In this document: positions 1 to 64,000 of the stretch, piece by piece
Numbering within the stretch: position 1 is the stretch's first letter
How the letters are laid out: each line of letters opens with the position of its first letter
Assembly (NCBI GenBank): GCA_902760805.1
Contig: CACWHY010000002.1
Span: 1 to 64,000 of the forward strand
DNA from: Ruminococcus flavefaciens
Lineage (GTDB): Bacteria > Bacillota > Clostridia > Oscillospirales > Ruminococcaceae
Direction: 5' to 3'
Length of the DNA stretch: 64,000 bases
Program-made: the position numbers and the translations under genes
The notes under the pieces: model-generated
What the model was told of the DNA's origin: nothing
Seen by the model: the letters and a program-made list of their open reading frames with translations, nothing else
Database searches by the model: none

Positions 1-612
1 CCTGTGCCCCAGAAGAAGTCCTCTCCTGAGGATTTCGTGATCATTCACGGTATGCTCGAAAAATACAAAGGCTCCGCAGAAGAAGTCGAGATCCCTGAGG
101 ATGTCGAGGTCATCAGCAGCGGCGCTTTCAAGGGCAACACCACCATCAAGAGCGTTATTATCCCCGATGCTGTCTACGATATCGGCGATTCTGCCTTCGA
201 CGGCTGTACAGCTCTCGAAAATGTGAAGCTGCCTTTACAGATCACCAAGGTCGGCTATAAGACCTTCAACGGCTGCGATTCTCTCAAGTCGATAACGATC
301 CCCAGAGGTGTAAAGGAGATCGTCTACAATGCCCTTACCTGTGGCCTTCGTGAGATCACAGTGGAGAGCTCCAGAACTACCTGGGAGCCAGAAAATGAAT
401 ACGCAATGCCTTCTTTCGAGGTGGATAAGAAGGGCACCGGCGAGGGAGTCCGCACGATCTATTTCCGTGGAGTCGCCTACAGCGCATCTGAGCTCTATCG
501 CCACAAGAGCGTAGCGGCTTTTCTGCGCACGCAGGGCTTATGCGTTCACTGCGGCGGAAGATTTGGCCTGTTCAGCAAGTGCAAGAACTGCGGCAGCCGC
601 AAGGATTACTAA
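1..612 (+). CDS. BspA-type leucine-rich-repeat protein with C-terminal zinc ribbon, 5' end outside window
   Basis: The reading frame is open to the left edge; a GTG at base 4 could be a start, but no ribosome site can be seen, so the gene is treated as 5' partial. About four LRR_5-type repeats are visible (pattern: xxIPxxVxxIxxxAFxGCxxLxxVxLP), as in BspA-like proteins. The last 30 residues hold CVHCGG and CKNCGS, a four-cysteine zinc-ribbon spacing. Such LRR_5 domains mediate protein contacts, often at the surface, but the part seen here has no membrane anchor and the zinc ribbon argues for a cytoplasmic form. It ends 27 bases before pyrK. Function unknown. Confidence 0.75.
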   Translation, partial: PVPQKKSSPEDFVIIHGMLEKYKGSAEEVEIPEDVEVISSGAFKGNTTIKSVIIPDAVYDIGDSAFDGCTALENVKLPLQITKVGYKTFNGCDSLKSITIPRGVKEIVYNALTCGLREITVESSRTTWEPENEYAMPSFEVDKKGTGEGVRTIYFRGVAYSASELYRHKSVAAFLRTQGLCVHCGGRFGLFSKCKNCGSRKDY

Positions 613-639
613 GCCTATAAAATACATCAAGGAGAAAAT

Positions 640-1410
640 ATGAAATACACACAAGGCAACTACATAATTTCAAGCAAACAAGCTATAGCACGCCAGATAT
701 ACAGCTTCGAGATAAGCTGTCCGGAGGTGGCTTCCATAGCTCAGCCCGGACAGTTCGTCCATATAAGAGCTAACGGCTTCACCCTCCGCAGACCGATCTC
801 TATCGGAGGGATAGATAAGGAAAAAGGCACTCTCCGCATCATTTTCGAGATCCGTGGTGAAGGAACTGAGCAGATCGCTCGTCTCAACCAAGGGGACCTT
901 ATTGATATGCTTGCTCCTCTTGGACACGGCTTTACTGTTGATACGAATTACAAGAAGGTCGTTCTCATAGGCGGAGGCATAGGAACTCCTCCCATGCTGC
1001 CCTTGGCCAAGATCTACGGCAGCACAGCGACCATGATCAGCGGCTTCCGAAATGCAGCCGCCACCATACTTCAGGATGACTTTGCTGCTGCCGGTGCTAA
1101 GACTATCCTTTGCACTGATGACGGAAGCGCCGGTATTCACGGCTTTGTTACAGAGCCCTTCAAAGAGCTGGCGGAGCAGGGAGGCATTGACGCAGTTTAT
1201 GCTTGCGGTCCCATGCCCATGCTGAAAAACATCGCCGCTATCTGCAAGGAAAAAGGCATTTTCTGCCAGATCTCCCTTGAAGAGAGGATGGCCTGCGGTA
1301 TCGGAGCCTGTCTTGGCTGCGCTTGCCGCACAAAGCGTAACGACGAGGAATACTTCGCCCATGTCTGTAAAGACGGCCCAGTATTCAATGCTGAGGAGGT
1401 GCTCTGGTAA
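640..1410 (+). CDS. pyrK: Dihydroorotate dehydrogenase B, electron-transfer subunit
   Basis: Flavin and iron-sulfur subunit that passes electrons from the PyrD flavin to NAD in pyrimidine synthesis. The 256-residue length fits the family. An N-terminal ferredoxin-reductase-type FAD domain (RPISI around residue 54) is followed by an NAD-binding domain with a GGGIGTPPML glycine motif. The C-terminal cysteines C219, C224, C227 and C243 have the classic spacing of the PyrK [2Fe-2S] ligands. The ATG is preceded by AAGGAG five bases away. The stop overlaps the pyrD start (TAATG), the usual coupled arrangement of the class 1B heterotetramer. Confidence 0.95.
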   Translation: MKYTQGNYIISSKQAIARQIYSFEISCPEVASIAQPGQFVHIRANGFTLRRPISIGGIDKEKGTLRIIFEIRGEGTEQIARLNQGDLIDMLAPLGHGFTVDTNYKKVVLIGGGIGTPPMLPLAKIYGSTATMISGFRNAAATILQDDFAAAGAKTILCTDDGSAGIHGFVTEPFKELAEQGGIDAVYACGPMPMLKNIAAICKEKGIFCQISLEERMACGIGACLGCACRTKRNDEEYFAHVCKDGPVFNAEEVLW

Positions 1411-2321
1411 TGGCTGATCTTTCTGTAAATATCTGCGGAGTGGACTTCAAAAACCCTGTGATCCCGGCTTCCGGCGTCTTTGGATACGGCCGTGAGTATG
1501 AGGAGCTCTTTCCTCTGAGCAAGCTGGGCGGTATCGCAACAAAGGGAACTACCCTTCACCTTCGTACAGGAAATCTTGCTCCAAGAATTGCCGAAACACC
1601 GGCAGGTATGCTGAATTCTGTTGGTCTGCAAAATCCTGGTATCGATCATTTTATCGAGAGCGAGCTGCCAAACCTCCTGACAAAGGATTTGGTGGTGCTT
1701 GCAAACATCGCCGGAGCAACTCCTGAGGAGTGCGCCGAAGTCGCCGCAAAGCTGGACGAGACCGATGTACACATGATCGAGCTGAACATTTCCTGCCCCA
1801 ATGTAAAGCAGGGCGGAGCTGCCTTCGGCACACGCTGCGACATGGCTGAGGAGGTCACTAAGAAGGTCCGTGCGGCCACGAAGAAGCCCCTTGTGGTAAA
1901 GCTCTCTCCCAATGTTACGAGCATTACTGAGATTGCAAAAGCTGTTGAGGCTGCCGGAGCAGATGCGGTTTCCCTGATAAACACTCTTCTCGGAATGAGG
2001 ATCGACATCAATACCGGAAGGCCTATCCTCCGCAATAACGTTGGCGGAATGAGCGGCCCGGCAGTTTTCCCGATAGCTGTCCGTATGGTTTGGCAGGTGG
2101 CGAACGCCGTTGGTATCCCTGTTATCGGAATGGGAGGCGTTTCCTCCGGCCGTGACGCTATCGAGCTGATGATGGCCGGAGCTTCTGCTGTTCAGGTGGG
2201 AGCCGCTATCTTCACAGATCCTTACGCTCCGGTAAAGATCATTGATGAGATGAATGATTGGCTGGACAGCAAGGGCATCGCTTCTGTTAAGGACATCATC
2301 GGCACAGTAAAGCCCTGGTGA
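1410..2321 (+). CDS. pyrD: Dihydroorotate dehydrogenase B, catalytic subunit
   Basis: FMN-containing TIM-barrel enzyme that oxidises dihydroorotate to orotate. At 303 residues it matches the class 1B family, and the active-site base is a cysteine (C129 in NISCPNVKQGG), which is diagnostic for class 1 enzymes. The C-terminal phosphate-binding segments IGMGGVSSGRDA and GASAVQVGAAIF are present. Its start overlaps the end of pyrK by one base, so the two subunits are translationally coupled. No other pyr genes are in the window. Confidence 0.96.
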   Translation: MADLSVNICGVDFKNPVIPASGVFGYGREYEELFPLSKLGGIATKGTTLHLRTGNLAPRIAETPAGMLNSVGLQNPGIDHFIESELPNLLTKDLVVLANIAGATPEECAEVAAKLDETDVHMIELNISCPNVKQGGAAFGTRCDMAEEVTKKVRAATKKPLVVKLSPNVTSITEIAKAVEAAGADAVSLINTLLGMRIDINTGRPILRNNVGGMSGPAVFPIAVRMVWQVANAVGIPVIGMGGVSSGRDAIELMMAGASAVQVGAAIFTDPYAPVKIIDEMNDWLDSKGIASVKDIIGTVKPW

Positions 2322-2343
2322 ATATGTACCTAAGAGGTGTGGA

Positions 2344-2775
2344 ATGATAATAATGTCAGTTGATTTCGGCGATTCACGAACTGGTATCGCAGTTTGCGGA
2401 AAGAGCGAGATGATTGCGTCGCCGGTAACTGTTATAAACGAAAAGGATTTTGCCCGCTGTATCGAAAAGACAGCCGAGCAGGCTAAGGAGCTCCGTGCTG
2501 AGGAGATAGTTGTTGGCTATCCCAAAAACATGAACGGAACAGTCGGAGAGCGTGCTGAAAAATGTCAGCTTTTCGCTCAGGAGCTTGAAAAGCTCACCGG
2601 CTGCCCCGTCAAGCTCTGGGACGAGCGCTGCACAACTGTATCAGCTCACGGCTATCTTAACGTGACAAATACCAGAGGAAAAAAACGAAAGGCAGTTGTT
2701 GATGCTGTAGCTGCTGTGCTGATACTTGAGAGCTATCTCGGCTACCGGAAAAACTCCGGTCTTTCCGCTACATGA
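2344..2775 (+). CDS. ruvX: RuvX/YqgF-type Holliday junction resolvase-like nuclease
   Basis: RNase H-fold protein of the YqgF/RuvX family, linked to Holliday junction resolution and to 5' maturation of 16S rRNA precursor. The 143-residue length is typical. Motifs include the acidic DFGDSRTGIA near the N-terminus, VGYPKNMNGT in the middle, LWDERCTT and a final VDAVAAVLIL containing the last acidic residue. It follows pyrD by 22 bases. Its last eight bases overlap the end of a small convergent gene. A second in-frame ATG lies three codons downstream; the first is used because it has the better upstream purine stretch. Confidence 0.9.
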   Translation: MIIMSVDFGDSRTGIAVCGKSEMIASPVTVINEKDFARCIEKTAEQAKELRAEEIVVGYPKNMNGTVGERAEKCQLFAQELEKLTGCPVKLWDERCTTVSAHGYLNVTNTRGKKRKAVVDAVAAVLILESYLGYRKNSGLSAT

Positions 2776-2941
2776 TAACGGATTTTATATCCCTTAGAAG
2801 GACCTCGGCGGCCTTCATGGCTTTGCCGGCGTCCCTCTTTATGCTGTGCTTTTTCACGGCACTTGCAGAGGCCAGCGCATAGCAGGCCAGACCTGCTGCT
2901 GCACCGGCTGCTGTGCCCTTAGCAATGGCTTTTATATCCAT
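2768..2941 (-). CDS. Small Ala/Gly-rich hydrophobic protein of unknown function
   Basis: A 57-residue protein beginning MDIKAIAKGTAAGAA, with one hydrophobic Ala/Gly-rich stretch (about residues 8-25) and a basic second half. The ATG at 2941 is chosen over an in-frame GTG nine bases upstream because AAGGAAGTG, which contains that GTG, is the ribosome site for the ATG. The last eight bases overlap ruvX on the opposite strand. The glycine-rich N-terminal helix could lie in a membrane, but nothing identifies a function. Strong ribosome site and good codon pattern make it a likely real gene. Confidence 0.6.
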   Translation of the reverse strand: MDIKAIAKGTAAGAAAGLACYALASASAVKKHSIKRDAGKAMKAAEVLLRDIKSVIM

Positions 2942-3031
2942 GTTGATCACTTCCTTGGCGTAGCTTTTTGCGGCAAAGTGCCACAGGTATATTTTCTGCC
3001 GCAGCTAGTTTATTATTCAAGAGGCGCAAAA

Positions 3032-3529
3032 ATGTATGAACTTAACATTGTCCTTGTGGAGCCCCAAATACCGCAGAATACAGGCAACATCTCACGCACC
3101 TGCGCTGTTACGGGAGCAAGGCTCCACCTTGTGGGACCACTGGGCTTTGAGATAACCGATAAGCACCTGAAAAGAGCCGGTCTCGATTACTGGGACAAGC
3201 TGGATATAACAAGATACAACGGTCTGGAAGAGTTTTTCGCACGGAATAAGGGCGGAAAGTTCTTCTACTTTACAACAAAAGGCAGACAGGTCCACAGTGA
3301 TGTCAGCTACCCCAACGGCAGCTATCTCATCTTCGGGCGAGAGGATAGGGGACTTCCGGAGGAGCTCCTCCACCAAAACCCCGAAAGCTGCGTTAGGATC
3401 CCAATGAGGAACGAGCTGCGGAGCCTTAATCTGTCAAATTCCGCTGCTATCGCCGTTTATGAGGCGCTGAGGCAGTGGGATTACCCTGACCTTTCCCGTG
3501 AGGGAAAGCTCACAAAATATGAATGGTAA
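3032..3529 (+). CDS. trmL: tRNA (cytidine/uridine-34 2'-O)-methyltransferase
   Basis: SPOUT-class enzyme that methylates the ribose of the wobble base in tRNA-Leu isoacceptors. At 165 residues it is full length. Characteristic pieces are VLVEPQIPQNTGNISR at the N-terminus, LIFGREDRGLPEELL and the knot-forming C-terminal IPMRNELRSLNLSNSAAI. The frame is open far upstream, but the family begins at MYELNIVLVEP and the upstream part reads antisense through the small gene at 2768-2941, so the start at 3032 is used. Ribosome site AAGAGG is modest. Confidence 0.93.
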   Translation: MYELNIVLVEPQIPQNTGNISRTCAVTGARLHLVGPLGFEITDKHLKRAGLDYWDKLDITRYNGLEEFFARNKGGKFFYFTTKGRQVHSDVSYPNGSYLIFGREDRGLPEELLHQNPESCVRIPMRNELRSLNLSNSAAIAVYEALRQWDYPDLSREGKLTKYEW

Positions 3530-3544
3530 AGGAGAAAAAACAAA

Positions 3545-4417
3545 ATGTCTAAGATAATGATACTAACAGACAGCTGCTGCGATCTTTCAAAAGAGGTGAT
3601 CGAGGAGCTTGGCATCAAGGTACTGCCCTTTGAGCTCACATTTGCAGGGGAGACTTTCTTCGAGATCTTCGATAAGTCAAGCGAGGAGATCTACGAGATG
3701 ATGGAAAAAACTGACGAGATCCCCAAGCACGCTCAGATCACTCCCCTTAGATTTGAAGAGGCATATAAGGAGATGTACGATGACGGAGTTACCGATGTTA
3801 TCGTAGTTTCCATCAACAGCCACGGCTCAGGTACTTATAACAATGCTATTATCGGAAAGAACGACTTCTTCGATAACAATCCTGAAGCAGTCGGCAAAAT
3901 GAACATCTACAACCTGGACTCCAAGGCTTATACGGTGCTTTACGGCTATCCCATAATGGAAGCTGTAAAGAAGATCAGAAAGGGCGCTGAGGCTGCGGAC
4001 GTCGTTGCATATTTAGAAGACTGGTTCAATGTTGCAGCGATATACGCTGTTCCTTACTCTCTCAAATACGCTAAGAAGTCCGGAAGAGTTTCCGCCGCTA
4101 AGGCCTTTGCAGGAGAGCTTCTTGGTCTGAAGCCTATCATCGAATTTGCTGATAACGAGACTGCTACCGTAGACAAGATCAGAGGCGAGAAGAACATCGT
4201 CCCGAAGCTGTGCGACTGCGCAGAAAAGAGGATGACTCCTCAGACTCCGTACATCATTATCTGCGGCAGAGATGAGACTCTCGCCAAGGAGATCGAGAAG
4301 GAGATGATCAAGCGTACCGGCCGTAAGGCTGAAATGATCGCTCATATCGGAGCTGTTGTCAGTGCAAATATAGGCGCAGACATCGTTGCAATTTTGATAA
4401 GAAGAAAGAATAAGTAA
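3545..4417 (+). CDS. DegV family fatty-acid-binding protein
   Basis: Two-domain DegV protein of 290 residues. The family binds a fatty acid in a cleft between domains, and FakB members present it to the kinase FakA. The N-terminal signature ILTDSCCDLSKEV, the QITP segment and the SGTYNNA segment around residue 95 all match the family. No fakA-like gene is nearby, so the substrate role is inferred only. The gene follows trmL by 15 bases with AAAGGAG upstream and ends just before a strong terminator. Confidence 0.9.
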   Translation: MSKIMILTDSCCDLSKEVIEELGIKVLPFELTFAGETFFEIFDKSSEEIYEMMEKTDEIPKHAQITPLRFEEAYKEMYDDGVTDVIVVSINSHGSGTYNNAIIGKNDFFDNNPEAVGKMNIYNLDSKAYTVLYGYPIMEAVKKIRKGAEAADVVAYLEDWFNVAAIYAVPYSLKYAKKSGRVSAAKAFAGELLGLKPIIEFADNETATVDKIRGEKNIVPKLCDCAEKRMTPQTPYIIICGRDETLAKEIEKEMIKRTGRKAEMIAHIGAVVSANIGADIVAILIRRKNK

Positions 4418-4423
4418 CAAAAA

Positions 4424-4452
4424 GCCGGAGCTAGACACGCTCCGGCATTTTT
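4424..4452. terminator. Bidirectional intrinsic terminator
   Basis: Perfect eight-base stem GCCGGAGC/GCTCCGGC with a seven-base loop, a T-tract on the right and an A-tract on the left. It can end transcription of both degV and the convergent SASP gene. Confidence 0.9.
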
Positions 4453-4470
4453 GTTGGAATATCATTTGCG

Positions 4471-4668
4471 TTACTGCTGCTTATATGCGCTGATCATCTT
4501 CTGGACCATACGGCCGCCGATGGATCCGGCCTCACGAGAGGTCAGGTCACCGTTGTAGCCCTGCTTGAGGTTGATGCCCATCTCGCTTGCAGACTCCATC
4601 TTAAATCTCTCAAGAGCCTCACGGCCCTTCTGTGTCATCTCGCCATTGTTATTGCTGTTATTGCTCAT
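4471..4668 (-). CDS. Alpha/beta-type small acid-soluble spore protein
   Basis: A 65-residue DNA-coating spore protein. The core follows the SASP pattern: an LERFKMESASEMGI segment around the GPR protease cleavage region, then GYNGDLTSREAGSIGG and MVQKMI. In spores these proteins saturate DNA and protect it from UV and heat. The ATG at 4668 is chosen because AAAGGAGAAC lies just upstream; the longer open frame has no support. A CATAATA box 42 bases upstream of the start resembles a sigma-G -10 element. Its presence implies that the organism or a recent ancestor makes spores. Confidence 0.92.
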   Translation of the reverse strand: MSNNSNNNGEMTQKGREALERFKMESASEMGINLKQGYNGDLTSREAGSIGGRMVQKMISAYKQQ

Positions 4669-4709
4669 TGTTTTGTTCTCCTTTGGAAAATATTTTGATG
4701 CCGTGGTAG

Positions 4710-4739
4710 TATTATGCTCAGTGTTAGTCAAACTATAAA
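4710..4739 (-). promoter_or_regulatory. Candidate sigma-G/F-type promoter of the SASP gene
   Basis: On the minus strand TTTATA is followed by 17 bases and CATAATA, close to the forespore sigma pattern (GNATR, CATNNTA). The site lies about 40 bases upstream of the SASP start. No convincing sigma-A pair fits the same place. The assignment is by pattern only. Confidence 0.45.
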
Positions 4740-4961
4740 TGGAAATAATTGAGCAGCTAGCGGTCATACGCTGTAATAATAAATAACTAAAGCTTTGAAA
4801 TGTCCGCTAAATATTTAATATATCCACCGATGGTAAGTTGAGCGATTTTACTATCTGTACAAACGAAATGTAATATTGACGAAAGTAAAATCGTAAAATC
4901 GAGATTTTTTGTCACGAATGTAAAATATTCTCAATTTATTCATAGTATGATAATATTTGCG

Positions 4962-4990
4962 TTGACTTTCATATTTATATATGATAAAAT
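4962..4990 (+). promoter_or_regulatory. Sigma-A promoter of the giant surface-protein gene
   Basis: TTGACT, 17-base spacer, TAAAAT, in a very A/T-rich region. The predicted transcript starts near 4997 and has a leader of about 137 bases. The rest of the 465-base gap back to the SASP gene (4740-4961) shows no other recognisable feature. Confidence 0.75.
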
Positions 4991-4996
4991 TTATAG

Positions 4997-5133
4997 GTAA
5001 TAATGTGCCATTTTAGCTGAAACACGGACAAGTGTTAGCTTTTATCAGCACGTTAGATTGCAGAAGTTATTGAGAATAATGGCTGATCCCGGGGGATTAG
5101 CTCCTCTGGGAAAGAAAAAAAGGAGGAGAAGCC
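4997..5133 (+). promoter_or_regulatory. Structured 5' leader with alternative anti-Shine-Dalgarno pairing
   Basis: The leader holds a hairpin near 5015-5040 (AGCTGAAACAC against GTGTTAGCT), a long-range pair ATCAGC/GCTGAT (about 5044-5086) and a nine-pair hairpin at 5088-5110. The right arm of that last hairpin contains CTCCTC (5101-5106), which can instead pair with GAGGAG inside the ribosome site AGGAGGAG (5121-5128). The two pairings are mutually exclusive, as in translation-controlling riboswitches. It does not match the c-di-GMP, c-di-AMP or TPP consensus that I know, so any ligand is unknown. Confidence 0.5.
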
Positions 5134-8100
5134 ATGAAGAAATCGATCAGGCAGCGAGGAATTTCGCTGCTGACGGCTGCTGTCACCGGATTAACGAGCA
5201 TATCTCTCGGCTCATTTTTCGTAAACGCAGCTGGTGCAGGCGAGTCAACTGATGCAGGACCCATTTTCTATGCCGATAAAGGGGAAGATGGCAATGGATT
5301 ACCGTATCAGGGGATTAACGAGCTTTATGCTGAGATAGGGTTTGAGACTACCTCTGGAACGCCTATCAACATTACGACTCCCGACAATACTTATTATCTT
5401 CTCGTTCATGCTGTTGGTGAAGATAACACTGGTTATCCGAGCTACACTTACGATGAAGGCGAAAGCCACGATCACTATCGTCTGATAGAGATCAATGCGG
5501 ACGGCGAGTCCTGGTCTTCTGGCCGGCTTGAACCGTTTGAAGAGAAAGAGTTCACTAACGTTTGGGGCGAATCTTATAACGCTATCCCGGCATCTGTGAG
5601 CGTTGAGGGATTTGTTGTAAAAAATAACGACCCGACTACTGAGCTTTCTCTTGAGGATGCAGTAAACGGAACTAATTGCAAGAAGGTAGACTCTATCGAG
5701 GGGCTTCCTTTGAAGTCTGTGGATTCACTGACCAAGATCACCTCGCAGTTCAGTTTTCAAAATGATACTTTCGAGCCCAAGGCTATCGGCGGACATTCAG
5801 TTGACGTAAATGTTTACGACTATACTGGCGAAAACCTTGCTCCTCTTCAGGACGAGACTTTCAGTAATTATTATGTCCTCAGCTATATCTATCCCAAGGG
5901 CGAGGATCCTAAGACCCTCAGCCAGGATGATATCATCGGCTGGTCGCTGAATGAGATCGACCCTAAAAACGAGCCACAGTCTCATGTGGATCTTTACAAC
6001 TTTATTCCCTATGCAGACGGCGGAATGTCCACCTCCGGCGATCCTATCCCGTATAACGCTGAGGAACACGGTGTCTTTAGCCGTGTTTATGCAGCCAACG
6101 GCCAGATGTTCAACTTTGCTCAGGTCAAGTCTGACGCAAAGGATGAGATCCCAGGCTATCGCTTTGAGAACAAGGCAACAGACCCTACTACAACAACTAT
6201 CAATATTATCAGTCACAACGCTACCTTTGATATCGTTCTTGATTTCGAGGAGCCTGTAACTATCAAGGACAGCGACAATATTTATGCCTATATCACCGTT
6301 GAGCATAAGACCTCACCGTTCATCGACTACTTTGTAGCTAAGGTGACCGGCGAAAACACCGATAAGATCGTTATCCCTGTACAGACTATCGACGAGAGCT
6401 ACTGGCTCTGCAATGATAGAGCTGGTGCTACTATCAGAGAAAGCGGCAATGAAATATTCGACCTGAAACTGTACAAAACTGAGGATAATAAGAGCATTTC
6501 AGACATCCCCACTAATGAACAGAAGACTCTTCTTCAGGACGGTATGATTTTCAAGGGGCATACTCTTACTTATGAGGGAATGTCCAGTGAGACTGATAAT
6601 GTTAACAATATCACTTCTTATAAGAATACAGTTTCCTTTAAGAAGGTAGTATCAAACAGCAAGAATTACGATTTCAAGGAGATCCTTGGAAACGGTCTTT
6701 ACTTCGGGATCACTGCTGACCGTTTTGAGCAGCAGAATCACGATATCCAGTCTAACTTCCAGACTAACTACTATGGTGCGATAAGCTCTGGTGAGAGCGA
6801 TGGAATGCCTCCTGTCAATCCTAACCTCTCTGGTGATTCCTCAGGTGCGATCGCGATCTCAAAGTACGTCAACTTCAATGGTGACACCAAGATAACAGAC
6901 GATACCAAGATCTATTCAATTGAGGATCTTCCTACTACTCCCCGTGACCACGGACGAGTATTCATAGGAAAAGGCGCTGAGTCTCCTATTTATCTTTATA
7001 CGGACAGCCCGGATCGAGTTTCAGATCCTCGTACTGAAAAAGAGCTGAAGGTGATCATCGAGGATCCCGAGGAGACATCTAAGAAGAGGGTCGAGCCTGT
7101 TATTGAGCACATGAAGGCTGTTTCAGCTGAGCTGCTCGAATCAGGAAAGGTCGCTGACGTAACTCCTATCAAGACCCTTAATAACGCATACATAGACCTT
7201 TCATCTTATCCTGATAACGCAACTTATTATGTTGACGGAGATGAGTTCTCCAAGCTCATGGGCGGCCAGATCGGTAATCCTAATGCATTCCAGATCAAGA
7301 TGAAAGAAAACCAGATGCTGGTTTTCAATTTCGATGAGGTCGATGAAGTTACACTTGGAATGTTCGATTTCATTTTTGTTGATGAAAACGGAGATGAGAT
7401 CGCAAGCGGAACAAGCAAAGCAAGCACCGAGGCTCATTCTGAGCAGAACAAGTGGCTGGACAAGATCTCTCAGCACATTGTTTGGAACTTGACTTCATTA
7501 AATGAGATCCACGTTGATAACTGTGCCGGCATCTATTTAGTGCCTGATCCTGATTCTACTACTCAGACAGACGGCGCATCTACTGGATGGCTCATCACAG
7601 ACGGATATTTCACAAATGTTGGCGGTGAGTGGCATTTCAGCTACACCGATCTTCCTGAGGATTATACTCAGGTAACAACTGTAGCAACGACCACTACCAC
7701 TGAAGCAACTACTACAACAGTTGCAACAACAACCACTACCACAGCTGATACAACAACTGAGAATACTACTTCTCAGACGACTACCGTAACTACAACCCGT
7801 ACGACTACTGCGACTACGACCCGTACGACAACTGCGACTACAACTCGTACGACAACTGCAACAACAACCCGTACGACTACCGCCACAACAACTCGTACAA
7901 CTACTGCAACAACCACCCGTACGACAACCGCTACAACAACTCGTACAACTACAGCAACTACGACCCGTACGACAACTGCAACAACCACCCGTACGACTAC
8001 TGCGACTACGACCCGTACGACTACCGCAACTACGACCCGTACGACAACTGCAACAACCACCCGTACGACAACTGCGACAACCACTCGTACGACTACTGCA

Positions 8101-11100
8101 ACAACAACTCGTACAACTACAGCAACTACGACCCGTACGACAACTGCAACAACCACCCGTACGACAACTGCGACAACCACCCGTACGACTACCGCAACTA
8201 CAACTCGCACCACTACCGCAACAACCACCCGTACGACAACCGCCACAACAACTCGTACGACAACTGCAACAACCACTCGTACAACCACCGCAACAACCAC
8301 TCGTACGACTACAGCAACTACAACTCGTACAACTACCGCAACTACAACCCGTACGACAACTGCAACAACCACTCGTACAACCACAGCGACTACAACCCGT
8401 ACGACTACCGCTACAACAACTCGTACGACTACTGCAACAACCAGCCGTACGACTACCGCAACTACGACCCGTACGACAACTGCAACAACCACTCGTACAA
8501 CCACAGCGACTACAACTCACACTACAACTGCAACAACCACCCGTACGACCACAGCGACTACCACTCGTACAACTACAGCCACAACAACTCGTACTACCAC
8601 AGCAACTACAACCCGTACGACTACCGCTACAACAACTCGTACGACTACTGCAACAACTAGCCGTACGACTACCGCAACTACGACCCGTACTACCACAGCC
8701 ACAACAACCCGTACGACTACCGCTACAACAACTCGTACAACCACAGCAACTACAACTCGTACGACTACAGCCACAACAACTCGTACAACTACAGCGACTA
8801 CAACTCGTACGACAACTGCAACAACCACCCGTACGACTACCGCTACAACAACCCGTACGACTACTGCAACAACAACCCGTACAACAACTGCTACAACCAG
8901 AGCTACTACAACTAAGATGGTAACTACAACGGTTGCTACTTCCATAAAGGCAGGAGTTGAGACAACCTCAACAGCCACTATAGCTACGGGTCTTCTCATT
9001 GATGATGAGACCACAACTACAACAAAGGCAACTACCACAACAACAAAGGCAACAACTACAACAACCAAGACAACAACTACTACAACAAAGGCAACAACTA
9101 CAACAACCAAGGCTACAACTACTACAACCAAGGCAACAACTACTACGACCAAGGCAACAACTACAACAACCAAGGCAACAACTACAACAACTAAGGCTAC
9201 AACTACAACAACAAAGGCAACTACCACAACAACAAAGGCAACAACTACAACAACTGCCACAACAACTGTAACAACCACTGTAACTACAACAACTATCACT
9301 GCTGATGTGAATATCAGCAAGCAGAACACCTTCGGTACTGAGATCAGCGGCGCTTCTCTTGAACTGACTGGAATTGACGATAAGGGTAATTCCGTTAAGT
9401 TCGACAGTGACAGCATTGTTCTTGGTGAGGATGCAGTTCTTGAAAACATCGGTGATTCTCTGAAGTGGATCTCTGGTACAACTGAGACTATCGTTAAGTC
9501 TATTCCCGACGGAAACTACACTCTCCATGAGGTAGCAGCTCCCGACGGATACGAGGTAACGACCGACATCAACTTCACTATCAAGGACGGCAAGGTCATC
9601 GGCAGCTCTTCCAACTCGATCACAATGGTCGATACGATGAAGGGCGAGGTACAGATCAGCAAGTCCAATGTGTTTGGCGATGAGATCAAGGGCGCTTCTC
9701 TTACTCTTACAGGTAAGGACAAGAACGGCAACGATATCGTATTTGATATCACAAACGTTGTTCTGGGTGACGAGGCAGAGCTTAAAACTGTTTCCAACGG
9801 CACATCTGTAACTTGGATCTCTGGAACGACCTCTACATTCATCAAGGATCTTGCCAGCGGTACTTACACTCTCCATGAGGTTGCAGCACCTTCTGGCTAT
9901 GAGGTGACAACTGACATCGTCTTCACACTTGAGGACGGAAAGATCACAACTGAGTCTGACAGCATTGACGGCAATACAGTAACAATGATCGACGACATGA
10001 CCAAGACTGACGTTCAGATCAGCAAGGCAAATGTCTATGGCGATGAGGTCAAGGGCGCAACTCTTACTCTTACAGGTACAGACCTGACAGGCAGAGATGT
10101 AGTATTTGATCTTGACAACATCACTCTTGGAACAGACGCTAAGCTTAGCTCAACTGAAAGCGGCACTTCTGTAACATGGGTATCTGGCTCAACATCCACA
10201 TTTGTAAAGGGCCTTGCAGACGGTACCTATACACTTCATGAGGAAGCTGCTCCTGCTGGTTATCTTGTAACAACAGATATCCAGTTCACTATCAAGGACG
10301 GCGTTGTTACAGGTGATTCTGAGAACGTTGATTCTGACAGCAGCAAGGTCACAATGATCGACGATATGATCATCACAACTGATGTAGAGATCAGCAAGCA
10401 GAGCGTTCTTGGCAGCGAGCTCCAGGGCGCTAAGCTCACACTAACTGGTAAGGACAGTGACGGCAATGCTATTGAGCTTGATCTTTCTGAGATCACTCTT
10501 GGCAAGGATGCATCACTGGTAACTAAGGAGAATGGAACTGAGATCACATGGATCTCCGGCTCAACTCCCACATTCATCGGAAACCTTGTAAACGGCGTTT
10601 ACACACTCCATGAGGTAGCTTCTCCTACAGGCTATGAAGTAACGACAGACATCGTATTTACCGTAAACGACGGCCAGATCACTGGCGAGACAAGCGTTTC
10701 CGGAAGCAAAGTAACAATGATCGATGGCTACATCCTTTCAGATGTTACTATCAGCAAGCAGAACGTTCTCGGCAATGAGATCAAGGGTGCGACCATCACA
10801 CTCACAGGTACTGACCTGGAGGGCAATAAGGTCGTATTTGACCTTGAGAACGTTGGCCTTGGAAAGGACGCTTCTCTTGTAAGCAAGAGCAGCGGCAGCG
10901 AGCTCACATGGGTATCCGGCTCTACAGATACAACTATCGGAAAGCTCAAGGACGGTACTTATACACTTCATGAGGTCGCAGCTCCTAATGGTTATGTTGT
11001 AACAACAGACATCACATTCACGATCGTTGACGGAAAGCTCACTGGCGACACAAGTGTTTCCGGAAGCACTGTTACAATGATCGATGATTACCGCCTGACA

Positions 11101-11667
11101 GACGTAGCTATCAGCAAGCAGAACGTTCTCGGCAGCGAGATCAAGGGCGCAACTCTCACACTCACAGGTACTGATCTGGAGGGCAGTGAGGTAGTATTCG
11201 ACATTTCCAAGGTTGACCTTGGCGAAGAGGCTAAGCTGGTCACCACCACCAACGGCAATGAGCTTACATGGATCTCAGGATCTACAGCAACACTTGTTCG
11301 TCAGCTGAAGGACGGTACATACACAATCCATGAGGTAGCAGCTCCCAGCGGTTATGTAGTGACAACGGACATCACATTCACTCTTGTCAATGGCCAGATC
11401 ACTGGTGATGTTCAGCTGGACACTGACGGAAGCATCATCGTTATCGATGATTTCGCAGTAACGACCACCACTACAACAGCGACTACCACAACTAATACTG
11501 CAACAACAACTACTACAGCTGCAACTACAACGACTACAGCAGCAAAGGCCGGTACAAAGACCTCGGCACCTAAGACAGGTGATGCAGGCGTTGGTATCGC
11601 ATTTGCAATGCTTGCGATCGCAGCAGGAACTGCGTTTGCAGTTCGCAGGAGAAAGGAAGAGGAATGA
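5134..11667 (+). CDS. Giant sortase-anchored surface protein with Thr-rich repeat stalks and six SpaA-like domains
   Basis: A 2177-residue secreted wall protein. It has an N-terminal signal peptide (about residues 1-33), an unrecognised region of about 850 residues with a Ser/Thr/Asp/Tyr-rich adhesin look, an octapeptide repeat stalk (889-1256), a heptapeptide stalk (1298-1374), six SpaA/CnaB-like domains starting at residues 1392, 1507, 1627, 1751, 1871 and 1991, a second Thr-rich linker, and the sorting signal APKTG (2145-2149) with a membrane helix and RRRKEEE tail. Each SpaA-like repeat has ISK near its start, HE(V/E)A(A/S)P near its end and a final MIDD or similar, which fits Lys-Glu-Asp isopeptide bonds (inference). 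The ATG has a very strong AGGAGG site. Likely an adhesin or stalk presenting its N-terminal head. Confidence 0.85.
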   Translation: MKKSIRQRGISLLTAAVTGLTSISLGSFFVNAAGAGESTDAGPIFYADKGEDGNGLPYQGINELYAEIGFETTSGTPINITTPDNTYYLLVHAVGEDNTGYPSYTYDEGESHDHYRLIEINADGESWSSGRLEPFEEKEFTNVWGESYNAIPASVSVEGFVVKNNDPTTELSLEDAVNGTNCKKVDSIEGLPLKSVDSLTKITSQFSFQNDTFEPKAIGGHSVDVNVYDYTGENLAPLQDETFSNYYVLSYIYPKGEDPKTLSQDDIIGWSLNEIDPKNEPQSHVDLYNFIPYADGGMSTSGDPIPYNAEEHGVFSRVYAANGQMFNFAQVKSDAKDEIPGYRFENKATDPTTTTINIISHNATFDIVLDFEEPVTIKDSDNIYAYITVEHKTSPFIDYFVAKVTGENTDKIVIPVQTIDESYWLCNDRAGATIRESGNEIFDLKLYKTEDNKSISDIPTNEQKTLLQDGMIFKGHTLTYEGMSSETDNVNNITSYKNTVSFKKVVSNSKNYDFKEILGNGLYFGITADRFEQQNHDIQSNFQTNYYGAISSGESDGMPPVNPNLSGDSSGAIAISKYVNFNGDTKITDDTKIYSIEDLPTTPRDHGRVFIGKGAESPIYLYTDSPDRVSDPRTEKELKVIIEDPEETSKKRVEPVIEHMKAVSAELLESGKVADVTPIKTLNNAYIDLSSYPDNATYYVDGDEFSKLMGGQIGNPNAFQIKMKENQMLVFNFDEVDEVTLGMFDFIFVDENGDEIASGTSKASTEAHSEQNKWLDKISQHIVWNLTSLNEIHVDNCAGIYLVPDPDSTTQTDGASTGWLITDGYFTNVGGEWHFSYTDLPEDYTQVTTVATTTTTEATTTTVATTTTTTADTTTENTTSQTTTVTTTRTTTATTTRTTTATTTRTTTATTTRTTTATTTRTTTATTTRTTTATTTRTTTATTTRTTTATTTRTTTATTTRTTTATTTRTTTATTTRTTTATTTRTTTATTTRTTTATTTRTTTATTTRTTTATTTRTTTATTTRTTTATTTRTTTATTTRTTTATTTRTTTATTTRTTTATTTRTTTATTTRTTTATTTRTTTATTTRTTTATTTRTTTATTSRTTTATTTRTTTATTTRTTTATTTHTTTATTTRTTTATTTRTTTATTTRTTTATTTRTTTATTTRTTTATTSRTTTATTTRTTTATTTRTTTATTTRTTTATTTRTTTATTTRTTTATTTRTTTATTTRTTTATTTRTTTATTTRTTTATTRATTTKMVTTTVATSIKAGVETTSTATIATGLLIDDETTTTTKATTTTTKATTTTTKTTTTTTKATTTTTKATTTTTKATTTTTKATTTTTKATTTTTKATTTTTKATTTTTKATTTTTATTTVTTTVTTTTITADVNISKQNTFGTEISGASLELTGIDDKGNSVKFDSDSIVLGEDAVLENIGDSLKWISGTTETIVKSIPDGNYTLHEVAAPDGYEVTTDINFTIKDGKVIGSSSNSITMVDTMKGEVQISKSNVFGDEIKGASLTLTGKDKNGNDIVFDITNVVLGDEAELKTVSNGTSVTWISGTTSTFIKDLASGTYTLHEVAAPSGYEVTTDIVFTLEDGKITTESDSIDGNTVTMIDDMTKTDVQISKANVYGDEVKGATLTLTGTDLTGRDVVFDLDNITLGTDAKLSSTESGTSVTWVSGSTSTFVKGLADGTYTLHEEAAPAGYLVTTDIQFTIKDGVVTGDSENVDSDSSKVTMIDDMIITTDVEISKQSVLGSELQGAKLTLTGKDSDGNAIELDLSEITLGKDASLVTKENGTEITWISGSTPTFIGNLVNGVYTLHEVASPTGYEVTTDIVFTVNDGQITGETSVSGSKVTMIDGYILSDVTISKQNVLGNEIKGATITLTGTDLEGNKVVFDLENVGLGKDASLVSKSSGSELTWVSGSTDTTIGKLKDGTYTLHEVAAPNGYVVTTDITFTIVDGKLTGDTSVSGSTVTMIDDYRLTDVAISKQNVLGSEIKGATLTLTGTDLEGSEVVFDISKVDLGEEAKLVTTTNGNELTWISGSTATLVRQLKDGTYTIHEVAAPSGYVVTTDITFTLVNGQITGDVQLDTDGSIIVIDDFAVTTTTTTATTTTNTATTTTTAATTTTTAAKAGTKTSAPKTGDAGVGIAFAMLAIAAGTAFAVRRRKEEE
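7798..8901 (+). repeat. 46 tandem 24-base units encoding a Thr-rich octapeptide
   Basis: Arginine codons recur exactly every 24 bases from 7798 to 8878, giving 46 units of R-T-T-T-A-T-T-T. One unit has His for Arg (codon at 8518) and two have Ser before Arg. Threonine codons vary freely between units while the peptide is constant, so the period is kept at protein level. Most Thr side chains are possible O-glycosylation sites. Confidence 0.95.
9025..9255 (+). repeat. 11 tandem 21-base units encoding K-A-T-T-T-T-T
   Basis: Lysine codons recur every 21 bases from 9025 to 9235. One unit has Thr instead of Ala after Lys. It forms a second linker between the octapeptide stalk and the SpaA-like domains, separated from the first by about 40 non-repetitive residues. 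Confidence 0.93.
9307..11460 (+). repeat. Six tandem SpaA/CnaB-like domain repeats
   Basis: Six units of 345 to 372 bases start at 9307, 9652, 10012, 10384, 10744 and 11104. Shared landmarks are V.ISK at the start, GA.(I/L)TLTG, a W(I/V)SG segment, YT(L/I)HE and GY.VTTDI. Units two to six are closer to each other than to the first. Confidence 0.9.
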
Positions 11668-11696
11668 TCCTCTGACTGACCCCGAATTAAAACAAA

Positions 11697-11725
11697 GGGC
11701 TGACTCATAGTGAGTCAGCCCTTTT
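11697..11725 (+). terminator. Intrinsic terminator of the surface-protein gene
   Basis: Eleven-base stem GGGCTGACTCA/TGAGTCAGCCC with a three-base loop and TTTT. It follows the stop codon by 29 bases. Confidence 0.92.
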
Positions 11726-11730
11726 GCATG

Positions 11731-11760
11731 AAAAAGCCTCCTGTTTTTTGCAGGAGGCTC
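11731..11760 (-). terminator. Intrinsic terminator of the thiamine operon
   Basis: On the minus strand AGCCTCCTG and CAGGAGGCT pair around a seven-base loop and are followed by five T. It lies directly after the last thi gene and back to back with the terminator of the surface-protein gene. Confidence 0.88.
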
Positions 11761-11763
11761 ATT

Positions 11764-12336
11764 TTATTTAAGGGAAGCCAAAAGCTCCTCAGGGTCCTTG
11801 CAGGTCATAAGTGAGCTCATGATACAGGCTCCGGCAGCACCGGCTGAGCGCACAAGAGCGATGTTTTCAGGTGAGATACCGCCTATGCCGTATACAGGAA
11901 CGTCTACAGCGGAGCAAACGCTTCTCAGGTAGTCCAGACCTCTGGGAGGAAGTCCCTTTTTGCAGTCGGTCTCAAAGATGTGACCGGCTATAAGAAAATC
12001 AGCCCCCAGCTCCTCCGCTTTGACCGCCTCTTGGGGAGAGTGGACAGAAACGCCTGTATATCGGAAGTCGTTCATGCCGGAGTTTTCTTCTAATTCGGCA
12101 ATTTTTAGCTGAACGTAGTCTATGCCAGGGATATAGTGACTGTGAGGGATCAGCGGAACACCGTATTTCCCGCAGATCTCAGCGGCTTTGAGAGCAAGCT
12201 CAGTGTAATCCTTGTCCGAAAGGTCGTGCTCCCGAAGGATAACAGCCTTTGGCGATGCCTTTGCGATCTTTTCCAGGCGCTGAAGGAAGTCCTCGCAGCA
12301 CAGTTTTCTGTTCGTAACGCAAATGATATCAGACAT
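11764..12336 (-). CDS. ThiE/TenI family protein (thiamine phosphate synthase or thiazole tautomerase)
   Basis: A 190-residue TIM-barrel of the ThiE/TenI superfamily. ThiE couples pyrimidine and thiazole units to thiamine phosphate; TenI aromatises the thiazole. Visible motifs are VILREHD at the second strand, GHIFETDCKKGLPPRGL (the TenI-like GHIF.T.CK.G.PPRG variant rather than the usual ThiE GPIF.T.TK) and YGIGGISPEN. These favour TenI or a ThiE of the clostridial thi cluster; the two cannot be separated by eye. The start at 12336 overlaps the end of thiH by eight bases (ATGTCTGA), so it is the last gene of the operon. Confidence 0.85.
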   Translation of the reverse strand: MSDIICVTNRKLCCEDFLQRLEKIAKASPKAVILREHDLSDKDYTELALKAAEICGKYGVPLIPHSHYIPGIDYVQLKIAELEENSGMNDFRYTGVSVHSPQEAVKAEELGADFLIAGHIFETDCKKGLPPRGLDYLRSVCSAVDVPVYGIGGISPENIALVRSAGAAGACIMSSLMTCKDPEELLASLK

Positions 12337-13579
12337 AAAGGTAGTCGTTGAGCACGGGCTGGAGGCCTTCGCTGGACATATCCTCATACATCTTGCTGAA
12401 GCTCCGTCCGTCGTTTATCTCGAACTGCTCGTCGCCCTCTGCTTCGCTCTCCTTTCCGGTATACTTGCTTTCGTGGTCGCCTACACCAGTGGAAACACCG
12501 GCAGATACCTTAGTAGCTGCGATCTTCACGATACCGTCTCTGAATTGAGCGCTCTCTCGAGAGGAAACTGTTATGCCGCAGAATGGCATGAAGATCCTGT
12601 ATGCGCAGAGGATCTGACAGAGCTGCTTCTCGTGAACGTCCAGAGGATCGATCTCGTCATTATTGACGATCGGTCGAAGCCTTGGACATGACAGCGAGAT
12701 CTCAGCGTGAGGGTACTTTCTCTGGAGGTAGTACATATGCAGAGCGCTGGCAAGAGCGTCCTTGCGGAAGTCAGACAGACCCAGCAGAGCCGAGCCTGCC
12801 ACTCCTCTCATCCCGGCCATGAGAGCTCTTTCCTGAGCCTCAAAGCGGTAGGGGAAAACTCTCTTGTGTCCCAGAAGGTGGAGCTGCTCATATCGAGTGC
12901 TGTCGTAGGTCTCCTGGAAAACAGTAACGTAATCAACTCCGCATTCGTGGAGATAGCGGTATTCCTCGGTATTCACAGGGTAGATCTCAACGCCCACCAT
13001 GCGGAAGTATTTTCTTGCCAGCTTGCAGGCCTCGCCGATGTATTCAACGCTGCTCTGAGCACGGCTCTCACCGGTGAGGATAAGGATCTCCTCCATACCG
13101 CTGTCGGCGATGACCTTCATCTCGTGCTCGATCTGAGCGGTGTCAAGTCTCATGCGGCGTATATCGTTGTAGCAGTTGAAGCCGCAGTAAACGCAGTAAT
13201 TTTCGCAGTAATTGGCGATGTACAGAGGTGTGAACAGGTAGACCGTGTTGCCGAAGTGCTTCTGTGTCTCAAGGCGAGCCTTTTTCGCCATTTCCTCCAG
13301 ATAGGGCTCGGCAGCAGGGGAGAGCAGAGCCTTGAAGTCCTCCACTGAGCAGGTGTCGTGGCGAAGAGCTCTCAGCACATCGGTGGCTGTGTAGGCATCG
13401 TAGTCGTAGCTGTTCATTTCTGAGAGAACACGTTCCATAATATCAGACTTGATCCTCTCCATGCCATCCATGTAGGCCATGTGGTCAGTACGGCATGAAG
13501 GGTCGTTCTCCAGAGCGTGTTTCTTTTTTAAGGCAGACTCAGACAGCTTGTCGGAGTCCACATAATAATTGTTGTCCAT
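12329..13579 (-). CDS. thiH: 2-iminoacetate synthase (tyrosine lyase)
   Basis: Radical-SAM enzyme that cleaves tyrosine to p-cresol and dehydroglycine, the glycine-derived part of the thiazole in anaerobes. The 416-residue protein carries the cluster motif CENYCVYCGF (CxxxCxxC) and the downstream BATS-type domain segments expected of ThiH. Its use instead of the oxygen-dependent glycine oxidase ThiO fits an anaerobe. It starts 15 bases after thiG with AAGGTG upstream. Confidence 0.94.
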   Translation of the reverse strand: MDNNYYVDSDKLSESALKKKHALENDPSCRTDHMAYMDGMERIKSDIMERVLSEMNSYDYDAYTATDVLRALRHDTCSVEDFKALLSPAAEPYLEEMAKKARLETQKHFGNTVYLFTPLYIANYCENYCVYCGFNCYNDIRRMRLDTAQIEHEMKVIADSGMEEILILTGESRAQSSVEYIGEACKLARKYFRMVGVEIYPVNTEEYRYLHECGVDYVTVFQETYDSTRYEQLHLLGHKRVFPYRFEAQERALMAGMRGVAGSALLGLSDFRKDALASALHMYYLQRKYPHAEISLSCPRLRPIVNNDEIDPLDVHEKQLCQILCAYRIFMPFCGITVSSRESAQFRDGIVKIAATKVSAGVSTGVGDHESKYTGKESEAEGDEQFEINDGRSFSKMYEDMSSEGLQPVLNDYLYV

Positions 13580-13594
13580 TTATATCACCTTCGT

Positions 13595-14368
13595 TCAGTC
13601 GTGGAGAAATCCTGTCAGAGTGTCAGAGGGAGAAGCTCCTCTTGTGAGGACTCTTCCAAGGCCCGAGAGATAAGCCTTTCTTCCGGCCTCGATAGCCTGA
13701 CGGAAGGCCTCAGCCATTACAGGAAGGTCTCCGGCAGTAGCCAGAGCAGTGTTTGACATAACAGCAGCAGCACCCATTTCCATGGCCTCGCAAGCCTGAG
13801 AAGGCCTGCCGATACCTGCATCAACGATTATAGGCAGGTCGATCTCGTCAATGAGGATCTGGATGAAATCCTTAGTTGCAAGGCCTTTGTTTGAGCCGAT
13901 AGGAGAAGCCAGAGGCATTACAGAAGCGGCTCCTGCGTTGACAAGGTCACGAGCTGTATTGAGGTCCGGGAACATATAGGGCATAACGATGAAGCCCTCC
14001 TTAGCCAGGATCTCTGTAGCCTTTACAGTCTCCTGATTGTCGGGGAGCAGGTACTTTGAGTCACGCATGATCTCGATCTTCACGAAATCTCCGCAGCCAA
14101 GTTCTCTTGCAAGTCTTGCTATGCGAACAGCCTCCTCAGCGTTTCTTGCACCGGAGGTATTGGGCAGGAGGGTGACTCCCTCAGGGATATGGTCAAGGAT
14201 ACTTTCGTTTTCCTTGGAATTTGCCCGTCGAACTGCCAGAGTTATCATCTCAGCGCCTGCATACTTAACAGCAGCGTCAATTAGACTCATAGAATACTTA
14301 CCAGAGCCAAGAATAAAACGGGAGCTGAATTCTTTTCCTCCCAGAATAAGTTTGTCTTGCTTGTCCAT
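13595..14368 (-). CDS. thiG: Thiazole synthase
   Basis: TIM-barrel enzyme that forms the thiazole ring from deoxyxylulose 5-phosphate, ThiS thiocarboxylate and dehydroglycine. The 257-residue length is standard. The Schiff-base lysine is expected in [26 protein letters not shown] and [11 protein letters not shown] match the phosphate-binding and C-terminal loops. AAGGAAG precedes the ATG. Second enzyme-coding step in the operon after thiF, 15 bases away. Confidence 0.95.
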
Positions 14369-14383
14369 ATGAAAACTTCCTTT

Positions 14384-15019
14384 CTAAGCCGTAAACTCAC
14401 CGGCAATTAGCCGAATGATCATATTAGCCTGATGTGCGGCACAGACCATTACTCTAGCTGAGACCAGTCCAAGGCCGGCAGCAGAGTCGCTTTCGCCGTC
14501 GCCGCAAATATAAAATCTGTCAGTTATCCGCCGTGTGCGGATAGTGTTTGCGGAGCCTATCCCTGCCATTCCGGAGGCAGCAACGAGGTATTTCTCCGGC
14601 ATTTTTTCCAGAATACAGCCAACCAGCATTTCCTTTTGATCTGCTCGGTCAAAGGCCTCACAAATGAATGGCACATCCGCCAGAAGCTCAGGGGCATTCT
14701 CCTCATTGAGCTTTACCTGTGCAGAGCGGATATTGCAGTAGGGTGCTATTTTTCTGAGTGTTTCAGAGAGAGCTTCTGTTTTTGGGAGCCCCAGCTGCTC
14801 CGGAAAATATTGCTGTCTGTTCAGATTTGAGATGTCCACAGTGTCGAAGTCTATAAGCAGAAGCTCACCAACGCCAGCCCTGGCCAGAGAAACAGCGATG
14901 TTTGAGCCAAGTCCGCCCAGGCCGCAGACAGCAACAGCGGCTCCTGACAGTTTTTTCTGGAGCTCCTTGCCGTGGCGCTCCTCCAAAGCACGGTACATCT
15001 CCTCTCTTGAAGGGATCAT
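14384..15019 (-). CDS. thiF: ThiS adenylyltransferase
   Basis: E1-like enzyme that adenylates the C-terminal glycine of ThiS. The 211-residue protein has the nucleotide motif VCGLGGLGSNIA, the acidic DFDTVDISNLNRQ segment that binds Mg-ATP, and FICEAFDRADQKEM. It is the short form common in Clostridia that lacks an evident CxxC zinc knuckle. ATGA overlap with thiS shows translational coupling. Confidence 0.93.
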   Translation of the reverse strand: MIPSREEMYRALEERHGKELQKKLSGAAVAVCGLGGLGSNIAVSLARAGVGELLLIDFDTVDISNLNRQQYFPEQLGLPKTEALSETLRKIAPYCNIRSAQVKLNEENAPELLADVPFICEAFDRADQKEMLVGCILEKMPEKYLVAASGMAGIGSANTIRTRRITDRFYICGDGESDSAAGLGLVSARVMVCAAHQANMIIRLIAGEFTA

Positions 15020-15213
15020 CAGCCGCCTCCCACGAAGCGTACCACTTCCATGTGGTCCCCTGAGTAAACTACAGTCTTGTCGTATTCAGCTCTTGGAACG
15101 ATGGATTCGTTGAGCTCCACAGCAACGTGCTGACCGCCGTATCCCAGTGCCTCAAGCACTTCTGTAACGGTCTTTCCGCTGAGCTCATACTCTTTTCCGT
15201 TGATAGTGATCAT
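15019..15213 (-). CDS. thiS: Sulfur carrier protein
   Basis: A 64-residue ubiquitin-fold protein ending in Gly-Gly-Gly, so its tail can be adenylated by ThiF and converted to a thiocarboxylate that donates sulfur to ThiG. It begins MITINGKEYEL and has the beta-grasp pattern VTEVLEALG. It is the first gene after the TPP riboswitch, with AAGGAGGTT as ribosome site. Confidence 0.93.
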   Translation of the reverse strand: MITINGKEYELSGKTVTEVLEALGYGGQHVAVELNESIVPRAEYDKTVVYSGDHMEVVRFVGGG

Positions 15214-15227
15214 AATAACCTCCTTAC

Positions 15228-15255
15228 AAAAACAGAGCCTGCTTGGGGCAGACTC
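15228..15255 (-). terminator. Riboswitch-linked intrinsic terminator upstream of thiS
   Basis: On the minus strand GAGTCTGC and GCAGGCTC form an eight-base stem with one mismatch around CCCAA, then TG and five T. It lies between the TPP aptamer and thiS, so it is the likely expression platform that stops transcription when TPP is bound. Confidence 0.75.
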
Positions 15256-15271
15256 CGTGGCTAACGTTTAT

Positions 15272-15351
15272 CGGTCCCTACGTTGGCATTATCCAAATCA
15301 GGTAACGGTCGAAGGCAACACCTTCCTCTCAGCCTGTCCAGCAAGCTCCCA
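15272..15351 (-). promoter_or_regulatory. TPP riboswitch
   Basis: On the minus strand the conserved blocks GGGAGC, GGCTGAGAGG, ACCTGATTTGGATAATGCC and GCGTAGGGA-like ACGTAGGGA occur in order and spacing, as in the thi-box aptamer. It precedes thiSFGH-thiE and a terminator hairpin. Confidence 0.96.
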
Positions 15352-15356
15352 AGAAT

Positions 15357-15385
15357 ATTATAGCACAGTTTTTTTCAAATTGCAA
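15357..15385 (-). promoter_or_regulatory. Sigma-A promoter of the thiamine operon
   Basis: On the minus strand TTGCAA, 17 bases, TATAAT, six bases before the 5' edge of the TPP aptamer, so transcription would begin at the start of the riboswitch. Confidence 0.82.
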
Positions 15386-15413
15386 CTTTAACTGTAAAAT
15401 TTCTGAGAAAGGC

Positions 15414-15442
15414 TTGACAAAGGGAACGAAATATGATAACAT
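15414..15442 (+). promoter_or_regulatory. Sigma-A promoter of the methyltransferase gene at 15479
   Basis: TTGACA, 17 bases, TAACAT. The -10 box overlaps the left arm of a perfect inverted repeat, so access of RNA polymerase is likely controlled. Confidence 0.72.
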
Positions 15443-15462
15443 ATGAATAGATGATCATATGT
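15439..15462 (+). promoter_or_regulatory. Candidate operator: perfect inverted repeat over the -10 box
   Basis: ACATATGA, eight-base spacer, TCATATGT. The arms are exact reverse complements and the left one covers the promoter -10 element. No regulator gene is adjacent, so the binding protein is unknown. Confidence 0.6.
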
Positions 15463-15478
15463 TTTTAGGAGGATCGTT

Positions 15479-16087
15479 ATGAAAAAAAGTTTTTGGGATG
15501 TAGTTTCCGGTGTATATGACTTCTTTGAAAGAGTCTATAACCGCCAGTGTTATGATGCGACCGGTGTTAGAGTGGCGGAGGAGATCTGTTCAGACGACAA
15601 TGTTTTAGAGTGTGCCTGCGGGACTGGTGCCATAAGCGTACACGTTGCACCGAAATGTGCCAGCTTGACCGCAACAGATCTGTCTGTTGGAATGCTTCGG
15701 AAAGCTGAGAAGAAGTGCGCAAAATTTGGCAATGTTCGGATCAAGAAGGCGTCAATAATGGAGCTTAAATGCCCGGACGGCGTTTTTGACAAGGTGATAG
15801 CCGGAAATGTTATCCACCTGCTTGATGAGCCCTACAAGGCTATCGAAGAACTGATGAGGGTCTGCAAGCCCGGCGGAAAAGTGATCATCCCCACTTATAT
15901 AAATAAGTCGGAAAGCTTCAATGGTCTGATTCCAAAGCTGTTAGGCGTTTTTGTAGTTGAATTCAAGCGGGAGTTCGACCTGGAAAGCTACGGAGACTTC
16001 TTCCGAGAAGCAGGCTATGAGTGTGTTCGTATCAGCGTAGTTGAAGGAAGAATGCCCTGCGCTGTGGCAGTTATCGAGAAAAAGTGA
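15479..16087 (+). CDS. Class I SAM-dependent methyltransferase (UbiE/COQ5-like)
   Basis: A 202-residue Rossmann-fold methyltransferase. Motif I is VLECACGTGAIS, followed by ATDLSVGMLRKAEKK (motif post I), FDKVIAGNVIHLL (motif II) and RVCKPGGKVIIPTY (motif III). The start MKKSFWDVVSGVYD resembles the UbiE-like group. Substrate unknown. It stands alone between the thi promoter and the ABC-transporter region, with a clear AGGAGG site, its own promoter, a palindromic operator and a terminator, which suggests an independently regulated small-molecule methyltransferase. Confidence 0.85.
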   Translation: MKKSFWDVVSGVYDFFERVYNRQCYDATGVRVAEEICSDDNVLECACGTGAISVHVAPKCASLTATDLSVGMLRKAEKKCAKFGNVRIKKASIMELKCPDGVFDKVIAGNVIHLLDEPYKAIEELMRVCKPGGKVIIPTYINKSESFNGLIPKLLGVFVVEFKREFDLESYGDFFREAGYECVRISVVEGRMPCAVAVIEKK

Positions 16088-16096
16088 ATCAAGTGA

Positions 16097-16126
16097 AGCT
16101 GCGTGGCAAAGTATCACGCAGTTTTT
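16097..16126 (+). terminator. Intrinsic terminator of the methyltransferase gene
   Basis: Seven-base stem CTGCGTG/CACGCAG with a nine-base loop and five T, ten bases after the stop codon. Confidence 0.85.
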
Positions 16127-16130
16127 CTTT

Positions 16131-16144
16131 TGCAAACGTTTTCA
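16131..16144 (+). promoter_or_regulatory. LacI-type operator 1
   Basis: TGCAAACGTTTTCA, a near-palindrome with the central CG typical of LacI/CcpA operators. First of three copies in the 337-base gap upstream of the transporter operon. The remainder of that gap holds only the promoter and a weak hairpin near 16227-16275. Confidence 0.7.
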
Positions 16145-16207
16145 TGAAAAACATCAAAACACAGCAGCAGATCACAGCTATTCTAACAAGACAGGCGGTA
16201 AATAGGC

Positions 16208-16221
16208 TGCAAACGTTTTCA
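16208..16221 (+). promoter_or_regulatory. LacI-type operator 2
   Basis: TGCAAACGTTTTCA, identical to operator 1 and 77 bases downstream of it. Confidence 0.7.
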
Positions 16222-16311
16222 CAAAAACTGATTTGGAGCATGAAAAACTCCTTTTTATTCCAAATTTATCAGTGACATACCGCCTTTCTTGATCGTGATA
16301 ATGGGATCTCT

Positions 16312-16325
16312 TGCAATCGTTTGCA
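16312..16325 (+). promoter_or_regulatory. LacI-type operator 3, next to the promoter
   Basis: TGCAATCGTTTGCA, a nearly perfect palindrome ending ten bases before the -35 box. It fits control of the operon by the LacI-family protein encoded at 22399-23463. Confidence 0.72.
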
Positions 16326-16335
16326 CGTTTTCTGA

Positions 16336-16364
16336 TTGAAATTTCTTTGATACCCGTGTATAAT
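16336..16364 (+). promoter_or_regulatory. Sigma-A promoter of the transporter/alkylsulfatase operon
   Basis: TTGAAA, 17 bases, TATAAT. It lies 60 bases upstream of the first gene and directly after operator 3. Confidence 0.82.
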
Positions 16365-16424
16365 AAAACCATACCAAACATATCGAAATAATATGCTTGG
16401 AATTTAAGCGAGAGAGATGAAAGC

Positions 16425-17210
16425 ATGAGTAACAATGAGATCGTCAAGGTCAAGCACCTTAATAAGGAATATGTTGCTGACGGAAAGCCTTTTTTGGTGT
16501 TGAAAGACATTGACCTGACAATCAATGAGGGAGAGTTCGTGACTATAGTTGGCCATAGCGGATGCGGAAAAAGTACTCTGCTAAAGATAATTTGTGGATT
16601 GGTGGACTACTCCGACGGCACTGTTGAGCGAAACGGCGAAAAAGTGAAAGGCCCCTCACCAAACTGCGGAATGGTATTTCAGGATCACAGGCTCCTTCCT
16701 TGGCTCAAGATCAAGGATAACGTGGGCTTTGGGATAAAGGATCTGCCTAAGGATCAGAGAGATAAGCTGGTCAGGGAGCACCTTGAGCTGGTGGAGCTAA
16801 AGGGGTTTGAGAATTCTTATCCTTCCCAGCTTTCCGGTGGAATGTCACAGCGAGCAGCTATTGCAAGAGGACTTGCAAGCGACCCAAAGATACTCCTTCT
16901 GGATGAGCCCTTTGGTGCTCTCGATGCACTGACCAGGATCCAGATGCAGAGGGAGATCCTCCGTATCCAAAAAGAAAAGGGCACCACAATGATAATGGTG
17001 ACTCATGACATTGATGAGGCCATATTCTTAGGAGAGCGCATAATCGTGATGTCAGCTCGCCCCGGCGAGATAAAGGATATTATCACGACAGATAAGTTCT
17101 CCCGCCGTAATCGAGGCAGCGCTGATTTTGCAGCCTACAAGCGCAAGATCTACAACTTCTTCTTTGAGGACTCAGCTGAGCTTCTTGAAGAGGCCGAATT
17201 CGTTATCTGA
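16425..17210 (+). CDS. ABC transporter ATP-binding protein, sulfonate/nitrate/taurine type
   Basis: ATPase of 261 residues for an importer of the SsuB/TauB/NrtD group. Walker A is GHSGCGKST, the Q-loop MVFQDH, the signature LSGGMSQRAAIARG, Walker B ILLLDEPFGALD and the switch histidine in MVTHDIDEA. The DEPFGALDALTR wording is typical for this subfamily. It heads a five-gene run with short gaps (9 to 18 bases) that ends with an alkylsulfatase-like enzyme, so an organosulfate or organosulfonate is the probable cargo (inference). Confidence 0.93.
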   Translation: MSNNEIVKVKHLNKEYVADGKPFLVLKDIDLTINEGEFVTIVGHSGCGKSTLLKIICGLVDYSDGTVERNGEKVKGPSPNCGMVFQDHRLLPWLKIKDNVGFGIKDLPKDQRDKLVREHLELVELKGFENSYPSQLSGGMSQRAAIARGLASDPKILLLDEPFGALDALTRIQMQREILRIQKEKGTTMIMVTHDIDEAIFLGERIIVMSARPGEIKDIITTDKFSRRNRGSADFAAYKRKIYNFFFEDSAELLEEAEFVI

Positions 17211-17219
17211 GGTGCTATT

Positions 17220-17990
17220 ATGAAAACAAAAAAGATCGGTATCATAGTTCTGGGGCTTATACTTCCGGCAGCCATTTTGCTGCTGTGGTATTATTCGACC
17301 AATTTTACGTCAACTCCCGAGAGCATACTTCCCAGGATCTCCACAGTGGGCAGAAAGTTCAGAGAAATGATCCAAACCGGACAGCTCCAGGAGGATCTGG
17401 GAATAAGCCTTGGAAGAGTCCTTAAAGGGTTTGTTCTGGCGGCTTTGTTCGGGATACTCGTTGGGTCCATCGTAGGAATGTCCGAAACTGCCAAGCGGAT
17501 CTGTCTCCCCACAATAACTGCTATCAGACAGATCCCCATAATCGCTTGGGTGCCGCTGATAATCCTGTGGTGCGGCATAGGAGAAGCCTCAAAGGTGGTC
17601 ATCATAGTAATGGCAGCGTTTTTCCCGATAATGGTCAACACCATGAGCGGCATGATCGAGACTCCCAAAGGCTATGTAGAAGTGGCAAAGCTGTACAAGC
17701 TCAGCCGTCTGAAAACCTTTACAAAGGTCTACTTGCCCCATGCACTGCCGAATATCCTTGTTGGTCTGAAGCTGGGACTTGGTGTTTCGTGGATGGCGGT
17801 GGTAGCCGCAGAGCTGATCGCATCGCTCTCAGGTATCGGCTATAGAATGAGTAACGCCCGCAGCCTTATGCAGTCTGACACAGTTATAGTTTGTATGCTG
17901 GTCATAGGTGTTGTCGGAATAATCATGGATAAGCTCATAAGCATAGTTTTTTCACTTCTGACGCCTTGGCAGAAGTCGAATAATAAATAA
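17220..17990 (+). CDS. ABC transporter permease, SsuC/TauC/NrtB type
   Basis: A 256-residue inner-membrane permease with about six hydrophobic helices. The BPD_transp_1 signature region (KVYLPHALPNILVGLKLGLG) and the preceding AELIASLSGIG segment are as in sulfonate and taurine permeases. It likely works as a homodimer with the ATPase nine bases upstream and the lipoprotein downstream. Confidence 0.92.
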   Translation: MKTKKIGIIVLGLILPAAILLLWYYSTNFTSTPESILPRISTVGRKFREMIQTGQLQEDLGISLGRVLKGFVLAALFGILVGSIVGMSETAKRICLPTITAIRQIPIIAWVPLIILWCGIGEASKVVIIVMAAFFPIMVNTMSGMIETPKGYVEVAKLYKLSRLKTFTKVYLPHALPNILVGLKLGLGVSWMAVVAAELIASLSGIGYRMSNARSLMQSDTVIVCMLVIGVVGIIMDKLISIVFSLLTPWQKSNNK

Positions 17991-18008
17991 TTTTTGGAGG
18001 AAAGAAAT

Positions 18009-19049
18009 ATGAAAAGCTACAGAAAGATCGTATCATTATTACTTACAGGAGCACTGTTTGTCGGAGCAGTAGGCTGCGGCACAGGTGCTTCAGCAAACAC
18101 AAACTCATCTGCAAAGACAGACAGCTCGTCCGAGGGCAAGGAGCTTAAAACAGTACGGATCGGATCCCCCGGAAACGATGATTATCCGCTTTTGGAGAGC
18201 TTGAAGCTGGCACTGGATAAGGGCTTTCTTGAAGAAGAGCTCAATGCAGTGGGCTACACCTTCGAGTATACACCCTTCCAGGAAGCTGGTCCTGCGATCA
18301 ACGAGGCTTATGCTTCTAAGGCCCTTGATGTTGCGATTTACGGCGAGCTCCCGGCTCTTACCGCCTTTAGCAACGGCGTAGACACAAGAGTTTTCGGAAT
18401 TGCCGATAACCAGATGAATGCCGGAGTGATAGTTGCGCCAAATTCCGGAATAAACACTCCCAAGGATCTTGAGGGCAAAAAGGTCATAGTGGGTATCGGA
18501 ACGAACTACCATGAATACTGGCAGCATCTTATTGAGGACGAGGGCATCGACCCTAATAAGGTGGAGATCGTTAACGTTGTTTCCGATGCAGCAAGCGTTT
18601 TCACTACAGGCGAAGCTGATGCGTGGATAACTCTTTACTACAACGATATCTACTACCAAAACCAGGGTGTCGCTGTGGATATAGCCAATTCCGTTGACAA
18701 TCCTGACCACGCAGGACTTTGGCTTGCAACAGGAAGACAGGAATACCTTGCAGAAAATCCTGATGTTCCGGTCGCTATCCTCAAGGCAATGAAGCGCTCT
18801 CAGGAGTACACTGTGGAGCATCCAGACGAATTCTTTGAGGCGATAGCTTCTCCCACACTTGGACTTGACGTGTTCAAGGAGGCTTACAGCTTCGATGATA
18901 CATTCTCATTCCTCAACTACGACATCGACAGTAAGGTCATCGAGAAGCTGGAGTACACTGCAGGTTTCCTTAAGTCAAACGGATTTGTTTCCGGAGACAT
19001 CGATATAAACGCATTTATCGACCGTTCATACATTGAAAAGCTGAACTGA
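18009..19049 (+). CDS. ABC transporter substrate-binding lipoprotein, SsuA/NrtA-like
   Basis: A 346-residue lipoprotein. The signal peptide ends in a lipobox (AVGCG), so the mature protein is anchored by a lipid-modified Cys. A Ser/Thr/Asn-rich tether leads to a periplasmic-binding fold with KTVRIGSPGNDDYPLL, a GELPALTAFSNGVDTRV segment and GVIVAPNSGI, all familiar from aliphatic sulfonate and nitrate binding proteins. The ATG at 18009 is used because TTGGAGGAAAG is just upstream; an upstream in-frame ATG lies inside the leader. Ligand not known from sequence. Confidence 0.92.
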   Translation: MKSYRKIVSLLLTGALFVGAVGCGTGASANTNSSAKTDSSSEGKELKTVRIGSPGNDDYPLLESLKLALDKGFLEEELNAVGYTFEYTPFQEAGPAINEAYASKALDVAIYGELPALTAFSNGVDTRVFGIADNQMNAGVIVAPNSGINTPKDLEGKKVIVGIGTNYHEYWQHLIEDEGIDPNKVEIVNVVSDAASVFTTGEADAWITLYYNDIYYQNQGVAVDIANSVDNPDHAGLWLATGRQEYLAENPDVPVAILKAMKRSQEYTVEHPDEFFEAIASPTLGLDVFKEAYSFDDTFSFLNYDIDSKVIEKLEYTAGFLKSNGFVSGDIDINAFIDRSYIEKLN

Positions 19050-19063
19050 AAGGAGAAATAGTT

Positions 19064-20347
19064 ATGTCTGCACTTACAGAAAAAGCTAAAAAACTGTACA
19101 TCTACGCTTTCCCGGAGATCATTACTGAAATCACGCACTGGGGCTCCGACGATAAGAGCTTTGCACATATGAGGGAATTCCCGGATCACACCAACAAAAA
19201 GGTAGTGAAGATGAACAATGATACTCTCTATTCTCTTGCATGGACCCAGCTTGTGAATTCGCCCTACATCATCCATATCCCTGAGATCACTGAGAGATAT
19301 TATCTTTTCCCGATACTTGATGCTTATACTAATGTTTTTGAGTCCATAAGCAAAAGAACTCCCGACCACAGCACAGGCGACTATATCCTGCTTTATCAGG
19401 ATCAGCCTGTTCCTGAGGGCTATGAGAACTATACCGTTCTGCGCAGCAACCATTCCCTCAACGGTATCCTGCTCAGAGTTGAGTCCCGTGGCAGGAAGGA
19501 CTACGCAGTAGCGAACGCTATCCAGGATAAGATCACTATCGAGCCACTTTATCCTGAGAAGATCCAGCCTGTAAGAAGCGGCGAAGGGATCATTCCGGTA
19601 AAGTATATCGAGAATATCTCTGCAAGGGAGTTCTACCAGCTGTTTGCTGAGCTTTCAAAGGTAAACCCTATCGAAGATGAGGAGTACGCCAAGATCTTCT
19701 CAGAACTTGGATATAACACCGAAACGGGCGATCTTGACTATGACAGTCTTTCTGATGAGCAGCGTTCTGCCCTGGAAGAGAGCCTTGTTCTCGGCCTTAA
19801 AGAGATCAGGAACGAGAGCCGTGGAGAGGAATATCTTTACCGCACCAATGGCTGGTCGATCATTACCGGCGGAGTTGGAGTTTACGGAAATGACTATCTT
19901 CGCAGAGCCTCTACAGCTTATTCTGGATGGGGAGCAAATATTGTCGAGGACAGTGCTTATGGCATTGCCTTTACGGACATTGACGGACAGCTTCTCTCGA
20001 ATAAAAACGACTATAAGCTCCATATCGAGGCTGACGGCTATCCTCATGCTGCTATTTTCTGGTCTATCACTCTTTACGGCGAGCCCAGCCATTTCCCTGT
20101 GCCGAACAAGATCGGCAGGATCGCAATAAACACCTACGATGTAGACGACAACATCGTTCAGCGTAATGAGGACGGCTCCCTTGATATTTACGTTTCCAAG
20201 AACGAGCCTGCTGATGAGAAAGCACGCCGCAACTGGCTGCCTGCTCCTCAAGACGAAGAGAATTACACTCTGACACTGAGAGTTTATTGGCCTGATGAAG
20301 AAACACTCACCGGCAAATGGACTGCTCCGGTGATCACAAGACTGTGA
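19064..20347 (+). CDS. DUF1254/DUF1214 domain protein
   Basis: A 427-residue protein with an N-terminal DUF1254 region (NNDTLYSLAWTQL, RYYLFPILDAYTNVF) and a C-terminal DUF1214 region (PHAAIFWSITLYGEPSHFPVPN, ENYTLTLRVYWPDEE). Members are found in many bacteria without an assigned reaction. No signal peptide is visible, so this form is cytoplasmic. It sits 14 bases after the binding-protein gene and 12 before the sulfatase, with AAGGAG upstream. Its position suggests a role in handling the imported organosulfur compound or its alcohol product, which is inference only. Confidence 0.85.
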   Translation: MSALTEKAKKLYIYAFPEIITEITHWGSDDKSFAHMREFPDHTNKKVVKMNNDTLYSLAWTQLVNSPYIIHIPEITERYYLFPILDAYTNVFESISKRTPDHSTGDYILLYQDQPVPEGYENYTVLRSNHSLNGILLRVESRGRKDYAVANAIQDKITIEPLYPEKIQPVRSGEGIIPVKYIENISAREFYQLFAELSKVNPIEDEEYAKIFSELGYNTETGDLDYDSLSDEQRSALEESLVLGLKEIRNESRGEEYLYRTNGWSIITGGVGVYGNDYLRRASTAYSGWGANIVEDSAYGIAFTDIDGQLLSNKNDYKLHIEADGYPHAAIFWSITLYGEPSHFPVPNKIGRIAINTYDVDDNIVQRNEDGSLDIYVSKNEPADEKARRNWLPAPQDEENYTLTLRVYWPDEETLTGKWTAPVITRL

Positions 20348-20359
20348 TAGGAGGCTGCA

Positions 20360-22366
20360 ATGAGCAAATCTAATTTTACTCCCGAGCAGAAGCCTGCTTC
20401 GGATCTCACGAAGAAAAAGAACAGAAATTTTGCGGAAGAATTCGGCCTTTCGCTGGAAGACACTACTAACGAGGAGCTTGAACTGGCTCGTAAAAACTGC
20501 ATAAAGAAGCTGATCGACCATAAGCTCTATGACGAGAACGGAGATGTTGTATGGAACAGCGAGCCCTTTGCTTTTTTCAAAGCGAAGGCCGCTGCTGATA
20601 CAGTCAATCCCAGTCTTTGGCTTAACGGAAAGGCCAATTACGAGGCTGGCGTTTATGAGGTCGTAAAAGACAAGATCTATCAGGTCAGAGGGCTTGACAT
20701 TGCGAACATCACATTCGTCCGCACTAAGACAGGCTGGCTTGTCCTTGACGTGACCTCTTGCAGCGAATCCGCAAACAGCGGCGTCAGGCTTTTAGAGGAG
20801 GCGCTGGGGGAGAGCGTCCGTGATAGGATCAGAGGAGTTATCATCAGTCATTCCCATGGTGACCATTTCGGCGGTATCAAGGGAGTTGTGGACGAGGAGA
20901 ACGTTGGCAGACCGGAAGAGGGGAAGATCCCAATATACGTTCCTGCTGGATTTGATGAAGAGACCGTTAAGGAGAACGTTTTTGCGGGTCCTGCCATGTT
21001 CCACCGTGCAAAATATCAGTTTGGCGGAGATCTCGTTCCCGGCGTTAGGGGAACAGTATCCGCCGGACTTGGACTTACCATGACATCCGGAACGCTCACA
21101 TATATCCGTCCGACGAATTTCATTTCTGAAGACACAACTATCACCATAGACGGCCTTGAGGTCGAGTTCCAGCTGACCCCTGAGACAGAGGCTCCGGCTG
21201 AGATGAACAACTACTTCCCGGAGTATCGTGCTTTTTGGGCAGCGGAGAACTGCACTGCAACTCTGCATAATCTCTACCCCATCAGAGGAGCAAAGCTGCG
21301 TGACAGCGCAAACTGGTGGCGCTTTACAGAGATCGCTCTTGAAAGATACGGCAAGCGCACAGATGTGGTTTTCCAATCTCACAACTGGCCCCATGCAAAT
21401 ACTCCTGAGGATCCGAATGTGGTCGAGGATTACCTGAGAAACACTGCTGCTGTTTATAAGTATGTCCACGACGAGACACTGAGGCTTGCAAATATCGGCT
21501 GGACAGCAAAGGAGATTGCAAGGGAGATCACTCTTCCTGAGAAGCTGAAAAAGGTTTGGTATACACGTCCATATTATGGCTCGGTTGAGATAAACTCTCG
21601 GGCTGTGTACAACAGGTATCTTGGCTTTTATAACGGCAACCCCAACGAGCTTGATCCGCTGACTGAGACCGAAGAGGCACGGCTTTTCGTAGAGTACGCA
21701 GGCTCTGCGGAAAAAGTGCTTGAGCAAGCAGCAGCTGATCTGGAAAGCGGAGAGTATCGCCGTGCTGCACGGGCAGCTTCGTATGTGGTATATGTTGACC
21801 CTGAAAACAAGGATGCCCGATATATAGCTGCTGATGCCTTTGAGCAGCTTGCTTACAGCTCAGAGTCGAGCATTTGGCGAAACGCTTATCTCAGCGGGGC
21901 AAAAGAGCTTCGAGAGGGGACTCGCAGATCAGTTCGCAAGCGTGAGCAGAAGTCCGGAAGGTCTGATCTTATCGGAAATCTGACCAATCGCATGGCACTG
22001 GACTACCTTGGTATCGTTACCGACGGTCAGCTTCTTGCAGAGACAGACAGTCGTTTCCGCCTTATCATAGTTGACCCTAAAAAGCCGGGAAATGTTACCT
22101 ATAAGGGCAGCGAAGCAGCTGTTTCCGAGGAATTCATCGTTCATGTATATCATGGTACTGTTCTTTATTACGAAGGACATACTGAAGAATACTTGCCCTA
22201 TGTAAAGGTGCCTGATCGTGGCATCCTTACAATCGTGAATAAGCAGTATTCCGCCTCTAGGGACATCTTTGATACTGATATACCACAGATCCTGGAGGAG
22301 CTGGATAATGCAGTCATCGATCTCTTTGAATACGGAAATTTCCCGTTGATAGAGCCGAGACAATAA
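20360..22366 (+). CDS. Alkylsulfatase-type metallo-beta-lactamase-fold hydrolase
   Basis: A 668-residue protein of the linear alkylsulfatase family (SdsA1, BDS1 and YjcS relatives). The zinc motif HSHGDH is at residues 164-169, followed by the expected downstream SHNWPHAN segment, an alpha-helical dimerisation domain and a C-terminal SCP2-like domain. Known members hydrolyse sulfate esters of primary alcohols such as dodecyl sulfate to alcohol and sulfate. Known secreted members carry signal peptides; this one starts MSKSNFTPEQKP with no signal, so it probably acts in the cytoplasm on substrate brought in by the upstream ABC transporter. Last gene of the operon, before a bidirectional terminator. 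Confidence 0.9.
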   Translation: MSKSNFTPEQKPASDLTKKKNRNFAEEFGLSLEDTTNEELELARKNCIKKLIDHKLYDENGDVVWNSEPFAFFKAKAAADTVNPSLWLNGKANYEAGVYEVVKDKIYQVRGLDIANITFVRTKTGWLVLDVTSCSESANSGVRLLEEALGESVRDRIRGVIISHSHGDHFGGIKGVVDEENVGRPEEGKIPIYVPAGFDEETVKENVFAGPAMFHRAKYQFGGDLVPGVRGTVSAGLGLTMTSGTLTYIRPTNFISEDTTITIDGLEVEFQLTPETEAPAEMNNYFPEYRAFWAAENCTATLHNLYPIRGAKLRDSANWWRFTEIALERYGKRTDVVFQSHNWPHANTPEDPNVVEDYLRNTAAVYKYVHDETLRLANIGWTAKEIAREITLPEKLKKVWYTRPYYGSVEINSRAVYNRYLGFYNGNPNELDPLTETEEARLFVEYAGSAEKVLEQAAADLESGEYRRAARAASYVVYVDPENKDARYIAADAFEQLAYSSESSIWRNAYLSGAKELREGTRRSVRKREQKSGRSDLIGNLTNRMALDYLGIVTDGQLLAETDSRFRLIIVDPKKPGNVTYKGSEAAVSEEFIVHVYHGTVLYYEGHTEEYLPYVKVPDRGILTIVNKQYSASRDIFDTDIPQILEELDNAVIDLFEYGNFPLIEPRQ

Positions 22367-22395
22367 AAAAGAAGTGCCGTGTAAGCGGCACTTTT
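22365..22395. terminator. Bidirectional intrinsic terminator
   Basis: Stem AAGTGCCG/CGGCACTT with loop TGTAAG, six A on the left and TTTT on the right. It separates the convergent alkylsulfatase and LacI-family genes. Confidence 0.9.
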
Positions 22396-22398
22396 CTT

Positions 22399-23463
22399 TT
22401 ATATGAAGTATTCAATCATGTCTGAGCTGCTTAGGGGAGAGCAGCTGCTGCGTACGATCAACGTCGATCCCAGCTCGATCCTAGCTGTGGAATGATGCCC
22501 ACCTTTAAGCCGGTCAAGCAGGAGATAAACGGCAAATCTAGCCATTTCTTCTTTGGGGAGGCTTAGAGTTGTCAGCATAGGCTTTGTATACTTTGCCTGC
22601 GCAATATCGTCGCTGGAGATGATAGACGGCTCGTAATACCTGCTGCCGAACTTTCCCAGAGCCTTTAGCATACCTACAGCAATAATGTCGTTTGCGCAGT
22701 AGATCCCGGTAGGACGGTCGGCCATTTGAAATATTCTCTGCATTGCATTTATACCCTCGTTCTCACTAAGACCGCATTGTATCATAAGGTCGATGTCGGC
22801 CTCGATGTTGTGGGTGAGCAGGGCCTCCTGAAAGCCCTTAAATCGGCATTCGCTTCGGCAGTCTCCCACGTAAGCTATTCTTCTGTGCCCGAGACGAATA
22901 AGGTATTCCACGGCGCTGATCGCTATCTTTCGACCGTCACACAAAACCTCGTCAATGGCGTAATTAGTTGGATTGCGATTGACCGAGACTACGTTCTTCC
23001 ATTGAGATTTTAGCTGTTTTATGCCCTTTTCGCAGCATTTTCCAACGATTATCAGACCGTCAGTTTTATTGGTGCTGTACATCTCCCGAACAGCTTGTCT
23101 GATATCGAGCTTATCGCATTCTGTCTCGTTGGAGAATGCCGGCTCGTAGAGTATCTCAGTAAGTGTGCAGGTATTTCGGGTGATCTCTCCTTGAATAAAT
23201 GCGATGAGCTCCGAAAAAAACGGATCGGTATCCCCGTCGGTGCGTGTAACGAGAATAGATATCCTGTAAAGGAAGCTGCCTGTGTTTTTTCCGGAACGAA
23301 GCCTTTTGGCAGACTCATTCGGAACATAGTTCATCTCTATCGCAGCAGCAAAGATCTTGTCACGGATCTCTATCGAGGAACACTTGTGGTCCGGCTTGCT
23401 CAGCACACGGGAGACTGTAGAAACGGAAACACCCACCTTTTCGGCAATTTCTTTTATCGACAT
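22399..23463 (-). CDS. LacI family transcriptional regulator
   Basis: A 354-residue regulator. The N-terminal helix-turn-helix is SIKEIAEKVGVSVSTVSRVLS, with the hinge region MNYVPNESAKRLRSG; the rest is a periplasmic-binding-like effector domain with GLIIVGKC, RIAYVGDC and GIYCANDIIAVG landmarks. Such repressors bind palindromes with a central CG. Three sites of that type lie in front of the transporter/sulfatase operon and none were found in front of this gene, so the operon is the likely target. An effector could be the organosulfate or its product. Confidence 0.92.
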   Translation of the reverse strand: MSIKEIAEKVGVSVSTVSRVLSKPDHKCSSIEIRDKIFAAAIEMNYVPNESAKRLRSGKNTGSFLYRISILVTRTDGDTDPFFSELIAFIQGEITRNTCTLTEILYEPAFSNETECDKLDIRQAVREMYSTNKTDGLIIVGKCCEKGIKQLKSQWKNVVSVNRNPTNYAIDEVLCDGRKIAISAVEYLIRLGHRRIAYVGDCRSECRFKGFQEALLTHNIEADIDLMIQCGLSENEGINAMQRIFQMADRPTGIYCANDIIAVGMLKALGKFGSRYYEPSIISSDDIAQAKYTKPMLTTLSLPKEEMARFAVYLLLDRLKGGHHSTARIELGSTLIVRSSCSPLSSSDMIEYFI

Positions 23464-23577
23464 TAGGATGGCCTCCTATAACCTATAAATAAGATATGCT
23501 TAATATGAATATTGTATCATCTCTGCTCTGCTTTGTCAAGGCTTTTGTGTTTGCTGTATCAAAGACACTCCTAAAGT

Positions 23578-23606
23578 TTGACAAAATGGAGCAGACAGAG
23601 TATAAT
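23578..23606 (+). promoter_or_regulatory. Sigma-A promoter of the feoAB-type gene
   Basis: TTGACA, 17 bases, TATAAT, a consensus promoter about 70 bases upstream of the translation start. No clear Fur-type palindrome was seen near it. Confidence 0.88.
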
Positions 23607-23672
23607 ATTATGGGGGAAGTGCGGATAATGCTTATTTCTCCTGATCTATGCAAACTAAACGGAGGTCATGAA

Positions 23673-26018
23673 ATGACACTTAAAGATATAAGGGCTGGCG
23701 AGAGCTGCATCGTTACCAAATTAGAGGGTGAGGGCGCTCTTCGTCAGCATCTGCTTGATATGGGTGTTCTTCCCGGTACTGAGCTTACTGTGGTAAAGTA
23801 TGCTCCGATGGGGGATCCTATCGAGGTGAGGATCCACGGCTATGAGCTGACATTGAGGCTGGCAGATGCCGAACAGATCATCGTTGATCCCTGCGAGAAG
23901 AAAAGTGTTTCTCCTGAGAAAAAACCTGAACGCAAGCGCATTGAGCATCCGGGTCTCGGAGAGGGAGGCCGCTTCCACCTGAAGGGCGACGGTGATCCTC
24001 TCCCTGAAGGAACGATCATGAAGTTTGCTCTTGTGGGCAATCAAAACAGCGGAAAAACCACTCTATTCAACCGTCTGACCGGAGCCAAGCAGCACGTCGG
24101 AAATTTCCCGGGTGTTACTGTTGACAGAAAGGATGGAGCTATCAAGGGGCACCCCGACACTCTGATAACCGATCTGCCGGGTATCTACTCCATGTCTCCG
24201 TATAGCAGCGAGGAGATCGTTTCACGTAATTTTGTTCTTTCCGAAAATCTCCACGCTATCATAAATATAGTTGACGCTGCGAATATTGAGAGAAATCTGT
24301 ATCTGACCATGCAGCTCCTTGAAATGAACATACCGATGGTTGTTGCTCTTAATATGATGGACGAGCTCACTGCCAACGGCGGAAGCATAGACGTAAACCA
24401 TATGGAGCAGCTTTTAGGTGTGCCGGTCGTACCGATATCCGCTGCGAAGAATTTCGGTATCGACGAACTTGTCGAGCACGCCATACATATCGCAAAATAT
24501 CAGGAAAAGCCTCTTCGTCAGGATTTCTGCGACAGATCCGAGGGAGGCGGTGCAGTTCATCGCTGTCTGCACAGCGTCTGTCATCTTCTGGAGGATCACG
24601 CTGAAAAAACGGGACTCCCTTTGCGCTTTGCAGCCAGCAAGGTGATCGAAGGAGATCCGCTTATCGTCAGTCAGCTCCAGCTTGACAAAAACGAGGAGGA
24701 GCTCATTGACCATATCGTTTTACAGCTCGAAAAAGAGCGTGGCCTTGACCGAAGTGCCGCCATTGCAGATATGCGTTTTTCCTTCATTCTTAGGCTCTGC
24801 CATAAGACTGTGAAAAAACCGGCCGAGAGCCGTGAGCACATTCGCAGCCGTCGGATCGACGCTTTTCTTACCGGAAAATACACCGCTATCCCAGCTTTTA
24901 TCGCAACTATGGCTCTTGTTTTCTGGCTGACATTCAATGTTATCGGAGCCTGGCTTCAAGGCCATTTGGAGAGCGGTATCGATGCTGTTACTAATGCAGC
25001 GGACAAGGCTCTTTCTCATGTCGGAGCAAATGAAGCGATCCACAGCCTTATCATCGACGGTGTTTTCGCCGGAGTAGGCAGCGTTCTCAGCTTCCTGCCG
25101 ATAATCGTCACGCTGTTTTTGTTCCTGTCGCTGCTTGAGGACAGCGGCTATATCGCAAGAGTTGCCTTCTTCATGGACAAGCTGCTGCGAAAGATAGGCC
25201 TTTCCGGAAGAAGTATCGTGCCTATGCTTATAGGTTTTGGCTGCTCAGTACCTGCTATAATGGCAACAAGAACTCTTCCCAGTGAGCGTGATCGAAAGAT
25301 GACGATCCTTTTGACGCCCTTTATGAGCTGTACAGCCAAGCTGCCGATATATGCCTTCTTTGTAAGTGCGTTTTTCCCGAAAAGAGGCGGACTTATCATG
25401 GTAGGTCTTTATCTCCTGGGAATTATCACCGGCATTCTTGCAGCTCTTTTGTACAAGGGCTCGCTTTTCCGTGGAGAGCCTGTGCCTTTTGTAATGGAGC
25501 TCCCGAATTATCGTCTTCCCGGCCTCAGAAACGTAGCTCAGCTTCTTTGGGAAAAGGCAAAGGACTTCCTTCAGAGGGCTTTTTCCGTTATCCTTATCGC
25601 AACCGTAGCCGTATGGTTTTTGCAGAGCTTTGATTTCAAACTGCACATGGTCGATGAAGCCGGAGATAGTATCCTTGCTTCAGTTGCCAGTCTTTTCGTG
25701 CCTATGATGAAGCCGATAGGTCTTGGGGATTGGCGTATCATCGTTTCCCTTGTAAGCGGATTTATGGCCAAGGAGAGCGTTGTTTCTACCATGGAGATCC
25801 TATTCTCCGGCGGTGTGACGACCGCCCTTACAGGTCTTTCGGCGGCATCAGTTCTTGTGTTCTCGCTGCTCTATACACCGTGTGTTGCGGCTATCGCAGC
25901 GGTAAAGCGTGAGCTTGGAAGGAAATGGGCTGTTGGAGTTGTTGTGATCCAGTGCGCTATCGCATGGGTCGCAGCACTGCTCGTCCGTGCTATCCTCATA
26001 CTTTTAGGGGTGAACTGA
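23673..26018 (+). CDS. feoB: Ferrous iron transporter, FeoA-FeoB fusion
   Basis: A 781-residue membrane transporter for Fe2+. Residues 1-75 form a FeoA (SH3-like) domain (MTLKDIRAGESCIVTKLEGEG, LLDMGVLPGTEL). The GTPase domain follows with G1 GNQNSGKT at 122-129, NFPGVTVD, the G3 DLPGIYSM and ALNMMDE. The C-terminal half holds Gate segments with PMLIGFGCSVPAIMATRT and Cys-containing helices. The ATG at 23673 has GGAGG six bases upstream and starts at the FeoA domain; the open frame further upstream crosses the promoter. A Cys-rich partner gene starts at the very next base. Confidence 0.93.
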   Translation: MTLKDIRAGESCIVTKLEGEGALRQHLLDMGVLPGTELTVVKYAPMGDPIEVRIHGYELTLRLADAEQIIVDPCEKKSVSPEKKPERKRIEHPGLGEGGRFHLKGDGDPLPEGTIMKFALVGNQNSGKTTLFNRLTGAKQHVGNFPGVTVDRKDGAIKGHPDTLITDLPGIYSMSPYSSEEIVSRNFVLSENLHAIINIVDAANIERNLYLTMQLLEMNIPMVVALNMMDELTANGGSIDVNHMEQLLGVPVVPISAAKNFGIDELVEHAIHIAKYQEKPLRQDFCDRSEGGGAVHRCLHSVCHLLEDHAEKTGLPLRFAASKVIEGDPLIVSQLQLDKNEEELIDHIVLQLEKERGLDRSAAIADMRFSFILRLCHKTVKKPAESREHIRSRRIDAFLTGKYTAIPAFIATMALVFWLTFNVIGAWLQGHLESGIDAVTNAADKALSHVGANEAIHSLIIDGVFAGVGSVLSFLPIIVTLFLFLSLLEDSGYIARVAFFMDKLLRKIGLSGRSIVPMLIGFGCSVPAIMATRTLPSERDRKMTILLTPFMSCTAKLPIYAFFVSAFFPKRGGLIMVGLYLLGIITGILAALLYKGSLFRGEPVPFVMELPNYRLPGLRNVAQLLWEKAKDFLQRAFSVILIATVAVWFLQSFDFKLHMVDEAGDSILASVASLFVPMMKPIGLGDWRIIVSLVSGFMAKESVVSTMEILFSGGVTTALTGLSAASVLVFSLLYTPCVAAIAAVKRELGRKWAVGVVVIQCAIAWVAALLVRAILILLGVN

Positions 26019-26180
26019 ATGAAGGCAGTTGACGTAATTCTTCTAATTATAGTATGTGCGGCATTGTCACTCGCTGTTGTCAGCGTGATCAGAAAGAAAA
26101 AGAGCGGCAATGGCTGCTGCGGAAGCTGCCAAGGATGCTCCAAAAAGGACAGCTGCGGAGGAACTCACAGCAACGAATAG
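26019..26180 (+). CDS. FeoB-associated Cys-rich membrane protein
   Basis: A 53-residue protein: one N-terminal membrane helix (VILLIIVCAALSLAVVSVI), a basic stretch RKKK, and a tail with CC, SCQGC and SC motifs. Small proteins with this design follow feoB in many Firmicutes (FeoB-associated Cys-rich family) and are thought to aid iron transfer or electron supply. Its ATG begins directly after the feoB stop codon (TGAATG), and a terminator follows eight bases after its stop. Confidence 0.88.
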   Translation: MKAVDVILLIIVCAALSLAVVSVIRKKKSGNGCCGSCQGCSKKDSCGGTHSNE

Positions 26181-26187
26181 TTTTTGC

Positions 26188-26216
26188 AGACCGTCTGGAA
26201 ACAGGCGGTCTTTTCT
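26188..26216 (+). terminator. Intrinsic terminator of the feo operon
   Basis: Stem AGACCGTCTG/CAGGCGGTCT with one G-T pair, GAAA tetraloop and TTTTC. Confidence 0.9.
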
Positions 26217-26224
26217 TTGATGTC

Positions 26225-26253
26225 TTGACATTTTCAGAAGATCGGCGTATAAT
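26225..26253 (+). promoter_or_regulatory. Sigma-A promoter of the methyltransferase gene at 26294
   Basis: TTGACA, 17 bases, TATAAT, starting nine bases after the feo terminator. Confidence 0.88.
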
Positions 26254-26293
26254 TAGGTCAAATGAAACATACATCACAGAATAGGAGAATATA

Positions 26294-26932
26294 ATGGAAC
26301 CTGAACACATCTCAATAACTGAACAAGGTGACCCAAGAAAGCCTAAGGGCGAAGCCGGAGCCGAGATGCTCCGCAGAATGAACGATTCCCATTATGCAGT
26401 TACTGGCTGGGCGCTGGAGCATTTCAGCTTTTCCCCGGACGACTGCGTGCTTGATATAGGCTGCGGCGGGGGAGAGACTCTCCACCGACTTGCCAGCCTT
26501 GTCCCGGAAGGAAAACTCTTTGGAGCGGATCATTCTCCCGTTTCTATCCAGCAAAGCTCTGTCCGTAATCAGGATCTTATGCAAAACGGCAGGCTAAAGC
26601 TCGTTGAGGCATCGGTCGAGGCTTTGCCTTATGCAGATAATAGCTTCGACAAGGTCATAACGGTGGAGAGCTTCTATTTTTGGCCGGATCATGCGGAAAA
26701 CTTAAAAGAGGTGCGCAGAGTGTTGAGACCGGGAGGAACTCTCCTCATTGTGGCAGATATTTATGGTGATGCAAAATTGGACGAGGAAAGCAAGAAAAGC
26801 GTTGAGAAGTACAGTCTTTTCAACCCAACGCTTGCTGAGTTCAGACAGCTTCTCACCTCTGCTGGCTTCAGTTATGTGGATATCCACACAAAACCAGACA
26901 CTACCTGGGTCTGCGCAGAGGCCAGAAAATAG
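26294..26932 (+). CDS. Class I SAM-dependent methyltransferase
   Basis: A 212-residue methyltransferase with motif I VLDIGCGGGETLHRLA, acidic GADHSPVSI, FDKVITVESFYFW (motif II region) and RVLRPGGTLLIVADIY (motif III). The VESFYFWPD wording is seen in small uncharacterised UbiE-like enzymes of gut Firmicutes. Substrate unknown. It has its own promoter and AGGAG site and is not co-transcribed with feoB. Confidence 0.86.
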   Translation: MEPEHISITEQGDPRKPKGEAGAEMLRRMNDSHYAVTGWALEHFSFSPDDCVLDIGCGGGETLHRLASLVPEGKLFGADHSPVSIQQSSVRNQDLMQNGRLKLVEASVEALPYADNSFDKVITVESFYFWPDHAENLKEVRRVLRPGGTLLIVADIYGDAKLDEESKKSVEKYSLFNPTLAEFRQLLTSAGFSYVDIHTKPDTTWVCAEARK

Positions 26933-26980
26933 GCGCTTTTCGGCTCGAAAAAATTTTTTTGAAAAATTTCGAAAAAACCC

Positions 26981-27009
26981 TTGACAAAACGGATCTGATG
27001 TGGTAAAAT
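26981..27009 (+). promoter_or_regulatory. Promoter of the four-tRNA cluster
   Basis: TTGACA, 17 bases, TAAAAT. It is preceded by phased A and T tracts (26949-26978) that may act as an UP element; the same GAAAAAACCC stretch precedes the tRNA-Leu promoter at 30719. Confidence 0.85.
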
Positions 27010-27045
27010 ATATAAGTCGTCAGGTGACGACAGCGATTTTGGTTT

Positions 27046-27121
27046 GGGGGTTTAGCTCAGCTGGGAGAGCATCTGCCTTACAAGCAGAGGGTCATAGGTT
27101 CGAGCCCTATAGTCCCCACCA
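27046..27121 (+). tRNA. tRNA-Val (TAC)
   Basis: Full cloverleaf with encoded CCA. Acceptor GGGGGTT/AGTCCCC uses two wobble pairs; the anticodon loop CTTACAA gives TAC. Confidence 0.95.
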
Positions 27122-27125
27122 AATT

Positions 27126-27202
27126 GGCCTCGTAGTTCAGTTGGTTAGAACGCCTGCCTGTCACGCAGGAGGTCGACAGTTCGAATCTGTTCGGGGTCGC
27201 CA
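27126..27202 (+). tRNA. tRNA-Asp (GTC)
   Basis: Cloverleaf with encoded CCA and discriminator G. The anticodon stem CCTGC/GCAGG encloses CTGTCAC, anticodon GTC. Confidence 0.95.
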
Positions 27203-27206
27203 TCGC

Positions 27207-27282
27207 GCGGATTTAGCTCATCTGGTAGAGCGCCACCTTGCCAAGGTGGAGGTAGCGAGTTCGAGCCTCGTAATCCGCTCCA
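27207..27282 (+). tRNA. tRNA-Gly (GCC)
   Basis: Perfect seven-pair acceptor GCGGATT/AATCCGC, anticodon loop TTGCCAA, encoded CCA. Confidence 0.96.
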
Positions 27283-27286
27283 ATAA

Positions 27287-27360
27287 GGCGCTATAGCCAA
27301 GTGGTAAGGCGTGGGTCTGCAACACCCTGATCCCCAGTTCAAATCTGGGTGGCGCCTCCA
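27287..27360 (+). tRNA. tRNA-Cys (GCA)
   Basis: Acceptor GGCGCTA paired with the GGCGCC-side strand, anticodon loop CTGCAAC giving GCA, encoded CCA. Last tRNA of the cluster. Confidence 0.94.
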
Positions 27361-27385
27361 AGCTCCGTTTTACGGAGCTTTTTTC
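27361..27385 (+). terminator. Intrinsic terminator of the tRNA cluster
   Basis: AGCTCCGT/ACGGAGCT stem with three-base loop and six T, directly after the tRNA-Cys CCA. Confidence 0.92.
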
Positions 27386-27409
27386 TTTATGTAAAATAGG
27401 AGTTTTGAT

Positions 27410-28246
27410 ATGACAGAGATCAAACAAAAGCTGCTTACAGAAGAGCGTGCTCTCTACCGAAGCAGTGGCTTGTGTGTCAAGGACGTGATCTTCGATGAAG
27501 GGGAGTCTCCTTTGAAACATTCCTCTAATATCGAGCTGGATCATGCTATTTTTCGGGGAAAATACCCCGTCTGGTACAGCAGTGATATTGATATGCATGA
27601 CAGCACGGTTTTTGAGACAGGACGTGCTGGATTTTGGTATACGGACAGGCTTTCCGTCCGTGACAGCATTATCGCTGCGCCGAAATGTATCCGCAGGTGC
27701 AGGGGAGTGTCTCTGGAGAACGTCAGTCTTCCCATGGCTGCGGAGACAATATGGGAGTGTCAAGACGTTATACTGAAAAACGTCACCGCTAACGGCGATT
27801 ATCTCTGCATGAACTGCCATAATATTGAGATCGACGGTCTTGATCTGACAGGAAAATACTGCTTTGACGGCGTAAGTGATGTGGAGATCTCCAACGCTCG
27901 CATGATCGGCAGAGATGCCTTTTGGAACAGCGAAAACGTAACTGTTCGTGACAGCTTTATTTCCGGAGCTTACATCGGCTGGAATTCCAGAAACATGACC
28001 TTTATCAACTGTACTCTGGAGAGCCTTCAGGGCTTCTGTTATATTGACGATCTGGTCATGAAGAACTGTACACTGCTCAATACCACACTTGCTTTCGAGT
28101 ATTCAACAGTTGATCTTGAGCTCAAGGGCTCGGTGGACAGCATCATAAACCCTATCTCGGGAATCATTCGCTGCGAGAGCATTGGGCAGCTGACTCTCGA
28201 CCCAGACAGGGTTGACGTTACACAGACCAAGATCATCACTGGATAA
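27410..28246 (+). CDS. DUF3737 family protein (right-handed beta-helix-like)
   Basis: A 278-residue protein matching the DUF3737 family. It consists of short repeats of the form x-(D/N)-(V/I)-x-(I/L/V)-x-(D/N) such as SSDIDMHDSTVF, SENVTVRDSFI and SRNMTFINCTL, which suggests a parallel beta-helix. No signal peptide or membrane helix is present. The family is common in gut bacteria and has no assigned function. AGGAG lies before the ATG. Confidence 0.85.
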   Translation: MTEIKQKLLTEERALYRSSGLCVKDVIFDEGESPLKHSSNIELDHAIFRGKYPVWYSSDIDMHDSTVFETGRAGFWYTDRLSVRDSIIAAPKCIRRCRGVSLENVSLPMAAETIWECQDVILKNVTANGDYLCMNCHNIEIDGLDLTGKYCFDGVSDVEISNARMIGRDAFWNSENVTVRDSFISGAYIGWNSRNMTFINCTLESLQGFCYIDDLVMKNCTLLNTTLAFEYSTVDLELKGSVDSIINPISGIIRCESIGQLTLDPDRVDVTQTKIITG

Positions 28247-28249
28247 AAG

Positions 28250-28282
28250 ATCCCCTCTCAGAAATGAGAGGGGATGATTTTT
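28250..28282. terminator. Intrinsic terminator between convergent genes
   Basis: Eleven-base stem ATCCCCTCTCA/TGAGAGGGGAT with GAAA loop, followed by GATTTTT on the right. On the left TTTT of the minus strand is provided by AAAA at 28245-28249, so it may serve both genes. Confidence 0.88.
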
Positions 28283-29945
28283 AGCTGTTTATGATGCTTT
28301 CAACTCTTGTCTGGAGATTTGCTGCACACTCCTCAGCGGTTATCTCTCCACGGAAGAATGGCTCCAGTTCCTCATTTGTTGCGTTGAACAACTCGTCGTC
28401 AAGGAAGGCTCCTGACCGGTCGATGCTGTTGATGAGCTCCTTGCAAGCCTCTACCTCAGCGGCAGTTATGTTGCCGGCATCTGTCTCGATACCGCTTGCT
28501 GTGCCGTAGTTAGGCTCGCCTTCGTGAGCGGAAGCCTCAGCAGCGATCTGCTCGAATGCTTCGTTGTTGATGGGGAATCCCTCTGCGGGATATGCGGCAA
28601 CATCCTCTCCGGGAGTACGATACTGCATATCGTAGCTTACAAGCTCCTTGATGAAGAGCCATGCACCGTACTGCTCCTTCTCGTCGGAGAAAGCGCTTAC
28701 TGCCAGCTCGTTAAGGGGAGCGATGTATGAGCCGCTGCCGTTTTCGCTGGGATAGCCTACCAGACACCACTCATGCTCCTCGTCGCTGCCGGGAAGTATG
28801 GGCCATACTGCTGCGTGATAGCCTCCGAAGCCGTAGATAGGGGTATTGGAGGTAAGCTGTGGAGCAAAATAATTGTAATCAGGTTTTGTGAAACCGTCAG
28901 GCTCGGCGTCAAAGTTTTCGATGAATCTCAGATAATTGATGAATTCCTCGGAATTGAAATTGACCTCGCCTGTGTAGTAATCGAAAAATCTTCCCATGTC
29001 ATCACGGATGAGCTCAAGGTATGTGTAGAAACGGGAGGTATATCCGCCTCCGCCTACAGCAGAGCCCTCAGGCATCTGGTTCCAGTGCTCCACCATTTCA
29101 TCAAAGGTCCAGTTCTCCTTGTCTCCGGCGTACTTCGTCTCGCCACGACGAGTCTGGATAAAGTAGCCCTGGGGCATATAGAAGAGCTGTCCGTCGTGCT
29201 CGAAAAGGCTCAGAACATGGGAATTGAGGCTTGTGCTGTCGAAATCCTCGTCCATAGCCATGATAGTGTTCAGATCAGCAAAAGCGCCCTTTGCTGCAAG
29301 ACGTTCAAAATCGTTTCTGCCGCCGCTTGCATAGCTGATGGTAATATCGAATGCCCCGTTTAAAGCATCCTCATTGTACTTATCCTGAACAGCCTGGAGA
29401 TTGTCAAAATATGCTTCTCTGTTTTCAACATAAGTCGAATCGTACTCGATGTCGCCGGGATATTCGTCCTCATAAGCCTTGAACTCGATACGATAGCCGT
29501 TGTCCTCCTCGTTGAAGCGGTCTACAGCCTCTTTGTAGATGTTGTTGTCCTCGTCGTCGGACCATACTGCCATTGTGAGGACGATGTCCTCGTCAACTAC
29601 CTCCTCAGGGATCTCTTCAGGAACCTCCTCTGAGATCTCATCAGCAGGGGAGACATTGTGCAGGCCATGGTGGATAAATGCGCCGCCCACAGCTCCAACT
29701 GTGAGCACACCGCAGGCCGCAATGCTGAGGCCTCTTTTCAGGCCGGACTTCTTTCTGACTTCAACTCCATGTACGGAATCACCGTATTCTATATTGATAT
29801 TTCTTTTCTCTTCGTTCATAGTTATCCTCCTATAGAGCTCTTCTTTCTTTTCATCGCTAACGACCTTGCAGGATTCGGCAATTCTGCTGAGCTCCTCGTC
29901 GCCGGCGCTGTGAAAGACTTCTCGGATCTTCTTCTTGTTTTTCAT
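28281..29945 (-). CDS. Membrane protein joining an anti-sigma-like cytoplasmic tail to an extracellular solute-binding domain
   Basis: A 554-residue single-pass protein. Residues 1-70 are a charged cytoplasmic region, 73-92 a membrane helix, 100-118 a Glu/Pro spacer, and about 119-554 a family 1 extracellular solute-binding (sugar ABC) fold (TMAVWSDDEDNNIYKEAVDRFNEE, DITISYASGG, GAFADLN, YGAWLFIKEL). There is no lipobox and no signal cleavage site. It lies 12 bases after an ECF-type sigma gene, the usual place for an anti-sigma factor. The design suggests that binding of a sugar or other solute outside releases the sigma factor inside. No ABC permease genes are nearby, which argues against a normal transport role. 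Confidence 0.8.
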   Translation of the reverse strand: MKNKKKIREVFHSAGDEELSRIAESCKVVSDEKKEELYRRITMNEEKRNINIEYGDSVHGVEVRKKSGLKRGLSIAACGVLTVGAVGGAFIHHGLHNVSPADEISEEVPEEIPEEVVDEDIVLTMAVWSDDEDNNIYKEAVDRFNEEDNGYRIEFKAYEDEYPGDIEYDSTYVENREAYFDNLQAVQDKYNEDALNGAFDITISYASGGRNDFERLAAKGAFADLNTIMAMDEDFDSTSLNSHVLSLFEHDGQLFYMPQGYFIQTRRGETKYAGDKENWTFDEMVEHWNQMPEGSAVGGGGYTSRFYTYLELIRDDMGRFFDYYTGEVNFNSEEFINYLRFIENFDAEPDGFTKPDYNYFAPQLTSNTPIYGFGGYHAAVWPILPGSDEEHEWCLVGYPSENGSGSYIAPLNELAVSAFSDEKEQYGAWLFIKELVSYDMQYRTPGEDVAAYPAEGFPINNEAFEQIAAEASAHEGEPNYGTASGIETDAGNITAAEVEACKELINSIDRSGAFLDDELFNATNEELEPFFRGEITAEECAANLQTRVESIINS

Positions 29946-29957
29946 AGCATTTCCTCC

Positions 29958-30515
29958 TTATAGGGTGATATCCAGTTCCTCAAGAACTGTTCTGAGTCGT
30001 TTGAGAGATCTTGAGCATCTCATCCTAACAGCTGTCGAGCTCATACCAACGATCTTGCCAATTTGCTTTGAGTCTCTGTCAAAAAAGAATTTCTGGATAA
30101 TGATAGTGGAATCTGGCTCGCCAAGCTCCTTGACCTTATCGATCAGGATCCTAGCTCTGTCCGAAAGCTCGGCTTCTTCCTGCAAGTTTTGCTGAGAGGG
30201 GAGCGGTATCTCCATTTCGTCCATGGAGACTGTACGGAAAGATCTTGTGCTGATCGAACGTTTCAGATTTATTGCTTTATTTTTTGCAACGGTCCCGATA
30301 AAAGCCTTGATAGAGCCTTCATAAGAGCTGTCATAGTGAATGAGTACGTCACTGAAAACGTCTACAACGCAGTCCTCAACGTCACGCTGAGATCCGCAGC
30401 CACGAAGTATCTGAAAAACGATAGTGTATACATAGCTGTGATATTGGTCGAATAGCTTTCTGTAGCCATCCTCCGGCGAGTCGTATATAGATCGCTTGAT
30501 CTGGTTGTCGGTCAT
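29958..30515 (-). CDS. ECF-type RNA polymerase sigma factor
   Basis: A 185-residue sigma-70 family factor with region 2 at about 18-85 (YHSYVYTIVFQILRG, DVEDCVVDVFSDVLIHY, IKAFIGTVAKNKAIN) and region 4 at about 120-178 (LGEPDSTIIIQKFFFDRDSKQIGKIVGMSSTAVRMRCSR is the helix-turn-helix zone). It is first in a two-gene operon with the fused solute-binding membrane protein. GGAGGGAG precedes the ATG. The sigma-A promoter lies about 110 bases upstream; autoregulation cannot be judged from this sequence. Confidence 0.9.
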   Translation of the reverse strand: MTDNQIKRSIYDSPEDGYRKLFDQYHSYVYTIVFQILRGCGSQRDVEDCVVDVFSDVLIHYDSSYEGSIKAFIGTVAKNKAINLKRSISTRSFRTVSMDEMEIPLPSQQNLQEEAELSDRARILIDKVKELGEPDSTIIIQKFFFDRDSKQIGKIVGMSSTAVRMRCSRSLKRLRTVLEELDITL

Positions 30516-30625
30516 TCGCTCCCTCCTTTCATCAAAGTGAAGTAAGTTCTGCAGAGCGCCTTCATAATAAACATACAGCTCATCAGGGTAGAGTGTAACA
30601 AATTATAAAAGAATAACTCTGCTCC

Positions 30626-30654
30626 ATTATATAATGGATAAGTTTTTCTGTCAA
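30626..30654 (-). promoter_or_regulatory. Sigma-A promoter of the ECF sigma operon
   Basis: On the minus strand TTGACA, 17 bases, TATAAT. It gives a leader of about 105 bases; no ECF-type AAC box was recognised there. Confidence 0.8.
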
Positions 30655-30718
30655 TAAATTCCGAAAAATAGGGGCTGCTTAGCTGAAAAATTTTTTTGAG
30701 TTTTTTTTGAAAAAACCC

Positions 30719-30747
30719 TTGACAATTTCCTTGCACTGTGCTATAAT
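30719..30747 (+). promoter_or_regulatory. Promoter of the tRNA-Leu pair
   Basis: TTGACA, 17 bases, TATAAT, sixteen bases before tRNA-Leu(CAG). Upstream A/T tracts end in GAAAAAACCC exactly as at the other tRNA promoter. Confidence 0.9.
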
Positions 30748-30763
30748 AATTAAGCTGAGTTAT

Positions 30764-30850
30764 GCGGATATGGCGGAATAGGCAGACGCGCTGGCTTCAG
30801 GTGCCAGTCGGGGCAACTCGGTGCAGGTTCAACTCCTGTTATCCGCACCA
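30764..30850 (+). tRNA. tRNA-Leu (CAG)
   Basis: Class II tRNA of 87 bases with long variable arm. Acceptor GCGGATA/TATCCGC, anticodon loop TTCAGGT, encoded CCA. Confidence 0.95.
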
Positions 30851-30852
30851 CA

Positions 30853-30878
30853 AGGATCCTCGATTTTTCGAGGATCTT
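30853..30878 (+). terminator. Hairpin between the two tRNA-Leu genes, weak terminator or processing element
   Basis: ATCCTCGA and TCGAGGAT form a perfect stem around four T, extended by three pairs. Only a poor T-tract follows, so read-through into the second tRNA is likely. Confidence 0.5.
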
Positions 30879-30893
30879 GTGTTATTATAAGAA

Positions 30894-30980
30894 GCCGCTG
30901 TGGTGGAATAGGCAGACACAAGGGACTTAAAATCCCTCGGAGTAAAATCCGTACCGGTTCGACCCCGGTCAGCGGCACCA
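30894..30980 (+). tRNA. tRNA-Leu (TAA)
   Basis: Class II tRNA of 87 bases. Acceptor GCCGCTG/CAGCGGC, anticodon loop CTTAAAA, encoded CCA. No sequence duplicating its 3' end was seen downstream, so it is not evidently used as an attachment site. Confidence 0.95.
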
Positions 30981-30998
30981 GCCCGAGTGGGCGCAGTT

Positions 30999-31032
30999 TT
31001 GCGGTTTAGTTTTTCTGAGCCGCAATTTTTTT
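30999..31032 (+). terminator. Probable terminator after the tRNA-Leu genes
   Basis: TTGCGG/CCGCAA six-base stem with a 15-base loop and seven T. From here to 31333 no gene or other signal is evident apart from a second weak hairpin near 31077-31105 (AAACGG/CCGTTT). Confidence 0.55.
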
Positions 31033-31333
31033 GTTCCGCAGGGAACTAGTTTTTAACAAAGACACAAATAATGAAAACGGTCCAGGAGCATCTGGGCCGT
31101 TTTTCTGTATTTTAGTTCGGTGATCATTGTCATCTTAACATTAGCTGGCATCCGCTTATTAGATGGATAGAATCTTAATGAGTTAACTGCAATAGTCATT
31201 CTCATCGTTGAGATATATAACGGAATAAAAAATGAGATTGACAAACATAAGTAGTCGATCTCATTAAATCACTATTTAGAGCTGTTCGCCCATAATTAGA
31301 TTCTAGCACATTATCACCCTGATGTCAAGCTGT

Positions 31334-31362
31334 TTGACAACAATAGGGAAAAGATGTATAAT
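31334..31362 (+). promoter_or_regulatory. Orphan sigma-A promoter, partial copy of the recombinase promoter
   Basis: TTGACA, 17 bases, TATAAT, with GATGTATAAT matching the recombinase promoter at 32675-32703. It leads into a 20-base repeat and then a terminator, with no gene between. Confidence 0.7.
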
Positions 31363-31385
31363 TATTATATTGTTGAGTTCAATAT

Positions 31386-31405
31386 AAAGTTGCACCAAAT
31401 CAAAG
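31386..31405 (+). repeat. 20-base direct repeat, left copy
   Basis: AAAGTTGCACCAAATCAAAG. The identical sequence occurs at 32734-32753, 1348 bases away in the same orientation, as the left arm plus spacer of a long inverted repeat before the recombinase gene. The right arm is absent in this copy. Confidence 0.9.
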
Positions 31406-31422
31406 CTATCTAGAAATTCAAA

Positions 31423-31458
31423 GGCCGTGCCCGAATTAGTACGAGGGCACGGCCTTTT
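31423..31458 (+). terminator. Terminator downstream of the orphan promoter
   Basis: Perfect ten-base stem GGCCGTGCCC/GGGCACGGCC, twelve-base loop, TTTTC. It would end any transcript from 31334 after about 90 bases. Confidence 0.85.
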
Positions 31459-31603
31459 CTTATTGTCCATGATGAAAACTCGCTCCGGCCTCATGCTTTG
31501 TATGAGAACGGAAATTAGCACATTCCTTTCGTTGCGCCTCGCAGAGTGGGTGGGGGCGCGACCATAGGAGCGACAGATGGCGGTTTAGACTGTTTTTTAA
31601 GCG

Positions 31604-31629
31604 TTGGGGGAGGAAACCCCCTCCCCCAA
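31604..31629. terminator. G/C-rich hairpin in a gene-free stretch
   Basis: TTGGGGGAGG/CCTCCCCCAA stem with a six-base loop. It is one of three hairpins between 31459 and 31756 (others: ACCGCT/AGCGGT near 31684-31710 and GGCGG/CCGCC near 31717-31735). This 300-base stretch has no coding frame I can support and looks like the non-coding end of a mobile element. Confidence 0.5.
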
Positions 31630-31756
31630 CTAGAATATCTTTCGATAGAGCCCGAAGGGTTTCAAATAAATCGCGTAAGCGATACCGCTTCTATATAAAG
31701 GGAGCGGTTTATTTTTGGGCGGCCAAAAAATCCGCCTGGGGTGCCGTGGTATCTTC

Positions 31757-31963
31757 TTAGTGCGAGTAGCTGCCGGAGTCCGCACCAAGAACGACTATAG
31801 CAACTAGAGTAATAACGGCAACGATACCGATGATAGCGAAAACAGCGAGAGTGTTCAAAGAGCTTTCAAGTTTGCGTCTGGCTTCCAGCTCCTCGATTTC
31901 TGCTTTGATTTTCTTGATGTTCTCATGTTCAAAAGCGTCTTGATAGTTGTCATATGGTGGCAT
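31757..31963 (-). CDS. Small single-pass membrane protein
   Basis: A 68-residue protein with a charged, coiled-coil-like N-terminal half (ENIKKIKAEIEELEARRKLE) and one membrane helix (LAVFAIIGIVAVITLVAIVVL). The ATG at 31963 is preferred because AAGGAGG lies eight bases upstream; an ATG two codons earlier is too close to it. The gene overlaps the 3' end of the Xre regulator gene by 14 bases, so the two are co-transcribed. Function unknown. Confidence 0.65.
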   Translation of the reverse strand: MPPYDNYQDAFEHENIKKIKAEIEELEARRKLESSLNTLAVFAIIGIVAVITLVAIVVLGADSGSYSH

Positions 31964-32192
31964 TTTCATTTCCTCCTTTATTGTTTTCTTTTAATGGTTT
32001 ACGGTCTGCCAGATAATCAAGTGTTACTTTGTAATAATCTGCAACTCTTTCCATAAAGTCAATAGTTGGTATTCTTTCTCCGTTCTCATATCGTATATAT
32101 GTGTTTTTTGAAATATAGAATAGCTTTGCACATTCTACTTGTGTTAGGTCGTTGTCTTCTCTTAAGTCCCTTATTCTGTGATACTTGTACAA
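31950..32192 (-). CDS. Xre-family helix-turn-helix regulator
   Basis: An 80-residue Cro/CI-type protein: RIRDLREDNDLTQVECAKLFYISKNTYIRYENG is a clear HTH_3, followed by IDFMERVADYYKVTLDYLAD. A TTG start at 32192 is proposed because AAGGGGGTGA lies just upstream; the open frame further upstream would run through the promoter and a palindromic operator. A -10 box TATAAT lies about 30 bases upstream (near 32210-32215) with a perfect palindrome covering the -35 zone, so the gene probably represses itself. Confidence 0.82.
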   Translation of the reverse strand: MYKYHRIRDLREDNDLTQVECAKLFYISKNTYIRYENGERIPTIDFMERVADYYKVTLDYLADRKPLKENNKGGNENATI

Positions 32193-32224
32193 TTGGCTCA
32201 CCCCCTTTTTGTTTATTATACCAA

Positions 32225-32244
32225 AATACCCCATATGGGGTATT
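32225..32244. promoter_or_regulatory. Operator 1 of the Xre regulator
   Basis: AATACCCCATATGGGGTATT, a perfect 20-base palindrome over the -35 region of the divergent Xre gene. Confidence 0.8.
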
Positions 32245-32253
32245 ATTAAGTTG

Positions 32254-32269
32254 TACCCCAAATGGGGTA
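32254..32269. promoter_or_regulatory. Operator 2 of the Xre regulator
   Basis: TACCCCAAATGGGGTA, the same palindrome with one central mismatch, centred 27 bases from operator 1. The following bases up to the next gene hold a small ACGTC/GACGT hairpin and nothing else recognised. Confidence 0.75.
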
Positions 32270-32438
32270 GAGCAAAAGCGCACGTCCGCAGACGTGGGCG
32301 TGTGTGAGCTCAACAAGAACGGCAACCCCATAGCCGATAGGGGAGAAAGGTAATATTATGGCAAATATTTTCATAGGATACGAAATTCGTAAAGGTACAT
32401 TCAATAAGAAAACGATTTTGTCAAGTATGGAGGTTATT

Positions 32439-32678
32439 ATGAATATTACTTTTGAAGCTAACGATAAGCATATATCGATTGATTTAGTAGCGCTTGATTT
32501 AATTGTCGGTGGTGATACTGATGAATATTCAAAGTCTATTCTGAAAGAAATAGAGAATGCTTTCTGGCATTCTGTCGAATACTATGAAAAACGTGGGTTT
32601 ACTTGTCTTGCTGAAAAACAATGTGCTTATGCTAAAGCCATTCATGAAGCCTATAAAGCTAAGTTTATTAACACTTGA
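32439..32678 (+). CDS. Small protein of unknown function
   Basis: A 79-residue protein (MNITFEANDKHISIDLVALDLI) with a helical, Tyr/Lys-rich second half (EYYEKRGFTCLAEKQCAYAKAIHEAYK). The ATG at 32439 has TGGAGG five bases upstream; a longer form from 32358 with a weaker AGAAAGG site is also possible (106 residues). It is divergent from the Xre gene and may be under its control. No family recognised. Base use is A/T-richer than in the flanking core genes. Confidence 0.55.
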   Translation: MNITFEANDKHISIDLVALDLIVGGDTDEYSKSILKEIENAFWHSVEYYEKRGFTCLAEKQCAYAKAIHEAYKAKFINT

Positions 32679-32703
32679 TTTCCTGGGGGAAATGATGTAT
32701 AAT
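32675..32703 (+). promoter_or_regulatory. Promoter of the tyrosine recombinase gene
   Basis: TTGATT, 17 bases, TATAAT. The transcript would start near 32710 and carry the long inverted repeat in its leader. Confidence 0.75.
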
Positions 32704-32726
32704 GAATTTAATAGCAATGTTGAAAC

Positions 32727-32774
32727 TATATCCAAAGTTGCACCAAATCAAAGTTTGGTGCAACTTTGGATATA
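32727..32774 (+). repeat. Perfect inverted repeat, 21-base arms with 6-base spacer
   Basis: Arms 32727-32747 and 32754-32774 are exact reverse complements; the spacer is TCAAAG. The inner part, TTGCACCAAA and TTTGGTGCAA around six bases, has the geometry of a Xer/tyrosine-recombinase crossover site. It lies between the recombinase promoter and its ribosome site, so in RNA it would also be a very stable hairpin. Confidence 0.92.
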
Positions 32775-32796
32775 TCATAACGGAAGGAGTCTTTAT

Positions 32797-33786
32797 GTGA
32801 AGGTCAATAATGCTGAAAACCCTGAATTTCTCAACGAATATCTTGTGCATTTGAAGGTCGTGAAAATGCTTTCAGAACGGACGATCAGCGAGTATTATCT
32901 TGATGTTAGGCTGTTTCTGAAGTTCTACTATGGATCTGTAAATGATTCTGGAAAACAAATTGAGGATATTTCGATAGTATCTATGACATCGGATGATCTT
33001 CGCAGGATCTCTGTGTCAGACATTTACAGCTTTATTATTTACACAGCTGATGAACGTCAAAATGCTGATAAGGCACGTTATAGAAAGCTGTCGGCTCTGA
33101 GGAGCTTTTTCAAATATCTTACTAAAGTGGCGCATATTCTTGAAAAAGATCCCACCAAGGATATTGATGTTCCTGTGCCAAAGCACGCCTTACCGAAGTT
33201 TCTTTCCTTAAAGGAAAGTCTTAGGCTTTTAGAGACTGCCGGAAGCCGTGATTCGCTCCGTGACTATTGCATAATTACGATCTTTCTAAATTGCGGAGTT
33301 CGTCTTAGCGAGCTTGTAGGCATGAATATTTCTGACATTGATTTTTCTGAAAACCGAATGAAAGTTCTAGGCAAAGGCAATAAAGAACGAATGATCTATC
33401 TCAACGAGGCTTGCATAAGTGCTTTAGTTAAATATTTGAAAGTCAGAAAAGAAAACCCAAAAGCTGCGGAAGAGCCGGCACTATTTATAAGTAACCAGAA
33501 CAAGCGTATCTCCAAGCGCCGTGTTCAGCAGATCGTCGAGGACACTCTCAAGCAGGCTGGCCTTGACGGAAAAGGTATCACTACTCACAAGCTGCGCCAC
33601 ACTGCGGCAACTCTTATGTATCAGTACGGAGATGCTGATGTACTGACCTTGAAGGAGCTTCTTGGTCATGTAAGCGTGTCCACAACTGAGATCTATACGC
33701 ACCTAAATGATGAGAACGTTCGCAGTGCTGTGGAAAGCAATCCACTTGCTAAAGTTAAAAACGGACGAAGCAGCGATGACGAATGA
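32797..33786 (+). CDS. Tyrosine recombinase, XerC/XerD-like
   Basis: A 329-residue site-specific recombinase. An N-terminal SAM-like core-binding domain (about 8-115) precedes the catalytic domain. Active-site residues are R169 (GVRLSE), K193 (GKGNKER), H264 and R267 (HKLRH), H291 (LLGH) and the nucleophile Y300 (EIYTH). The GTG start at 32797 is chosen because GGAAGGAG lies seven bases upstream; earlier in-frame starts would translate the inverted repeat. The site-like inverted repeat directly upstream and its half copy at 31386 suggest the enzyme acts on its own control region. It could also be a domesticated integrase; no phage or conjugation genes are present. Confidence 0.88.
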   Translation: MKVNNAENPEFLNEYLVHLKVVKMLSERTISEYYLDVRLFLKFYYGSVNDSGKQIEDISIVSMTSDDLRRISVSDIYSFIIYTADERQNADKARYRKLSALRSFFKYLTKVAHILEKDPTKDIDVPVPKHALPKFLSLKESLRLLETAGSRDSLRDYCIITIFLNCGVRLSELVGMNISDIDFSENRMKVLGKGNKERMIYLNEACISALVKYLKVRKENPKAAEEPALFISNQNKRISKRRVQQIVEDTLKQAGLDGKGITTHKLRHTAATLMYQYGDADVLTLKELLGHVSVSTTEIYTHLNDENVRSAVESNPLAKVKNGRSSDDE

Positions 33787-33828
33787 AACAAGCCCGAAAG
33801 CCGCAATATAGCAGCCTTCGGGCTTGTT
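33787..33828. terminator. Intrinsic terminator between convergent genes
   Basis: AACAAGCCCGAA/TTCGGGCTTGTT stem around a partly paired loop, directly after the recombinase stop codon and before the end of the convergent ArsC-like gene. Confidence 0.78.
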
Positions 33829-33829
33829 C

Positions 33830-34180
33830 TTATAAGAGCACTTCCCATTCTTTTTCCTTGAATCCGGTAAGGACTATTCCGTTCTCAGCGATGAGCAGCG
33901 GCCGCTTGACCAGCATACCGTCAGTCGCAAGAAGCTGGAGCTGCTCTTCCTCTGACATTTCCGGCAGCTTGTCCTTTAGCTCCATCGACTTATAAAGCAG
34001 CCCGCTTGTATTGAAAAAACGTTTTAGCGGAAGCCCGCTTGCTGAGTACCATTTTTTCAGTTCATCGTAAGTGGGATTGTTTTCCTTGATGTCTCTAAGT
34101 TCGTAGCTGATCCCTTTTTCATTCAGCCAGCTCTGGGCTTTCTTGCAGGTCGAGCATTTAGGATAGCAGATAAACAGCAT
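33830..34180 (-). CDS. ArsC/Spx family thioredoxin-fold protein with CxxC
   Basis: A 116-residue protein of the arsenate reductase/Spx superfamily. MLFICYPKCSTCKKAQSWL carries the CSTC redox motif, and RPLLIAENGIVLTGF is the conserved cis-Pro region. Such proteins are either reductases or redox-sensing RNA polymerase-binding regulators; this one lacks obvious Spx-specific residues and is left unassigned. The second ATG (34180) is used because GGAGGA lies six bases upstream. It overlaps the end of gatB, so it is the last gene of the ligA-gatCAB run. Confidence 0.85.
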   Translation of the reverse strand: MLFICYPKCSTCKKAQSWLNEKGISYELRDIKENNPTYDELKKWYSASGLPLKRFFNTSGLLYKSMELKDKLPEMSEEEQLQLLATDGMLVKRPLLIAENGIVLTGFKEKEWEVLL

Positions 34181-34182
34181 TT

Positions 34183-35625
34183 TCATTCCTCCATTTTTAT
34201 GAGTTTTTCAGCAATTTCTCGGACCATTGCAGGGTTAGCACGTCCTTTTGATGCCTTCATGCAAAGTCCGATCAAGTGGTTGAGAGCATTTGTTTTTCCT
34301 GATCGGAATTCCTGAACAGACTTGGGCTGCTGAGCTATGATCTCAGCGACGATCTTTTGGATATGCTCTGGATCTGAGATCTGTGCAAGTCCCAGCCTTT
34401 CAGTTATTTCTTTTACGTTTCCTCCGCTTGTTATAAGCTCGCTCAATACTTTTTTGGCAGAAGAAGAGGAGAGCCTCCCCTGTTCAGTGTCCCCTGCCAG
34501 CTCTGCCAGAGCCAGCGAAGTCAGTTTTGTGTCACTGATCTGATCACCGGTGTCGTTGAGATACTTTGTGATCTCACCCACAATAAGGCTGCATAGAGTT
34601 TTTGCAGATGCCCTTTCTAAGCTCAAGCAGTGATCAAAAAGCTCAGCTTTATCCTTATCGAAGGCAATGATCTTAGCCTCCTGTTCTTTCAGCCCAAGTT
34701 TCTCAGTGTAGCGGAACAGCTTTTCTCCGGGAAGCTCAGGCATAGAGCCTTTTATTTGCGAGACAAGATCATCCGGCAAGCTGATCAGTCCCAAGTCTGG
34801 CTCGGGGAAAAAACGATAGTCCATAGCGTTTTCCTTGGTGCGCATAACCGTGCTGACTCCCCTGCTGTCGTCCCAGCGGCGAGTCTCCTGCTGGATATGC
34901 TCCCCTGATCTTAGCAGCTCCAGCTGCCTTTTGATCTCATATTCGATGCCTCTTACTGCACCGCTGAAGCTATTGATGTTTTTCATCTCACATCTTGTTC
35001 CAAGGATCTCGCTCCCCTTTTCTTTGAGGGAAACGTTCACATCGCAACGCACCGAGCCCTCCTGCATCTTGCAGTCAGAGATATCAAGAGCTTTCAAGGT
35101 GCTGCGGACGGTCTCAAGGAAGGCGTGGGCCTCTTCAGAAGAGGATATATCAGGCTCTGTCACGATCTCGATAAGCGGCACTCCGCAGCGATTATAGTCG
35201 GCCAGAGTGATACCCTTTTCAGCATCGTGGATCAGCTTTCCTGCGTCCTCTTCGATGTGTATTCGGTTTATCCGAATACGCTTGTGTTCTCCATTGACCA
35301 GTATGTCAAGATACCCTCTCACACATAGCGGCTTCTCGGATTGAGAGATCTGGTATGACTTAGGCAAGTCAGGATAGAAGTAGTTTTTTCTGTCCTGAAA
35401 GGAGTTTTGCTGAATGGTGCAGTTCATAGCTATACCTGCTTTTACAGCAAGCTCCACAGCTTTTTTGTTAAGTCGAGGAAGAGCTCCCGGATAGCCCATG
35501 CACACAGGGCAGACCAGGGTATTTGGGGGCGCACCGAATTTGTTTTCACAGCTGCAATACATTTTAGAGGCTGTTTTTAGTTCCGCATGGACCTCAAGTC
35601 CTATAACTGACTGGTATTCGGCCAT
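34183..35625 (-). CDS. gatB: Aspartyl/glutamyl-tRNA amidotransferase subunit B
   Basis: The 480-residue kinase/tRNA-binding subunit of GatCAB, which converts misacylated Glu-tRNA-Gln or Asp-tRNA-Asn to the amide. The N-terminal GLEVHAEL, YCSCENKFGAPPNT, CPVCMGYPGALP (zinc and ATP region) and the C-terminal YqeY-like helical domain are present. Adjacent to gatA with no gap (stop and start codons abut). Confidence 0.96.
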   Translation of the reverse strand: MAEYQSVIGLEVHAELKTASKMYCSCENKFGAPPNTLVCPVCMGYPGALPRLNKKAVELAVKAGIAMNCTIQQNSFQDRKNYFYPDLPKSYQISQSEKPLCVRGYLDILVNGEHKRIRINRIHIEEDAGKLIHDAEKGITLADYNRCGVPLIEIVTEPDISSSEEAHAFLETVRSTLKALDISDCKMQEGSVRCDVNVSLKEKGSEILGTRCEMKNINSFSGAVRGIEYEIKRQLELLRSGEHIQQETRRWDDSRGVSTVMRTKENAMDYRFFPEPDLGLISLPDDLVSQIKGSMPELPGEKLFRYTEKLGLKEQEAKIIAFDKDKAELFDHCLSLERASAKTLCSLIVGEITKYLNDTGDQISDTKLTSLALAELAGDTEQGRLSSSSAKKVLSELITSGGNVKEITERLGLAQISDPEHIQKIVAEIIAQQPKSVQEFRSGKTNALNHLIGLCMKASKGRANPAMVREIAEKLIKMEE

Positions 35626-37080
35626 TCAGACACCTCCTGACGTGATCAACTGTTCATAACCGCCGCTCAAGCTCTCAAAGGAATATGCTGCGGAAAACAG
35701 CTGATCCTCGGCGAATTTTCTTCCGACCAGCTGTATACCGATAGGAAGGCCACCTTCTCCTGAGCCACAGGGAAAGCTTATCGCAGGGAGTCCCGCCAGG
35801 TTTGCAGGAACAGTGCAGATATCCGCTGAATACAGCTCGGTAGGGTCATCTCTTTTAATGCCAAGGGGAAATGCGACCCCGGTGGCTGTGGGCGAAGCAA
35901 TCATATGGCATTTTGAAAACGATGTTTCAAAGCCTGAGCAGATCTTAGCTCGCATAGATGCAGCTCTTCGATAGTATTTTTCGGCATATCCGGCGCTAAG
36001 AACATAGGTACCGAGAAGTATCCGGCGTTTGACCTCACGGCCAAAGCCTTCACTTCTTGAATTTCGGAAAAGCTCTGCAAGAGAGCTGTGCTCTGAGGAA
36101 GCGTGGCCAAATCTTATGCCGTCGTATCGGCCAAGGTTTGATGCGGCCTCAGCGGATGCGATCATATAATAGCAGCTGACACTGTACCTAAGCTCCGGCA
36201 AAGACAGAGGTATGAGCTTGGCACCGTGCCTTTCCATAAAGGAAAGAGCTCTCATGACCACATCCTTTGTGAGATCAGAGATGCCTTCGCCGAAAAGCTC
36301 TTTAGGAACGCCTATCCGAAGCCCGGAAAGTGTCCCCTGGATGGAGTTTTTTGGCTTAACTTTTATGACGCAAGTTGGATCCATGGGGTCAGGGCCGGAT
36401 ATTACGCCTTGCAGCAGGGCTGCGTCTGCTACAGTTCTGCCGATCGCGCCAACTTGCTCTAATGAGGAAGCAAAGGCGATGAGCCCGCTTCGTGAGGTGC
36501 TGCCATAAGTAGGCTTTATCCCAACAACTCCGCACATTGAAGAAGGCTGACGAACAGATCCTCCCGTGTCAGTTCCGAGAGCGAGGACAGCTTCTCCGGC
36601 GCAGACCGCAGCAGCAGATCCTCCTGATGAGCCGCCGGCAGAGCGTGACGGATCTCTTGGATTTCTGACTGGTCCGAATGTAGAATTCTCTGAGGAAGAG
36701 CCCATTCCAAACTCATCCATATTAGTCTTATCGATGATGACAGCACCGGCTGACCTTAGTTTTTCTACAACTCCGGCATCAAATGGCGGAATGTAGTTTT
36801 CCAGCATTTTAGAAGCACAGGTGGTACGAAGGCCTTTCGTGGAAATATTATCCTTGACCGCTATCGGTAACCCGGCCAATGGAGGAAGCTCCTGGCCTGA
36901 GCTGATCCTGCGGTCGATCTCCCTGGCAGCCTCCATGGCCTTATCATTCAGTGTGATATAGGCATTCAGCTGAGATCTTTCTATCCTTTCAAGGTGAACT
37001 GACAGAAGCTCTGATGCACTGATCTTACGGGAAATGAGCATTTCTCTGAGCTGACTAACGGTCATTTTACGAAGATCCAT
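35626..37080 (-). CDS. gatA: Aspartyl/glutamyl-tRNA amidotransferase subunit A
   Basis: The 484-residue glutaminase subunit. The amidase-signature triad is visible as K76 (AVKDNIS), S151 and S175 (GGSSGGSAAA, TDTGGSVRQP). It releases ammonia from glutamine and channels it to GatB. One base separates it from gatC. Confidence 0.96.
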   Translation of the reverse strand: MDLRKMTVSQLREMLISRKISASELLSVHLERIERSQLNAYITLNDKAMEAAREIDRRISSGQELPPLAGLPIAVKDNISTKGLRTTCASKMLENYIPPFDAGVVEKLRSAGAVIIDKTNMDEFGMGSSSENSTFGPVRNPRDPSRSAGGSSGGSAAAVCAGEAVLALGTDTGGSVRQPSSMCGVVGIKPTYGSTSRSGLIAFASSLEQVGAIGRTVADAALLQGVISGPDPMDPTCVIKVKPKNSIQGTLSGLRIGVPKELFGEGISDLTKDVVMRALSFMERHGAKLIPLSLPELRYSVSCYYMIASAEAASNLGRYDGIRFGHASSEHSSLAELFRNSRSEGFGREVKRRILLGTYVLSAGYAEKYYRRAASMRAKICSGFETSFSKCHMIASPTATGVAFPLGIKRDDPTELYSADICTVPANLAGLPAISFPCGSGEGGLPIGIQLVGRKFAEDQLFSAAYSFESLSGGYEQLITSGGV

Positions 37081-37081
37081 A

Positions 37082-37333
37082 TCACACCACCGTTTCAGGG
37101 ATAACGATGAAGCCGTCCGTAGTTTTAGGAGCGTTTGCTAGAAGCTGGTCACGGGTATACTTTTGCGATACAGCGTCCTCACGAAGCTCCATAGCCTTAG
37201 GCCGAACAGCGCCGTCAATATCTGGCAGCTCCCCTATCATGCCCTCGATGCACTCCATGTCTTTTGCAAGGAGCTCAGCCTCCTCCGGGTCTAGCGAAAG
37301 GCAGGCGAGCTCTGCGAGATGTTTGATGTCCAT
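37082..37333 (-). CDS. gatC: Aspartyl/glutamyl-tRNA amidotransferase subunit C
   Basis: An 83-residue belt subunit that stabilises GatA on GatB. It begins MDIKHLAELACLSLDPEEAE and carries the typical LREDAVSQKYTRDQLLANAP tail. It starts five bases after ligA. Confidence 0.92.
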   Translation of the reverse strand: MDIKHLAELACLSLDPEEAELLAKDMECIEGMIGELPDIDGAVRPKAMELREDAVSQKYTRDQLLANAPKTTDGFIVIPETVV

Positions 37334-37338
37334 AGGCC

Positions 37339-39351
<2,013 letters not shown>

Positions 39352-39353
39352 TT

Positions 39354-39382
39354 ATTTTATCACATTTTGCGCAAAAACGCAA
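39354..39382 (-). promoter_or_regulatory. Likely sigma-A promoter of the ligA-gatCAB run
   Basis: On the minus strand TTGCGT, 17 bases, TAAAAT. The -35 box is weak. Confidence 0.55.
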
Positions 39383-39449
39383 CAGCCTTCCTCTATTTCC
39401 AAAATATTGTTCAAGCCCTTTGGCATATGATTAAGCGGAGGTGTTGATA

Positions 39450-40133
39450 ATGCTGATAGAATTGCTGAAAAACCTGTTTTTCTTTGCTCTTCATGTGGAG
39501 AGCGGGAATGCTTTTCCAAAGCCGCTTTCTAAGACGGAGGAGCTGGAATGCTTTATGAAAATGGAGTCCGGCGACAGGAAAGCAAAAAATATGCTCATAG
39601 AGCACAACCTGCGGCTTGTTGCTCACATTGTTAAAAAGTACGCTCAGTCGTCGGCGGAGCAGGACGAGTTGATCTCTATAGGGACTATCGGCCTGATAAA
39701 GGCAGTATCCACATTCGACTACAAAAAAGGCGCTAAATTTGCCACATATGCCAGCAGGTGTATTGAAAACGAGATCCTAATGACTTTTCGAGCTGCAAAA
39801 AAATCTGCCGGTGATGTTTATCTTAATGAGCCTGTAGAGACTGATAAGGACGGCAATGCACTCTCGCTTATCGACCTTATCGATGACGGAGTTGATATTC
39901 ATGAGCAGGTAGACCTGCTAATGCGCACTAGGCAGCTCTACGGATTTTTGGAAAAAACTCTTGACAGCAGAGAGCTTGAGATAGTGGTATACCGCTATGG
40001 ACTTTATGATAACGAGCCCCATACTCAAAATGAGACTGCAAATAAAATGGGGATCTCACGATCTTATGTATCTCGGATTGAGAAGCGAGCTATTGCCAAG
40101 CTAAGGAAAATGTACGAGCAGGGACCAATATAA
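39450..40133 (+). CDS. sigK: Sporulation sigma factor K (late mother cell)
   Basis: A 227-residue sigma-70 factor closely following SigK: PLSKTEELECFMKMESGDRKA, NMLIEHNLRLVAHIVKKYA, ELISIGTIGLIKAV, FATYASRCIENEILM, and the C-terminal helix-turn-helix ISRSYVSRIEKRAIAKL. The first 20 residues (LLKNLFFFALHVESG) resemble the pro-sequence removed by SpoIVFB. The gene is uninterrupted, so no skin element is present. ATG 39450 follows GGAGGTG. SigE shares many motifs, but the short N-terminus and the NAF-type junction favour SigK. Confidence 0.88.
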   Translation: MLIELLKNLFFFALHVESGNAFPKPLSKTEELECFMKMESGDRKAKNMLIEHNLRLVAHIVKKYAQSSAEQDELISIGTIGLIKAVSTFDYKKGAKFATYASRCIENEILMTFRAAKKSAGDVYLNEPVETDKDGNALSLIDLIDDGVDIHEQVDLLMRTRQLYGFLEKTLDSRELEIVVYRYGLYDNEPHTQNETANKMGISRSYVSRIEKRAIAKLRKMYEQGPI

Positions 40134-40138
40134 AAATA

Positions 40139-40163
40139 GCCGCACAGCTAGGTGCTGTGCGGC
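40139..40163. terminator. Bidirectional terminator
   Basis: Ten-base stem GCCGCACAGC/GCTGTGCGGC with five-base loop, between the convergent sigK and foldase-like genes. The T-tract is better on the minus strand (CTATTTTTA). Confidence 0.78.
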
Positions 40164-40171
40164 TTATGTTG

Positions 40172-41404
40172 TTAGGCTGAGGGGGTTTCAAGCACCAGCT
40201 TGAACGGAGCATATCGTCTGAAAGCGGATTTGTTTTTATCAATTGTCATTCCGTCAGCGATGTCTTCCATAAACTTTACGAAATCATTGTAGTAACGCAT
40301 CTGCTGGAGATTTGTGATATATGTCTCATTCCAAAGGTCATCCTCTGTAAGTCTTTCTCTCAAGTCAGTTCTAATGACAACGTAGATAGTATCTTCGCTG
40401 TAATCATAGACCTTTGCGGTATCCATGGGGAGCTCGTTGAAGACGTAATCTTTGAATTTTGAAAGGTTCTCGTCAGTTGGAGCAGCCTCTGTTTCGGTCG
40501 TGTCACTGTTTTCCTCTGTAGAAGCGGTAGTTGTTGTGTTGCGCTGGAGCAGCATCTCGTTCTCGTGAGGATTTGTGGTAGTGGTCTCAGTAGTTTCAGC
40601 AGCTGTAGTTGTCGTTGTTTCTGGCAAGAGCGCTTCCTCCGGCGATGTTGTGGTCTGAGCTGCAACATATTCGTCGTACTGCTTTTTAACTGTGTCCATC
40701 TCGAACATCTTGTCCTGAGGCTTGGTCTTTTTATTTACCTGAGCGGCGTAGTCCTCAGCCATTTTGCGGACCTTTCTGGCATCGTCCTCTGAAAGAGCGT
40801 TGCCCTCGGGATCTTTAAGGCTGATAGTGACATACTCTACACGGGCAAAGTTCTCGTCGAAGTAGTCCTTGAGCTCGGTCTCAGAGCAGCCCTTTTCGCC
40901 TTCAAATCCATAATAGTGCTGGAAGATCTGCTCCTCCTTGTATGAATTCTCTGCGATCTCCTTCATCGAGTCAAGGCTGATACCGTTGAGAGAATTCCTC
41001 TCATCGCCGTTGAAATAGTATTCTGCCATCTGAGCGGCCTCTTCCTTGTCCTCAGCACTGAGCTGACCGCCGATGTTATCGTATTCTTTTTTTACAGCTG
41101 CAAAAGCCTTGCAGTAATCAGCAGCCTTATCCTGGATCCAATCTGAAGACTCTACCTCGTCGATATAGGCGTTCTTGACCTCTTTTAATGTAGGTGTGGC
41201 GCCTTCATTCTTCTCAGAGATCACCGAAACAGCCTCGTCGTAAGCCTGCATGGTGTAGTAGATAAAAATTCCTGATTTGACCTCATAGCCGTCAGCTGTG
41301 AGAGCTGTCTGTGAGCCAGATCCAACAGAAGGAGTACATCCGAAGGAGCCTGCTGCTACGGCAAAAGCGCTAAGGCCTGCCGCTATTTTCTTTAATGACT
41401 TCAT
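40172..41404 (-). CDS. PrsA/SurA-like foldase lipoprotein with Thr-rich insert
   Basis: A 410-residue lipoprotein with lipobox SFGC near residue 23. The N-terminal helical domain (about 35-230) is of the SurA/PrsA chaperone type (KNAYIDEVESSDWIQDKAADYC, LKDYFDENFARVEYVTISL). A Glu/Thr-rich disordered stretch (about 255-315, ETTTTTAAETTETTTT) interrupts the region where a parvulin domain would lie, and the C-terminal part (YDYSEDTIYVVIRTDLRERL) resembles the end of such a domain. The peptidyl-prolyl isomerase core is not recognisable, so it may be a chaperone only. Confidence 0.72.
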   Translation of the reverse strand: MKSLKKIAAGLSAFAVAAGSFGCTPSVGSGSQTALTADGYEVKSGIFIYYTMQAYDEAVSVISEKNEGATPTLKEVKNAYIDEVESSDWIQDKAADYCKAFAAVKKEYDNIGGQLSAEDKEEAAQMAEYYFNGDERNSLNGISLDSMKEIAENSYKEEQIFQHYYGFEGEKGCSETELKDYFDENFARVEYVTISLKDPEGNALSEDDARKVRKMAEDYAAQVNKKTKPQDKMFEMDTVKKQYDEYVAAQTTTSPEEALLPETTTTTAAETTETTTTNPHENEMLLQRNTTTTASTEENSDTTETEAAPTDENLSKFKDYVFNELPMDTAKVYDYSEDTIYVVIRTDLRERLTEDDLWNETYITNLQQMRYYNDFVKFMEDIADGMTIDKNKSAFRRYAPFKLVLETPSA

Positions 41405-41446
41405 ATTAACTTATCCTCCGATAAATAAATTTCCATTAGCTTTTTA

Positions 41447-41475
41447 ATTATACTACATATTTTTGGTTTTGTCCA
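41447..41475 (-). promoter_or_regulatory. Promoter of the foldase-like lipoprotein gene
   Basis: On the minus strand TGGACA, 17 bases, TATAAT, about 45 bases upstream of the start. Confidence 0.72.
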
Positions 41476-41554
41476 TAGCAAAAGCAAAATTTTCCTCATT
41501 TTTTCACAATAACAAGTCTTGATGCTGGGATCAGCCAGAAATTTGTGATTTTTC

Positions 41555-41583
41555 TTGACTTGAAAGAAAAAAAATGTTAGAAT
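41555..41583 (+). promoter_or_regulatory. Promoter of the thyX run
   Basis: TTGACT, 17 bases, TAGAAT, 36 bases before the thyX start. Confidence 0.72.
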
Positions 41584-41619
41584 AATAATATATGTATTTG
41601 TGAAGGAAGGATGAAAGAA

Positions 41620-42396
41620 ATGAAGGTAACTCTGCTAGCTCATACGCCTGACCCTGAAAATCTTGCGGCTACCGCAGCGAAGCTATGTTATTCGAGCAGC
41701 GGTATCGGCGAACTGAGAGAGGGGCTTGACCCGGAAAAGACTGAGAGATTCATCGACATGATCGTTTCTATCGGTCATGAGAGCGTTCTTGAGCACGTTA
41801 GCTTTACCTTCGGTATCGAGGGCATTTCAAGAGCCTGCTCACATCAGCTTGTCCGCCACAGGATAGCTTCTTACTCTCAGAAAAGCCAGCGCTATGTTGA
41901 TGAAAGCGGATTTGAGTTCATCACTCCCCCGGCCATCGAAGAGCTTCCCGAGGCAAAAGCAGAGTATGACAGAGTTATCGCTTCTCTGACCGACAGTTAC
42001 GAAAAGATCGCAGATATGCTCTGTGAGAGCCACAAGCAGCGATTTATTGCAGAAGGTCTTGATGAGAAGACTGCATCCTCTAAGGCGAGGAAGCTGGCTA
42101 ACGAGGACGCTAGATTTCTTCTTCCGAATGCCTGTGAGACTAAGATCGTTGTTACAATGAACGTGCGTTCGCTGTTCAATTTCTTCCGTCACCGCTGCTG
42201 CAACCGAGCTCAGTGGGAAATAAGAGCAGTTGCCAATGAAATGCTAAGACTCTGTCTGCAAGAGGCGCCGGCTATCTTCCGATATGCAGGCCCTTCTTGT
42301 GTTGCCGAAGGAAAATGTCCTGAGGGCAAGATGAGCTGCGGAAAAATGAAGGAAGTAAGAGCTTATTTCGACCAGTTCAAGCAGAAAAATATTTGA
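41620..42396 (+). CDS. thyX: Flavin-dependent thymidylate synthase
   Basis: A 258-residue FAD enzyme that makes dTMP from dUMP with methylene-tetrahydrofolate and NAD(P)H. The ThyX motif appears as RHRIASYSQKSQRY (79-92). A second nucleotide-binding stretch is NVRSLFNFFRHRCCNRAQWEIR. The second ATG is used because GAAGGAAGG directly abuts the first. First gene of a same-strand run that includes a folate enzyme four genes later. Confidence 0.95.
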   Translation: MKVTLLAHTPDPENLAATAAKLCYSSSGIGELREGLDPEKTERFIDMIVSIGHESVLEHVSFTFGIEGISRACSHQLVRHRIASYSQKSQRYVDESGFEFITPPAIEELPEAKAEYDRVIASLTDSYEKIADMLCESHKQRFIAEGLDEKTASSKARKLANEDARFLLPNACETKIVVTMNVRSLFNFFRHRCCNRAQWEIRAVANEMLRLCLQEAPAIFRYAGPSCVAEGKCPEGKMSCGKMKEVRAYFDQFKQKNI

Positions 42397-42409
42397 CAGG
42401 AGGTCCTGT

Positions 42410-43291
42410 ATGCTCGAATTCAGAGCTTTGGATATAAACGACAGAGAAAAAGCTGATGCAGCGCTGCGCAGTTCTGATTTTATGGGGGCTGAATACACGT
42501 TCGCAAATAATCTGGCTTGGTGCAGACTTGCTGACACAAAGGTCTGCTTTTATAAGGACTTTTACATACTCTGTGCTTTTGGCGGTCAAGGCCCTTCATT
42601 TGTGCTTCCGGCCGGTAAGGGAGACTTGAAAGATGCCATAGCTGAGATGAAGCGTTTTTCTGAAAGCATGGGAGTGCCCCTTGTGCTTGCCGGCGTAACT
42701 AAGCCTTCGCTGGAAATGCTGGAGGAAATGTACCCGGATCAGTTTACTGCTGAATTTGACAGGGACAGCTCAGATTACATATATCTGTCTTCAGATCTGA
42801 TCAGCTTGGCCGGGAGAAAGTTCCACGGCAAGAGAAATCATCTTGCTCGTTTCAAGGAATTGGACTACACATACTCTCCTCTGACTGAGAAGGATTTCGA
42901 TGATGCTATACTGTTTTGTACCGATGCATATAATGGCAAGACGGAAGCCGATCACTCGGCTGTTGCCGAGCAATACGCCATAAACACTTATTTTAACTAT
43001 TTTTATAAGCTCGACCTGAAGGGCGGCATCATTAGGATCGGCGGTGAAACTGCTGCTGTGACTATAGGTGAAGGCCTGAATTCCAATACTTTCTGCGTTC
43101 ATATTGAAAAAGCTGATACCTCCTACAACGGAGCGTATGCAGGTATAAATAATCTTTTTGCAGAAAGCTGTATGAGTGAATACAAATATGTCAACCGTGA
43201 GGAGGATCTCGGTATAGAGGGGCTTCGCAAAGCTAAACTCTCATACAATCCGGTTTTCCTCCTTGAAAAATACATTGTCATTTTCAAATGA
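42410..43291 (+). CDS. DUF2156 (phosphatidylglycerol lysyltransferase C-terminal-like) protein
   Basis: A 293-residue protein of the DUF2156 family, a double GNAT-like fold related to the catalytic domain of MprF and to aminoacyl-transfer enzymes. KFHGKRNHLARFKELDYTYSPL and the C-terminal EEDLGIEGLRKAKLSYNPVFLLEKY are typical. It has no membrane domain, so it is a free-standing soluble transferase of unknown substrate. AGGAGG precedes the ATG; 13 bases after thyX. Confidence 0.85.
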   Translation: MLEFRALDINDREKADAALRSSDFMGAEYTFANNLAWCRLADTKVCFYKDFYILCAFGGQGPSFVLPAGKGDLKDAIAEMKRFSESMGVPLVLAGVTKPSLEMLEEMYPDQFTAEFDRDSSDYIYLSSDLISLAGRKFHGKRNHLARFKELDYTYSPLTEKDFDDAILFCTDAYNGKTEADHSAVAEQYAINTYFNYFYKLDLKGGIIRIGGETAAVTIGEGLNSNTFCVHIEKADTSYNGAYAGINNLFAESCMSEYKYVNREEDLGIEGLRKAKLSYNPVFLLEKYIVIFK

Positions 43292-43303
43292 AAGGATAAA
43301 GAT

Positions 43304-43846
43304 ATGATCTACGTTTTTCTTGCAAACGGCTTTGAAGAGACCGAGGCTATCGCTCCTATCGATCTGCTCAGACGAGCTGGCAAGCAGGTGATAACTGTGG
43401 GCGTGGGCGATAATATCATCGTTGGCTCACACGGTGTTCCTGTTGTTGCTGATACTATCGCACAGGAGGCTCCTCTTACAGACGAGCTTGAGATGATAGT
43501 TCTTCCCGGCGGTATGCCAGGAACTCTCAACCTGGAGAAGTCCGATCATGTTCAGGCAGCTATCGACTACTGCGCTGAAAATAACAAGTTTATCGGAGCT
43601 ATCTGCGCTGCGCCCTCTATCCTGGGCCATAAGGGACTGCTCAACGGCAAGACTGCTGTTTGCTATACTGGCTTTGAGGAGCAGCTTACCGGCGCTGATA
43701 TCGGAGAGGGCTCTGTAGCTGTTGACGGCAATATCATTACCGCTAGAGGAGCTGGAGTTGCTGTAGATTTCGGCTTAAAGCTGGTGGAGCTGGCTGTTTC
43801 TCCTGAGGAGAGCAGACGTCAGCGCAATGCCATTCTCTGCGACTAA
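43304..43846 (+). CDS. DJ-1/PfpI family protein
   Basis: A 180-residue flavodoxin-like protein of the DJ-1/YajL group (older name ThiJ). The nucleophile cysteine is in the elbow FIGAICAAPSILG, with the conserved acidic residue in GFEETEAI and the GGMPG loop. Members act as glyoxalase or deglycase-type stress enzymes; the true activity here is not set by sequence. Confidence 0.9.
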   Translation: MIYVFLANGFEETEAIAPIDLLRRAGKQVITVGVGDNIIVGSHGVPVVADTIAQEAPLTDELEMIVLPGGMPGTLNLEKSDHVQAAIDYCAENNKFIGAICAAPSILGHKGLLNGKTAVCYTGFEEQLTGADIGEGSVAVDGNIITARGAGVAVDFGLKLVELAVSPEESRRQRNAILCD

Positions 43847-43847
43847 T

Positions 43848-44405
43848 ATGCAGGACAAAAAACAGCTCCGCAAATATTTTTCAGAGCTGCGAAAAAGCAC
43901 TAAAACTACTGATAGAGATCAGCGTATCGCTGGACGGGTCATAGAGAATGATCTGGTAAAAAGAGCGGATACGGTGTTGCTTTTCGCTTCATTTGGCTCT
44001 GAGCCGGACACATGGGCTTTAGCGCAGCATTTACTGGAAGCCGGCAAACAGCTGAGCTATCCACGGTGTGGTGCAAATGGCATCATGACCTTTCATACCG
44101 TTGATGCTCTTTCTCAGCTAGTTGAAAACCCAAACAGCTACGGTATCCGTGAGCCGGACGAGAAGCTCCCCTGCCCTGTTATCAGCAGTGATACAGTCTG
44201 TATCGTGCCCGGGCTCTCATTTACCGAAAACGGCGGCAGACTTGGCTACGGCGGAGGCTTTTACGACAGATTTTTGGCGCAAAACATTGTTCATACGATT
44301 GCACTTGCCTACGAAGAGTGCATTTCAGATAAGCTGCCGGAAGAGCAGCACGACCTGCGGGTCGATATCATCGTTACAGAAGAAAGGACGGTGCTCTGTA
44401 AGTGA
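43848..44405 (+). CDS. 5-formyltetrahydrofolate cyclo-ligase
   Basis: A 185-residue enzyme that recycles 5-formyl-THF to 5,10-methenyl-THF with ATP. The diagnostic motif GRLGYGGGFYDRFL is present, with LRKYFSELRKS at the start. Its ATG comes one base after the DJ-1 stop codon with no good ribosome site, so translation is probably coupled. It shares the run with the folate-dependent thyX. Confidence 0.93.
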   Translation: MQDKKQLRKYFSELRKSTKTTDRDQRIAGRVIENDLVKRADTVLLFASFGSEPDTWALAQHLLEAGKQLSYPRCGANGIMTFHTVDALSQLVENPNSYGIREPDEKLPCPVISSDTVCIVPGLSFTENGGRLGYGGGFYDRFLAQNIVHTIALAYEECISDKLPEEQHDLRVDIIVTEERTVLCK

Positions 44406-45808
44406 ATAACGACAACAAGGACCTTGTAAACGATATTCTCAAAGAGCTTGAAAACGACAGCAAAAAGGAAGCTGCTCCAGTTGAGCCGGAGCCGGTGCAG
44501 GAGCAGGCCCCTGTTAGACATGAGGCTCAGCCGGCTCAGCACGAAAGACAGCCTGAGCAGGCTCCTGCTGCTTCTCCGGAGCAGATCGTTCGCCAAACTA
44601 TGGAGAACGGAGCTCCACAGCAGCGCTCTGTGAATAATAGCCCTCAGATGAGAGGTTCTGCACAGGGTCAGCAAGTTCGCAAAAGAAAGCGCCATAAGAA
44701 AAAGCAGCGCAGCAGACTGCCGGGAGTGCTTATCCTCACTACATTTATTTTTGGCCTTTCTATCGTCTTATCCATGGTTATTATAGGCTACGGAAAGGAT
44801 ATGCTGGGGATCGGAAAAAGCGACAGGACTCAGCTTATGGTGATCCCTGAGGGTGCCACAACTGATGACATTGCAAATATGCTCGAAACAGAGGGGATCA
44901 TTAGGTCTCCGAAAGCATTCAAGCTCTTCTCAAGACTAAGAAAGGCTGATGGACTTTATATTCCCGGAGAGCATTTTGTTCGTCCAAATATGGCCTATGA
45001 GACCATTATCAAAGAGCTCACCAGTGAACAGGTAGAGGAACAGGGCGAAACGGTTGAGGTGACCTTCCCTGAGGGCATTACTCTTATTGACGCAGCCCAG
45101 AAGCTGGAGGAAAACAACATTTGTTCAGCTGATGATTTCCTGTTCTACTTCAATTCAGGCGGATACGGCTTTGAGTTCGAGGACAAGCTGCCTCTAAATT
45201 CCTCACTGAAGTTTATGCGTATGGAAGGCTATCTCTTCCCCGATACTTACTTCTTGTACGAAGGAATGGATCCTGAGCAGGTCTGCCAGAAGATATATCT
45301 TAACTTCGACAGCAAGATGACTGAGGATCGCTATAAGAGAATGGATGAGCTTGGCTACTCACTTGATCAGATTATCACCTTGGCCTCGATCGTTCAGAAG
45401 GAGGCTGCTACTGAGGACGTTATGGTCAAGGTCGCTTCTGTTTTCTGGAATCGTCTTGACAACTGGGATCCTGCTCTCCTCCAGTCTGACCCGACTTCTA
45501 ACTATGCTAATGATGTCATCAAGCCTAATATGGAGGTACTTGATCTCACCATTGCCAACTCCTATGATACCTATCTTACCGGAGGGCTTCCGCCTGGAGC
45601 TATATGCAATCCTGGTATTGCTGCTATCGATGCTGTACTTGAGAAGTTCGAGTCTGATGATTTCTTCTTCGCTGCTAATATCAACACTAAGATCACTTAT
45701 TTCGCTAAGACAGATGAAGAGCATAAGGCTAACCTGGCAATGATCGACCAACAGTATGCTGATGAGGCCGCTGCCGCTGAGGCTGCTGAGAACGGCGAGA
45801 GCTGGTAA
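44402..45808 (+). CDS. mltG: Endolytic murein transglycosylase
   Basis: A 468-residue YceG-family enzyme that cuts nascent glycan strands and sets their length. A long disordered Glu/Pro/Gln-rich cytoplasmic N-terminus (1-90) and a basic patch (RKRKRHKKKQR) precede one membrane helix (about 107-130). LysM-like and catalytic parts follow, with the active-site glutamate E334 in SIVQKEAATEDV and SDPTSNYA further on. It starts with GTG overlapping the TGA of the preceding gene. Confidence 0.93.
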   Translation: MNNDNKDLVNDILKELENDSKKEAAPVEPEPVQEQAPVRHEAQPAQHERQPEQAPAASPEQIVRQTMENGAPQQRSVNNSPQMRGSAQGQQVRKRKRHKKKQRSRLPGVLILTTFIFGLSIVLSMVIIGYGKDMLGIGKSDRTQLMVIPEGATTDDIANMLETEGIIRSPKAFKLFSRLRKADGLYIPGEHFVRPNMAYETIIKELTSEQVEEQGETVEVTFPEGITLIDAAQKLEENNICSADDFLFYFNSGGYGFEFEDKLPLNSSLKFMRMEGYLFPDTYFLYEGMDPEQVCQKIYLNFDSKMTEDRYKRMDELGYSLDQIITLASIVQKEAATEDVMVKVASVFWNRLDNWDPALLQSDPTSNYANDVIKPNMEVLDLTIANSYDTYLTGGLPPGAICNPGIAAIDAVLEKFESDDFFFAANINTKITYFAKTDEEHKANLAMIDQQYADEAAAAEAAENGESW

Positions 45809-45820
45809 GGAGGCAAATGT

Positions 45821-47038
45821 ATGAACAAACTGGAGGTCCTTTCTCCTGCCGGAGATGAGGAACGCCTTACCGCTGCGCTTAATTACGGTGCTGATGCGGT
45901 TTATTTAGGGCGAGAGCAATTTGGTATGAGAGCCTCGCCGCAGAATTTTACCTTTGAGAAGCTCTGCAAGGCAGTGGAGCTCGCTCATAGCAAGGGTGTA
46001 AAGGTTTATCTTACCTGTAACACTCTTCCACGAAATGATGAGATAAAGTTCTTTGAGCGATTTGTCCGTGAGGCAGTCGAGGCGAAGGTAGATGCACTTA
46101 TCGTTGCAGATATTGGCCTGCTCATGCTGATCAAGAGATATGCTCCTGATATGGAGATCCACATATCAACTCAGACAGGTATCGTTAATTACGTTACAGC
46201 TCGTGAGCTTCACGATCTTGGTGCAAAACGAGTAGTTTTGGCTAGAGAGCTTTCACTTGATGAGATAGCTGAGATAAGAGCTAAGACCAGCCCCGATCTT
46301 GACATCGAGTGCTTTGTACATGGAGCTATGTGCGTATCCTTTTCCGGAAGATGCCTGCTGTCTCAATACCTTGTAGGCAGAGATGCAAATCGAGGAGAGT
46401 GTGCTCAGCCCTGCCGCTGGGGCTATCACCTTATGGAAGAAAAGCGTCCCGGCCAGTTCTTCCCTATTTTTGAGGATGAGAAGGGTACATATATCCTTAA
46501 TGCCAAGGATATGTGCATGATAGAGTATATCGATAAACTGGCAGAAGCCGGTGTTTACAGCCTCAAGATCGAAGGAAGAGCCAAGTCAGCGTATTACGTT
46601 ACCGTTGTCACGAATGCCTACAGAATGGCTGTAGACGAGTATTATAAGGATCCGTACAATTTCAAGCTGCCCCAGTGGATCCGTGATGAGGTTTATAAGG
46701 TCAGTCATAGACAATACTGTACAGGCTTCCTTTTTGGAAGACCTGAGGAGTCGCAGTATTATGAAAACAGCGGCTATATCCGCAATTACGATGTTGTTGC
46801 TGTTGTTGATAAATGTGAGAATGGAACGGTTTACTGCACTCAGCGCAATAGGTTTTTTGCCGGTGATAATGTAGAACTGCTCTCGCCTTCCTCAAAGCCT
46901 GTGGAAATGACTCTCACTGAGCTTTTCGATGAAGAAGGGGCTCCCATTGATACCGCAAATCACGCAATGATGAAGTTTTCGTTCAAGTCCGAGCTTGTTT
47001 TCCCGGCAGGGACTGTCATACGCAAGGAAATTAAGTAA
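45821..47038 (+). CDS. U32 family protein, TrhP-like tRNA hydroxylation or RlhA-like rRNA hydroxylation factor
   Basis: A 405-residue member of peptidase family U32. VLSPAGDEERLTAALNYGADAVYLG starts the TIM-barrel and the U32 cysteine signature is in CVHGAMCVSFSGRC and NRGECAQPC. Family members TrhP and RlhA hydroxylate RNA using prephenate and an iron-sulfur cluster; which RNA is modified here is uncertain. It ends the thyX-mltG run before a terminator. Confidence 0.88.
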   Translation: MNKLEVLSPAGDEERLTAALNYGADAVYLGREQFGMRASPQNFTFEKLCKAVELAHSKGVKVYLTCNTLPRNDEIKFFERFVREAVEAKVDALIVADIGLLMLIKRYAPDMEIHISTQTGIVNYVTARELHDLGAKRVVLARELSLDEIAEIRAKTSPDLDIECFVHGAMCVSFSGRCLLSQYLVGRDANRGECAQPCRWGYHLMEEKRPGQFFPIFEDEKGTYILNAKDMCMIEYIDKLAEAGVYSLKIEGRAKSAYYVTVVTNAYRMAVDEYYKDPYNFKLPQWIRDEVYKVSHRQYCTGFLFGRPEESQYYENSGYIRNYDVVAVVDKCENGTVYCTQRNRFFAGDNVELLSPSSKPVEMTLTELFDEEGAPIDTANHAMMKFSFKSELVFPAGTVIRKEIK

Positions 47039-47060
47039 CACGATCGCGATCGGAATATAA

Positions 47061-47103
47061 AAGGCCCTGAGATATGCAAGAAAGCATTTCTCAGGGCTTT
47101 TTA
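47061..47103. terminator. Intrinsic terminator, probably bidirectional
   Basis: AAGGCCCTGAGA/TCTCAGGGCTTT stem with TTTTT on the right and AAAA on the left, between the convergent U32 and ComEA-like genes. Confidence 0.85.
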
Positions 47104-47120
47104 ATTATAGACGATGATCA

Positions 47121-47870
47121 TTATTCTTCGGGATAAACCACTACATAGTTCAGTATCTCAGCTACCTGGCTTTGCTCTAGCTCCTCAACGAGGATCAACT
47201 CATAGGTATTGCTGAAGCCGTGGATACTTTCTCGGAGGCTAATGATCTTCTGTGCGATGTCCTCATTAACATGAGGCAAAAGCTCCAGCTGCCACGGCTC
47301 AGCTGTATTAAGGTCGATAGGAGCGATGTCGTCGATAGTTAGTTCGGGCTCAGGATCCTCCGGCTCCTGGAATTCAGAGTATTCATTTTCATCAACAGGC
47401 TCAGGTGGGGCAGGCGGAGATGTGGGCTTTTCTGTAGGCGGCTCAGTTTCCGGCGGGGTGGTCGGAGGAGCAGTTGTCGGCTCGTAAACCGGATCTGTAA
47501 CAAAGATGTATTGCTTTAGCCCATCAAATATGCCCTGACCTATCCCATTTACGTTCATGAGCTCCTCGATATTTCGGAAGCGCCCTTCACTAGCACGATA
47601 GTCAATGATCCTCTGTGCAAGACTTTCGCCGATCCCTGGGAGGAGCTGGAGTTCTTCATGACTGGCAAGGTTTAGATCCAGATATAGAGGCTCAGTTGAC
47701 TTAGTTGCATCAGTAGCTTCTTCTGATGTAGTTTCTGTATCCTCGATCTTCTCTATAACGATTGGATCATGGTGCTTTTTGTCACGGTGGTTGATAAAAA
47801 ACGATCCCAGGGAACTGCTGAAAAACAAAACTGCGGCAGTTATAGTCAGCAGCATATCCTTATTTTTCAT
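47121..47870 (-). CDS. ComEA-like protein with two helix-hairpin-helix modules
   Basis: A 249-residue protein with one N-terminal membrane helix ([21 protein letters not shown]) and a large external part. The first HhH module (about 67-120) has the ComEA pattern [28 protein letters not shown] and [13 protein letters not shown] Pro/Glu/Thr-rich linker (128-175) leads to a second module (about 180-245) with [25 protein letters not shown]. ComEA binds DNA in natural transformation; standard ComEA has one such module. No comEC is adjacent. Confidence 0.85.
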
Positions 47871-47902
47871 ATTACAGCCCTCCCTTTTTCGTTTGTAATA
47901 CT

Positions 47903-47931
47903 ATTATATCATTTCACCACTGAAATTGCAA
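47903..47931 (-). promoter_or_regulatory. Promoter of the ComEA-like gene
   Basis: On the minus strand TTGCAA, 17 bases, TATAAT, 33 bases before the start codon. Confidence 0.8.
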
Positions 47932-47950
47932 TACTATATGTGATAAATGT

Positions 47951-47988
47951 ACAAAGCACCGGCGATCCTTTTCAGGAATGCCGGTGCT
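47951..47988 (-). terminator. Terminator of the pectinase gene
   Basis: Nine-base stem AGCACCGGC/GCCGGTGCT with a 16-base loop. The T-tract on the minus strand is short (CTTTG). Confidence 0.65.
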
Positions 47989-47999
47989 TATCGTTTTAT

Positions 48000-50900
48000 T
48001 TAGCTAATGAGTGCCATCATCTGATCCTGAGTGATCGGCAGCTTAGTTGCGTCAATAAGACCTGCGTCGATCATTTGGATCGCAAGTGCGTCTGTACCAC
48101 TTACACCGCTTGTGCCGTTATCGATGATATCCGCATTTGCCAGTCCCTGTTCAGTAAGAGGATACTTTGCGGGAAGAGCTGAGAACTGAAGTATTGCAAC
48201 TGCATCAGATAAATCGACCGATCCGTTGCAGTTGGCATCGCCCCAAACAGGTTTTGCAGTTGTAGTAGTAGTAGCTTCTGTGGTAGCTGGAGCTTCAGTT
48301 GTAGTCACAACAGTCTCCTTTTCCTTTACGAATACTGTGTAATTCATTACGCCGCTGACCTGGCCGTTCGTTCCAAGAGTTACCTTGTCACCGGAGTTTA
48401 CATCCAGTGCGTAAAGGTCAAATGTACGATCTGCCGAGCCATCATTGAATACGATCTGCTCGCCAGTTGCAGTGTATCCGGAAAGCCATGGAGCTAGTGC
48501 AGTTACACGGCTGTCAAGAGCAATGTATACTGTTGCGTTTGTTCCGGCTGTAAACGAAGCCAGATCCTCTGTACTGTTCTTGGAGTCACAGGCTGTGATC
48601 ACACGCTCTGCTCCTGCTATTGTGCTCGGGATCGATGCATATGTAAAATCACGATCTCCGAATACCTTGTCGCCTATTTGTGCATTTTCAGCTATGGTCC
48701 AATCTGCGGCGTTCTCGCTGTCGAAAACTACAAGGTTTTTAGCGATAATACCGTTTACAGGAAGAGCTGCTGGGATGAGCTGCCAATCCTGACAGTTGTA
48801 GCCGTTTACTGTCCACTGCTGAACATTTGCGCTGTATTCCATGCTCCCGTTCTCAATCTCAACTGCGGACTTGTCGCCGGAAATCTTAGTGAGGATCTTG
48901 TAGGAGCCATCGCTGTTCTTAACGAACTTGAACTGCTGATTATCGCCGCTGTTGGACTGATACAGGTCGATATTTGTGCCGTCATCAGCCTTTCTGCCAG
49001 CAACGTCCAGAACTAGGCTGTTGCCCCCTGCAAGAGATGAGTAGATATAGTAATAACCATTTCCTGCTGAGATCAGCTTCCAGGTGTTCCACTCGGCGGC
49101 GCCGTTTGTACCTTCGCCGTTAGCTTCCCACTGCTGGATATTTGCGTTGTTCTCAGCGCTTCCGTTAGCTACTTCCATGAACAAGCCGCTGTTAACGTTC
49201 TTGAACATGAACAGTGAGCCGTCTGCAAATTCAGCGGCAGTTTCGCCGGAGGAAGATGATGTTCCGCCGTTGTAGTTCTTATTCTGGTCCATTCTGCCGG
49301 AATACTCCTTACACTCGGCCTTTGCCTGATCTGCTGTCTGGGGAGTGTAGCTGTACATTTTCAGATCGAAGTTGTCGTAGGCATCTCCGCCGGACTTCTG
49401 GTTTGCAATATTAGCGCTGGTGTTTCTGGAATTAACGATAGCATAGGCCAGACCACTGCCCATTGTGCATCCGTCAAACTTGTCGTTAAATGATTTGATA
49501 GTTCCGGAATAAGCATCAGAGCCCATTGCTTCGGCAGCCAGAGGCTTGTAGGTGCCTTCGAAGTAGTTGGCCTCGGAGAAAATCTTAGAGTTGTAGGAAG
49601 CTCCCAGACCGTACTGTTTATTGGTGGTGAAGTAGTTGTTGTAGCTGTGGATGTGTGCGTTTCTTGCACGGGGATTTCTGGACTCAGTATTGGAAAACCA
49701 GTTGTGGTGGTAAGTGATGTAGTCCTGGAACTGAGTGGGACCACCGCCGACCAGAGAGGTCTTGTGGCAGTCGATGTAGTAGTTGTACGAAACGGTTATG
49801 TACTCAGACCACTTGATATCTGTTGAGCCGTCGCCGTCAGCCTTGTCTGCGTCAACAGTACCGTTTCCGGCATAGGCGTTATAGCCCTTCTCGATCGTGT
49901 TGTTGTGGATCCACATATGAGTAGACTTATTAGACGAATCACCGGTCATTGAGATACCGTCGTCAGGATACTGGCCAAGCCACAGGTTTCTGACCTCGCA
50001 GCTTGTGCAGCGCTTCATCTCGAAGCCCCATTTGTTAAGGTTTGCATTGTAGCCGATTCCCTCGATAGTTACGTTTTCGCCGTACTGGAGATACAGCATA
50101 CTGGAACCGTCGTTCTGCTTGCCATCGTTTGCCTTTGCTCCGGAGGGAACGTCGATAGTTCCAATGAAACGGAAGCAGACATTGCTGGGCTTTGCACTGT
50201 AGAAAATGTTGTACAGTCCAGTCTTTCCGCCGTAGGATATCGTGTCTTTGTTGGAGTTAGTAACGTAGATGACTGTAACACCGGATTTCAAAGTACCGTC
50301 GTTGTTATAGGCACCCACGCCGGAGTTGTAGTTATAGTGAGCATAACCGGAACGGTCGAACTGCATGGTAGTTACCTCGCAGGAAGCTGTGCCAGAAGAG
50401 CCCTCTACTTTGATCGTATAGGTCGTATTTCCCTTGAGACCGGGAATATCTACACGATCGCTGCGAATGAGTTCAGAGTCAACTGCTGTAAAAGATGTAC
50501 TTCCTGACTGAGCATAGCTTACCTTTACGCTGCTGCCGATCTTGGAGCTGTCCCATTCAGCGAAAGCCTCTTCATACCAACCGCCGCAGCGTGTGATCGC
50601 ACCGTCTGCTGTAGTTGATGGGTCAGAAGAAGATGAAGAAGAGGCTGACTCGGAAAGATATGTGGGAGTCCAGTTCTTCATGTAGCTTGTGAGCTTTATG
50701 CCCTGAGCATCAGAGGCAGAGAGAATATGTCCCTTTCTTGAGGAAAGGCTGACTTCGCTGCCGTTTGAGAGCTTTGTACCATACTCCTTGAAGCCTGCAA
50801 CATTCTCAGGCTGCACGCCGCTCATGGAGTACCAGCCCTCTGCCTTGATGCAGTCTGCACTTTGGAGGGTCGTATTGACGAACATAACCTTTGCTGTGTC

Positions 50901-51860
50901 TCTCCAGGGACGTCCCAGATAGCCTGAGGATACTGTCAGTGAGCCCTTCTTCACGTTGCAGTTTGAGAAGAGATAGCCGGTATCGTCATTATTGTCGTCA
51001 CGGGCTGCAGTGATGTATCCGCCTGTAGAGCCGGAGCTGTATCCCTTCCATACTAAGTCGCAGGCATCGAAAACTGCTGAGCTGTCGCCGAAGATGTAAT
51101 CGGTCTGGCCTTCGATAGTGCAGTTCTTGAAATACAGAGGGGATGCGCCGGTATAGAGAGTATCCTGGCTTGAGAGGAACTGACAGCCCAAGAATTCGCT
51201 GTATGCGCCCTCTACAGAGATAGCAGCTGCACGCTCTGTAGCAGCCTTGGACTGTACGTCGGTGGAGGAGGTCCTTTGGGTGGAGATAGCAGAAACATTG
51301 GGATCGTTCTGGAGAGTGACGCCGTCTGCGATCTCCTCGCTGGTCATGTAGCGGTTGAACGAGTTCTCAAAGACGATGTTCTTTGCTTTGAAATACTGAG
51401 CCTTTGTTCCAAGAAGAACTGTAGCACCCCAGCGCTTATTGGCTGGATTTTTTGAGGACTTAGCGGCAGCAGCGGAGCTGTCGTATACACCTGAGCTGTT
51501 GGCGCTGTAGTAGGTGTAGCCGATACCGTAGTACCAGGTGAGCTTGGCCTCGCCTTTGCCGGGCTCATCGTTGACAAATGTGATGTAGGGGGTGTTTACC
51601 TGCACCTGCTGTCTGTAAGTGCCGGGAGCGATATGGATCGTGACTCTGTTAGACTCTGATGTCGGGTTGAGTTTAGCTGCTGCGTCAACTGCTGCCTGAA
51701 CAGTTGAGTAGTTGTTGGCTTTGCCTGAATAGCCAACATACAGGTCAGTTCCGGCTGCGTCTGCTGTTTGCTGAGGGAAAGCGATCAGCTGGGCCAGAAG
51801 CATACATAGCGCAGCAAAAACTGACACTACAGATAGACCTAGTTTTCTGTTTCGGATCAT
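48000..51860 (-). CDS. Secreted pectin methylesterase / pectate lyase with ricin-type CBM and dockerin
   Basis: A 1286-residue extracellular enzyme. Order: signal peptide (1-35); CE8 pectinesterase (about 38-395) with QDTLYTG, GQTDYIFGDS and GYLGRPW; Ser-rich linker; a fibronectin III-like domain (about 420-497); PL1 pectate lyase beta-helix (about 503-840) with ISMTGDSS, SVLxG-like SLVGGG and NPRARNAHIHSYNNY; ricin-type beta-trefoil CBM13-like module (about 873-1028); an unnamed module (1030-1180); Thr-rich linker; and a C-terminal dockerin (1205-1283) with calcium loop DANCNGSVDLSDAV and a second, weaker repeat. It should demethylate and then cleave homogalacturonan while docked to a cellulosome cohesin. 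ATG 51860 follows AAGGAG. Confidence 0.9.
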   Translation of the reverse strand: MIRNRKLGLSVVSVFAALCMLLAQLIAFPQQTADAAGTDLYVGYSGKANNYSTVQAAVDAAAKLNPTSESNRVTIHIAPGTYRQQVQVNTPYITFVNDEPGKGEAKLTWYYGIGYTYYSANSSGVYDSSAAAAKSSKNPANKRWGATVLLGTKAQYFKAKNIVFENSFNRYMTSEEIADGVTLQNDPNVSAISTQRTSSTDVQSKAATERAAAISVEGAYSEFLGCQFLSSQDTLYTGASPLYFKNCTIEGQTDYIFGDSSAVFDACDLVWKGYSSGSTGGYITAARDDNNDDTGYLFSNCNVKKGSLTVSSGYLGRPWRDTAKVMFVNTTLQSADCIKAEGWYSMSGVQPENVAGFKEYGTKLSNGSEVSLSSRKGHILSASDAQGIKLTSYMKNWTPTYLSESASSSSSSDPSTTADGAITRCGGWYEEAFAEWDSSKIGSSVKVSYAQSGSTSFTAVDSELIRSDRVDIPGLKGNTTYTIKVEGSSGTASCEVTTMQFDRSGYAHYNYNSGVGAYNNDGTLKSGVTVIYVTNSNKDTISYGGKTGLYNIFYSAKPSNVCFRFIGTIDVPSGAKANDGKQNDGSSMLYLQYGENVTIEGIGYNANLNKWGFEMKRCTSCEVRNLWLGQYPDDGISMTGDSSNKSTHMWIHNNTIEKGYNAYAGNGTVDADKADGDGSTDIKWSEYITVSYNYYIDCHKTSLVGGGPTQFQDYITYHHNWFSNTESRNPRARNAHIHSYNNYFTTNKQYGLGASYNSKIFSEANYFEGTYKPLAAEAMGSDAYSGTIKSFNDKFDGCTMGSGLAYAIVNSRNTSANIANQKSGGDAYDNFDLKMYSYTPQTADQAKAECKEYSGRMDQNKNYNGGTSSSSGETAAEFADGSLFMFKNVNSGLFMEVANGSAENNANIQQWEANGEGTNGAAEWNTWKLISAGNGYYYIYSSLAGGNSLVLDVAGRKADDGTNIDLYQSNSGDNQQFKFVKNSDGSYKILTKISGDKSAVEIENGSMEYSANVQQWTVNGYNCQDWQLIPAALPVNGIIAKNLVVFDSENAADWTIAENAQIGDKVFGDRDFTYASIPSTIAGAERVITACDSKNSTEDLASFTAGTNATVYIALDSRVTALAPWLSGYTATGEQIVFNDGSADRTFDLYALDVNSGDKVTLGTNGQVSGVMNYTVFVKEKETVVTTTEAPATTEATTTTTAKPVWGDANCNGSVDLSDAVAILQFSALPAKYPLTEQGLANADIIDNGTSGVSGTDALAIQMIDAGLIDATKLPITQDQMMALIS

Positions 51861-51939
51861 GATATACAACTCCTTAAATATAATGATATTTCGTACAGTT
51901 GACTATAAAACTCCACACTGTCCGATTATATTTGAGATG

Positions 51940-51968
51940 ATTATACCATATTATTACGAAAGTGTAAA
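51940..51968 (-). promoter_or_regulatory. Candidate promoter of the pectinase gene
   Basis: On the minus strand TTTACA, 17 bases, TATAAT, 80 bases upstream of the start. Two further TATAAT-like boxes lie closer to the gene but lack good -35 partners. Confidence 0.6.
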
Positions 51969-52011
51969 TGACGTTTTGTGCTCAATGACTGAGCTTTTGT
52001 GCTTTGTTTAT

Positions 52012-52040
52012 AAAAAAGGGACGCAGTCTGCGCCCCTTTC
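52012..52040 (-). terminator. Intrinsic terminator of glmS
   Basis: On the minus strand AAGGGGCGCAG pairs with CTGCGTCCCTT around a three-base loop and is followed by T6. Confidence 0.9.
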
Positions 52041-52043
52041 GAT

Positions 52044-53882
52044 TTATTCAACTGTAACGCTCTTAGCGAGATTTCTCGGCTTGTCAACGTCTAGACCCTT
52101 AGCTACAGAAACATAATAGCCAAGAAGCTGAAGCGGAACAACAGCCAGACTTGCTGCGAAAAGCGGGTCGGTCTTCGGAATGTAAGCCGTAAAGTCGGCG
52201 TTATCTTCCACGCTGTAGTTGCCATATGTGGTCAGACCCATGATGTAAGCTCCACGGGACTTGCACTCGACCATATTGGAAACAGTCTTCTCAAAAAGAT
52301 CCTGCTGAGTGATAACACTGATGACTAGCGTACCGTTCTCGATGAGGGAGATAGGTCCGTGCTTGAGCTCTCCGGCAGCGTAAGCCTCAGAGTGGATATA
52401 GCTGATCTCCTTCATTTTAAGGCTTCCTTCAAGGCTGACAGCGTAGTCGATACCTCTTCCAATGAAGAAGGCATCGTGGATATTTGCGAATTTAGCAGCA
52501 AACCACTGGAGCCTCTCCTTGTCCTCGAGGATCTTTGTTACCTTGTCAGGAATAGTCTGGATCTCGTCGAGAAGCTCGGTAAATCTCTCGTCAGTGATCT
52601 CGCCTCTTACCTTGCCAAGCTGCATTGCGAGAAGATAACCTGCGATGAGCTGAGTGCTGTATGCCTTTGTTGTGGCAACCGAGATCTCCGGACCGGCAAG
52701 GGTGTAGAATACATTGTCGGCATCTCTTGCGATGTTGGATCCGATAACATTTACGATACCCAGGGTCTTGATGCCGTTTTCCTTGGCTAGTGTAAGAGCC
52801 GCACGGCTGTCAGCTGTCTCTCCGGACTGGCTGATGATGATAGCCAGGCTCTTCTTATTGAGAGGCATTTTTCTGTATCTGAATTCAGATGCCAGCTCAA
52901 CTCTTACTGGGATAGTCGTGAGCGCCTCGATAACGTATTGGATAGCCATACCAACGTGGTAAGCAGAGCCGCAGGCAATGATGTATATCTGCTGTATGTC
53001 TTTGACCTCTTCATCAGTCAGGCCAAACTCGTCTAAAACGATATTTCCGTCCTTAACAACTGAGTTGATAGTGTCACGGATTACCTTGGGCTGCTCGTGG
53101 ATCTCCTTGAGCATGAAGTGCTCATATCCGCCCTTTTCAGCAGCAGCAGCATCCCACTTGATCTCGGTGAGGGGCTTTTCGATCTCCTCACGGTCGATGT
53201 TGTAGAAGGTGACATTTCCCTTTTCAAGACGAGCGATCTCCATGTTGCCGATGTAATAAACGTTTCTTGTGTACTTGAGGATAGCAGGAACGTCAGAAGC
53301 AACATATGTCTCGCCGTCAGCGATGCCGATGATCATGGGGCTGTCCTTACGAGCTGCGTAGATCTCGCCGGGATGATCCTTGAACATTACGCAAAGTGCA
53401 TAGGATCCACGAATACGGAGCATTGCTCTGGCGATAGAGTCAACAGGGCCAAGACCGTATTTCTTAAAATAGTAGTCAATGAGCTTAACTGCGACCTCCG
53501 TATCGGTCTGGGATCTGAACTCATAGCCGCTCTTTGTGAGTTTCTCACGGAGCTCCTGGTAGTTCTCGATGATACCGTTGTGGACAGCGATAACATTCTC
53601 GTCATCACTTGCGTGAGGATGAGCATTGAGGGTAGATGGCTCGCCATGAGTTGCCCAGCGAGTATGACCTATGCCGCAATCGCCCTGAACAGCTGTACCA
53701 TCGTTTGTCATGTCCTTGAGTACTTGAAGCATACCCTTGGCCTTAATGATCTCAGGCTCATTGCTGCCGTTGCGAACTGCTATTCCGGCAGAGTCATAGC
53801 CTCTGTATTCCAGCTTCGAGAGACCGTCCAGCAGGATAGGAGCTGCTGAATGATTGCCCGTAAAGCCTACGATTCCACACAT
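52044..53882 (-). CDS. glmS: Glutamine-fructose-6-phosphate aminotransferase (isomerizing)
   Basis: A 612-residue enzyme that makes glucosamine 6-phosphate for cell wall synthesis. The N-terminal nucleophile Cys follows the initiator Met (MCGIVGFTGN). GHTRWATHGEPS belongs to the glutaminase domain and the two SIS domains carry SQSGETADSRAAL and the C-terminal KPRNLAKSVTVE. The 5' leader is only about 55 bases and shows no glmS ribozyme core, so control differs from Bacillus. Confidence 0.97.
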   Translation of the reverse strand: MCGIVGFTGNHSAAPILLDGLSKLEYRGYDSAGIAVRNGSNEPEIIKAKGMLQVLKDMTNDGTAVQGDCGIGHTRWATHGEPSTLNAHPHASDDENVIAVHNGIIENYQELREKLTKSGYEFRSQTDTEVAVKLIDYYFKKYGLGPVDSIARAMLRIRGSYALCVMFKDHPGEIYAARKDSPMIIGIADGETYVASDVPAILKYTRNVYYIGNMEIARLEKGNVTFYNIDREEIEKPLTEIKWDAAAAEKGGYEHFMLKEIHEQPKVIRDTINSVVKDGNIVLDEFGLTDEEVKDIQQIYIIACGSAYHVGMAIQYVIEALTTIPVRVELASEFRYRKMPLNKKSLAIIISQSGETADSRAALTLAKENGIKTLGIVNVIGSNIARDADNVFYTLAGPEISVATTKAYSTQLIAGYLLAMQLGKVRGEITDERFTELLDEIQTIPDKVTKILEDKERLQWFAAKFANIHDAFFIGRGIDYAVSLEGSLKMKEISYIHSEAYAAGELKHGPISLIENGTLVISVITQQDLFEKTVSNMVECKSRGAYIMGLTTYGNYSVEDNADFTAYIPKTDPLFAASLAVVPLQLLGYYVSVAKGLDVDKPRNLAKSVTVE

Positions 53883-53943
53883 ATTATGTACCTCCTGAGT
53901 GAATTTAATAAAGTGTAATTAGGTATAAATGCTTAATAAATTT

Positions 53944-53972
53944 ATTATACACTAAAGTGTGTAATTTGTCAA
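53944..53972 (-). promoter_or_regulatory. Sigma-A promoter of glmS
   Basis: On the minus strand TTGACA, 17 bases, TATAAT. The -10 region lies next to ACACACTTTAGTGT, a short near-palindrome in the spacer. Confidence 0.88.
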
Positions 53973-53976
53973 CCGC

Positions 53977-55347
53977 TTATTTCCGGAACTGAGGCCTTAC
54001 AGGGGGACCGGCCTGCGGTCTGTTGTTCTGTGATGGAGGAGCTCCGCCGTTTCCGTTGTTATTGCGGATGATGGGTGTCTTATCCAGTTTTTTATAGAGG
54101 AAGATGTCTCTGTTGTCGCTTAAATGGAGACTTTCGTTTATTTTGTAATCGGCAGCAGTTTGCTTGCTGTGGACACTTTTCAGCTGTGCTTTCAGCGAGC
54201 CAACAACGATCATCGTTATTATAGCTCCGACAACGAGTCCTGTAATTATAGAGCCGCCTGTGATCTTGTTAGTAAATAGGAAGAGAACTCCTATTGTTAC
54301 AATAAATGCAATAATAAAGGTGATCATGCTATGCTTTATGGCGGCTGACTTGTCCACAGGCAGATCACCTACGAATTTTCCAGTCTGCCCGTTCATTGCA
54401 AAGGTATATTTCTGGCCGTTCCAACTGGTATTGAGCAGCCATACTGGATACAGGGAATACTTGGCCTTGCCGTTGCGAAGCCGAACGCTGCTGTGCTCAA
54501 AATTCACAGAATTATAGCCGTTTACGGTAGAAGCAAAGGTCTGTTCTGTACTGCGCTTGATACGAGTGTTAGCCCTGTTGATGCTGTCTTCGGCAGATAC
54601 ATCGTATCGGTCGGCTAAATAGCCGGAAAGATAGGCGGTCTTGAACTCAACTGCCTGAGAGTAGTCAAAAGGCTCAATGGACTCCATTAGAGTGTCGTCC
54701 ATTTTCTCGGATCCGTCAACAGGAACGTTTTTGAAAGCGAGCTTTCCAGAACGGTATGCTGAATACATATTGTGTTCAACATAAGCGAACTGGTCGTCCT
54801 GCCAAGAACGGGTCTTATCGCACTTGAAAACCATATCGGCATCGGCCTCAGCGTCAAAAAGCCAGACCGGAACATAAATGCCTTTGATCTCGTCGATGTG
54901 GTTTTGTTCCTTAAAAACGCTTGGGAGGAGCTTTTTACCGCTCATATGAACGATCAAGGCTGCTTTTGCGGCCTCTTTATCGACTTTGAATGGGATTATG
55001 GAGTCAGGCCGCTTGTCATCGGAGAATGTGCCTGACATAACTACCGGATTATCGCAGTAGGGACATTTGGAAGCTCCTGTAGTGTGATCCGCTATGATCT
55101 GGCCTCCGCAGGACTGGCAGGAATACACGTTCATGCCGTTGAGCTCGCTGCTTTGCCACTCACCTCCTGCTTGAGTCTCCCAGTTCATTTGGTCGCCTGA
55201 GGATTGAGAAATACTGTTGTTGTAGTCCTGAACCGCCTGGATCTCGAATTCAGATTCGCAGAACGGACACTTCATCTTCTGTACAGTACTGTTAAATTCA
55301 AGTTTTCCGCCGCAGCATGCGCATTTATATTCGTTTATCTCTGCCAT
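53977..55347 (-). CDS. Membrane protein with two TFIIB-like zinc ribbons (YdjG-like)
   Basis: A 456-residue protein. Two N-terminal zinc ribbons (CACCGGKLEF...KCPFCES and SCQSCGGQI...KCPYCDNPV) are followed by a folded central region (VPVWLFDAEAD, YPVWLLNTSWNGQKYTFAMNGQTGKFVGDLP) and two membrane helices near 345-390 before a basic, Asn/Pro-rich tail. Proteins with this make-up include B. subtilis YdjG, part of a membrane complex with YdjH and the SPFH protein YdjI. A SPFH gene lies directly upstream here and is likely co-transcribed or at least functionally linked. ATG 55347 follows GAGGTGA. Confidence 0.78.
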   Translation of the reverse strand: MAEINEYKCACCGGKLEFNSTVQKMKCPFCESEFEIQAVQDYNNSISQSSGDQMNWETQAGGEWQSSELNGMNVYSCQSCGGQIIADHTTGASKCPYCDNPVVMSGTFSDDKRPDSIIPFKVDKEAAKAALIVHMSGKKLLPSVFKEQNHIDEIKGIYVPVWLFDAEADADMVFKCDKTRSWQDDQFAYVEHNMYSAYRSGKLAFKNVPVDGSEKMDDTLMESIEPFDYSQAVEFKTAYLSGYLADRYDVSAEDSINRANTRIKRSTEQTFASTVNGYNSVNFEHSSVRLRNGKAKYSLYPVWLLNTSWNGQKYTFAMNGQTGKFVGDLPVDKSAAIKHSMITFIIAFIVTIGVLFLFTNKITGGSIITGLVVGAIITMIVVGSLKAQLKSVHSKQTAADYKINESLHLSDNRDIFLYKKLDKTPIIRNNNGNGGAPPSQNNRPQAGPPVRPQFRK

Positions 55348-55377
55348 ATAACTCACCTCGTATCACATCAAGAAAGA

Positions 55378-55399
55378 GGGCGGACGCTTAGGTCCGCCC
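55378..55399 (-). terminator. Weak terminator between the SPFH and zinc-ribbon genes
   Basis: On the minus strand GGGCGGAC/GTCCGCCC stem, six-base loop, TCTTTCTT tail. Partial read-through is possible. Confidence 0.6.
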
Positions 55400-55408
55400 G
55401 GATAATTG

Positions 55409-56800
55409 TTATTTTACCATGTCTGAATCGTCGAATGGATCTCCGCACTCAGCGCAGAACTTGGGAGGATTGAACGGATCCTCGGGCTCCCATCCGCACT
55501 TGTCACAGCGGTACAGAGGAGCGCCTGCCGGCTTGGGCTTGCCGCACTCAGCACAGAACTTGCCCTTGTTTATAGCTCCGCATGAGCAGGTCCAGCCTTC
55601 AGCAGCTTTATCTGCCGGCTTGGGTTTGCCGCAGTTTGCACAGAATTTGCCAGAGTTGGTAGTTCCGCAGGAGCACTGCCATTCACCAGCAGGAGCCGGC
55701 TTGGGTTTGCCGCAGTTTGCACAGAACTTACCGGAGTTGGCAGTTCCGCAAGAGCAGGTCCAAGAATTAGCAGCCGCAGCGTTCTGCTGATTTTGCTGAT
55801 TCATTGCGAAGAGATTTCCGGCATTGAGTCCGCCAGCCTGCTGAGCCATTCCCATTCCGAAGAAACCTGTCATTGCTCCGCCGGCATTTCCAGCGGCAGT
55901 ATTCATAGCGGAAGCCTGAGCCTCGACCATAGTTGCAGCAGCATTGCCGGGGTCTCTGTTCCAAGCAGTATCCTCGGTCTTCTTGATCCTATCCTCGTCC
56001 TCCTTTGAGATAGTTACGGAGTTGATAGAAACAGTTGCTACAGAAAGACCTCTGTGCTCCTTCCAGCGCTGTGCAAGAGCTTCGTTAAGAGCGTCGCAGA
56101 GCTCGAAGGTATAGCCGGGGAGCTGGTCGTATGTAACGCCTGAAGCTGAGATCTTTGCGAATGCAGGCTGAAGAGCGTTAAGGAACTCAGCCTTCAGCTG
56201 ATTGTCGATATCAGCTCTTGTGTAGCGGCTCGCTACGTTTCCGCAGACATTTGTATAAAACAGCAGCGGATCTGAGATCTTGTATGAGTAAACGCCGTTG
56301 CAGCGAACACCGACTGTGAAGCTCTTGCCAAGATCCTGATATGTAACTCTAAAAGGAACCGGATTTTGTGTACCGAACTTATTGTCGATGAGCTCCTTGG
56401 TGTTGAAGTAGTAGATACGCTGATCGTGGCCGGTATCTCCGCCGTAGCCTATACGTTTCCAGATAGTCTTGAGAGTCTCCTTGACGCTCTTTCCGAAGCT
56501 GCCTGAAAACAGACCGGGCTCTGTGGACATATCGTATGTGTATTCGCCGGGAACAGCGCAGATCTCAACGACCTGACCCTGATCCACAATGATCATGCAT
56601 TGACCATCGGCAACTGCGATATTACTTCCATTAGTGATGATATTATCGCTGCCCTTAGTGTTGGACGAATGCTTTCCTGTGCGCTTCTGTCCTTTAACTG
56701 CGAGAACATCGGGCGGAAGAGCGTCGCAGTAGAAGAATTCCTTCCATGTATCGGCAAGAGTCGAGCTTGCACCAACAAGAGCGGCCTGAATAAGTCCCAT
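55409..56800 (-). CDS. SPFH-domain protein with four C-terminal zinc ribbons (YdjI-like)
   Basis: A 463-residue protein. It starts MGLIQAALVGASSTLADTWKEFFYCDALP, followed by a SPFH (virion core-like) domain to about residue 265, an Ala/Met/Asn/Gln-rich linker, then three near-identical double-CxxC zinc ribbons (WxCSCGxxNxGKFCAxCGKPKPA) and a fourth of different form (YRCDKCGWEP...FCAECGDPF). It resembles YdjI of Bacillus with extra ribbons. ATG 56800 is preceded by AAAGGAG; the longer open frame is unsupported. Confidence 0.85.
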   Translation of the reverse strand: MGLIQAALVGASSTLADTWKEFFYCDALPPDVLAVKGQKRTGKHSSNTKGSDNIITNGSNIAVADGQCMIIVDQGQVVEICAVPGEYTYDMSTEPGLFSGSFGKSVKETLKTIWKRIGYGGDTGHDQRIYYFNTKELIDNKFGTQNPVPFRVTYQDLGKSFTVGVRCNGVYSYKISDPLLFYTNVCGNVASRYTRADIDNQLKAEFLNALQPAFAKISASGVTYDQLPGYTFELCDALNEALAQRWKEHRGLSVATVSINSVTISKEDEDRIKKTEDTAWNRDPGNAAATMVEAQASAMNTAAGNAGGAMTGFFGMGMAQQAGGLNAGNLFAMNQQNQQNAAAANSWTCSCGTANSGKFCANCGKPKPAPAGEWQCSCGTTNSGKFCANCGKPKPADKAAEGWTCSCGAINKGKFCAECGKPKPAGAPLYRCDKCGWEPEDPFNPPKFCAECGDPFDDSDMVK

Positions 56801-56981
56801 AGTGATTACTCCTTTCACAGCCAACCGAGGGGCGGCTTTTGAAAAAACATATTTCTTGTAAATTGGTATGATCAACACACACTATGTAGCTATTATAACA
56901 TACTTTTTCAGAAATTGCAACAATTACAGAGAAAAAAAGCCGATTTTTTTATTGACTTCGTGTAGTGGTATGTGTCGGAGC

Positions 56982-57323
56982 TTACTCCCATGTTTTCCAT
57001 ATATCTGGCTGATAGCCAAGAGTAGCCTGCTTTCCGTTGCGCACGATAGGCAGTTTTATCAACTGTTGGTTTTCAAAGAGCTTCTCTTCAGCGTCAGAGT
57101 CGGAAAGATATTTCATCAGGGTAAGAGTCTGCTTATCCTTTGCGTTTTCGTCGATAAGCTCTTTGAAGCCGCCGAGAGCTCTTGCGACATTGTCGAACTC
57201 TCCCCTGCTCATACCCTTTTCATTCATGTCGATGAATTGCAGCTTTATGCCACGTTCTTTGAAATATCGCTCTGCCTTTTTGGAGTCGTTGGATTTTTTG
57301 CTCCCAAAGATCTGTATATTCAT
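56982..57323 (-). CDS. ArsC/Spx-family protein lacking the redox cysteines
   Basis: A 113-residue thioredoxin-fold protein of the ArsC/Spx superfamily: MNIQIFGSKKSNDSKKAERYFKERGI at the start and LIKLPIVRNGKQATLGYQPDIW at the cis-Pro region. Where relatives have CxxC or a single Cys there is SKKSND, and no cysteine is present in the protein. It cannot be a thiol reductase and may be a binding or regulatory form. ATG 57323 follows GGAGGA. Confidence 0.82.
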   Translation of the reverse strand: MNIQIFGSKKSNDSKKAERYFKERGIKLQFIDMNEKGMSRGEFDNVARALGGFKELIDENAKDKQTLTLMKYLSDSDAEEKLFENQQLIKLPIVRNGKQATLGYQPDIWKTWE

Positions 57324-57350
57324 AGCTTCCTCCAAATTTTCTTTTTCTTT

Positions 57351-57379
57351 ATAATAGCATATAGTTTAAGAAAATGCAA
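57351..57379 (-). promoter_or_regulatory. Promoter of the Spx-like gene
   Basis: On the minus strand TTGCAT, 17 bases, TATTAT, directly upstream of the ribosome site. Confidence 0.68.
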
Positions 57380-57395
57380 GCGGTAAGGCAAGACG

Positions 57396-57424
57396 AAAAA
57401 AGTCCCGCCTTATTCAGACGGGAC
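57396..57424 (-). terminator. Intrinsic terminator of the DUF3793 gene
   Basis: On the minus strand GTCCCGTCT/GGCGGGAC stem with a short loop and six T. Confidence 0.88.
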
Positions 57425-57441
57425 ACAGGAAAGAGGTGTTG

Positions 57442-57990
57442 TCAGACAGTTGCCACAGCGAGGCGTTCTAAAGAACAGCCCTCACTCCAGCGGTCGTAGT
57501 AAACTTTCATACATTTGCGGAAGCTGGCAAAGCGCTTCTCGGCAGATCCTGGGTCGCCGTAGACCTTCCAGAAGCCTGTTAGCTTACAGCTCCTTTTTTC
57601 TATAAATCCGGTAACATCCTCTGGCGGATATCCCAGAAAAAGCCCTATCTCGTGAGGAAACTCATCACTGTTTCTGAGCCTTTTGATAAGTCTGCCTATG
57701 CATTTTCCTGCGCTATTGCAGCTGTATCCGCAGCTTTCAAGCACCCGGCAGGCATCACTGCTGTTTAAGTCTTCATTTAGTTTAGTCGGACGATAAATGT
57801 ATATAAGCGCACGGTCATCTTTATATCTCAAGGGTATCGCACGCAGACCTTTTTTTACGAAGATGCGATTTAGACGGCATAGCTCACAGCGCAGGTCATC
57901 TTTATCTGAAAACTCCGCCGTAAACATATTCCCTGTTTTCAGTCCTGCAAGTGTTGGCGAGCAGTGACGGACAACGAGCTCTTCTGACAT
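57442..57990 (-). CDS. DUF3793 family protein
   Basis: A 182-residue cytoplasmic protein of the DUF3793 family, common in Clostridia and without known function. Recognisable pieces are LVVRHCSPTLAGLKTGNMF at the N-terminus, LIYIYRP, and FPHEIGLFLGYPPEDVTGFI in the middle. Several cysteines are spread along the chain, including CELC. In other genomes the family is often near iron or flavin genes, but here it is flanked by an Spx-like protein and a peptidase. The 268-base gap upstream holds only the next promoter. Confidence 0.85.
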   Translation of the reverse strand: MSEELVVRHCSPTLAGLKTGNMFTAEFSDKDDLRCELCRLNRIFVKKGLRAIPLRYKDDRALIYIYRPTKLNEDLNSSDACRVLESCGYSCNSAGKCIGRLIKRLRNSDEFPHEIGLFLGYPPEDVTGFIEKRSCKLTGFWKVYGDPGSAEKRFASFRKCMKVYYDRWSEGCSLERLAVATV

Positions 57991-58196
57991 TTCATCATCT
58001 CCTTAGTTTGTTTCGACTAACAATATTATAATACAGTTTTCCAACTGTGTCAAAGGGAAAAATAGATTTTAGTTCATGCTAACAAAATTAGAAGGATTTC
58101 TTTGATTTAGTTAGTAAATGGTGCTGCAATTCTTTCATAAAGGCTGTTTCGCATGGCTAACATTTTGTATTATTCTACAATTTATTATGGATATAC

Positions 58197-58225
58197 TTTA
58201 CTTTTGGGCGGCCTGGTGGTATAAT
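58197..58225 (+). promoter_or_regulatory. Promoter of the carboxypeptidase lipoprotein gene
   Basis: TTTACT, 17 bases, TATAAT, 33 bases before the start codon. Confidence 0.65.
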
Positions 58226-58258
58226 ATTTTGAGAAAAATATAACTGGAGATGACTTTT

Positions 58259-59284
58259 ATGAAGTTCAATAAGCCTATGGCCGTCTGCATTGCACTGTCA
58301 GTTCTTTTGGGGCTTTCATCTTGCGGCAAGAACACTACTGTTCCTAAGGATCAAAATAGTCAGGAGATGACGGTGGATCCTGATACTCAGGAGAATACCG
58401 AGCCTGCTTCAACTGAAGCTCCTGTTACCACCGCAGAAACAACTACCACCTCCCCTGCTACTACTACACTTGCACACGATGAGGATGATGTAGACACGAT
58501 CTCTCTTTCCTTCTATGAAGCAAAGCTCAGCATCGGCGAGTCGGCCATGCCTTTTGTTACTATGCTGCCTGAAACTGCTCCGGACAAGTCTGAAAAATGG
58601 ACAAGCTCTGACAGCAATGTTGCTAAGGTGGATGATATGGGTAATATCACTGCCGTCGGCGAGGGAAGTTGCACTATAACAGTTACATCTGTTTCTACTC
58701 CTGATGTAAAGGCAGATGTTGAGGTCACTGTGGCTCCTGAGCCCGGTCTTACTTACATGGAGGGCATTCTCATAGCAAATAAGTCTTATGCGCTCCCTGC
58801 CACATACAACCCCGGAGGCCTTACTCCTGAAACGAGTGCAGCTTTTGATGAATTGGTACAAGGCGCAGCTGATGACGGGATCAATATCTATCTTTCCTCC
58901 GGTTTTCGTTCTTATGATTACCAAAACGAGATCTATAACAACTATATCGCTGCCTATGGAAAGTCTGCTACAGATACGTTTTCTGCTCGTCCCGGTCATT
59001 CGGAGCATCAGACCGGCATGGCTATCGACGTAAACATCATAGACGACAGCTTTGCCGGAACTCCGGAGGCTATTTGGATCGAAGAACACTGCATGGAGTA
59101 CGGTTTTATCCTCCGCTACCCTCAGGGAAAGGCCGATATTACCGGCTATAAGTATGAGCCCTGGCATATAAGATATGTTGGGAAGGATTTCGTCAAAAAG
59201 TTCAAAGAAGCGGCAGAAAAAGCCGGAGATCCGCAGTATACTCTTGAGGAGTATTTTGATATAGACTCTGTATATAAGGACTAA
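58259..59284 (+). CDS. VanY-type D-alanyl-D-alanine carboxypeptidase lipoprotein with Ig-like domain
   Basis: A 341-residue lipoprotein with lipobox LSSCG near residue 22. A Thr-rich tether (about 40-75) is followed by a bacterial Ig-like (Big_2) domain (about 80-160; SNVAKVDDMGNITAVGEGSCTITV) and an M15B peptidase domain (about 170-325). Zinc and catalytic residues lie in SEHQTGMAIDVN and YEPWHIRYVG. It trims the terminal D-Ala from peptidoglycan stem peptides. The ATG at 58259 is used because CTGGAG abuts an earlier in-frame ATG. Confidence 0.9.
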   Translation: MKFNKPMAVCIALSVLLGLSSCGKNTTVPKDQNSQEMTVDPDTQENTEPASTEAPVTTAETTTTSPATTTLAHDEDDVDTISLSFYEAKLSIGESAMPFVTMLPETAPDKSEKWTSSDSNVAKVDDMGNITAVGEGSCTITVTSVSTPDVKADVEVTVAPEPGLTYMEGILIANKSYALPATYNPGGLTPETSAAFDELVQGAADDGINIYLSSGFRSYDYQNEIYNNYIAAYGKSATDTFSARPGHSEHQTGMAIDVNIIDDSFAGTPEAIWIEEHCMEYGFILRYPQGKADITGYKYEPWHIRYVGKDFVKKFKEAAEKAGDPQYTLEEYFDIDSVYKD

Positions 59285-59293
59285 AAACATATT

Positions 59294-59333
59294 AAAAGAC
59301 CCGAATGCTGGATCGTCTGCCTTCGGGTCTTTT
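59294..59333 (+). terminator. Intrinsic terminator of the carboxypeptidase gene
   Basis: AAAAGACCCGAA/TTCGGGTCTTTT stem, 16-base loop, T-tract within the right arm. Confidence 0.85.
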
Positions 59334-59405
59334 GTTATGCTGCACAATAATCCCTCCTCCTCATTGTGCAAGGTGACTCCGGCTGAAAATATATGTCGAT
59401 TTTCC

Positions 59406-59434
59406 TTGCAATTGTGATGATTTTGTGATATAAT
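59406..59434 (+). promoter_or_regulatory. Promoter of the symporter gene
   Basis: TTGCAA, 17 bases, TATAAT, 69 bases before the symporter start codon. Confidence 0.78.
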
Positions 59435-59465
59435 GTGAATTGCAGTTTTGCGTATCAAATCACTG

Positions 59466-59497
59466 AAAGGAGGGTATGATCAGATAATTCTGATCTG
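59466..59497 (+). promoter_or_regulatory. Leader with strong ribosome site, 3-codon ORF and hairpin before the symporter
   Basis: AAAGGAGGGT (59466-59475) is followed at once by ATG-ATC-AGA-TAA and by the hairpin GATCAGA/TCTGATC (59478-59495), which contains that mini-ORF. The symporter ATG at 59504 is about 30 bases from the only good ribosome site, so folding of the hairpin would bring the two together. Confidence 0.5.
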
Positions 59498-59503
59498 AAA
59501 ATC

Positions 59504-61045
59504 ATGACAAGATCTGTTATCTGCATACTTATAACTATTTTGGTCTATATGGCCATGATGGTTATCATCGGCGTTGTTTTCTCAAAGAAGAACAACAACG
59601 TTGGCGATTTCTACCTGGGCGGCCGAAAGCTGGGTCCGCTGGTCTCTGCAATGAGCGCTGAGGCTTCCGATATGAGCAGCTATCTGCTCATGGGTCTGCC
59701 GGGACTTGCTTATCTCTGCGGTGCCGCTGAGGTCGGCTGGACTGCTATCGGTCTGGCTGTTGGCACTTATCTCAATTGGCTGATAGTTGCCAAGAGGCTG
59801 AGAGTTTATTCAGCAAAATGTCTCAACTCTATCACTATCCCCGACTTCTTCTCAAACCGCTTCAGGGACAATAAGAAGATCATCATGGGCATTTCTGCTC
59901 TGATAATCATTATCTTTTTTGTTCCTTACACAGCTTCCGGCTTCTCGGCTTGCGGTAAGCTGTTCAACCAGCTATTTGGCTGGGATTACCACGTTGCTAT
60001 GCTTGTCAGTGCAGCGATCATCATTGCTTACACTTCACTTGGCGGATTTCTCGCAGCCAGCTTCACTGACCTTATCCAGAGCATAGTAATGACCACAGCC
60101 CTTGTGATCCTTGTTGTTTTCGGTGTTAGCACTGCCGGCGGTTTTGAAAACGTTATTGACAACGCAAAGGGGCTCACAAACTACCTTCACTTCACAAAAA
60201 CTGTTGACAGCGAAGGGAATCCCGTATCATTCGGCTTTATCCCGATAGTTTCTACTCTTGCTTGGGGACTTGGCTACTTCGGTATGCCTCACATCCTGCT
60301 GAGATTTATGGCTATCGACGATAAGAACAAGATCCGTATTTCCAGAAGGATCGCTTCTATTTGGGTCGTTATCGCAATGGGAGTTGCTGTATTCATCGGT
60401 TTTATCGGAAGAGCACTTACCGCTCAGGGCGATGTTAAGGAGCTCCTTGACTCCTCCTCTTCTGAGACTGTCGTACTTGAAATGGCTACTCTCCTCAGCA
60501 AGCACAGTGTTATCGCTGCGCTGGTGGCTGGACTTATCTTCGCAGGAATTCTCGCCTGCACAATGTCGACTTCCGACTCGCAGCTTCTTGCTGCTTCATC
60601 AAGTATGTCCGAAAACCTTCTCAAGGGCGTTTTCAAGATCAAGCTCTCTGAGAAGTCATCAATGATGGCTGCAAGAGCCGTTCTGCTTATTATAGCAGTT
60701 CTGGGAGTTGTCCTGGCTTGGGATAGCAGCAGCTCGGTATTTCGTGTAGTTTCATTCGCTTGGGCAGGCTTTGGTGCCACATTTGGACCTCTTATGCTGA
60801 CTTCTCTTTTCTGGAGACGCACAAACAAGTACGGTGCTATCGCTGGCCTTCTTGTTGGCGGCGTGATGATTTTTGTTTGGAAGTTCGCTGTTCGTCCTTT
60901 AGGCGGAGCTCTTGATATTTATGAGCTTCTTCCTGCTTTCATCTGCGCACTTATTGCTATAATCGTAGTTTCTCTGGTAACTCCCGCTCCTTCTAAGGAA
61001 ATCACCGATGAGTTCGATGAGGTGGCTGCTGAAGTAAACAAGTGA
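59504..61045 (+). CDS. Sodium:solute symporter, PutP-like
   Basis: A 513-residue SSS-family transporter with about 13 membrane helices. YLGGRKLGPLVSAMSAEASDMSSYLLMGLPGLAY matches the TM2 sodium-site region of PutP, and FAGILACTMSTSDSQLLAASSS the TM8 sodium-site region. Proline is the probable substrate by similarity, but other SSS members carry different solutes. The start has no ribosome site at the usual distance. Confidence 0.9.
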   Translation: MTRSVICILITILVYMAMMVIIGVVFSKKNNNVGDFYLGGRKLGPLVSAMSAEASDMSSYLLMGLPGLAYLCGAAEVGWTAIGLAVGTYLNWLIVAKRLRVYSAKCLNSITIPDFFSNRFRDNKKIIMGISALIIIIFFVPYTASGFSACGKLFNQLFGWDYHVAMLVSAAIIIAYTSLGGFLAASFTDLIQSIVMTTALVILVVFGVSTAGGFENVIDNAKGLTNYLHFTKTVDSEGNPVSFGFIPIVSTLAWGLGYFGMPHILLRFMAIDDKNKIRISRRIASIWVVIAMGVAVFIGFIGRALTAQGDVKELLDSSSSETVVLEMATLLSKHSVIAALVAGLIFAGILACTMSTSDSQLLAASSSMSENLLKGVFKIKLSEKSSMMAARAVLLIIAVLGVVLAWDSSSSVFRVVSFAWAGFGATFGPLMLTSLFWRRTNKYGAIAGLLVGGVMIFVWKFAVRPLGGALDIYELLPAFICALIAIIVVSLVTPAPSKEITDEFDEVAAEVNK

Positions 61046-61052
61046 TAATAAT

Positions 61053-61091
61053 GCCCCGAAACATCTATCTGAATGTTTCGGGGCTCTTTTT
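61053..61091 (+). terminator. Intrinsic terminator of the symporter gene
   Basis: Twelve-base stem GCCCCGAAACAT/ATGTTTCGGGGC and TCTTTTT. Confidence 0.92.
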
Positions 61092-61103
61092 ATAAGCATA
61101 AAG

Positions 61104-61131
61104 AAACGCCATAGCAAAAACTATGGCGTTT
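61104..61131 (-). terminator. Terminator of pfkA
   Basis: AAACGCCATAG/CTATGGCGTTT stem with a six-base loop, back to back with the symporter terminator. Confidence 0.8.
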
Positions 61132-61143
61132 GATATTTTGAGA

Positions 61144-62106
61144 TCAGAATGCGATCTGCTCTGCGATCTTGTGGAGCTTGATATCATAGGGCTTCTCCAT
61201 AGCCAGAGCCTCCTGGATATCATAGTCAACAAGAGCATTGTCCTTGATACCAACAACACGGTTGCCTATGCCCTGCTCGAGGAGCTCAACAGCGTAATAA
61301 GCCATTCTTGTTGCCTCTACTCGGTCTCTTACTGTAGGAGATCCGCCTCTCTGAACATGGCCAAGGATAGTTGCACGAGCCTCGATGCCGGTCTTCTCCT
61401 GGAGAGCAGTTGCAATTTCCTGAGAATGTCCGATGCTCTCAGCAACGATAACAACGAAATTCTGCTTGCCCTTTGCCTTCTTCTCAAGCATTGTGTTAGC
61501 GATAGCATCCAGATCGTAGGGAACTTCCTGAGTGATGATATCAGTTGCTCCGCAGGCGATACCAGTATTCACAGCAATGTGTCCGGCGCCTCTTCCCATT
61601 ACCTCAACAACTGAGATACGGTCGTGAGACTGAGATGTGTCACGGAGCTTGTCTACCAGCTCCATAGCTGTATTCATGGCAGTATCAAAGCCGATGGTAT
61701 AATCTGTGCAGGCGATATCGTTATCGATAGTTCCGGGGATACCGATACAAAGCATACCCTGTGCGGAAAGATCTGCTGCGCCTCTGAATGAGCCGTCGCC
61801 GCCGATAACTACCAGACCCTCGATACCCAGCTCATCACACTTAGCCTTAGCCTTAGCAACGCCCTCAGCTGTTCTGAACTCGGGGCATCTTGCGGTATAG
61901 AGGATCGTTCCGCCGTTATGGATGATGTCGGAAACGCTTCTCTCGTCCATTTTGAAAATGTCGCCGTTGATAAGACCTACATAGCCTCTGCTGACACCGT
62001 AAACCTCCATGCCTTTGCTGAGAGCTGTTCTAACGACTGCTCTTACAGCGGCATTCATTCCGGGGGCATCTCCGCCACTGGTCAAAACTGCGATTTTCTT
62101 GATCAT
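61144..62106 (-). CDS. pfkA: ATP-dependent 6-phosphofructokinase
   Basis: A 320-residue glycolytic enzyme. LTSGGDAPGMNAAVRAVV binds ATP, GGDGSFRGA and GIPGTIDNDIACTDYTIGFDTA form the catalytic core, VEVMGRGAGHIA the fructose 6-phosphate site and LGHVQRGGSP the effector region. The glycine at the GGDGS position fits an ATP rather than pyrophosphate donor. It is monocistronic, with GGAGAA before the ATG and a 155-base gap to dnaE. Confidence 0.96.
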   Translation of the reverse strand: MIKKIAVLTSGGDAPGMNAAVRAVVRTALSKGMEVYGVSRGYVGLINGDIFKMDERSVSDIIHNGGTILYTARCPEFRTAEGVAKAKAKCDELGIEGLVVIGGDGSFRGAADLSAQGMLCIGIPGTIDNDIACTDYTIGFDTAMNTAMELVDKLRDTSQSHDRISVVEVMGRGAGHIAVNTGIACGATDIITQEVPYDLDAIANTMLEKKAKGKQNFVVIVAESIGHSQEIATALQEKTGIEARATILGHVQRGGSPTVRDRVEATRMAYYAVELLEQGIGNRVVGIKDNALVDYDIQEALAMEKPYDIKLHKIAEQIAF

Positions 62107-62261
62107 ACATATTCTCCATTCTGCGCTTGCGCATTTTATTCAACTGCCGGCGCTTAAAGCAAAACCAGCTTGCATAATTCCATACATATATATTTTACTA
62201 CATTTCTGAGATTTGTCAAGGGGATTTCGGGATTTTTTGCAATTTGTTTATCAAATTATGG

Positions 62262-64000
62262 TCATTTGGGGTCTATTAAGCCAATTTTATCGGCTCCAAA
62301 CAGTTTTTTTAGCTCCTCAAAGCTGTCAGCTGTCACCGAAATAGAAAGAGCCTGCTTTGGTATGAGCTTCTTTTTGATGTCCTCGGCATAAAAGCAGATC
62401 CTTGTTTTTCCCGGAGATCTTGCTTCGATGGCGTATAGATCCGGTGTTATGCCAACTTTATCCGAGGTCGTCTTGATGCACAGAAACTGCCGCTGGAGCA
62501 TGACAGGGAATTCCCTCTCGGAAAAAGCTGCTCCGCAAACAATGCTTCTTTCCTCATCCTTAACGGATATCCTTCCGCTGATAAGGACTATCCCTTCCTC
62601 AGTGGTAGCGTGTCCGGAAACGGCAAACAGATCCGGGAAGATTATTGCGTCGATCTCGCCGCTGCCGTCAGAAAGTGTCAAAAAGCACATCCTGTCCCCT
62701 TTTTTGGTGATATGGATCTTCTTTGACTGAACGATGCACATCAAGCGTACATTGTCGCCGTCCTTATATCTTTCCTCAGAGAGAACTTCGCTGATAGTTT
62801 GGAGGTGCATCAGCTTTTGCAGATACCCATATTCGTCCAGAGGACTGCCGCTGATATACATTCCGGTCGCTTCTTTTTCCAAAGCAAGAAGACGTTTGCT
62901 GTCCAGTTCCTCTTTGAACGGGATCCTGATCCTTACTTTGTCACTTTCAGCGCCTCCGAAAAGATCCAGCTGGCCTTCCATCATACCTTTGGAGCTCTCG
63001 CCTGCTGCGTCAAGGAGCATCTCATAGTTTTCCAGCATCTGCCTTCTATTTAGGCCAAGCCCGTCAAAGGCGCCGGCTTTTATAAGGCTTTCAAGAGCCT
63101 TCTTGTTCAGCTCTCTGCCCTCTACCCTTTCGCAAAAATCCTGTAGTCCTGTGAAATCACCGCTTTTTCTGCGCTCGAAAAGTATCTTTTGACATAGTCC
63201 TGAGCCAACTCCTTTGATGCCCATAAGTCCGAAGTACATCTTTCCGTTTTCGTAGAAAAAGCCGGTCAGACTGCGGTTGATATTCGGAGGAACTATCTCG
63301 ATACCAGCACTGCGGCAGTCAGAGATGTATTCCGCCAGCTTTGCGGTGTTGGACATGACGCTGGACATGGTAGCTGCCATGTATTCGCCACGGTAGTAGT
63401 ATTTAAGGTATGCTGTTTGATAAGCAAGATAGCCATATGCGGCAGCGTGAGATTTATTGAATGCGTATGAGGCAAAGCTGACCATATCATCAAAGACTTT
63501 ATCGGCTATTTCTTTTGGAACTCCGTTCTTCAGCGCACCGGAAACAAAGCTCTCACGTTCCTTTAGCATTACCTCATGCTTCTTTTTGGACATTGCTCGG
63601 CGTACTACATCGGCGTGGCCGTATGAATAACCGGCCAGTTTGCGGCAAATCTCCATTACCTGCTCCTGGTATACCATGACCCCGTAGGTCTCCATAAGGA
63701 TATCCTTCAGAAGCGGGTGAAGGAACTGTATGTGCTCAGGGTGGTTTTTGTTGGCTATATATACCGGTATGCTCTTCATTGGGCCGGGCCGGTACAGACC
63801 TAATACGACGATGATCTCCTCCAGTTTTGTTGGCTGTATATCCATGAGACATTGAGTTATCCCGGCGCTTTCAAATTGGAACACTCCCATGGTGTCGCCC
63901 TTTGAGAGCATTTTATATATTGCGGGATCATCTGTCGGTACGGAGTTTATATCGAAGTCTGGTTTTTTTCTGCGGATAGACTCTACTGCTTCGTTTATGA
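62262..64000 (-). CDS. dnaE: DNA polymerase III alpha subunit, C-terminal part
   Basis: The C-terminal 579 or so residues of the replicative polymerase; the frame is open to the right edge, so the N-terminal PHP and catalytic aspartate region lies outside. GVFQFESAGITQCL, GLYRPGPMKSIP, EQVMEICRKLAGYS, DVVRRAMSKKK, SYAFNKSHAAAYGYLAYQTAYLK and the HhH region (GIKGVGSGL) are canonical for DnaE. An OB fold follows (DNVRLMCIVQSKKIHITKKGDRMCFLTL). It lies upstream of pfkA on the same strand. Confidence 0.95.
   Translation of the reverse strand, partial: INEAVESIRRKKPDFDINSVPTDDPAIYKMLSKGDTMGVFQFESAGITQCLMDIQPTKLEEIIVVLGLYRPGPMKSIPVYIANKNHPEHIQFLHPLLKDILMETYGVMVYQEQVMEICRKLAGYSYGHADVVRRAMSKKKHEVMLKERESFVSGALKNGVPKEIADKVFDDMVSFASYAFNKSHAAAYGYLAYQTAYLKYYYRGEYMAATMSSVMSNTAKLAEYISDCRSAGIEIVPPNINRSLTGFFYENGKMYFGLMGIKGVGSGLCQKILFERRKSGDFTGLQDFCERVEGRELNKKALESLIKAGAFDGLGLNRRQMLENYEMLLDAAGESSKGMMEGQLDLFGGAESDKVRIRIPFKEELDSKRLLALEKEATGMYISGSPLDEYGYLQKLMHLQTISEVLSEERYKDGDNVRLMCIVQSKKIHITKKGDRMCFLTLSDGSGEIDAIIFPDLFAVSGHATTEEGIVLISGRISVKDEERSIVCGAAFSEREFPVMLQRQFLCIKTTSDKVGITPDLYAIEARSPGKTRICFYAEDIKKKLIPKQALSISVTADSFEELKKLFGADKIGLIDPK

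Follow-up and report, generated by a model that had tools for sequence, protein, structure and literature searches.

The window, i.e., the whole 64-kb stretch of Ruminococcus flavefaciens DNA analyzed here, carries a two-gene unit that probably constitutes a sigma/anti-sigma switch, in which the 554-aa product of the second gene would be an anti-sigma factor using a transporter solute-binding protein (SBP) as its sensor. Computational support for this reading comes from the architecture of the protein, the fold of its ectodomain, the pairing of the two genes, the scatter of related fusions on the SBP tree and a promoter-like motif shared by sigma operons.

Organization of the locus

Both open reading frames were found where the original prediction had placed them (Table 1), encoding proteins of 185 and 554 aa on the minus strand, with a gap of 12 bases in which an AGGAGG-like ribosome-binding site can be read. 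The unit lies between two tRNA-Leu genes (30764-30980) and a DUF3737 gene (27410-28246) that is convergent with it. Inspection by eye of the listed part of the window (20000-40000) revealed no permease ORF, and the prediction that no permeases are nearby holds for that part of the window, but not for relatives, in which four fusions precede two permease genes (see below).

Other predicted genes of the region include a tyrosine recombinase (32557-33786; Phage_integrase, 8.3e-40), located near the sigma/anti-sigma pair, and an 840-aa ORF (23496-26018) that by eye resembles FeoA joined to FeoB. A 668-aa ORF (20360-22366), which resembles a metallo-beta-lactamase-fold alkylsulfatase, is preceded by a 427-aa ORF that is presumably DUF1254-like. 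A role of the locus as a defence system was ruled out, with no PADLOC match up to E 0.01.

Table 1. Features assigned to the two-gene unit and its borders (window coordinates)
Feature	Position	Strand	Basis
Putative two-gene sigma/anti-sigma unit	28281..30515	-	Within 64-kb window
ECF-type sigma factor gene, 185 aa	29958..30515	-	Sigma70_r2, Sigma70_r4_2, TIGR02937
Putative anti-sigma factor with SBP ectodomain, 554 aa	28281..29945	-	ORF, phmmer, hydropathy, AF2, Foldseek
Cytoplasmic tail, residues 1-72, putative anti-sigma domain	29730..29945	-	Tail alignment, sigma-tail pairs, AF2 model
Membrane helix, residues 73-91	29673..29729	-	Hydropathy maximum 2.03 at residue 73; K/R-rich stretch before
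SBP ectodomain, about residues 119-554	28284..29591	-	AF2, Foldseek CbpC; 41-44% identity to lipoprotein SBP L034
Housekeeping-type promoter TTGACA-17-TATAAT, upstream of sigma gene	30626..30654	-	12/12 match; consensus match only
ECF-like promoter candidate GTTACA-N17-GTAT...TTATGAA	30561..30599	-	Pattern from three sigma operons of same genome
Bidirectional terminator-like hairpin, 11 pairs, end of two-gene unit	28250..28275	.	Consensus match only

The sigma factor and its putative anti-sigma partner

The first gene encodes an ECF-type sigma factor, as originally predicted. Its product matches the sigma70-ECF model TIGR02937 (5.4e-15) and Pfam Sigma70_r2 (PF04542; 2.1e-06) above the cut-offs, and Sigma70_r4_2 (PF08281; 2.2e-05, 24.5 bits) just below the cut-off of 25.7; it is thus a short protein with regions 2 and 4 and no region 3, which is the composition of an ECF factor. 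No SigI match was found among the 25 of 67 NCBIfam matches listed.

The 554-aa protein has a charged tail, followed by one membrane helix, and its N-terminus is predicted from hydropathy and charge to be cytoplasmic. The length of the tail was set at approximately 72 residues, close to the 70 residues first proposed, because the most hydrophobic 19-mer begins at residue 73; five K/R residues occur in the stretch that precedes it. In the AF2 model the tail forms three helices (residues 2-13, 16-25 and 31-55) of low confidence (pLDDT about 50-68), and the membrane stretch, with pLDDT below 50, is not helical; this part of the model is weakened by the alignment, in which four tail-only rows were misplaced by the aligner. 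Since the tail gave no anti-sigma match in Pfam (up to E 1, unrelated weak matches only) and its profile retrieved chance-level matches from the PDB, it is assigned as a putative anti-sigma domain only by context.

This context is provided, first of all, by the genome of the window itself (2.73 Mb, 96.5% complete), where the expected paralogous pairs were indeed recovered: four more close sigma genes (on contigs C18, C43, C4 and C8; 35-43% identical) are each followed by a gene for a protein with the same kind of tail, including a GVE or GTE motif and a hydrophobic stretch, joined to another ectodomain. In the genus, the tail family was detected in 53 of 60 genomes, with up to 23 members per genome among the matches listed. 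A collection restricted to gaps of -80 to +200 bases yielded 42 distinct adjacent sigma-tail pairs, spaced by -59 to +15 bases (counted from longest-ORF starts), all in the gene order that had been regarded as the usual anti-sigma position. The sigma and tail distances of the 42 pairs are correlated (Mantel r 0.80, p 0.0005), and so are those of the 25 less similar pairs (r 0.43, p 0.001). A sigma gene of the same group was present in the locus for 57 of 58 tail ORFs, the exception lying at a contig end. Position, topology and family context of the 554-aa protein fit a predicted anti-sigma factor paired with its own sigma factor.

Ectodomains of the tail family are mostly unrecognized by Pfam. 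A Pfam scan (E up to 0.01) of the tail proteins of loci L071-L100 revealed an IseA-like endopeptidase-inhibitor domain in 3 of 28 and nothing else. Using an SBP profile built without the SBP loci L039, L044 and L057, no SBP ectodomain was found in the best 30 tail loci listed of the 60-genome search (0/30), some of whose ectodomains are cut by the locus end.

The solute-binding ectodomain

The remaining part of the protein is predicted to be a complete ABC solute-binding fold. A single-sequence AF2 model (mean pLDDT 33.6) was set aside; the model based on a 53-row alignment has a mean pLDDT of 80.8, with 330 of 554 residues at 90 or more and residues 48-111 below 50. Its top Foldseek match in the PDB is CbpC (E 4.2e-16; TM 0.71 by target and 0.55 by query; 16% identity). 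The same protein (7x0o) was retrieved from the PDB by phmmer with the 554-aa sequence (5.9e-08, followed by Lmo0181 at 3.4e-04) and, at 3.5e-35, by a profile built with relatives. No SBP family, SBP_bac_1 included, was matched in Pfam up to E 1, and none at this threshold among the 25 of 67 NCBIfam matches listed, whereas two fused relatives in a single genome (G062) match PF01547 or PF13416 above the cut-off. Thus the family 1 SBP fold originally proposed is borne out by the model, Foldseek and the CbpC profile, but not by a Pfam SBP match of the window protein.

Among free SBPs of the genus, the nearest relative found is of the lipoprotein type (L034; 41-44% identity over the domain). By eye, the 554-aa protein has no N-terminal lipobox, as had been noted before; an I-A-A-C sequence at residues 75-78 belongs to the start of the membrane helix and not to the end of a signal peptide.

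SBP fusions in the genus

A first scan of genome contigs with the window protein alone gave no relative. The genus was then represented by 125 genomes, searched with full-length and tail profiles and with the loci read (up to 11 candidates scored per genome in one scan), and at least eight SBP fusions were identified in at least six of them: the window, G062 (three fusions), G101, G098, G003 and G015. Two of the eight surfaced only through the tail-profile search, and the count of eight is a lower bound, because part of the candidates per genome was scored, among the matches listed. The fusion is rare in the genus (at least 6 of 125 genomes). In wider searches, no tail-reaching row occurred among the matches listed at the family level (396 genomes drawn, eight of them recognizably of the same genus; E up to 1e-20) or at the order level (394 genomes drawn; E up to 1e-40), an absence that carries weak weight outside the genus, with at most three candidates scored per genome.

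A sigma gene is located directly upstream of the SBP fusion in all eight cases, so that conservation of the membrane protein without the sigma gene, which would have spoken against the original prediction, was not seen. In the G015 fusion (888 aa), the same kind of tail is joined to a longer SBP ectodomain, one of the approximately 800-residue type. In G062, three neighboring sigma/SBP-anti-sigma pairs, of which two are in tandem and the third is divergent, adjoin one permease operon (L063 1-12001 and L070; contig C32 92000-112088).

Permease operons and split forms

Two permease genes follow the fusion in four of the seven cases with readable downstream DNA (one of the G062 fusions, G101, G098 and G003); the G015 fusion is followed by a contig end. 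Pfam BPD_transp_1 was matched by the first permease of L063, L144, L145 and L182 and by the second of L063, HlyD_3 was found in L063 and L144, and MacB_PCD in L063; the remaining genes of the permease operons, as well as the label "sugar-type", were assigned by resemblance. Two permeases and an HlyD-type gene, in several cases with a MacB-periplasmic-core-like gene, occur at loci L030, L033, L063, L144, L197, L199 and L233. These operons are an odd mix of importer and exporter components (checked with Pfam for L063 and in part for L144 and L030, and otherwise identified by resemblance). On its contig C24, the window genome itself has a permease operon of this kind, with a free SBP lipoprotein of 807 aa.

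Separate anti-sigma and binding proteins were also observed. A split form, composed of (i) a sigma factor, (ii) a tail anti-sigma with another ectodomain and (iii) a separate SBP lipoprotein, was found in 3 of 41 named SBP loci: L179 (Ruminococcus sp. RGIG7544), L182 (uncultured Ruminococcus RUG127) and L187 (Oscillospiraceae RUI441). Three mutually similar loci (L174, L177 and L181) contain a different ECF sigma gene, a second gene, taken as the putative anti-sigma of this ECF sigma, and SBP lipoproteins. Genome G098 has both a fused and a split operon, and in both cases two permease genes and an HlyD-like gene come next; this genome appears to be the RUG127 genome of split locus L182, to judge from the sigma, anti-sigma and SBP proteins, which start alike.

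Fusions stand directly before permease genes in several relatives, and the design would therefore read out the transporter's own binding protein. In the available text of PMC9601137, CbpC bound none of the sugars tested and its pocket is described as blocked by an extra loop, whereas an earlier study cited there reported binding of cellodextrin and glucose. Because the ligand of CbpC is thus disputed, the stimulus of the window sensor may be a sugar, a different solute or the permease, and a sugar ligand for the window ectodomain is uncertain. A tentative alternative is that the ectodomain is an SBP-fold docking domain which senses engagement of a permease or surface protein and itself binds no free ligand; the switch would then read the state of the transporter, not the nutrient. 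The blocked pocket of CbpC and the four genomes in which a fusion adjoins two permease genes would suit such a docking domain, which agrees less well with the window copy, where no adjoining permease was seen by eye and the SBP fold is otherwise complete in the AF2 model, or with the earlier report of sugar binding by CbpC.

It is possible, although we would not favor it, that one molecule serves both as the binding protein of an ABC importer and as the anti-sigma switch controlling it, reporting occupancy or engagement of the importer to the ECF sigma factor. The clearest case would be G062 (99% complete), since the SBP profile (E up to 1e-5) finds there three proteins, all of them fused, and the one gene product closely homologous to the first permease (the next best has 32% identity) is encoded directly behind one fusion; the window copy would keep the sensing part only. 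The same features of G062 can be read as favoring a protein that is primarily a transporter SBP, anchored by a helix instead of a lipid, whose tail is a relic without sigma control. This is unlikely, given that sigma and tail stay adjacent with correlated distances and that no permease is visible beside the window copy.

Origin of the fusions

The SBP tree comprised 37 rows: 32 chosen from 122, to which two new fusions and, for one of these, three further near relatives were added, with two cut-off duplicates dropped. On this tree the eight fused domains need five changes, which equals the number forced by well-supported branches, and a single fused clade is rejected (p-AU 8.75e-43). An earlier tree (31 of 122 rows, six fusions) gave four changes and likewise rejected one clade (p-AU 3.4e-29). 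The fused label is more clustered on the SBP tree than expected by chance, with 8 of 500 shuffles as low. The sigma tree (42 of 44 distinct sigmas, with six fusions, G003 and G015 being absent) gave five changes and also rejects one clade (p-AU 1.4e-4); therefore, the sigma factors paired with the fusions are likewise spread over different branches. The idea of one old fusion preserved as a single clade was thus rejected on both trees, for eight fusions in the SBP tree and for six of the eight in the sigma tree, and the relatives seem to have made the SBP/anti-sigma fusion several separate times. One gain followed by several tail losses is not strictly excluded, as the count on the SBP tree does not separate gains from losses.

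In the 37-row tree, the window SBP pairs with L034 (100/97), on a branch of 1.13 vs. 0.39 in its sister, which could mean relaxed constraint. Although this long terminal branch and the rarity of the fusion would be compatible with an SBP domain that is a degenerate passenger without sensory role, the signal being felt by the helix or linker, this is improbable, as a repeated functional link is indicated both by the five changes on the SBP tree and by the recurrence of the split form, and the domain is complete in a high-confidence AF2 model.

Putative promoters of the sigma operons

Upstream of the sigma genes of the window, C4 and C43, a GTKACA element and a downstream ATGAA element occur in identical register. 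In the 2.73-Mb genome, the pattern derived from these three operons matches three sites without mismatch (by construction), one with two and one with three mismatches, and the reversed pattern used as a control has 0 matches; the weight of the candidate promoter pattern is in the common register and the empty control, not in the zero-mismatch matches. The sigma gene of C18 is preceded by a looser form of the motif and that of C8 by none; the shared motif thus precedes three of the five pairs in one register.

A loose form, G[TC]nACA[CG]-N16-G[AT]nT, was present upstream of 15 of 44 distinct sigma genes and missing in 29 (200 simple base shuffles, the only kind of control: mean 0.21, maximum 2); it was drawn after inspection of some of the sequences tested. 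At the permease operon of C24, in the same genome as the window, no such motif was seen by eye. The shared promoter-like motif suggests self-activation of the sigma operon.

A fourth promoter-like site (L196 1744-1782; contig C5:5243-5281) precedes a gene for a secreted protein with dockerin, SH3 and C39-peptidase-like domains. This site also reads as an ordinary housekeeping promoter and is not claimed as a sigma target.

Proposed mechanism

For the window pair, we infer binding of the sigma factor by the tail, the direction of the signal, a ligand, proteolysis, self-activation and a regulon, in the following scheme. The cytoplasmic tail would hold the ECF sigma factor, and the single helix would join it to a complete SBP domain outside the cell, presumably taken from a lipoprotein SBP of the CbpC-like family. 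A change of state of the SBP, upon ligand binding or permease docking, would pass inwards through the helix, most likely by regulated proteolysis, which would free the sigma factor; the latter may then activate its own operon and a small regulon. A gene for an S2P-type protease was found, but it adds little to the idea of proteolysis, because such genes are present in all 14 control genomes too.

Comparison with known systems

The general plan of the window pair resembles that of the RsgI/SigI systems of Clostridium thermocellum, which, according to the available text of PMC12203970, likewise consist of a sigma factor and a single-pass partner with the anti-sigma part inside and the sensor outside, and in which several pairs with different sensors also occur in one genome. 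The sensors described there comprise CBM, glycoside hydrolase, PA14, peptidase-like and NTF2-like domains, whereas the window sensor has a predicted ABC solute-binding fold; furthermore, the window sigma factor matches ECF-type models.

RsgI models are included in both Pfam and NCBIfam. Assignment of the 554-aa protein to RsgI was rejected, as no RsgI domain was matched in Pfam up to E 1 or among the 25 of 67 NCBIfam matches listed, and neither the RsgI N-terminal nor the periplasmic autocleavage domain was found (Pfam; NCBIfam among the matches listed). The design would differ from the RsgI type, as originally proposed. The window pair would work like the RsgI systems, yet it is best called a variant of ECF anti-sigma signaling.

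The best-studied anti-sigma factors of the ECF type have sensors for stress, the envelope or polysaccharides. As described in the available main text of PMC7406223, class I anti-sigma factors are co-encoded with their ECF sigma factors, some members have no zinc motif, and sensory domains are usually C-terminal of the anti-sigma domain, a general layout to which that of the window pair is comparable; the window tail is a putative anti-sigma domain placed by context, with weak unrelated Pfam and chance-level PDB matches. The words "solute" and "SBP" occur 0 times in that text. No anti-sigma factor with an SBP ectodomain is named in the literature searched, a scope that leaves out preprints and most subscription papers and is no proof of absence.

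The solved fold closest to the window ectodomain is that of CbpC, the SBP of transporter C of C. thermocellum. The sugar transporter gene schemes in the available part of PMC9601137 include an acrA gene, comparable to the operons of two permeases and an HlyD-type gene found in the relatives. CbpC differs in its role as a plain binding protein, to which neither a membrane helix nor a cytoplasmic tail is joined. Family 1 SBPs share the fold of the window ectodomain, which differs from them in the lack of a Pfam SBP_bac_1 match, a lipobox and, by eye, a permease at 20000-40000.

If a transporter SBP is indeed the sensor, nutrient capture and transcription would be coupled in one protein. This would also suggest a possible role for CbpC-like binding proteins, the ligand of which is disputed in the available text of PMC9601137. 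Since the fused and split forms are both natural, even within G098, the design could be tested on two related operons.

Cell-surface signaling by iron carriers is a Gram-negative system in which the signal comes from an outer-membrane carrier receptor. There too, as far as the available text of PMC9249621 describes it, a membrane regulator connects transport with an ECF sigma factor; the window system would differ in having the binding protein itself inside the regulator.
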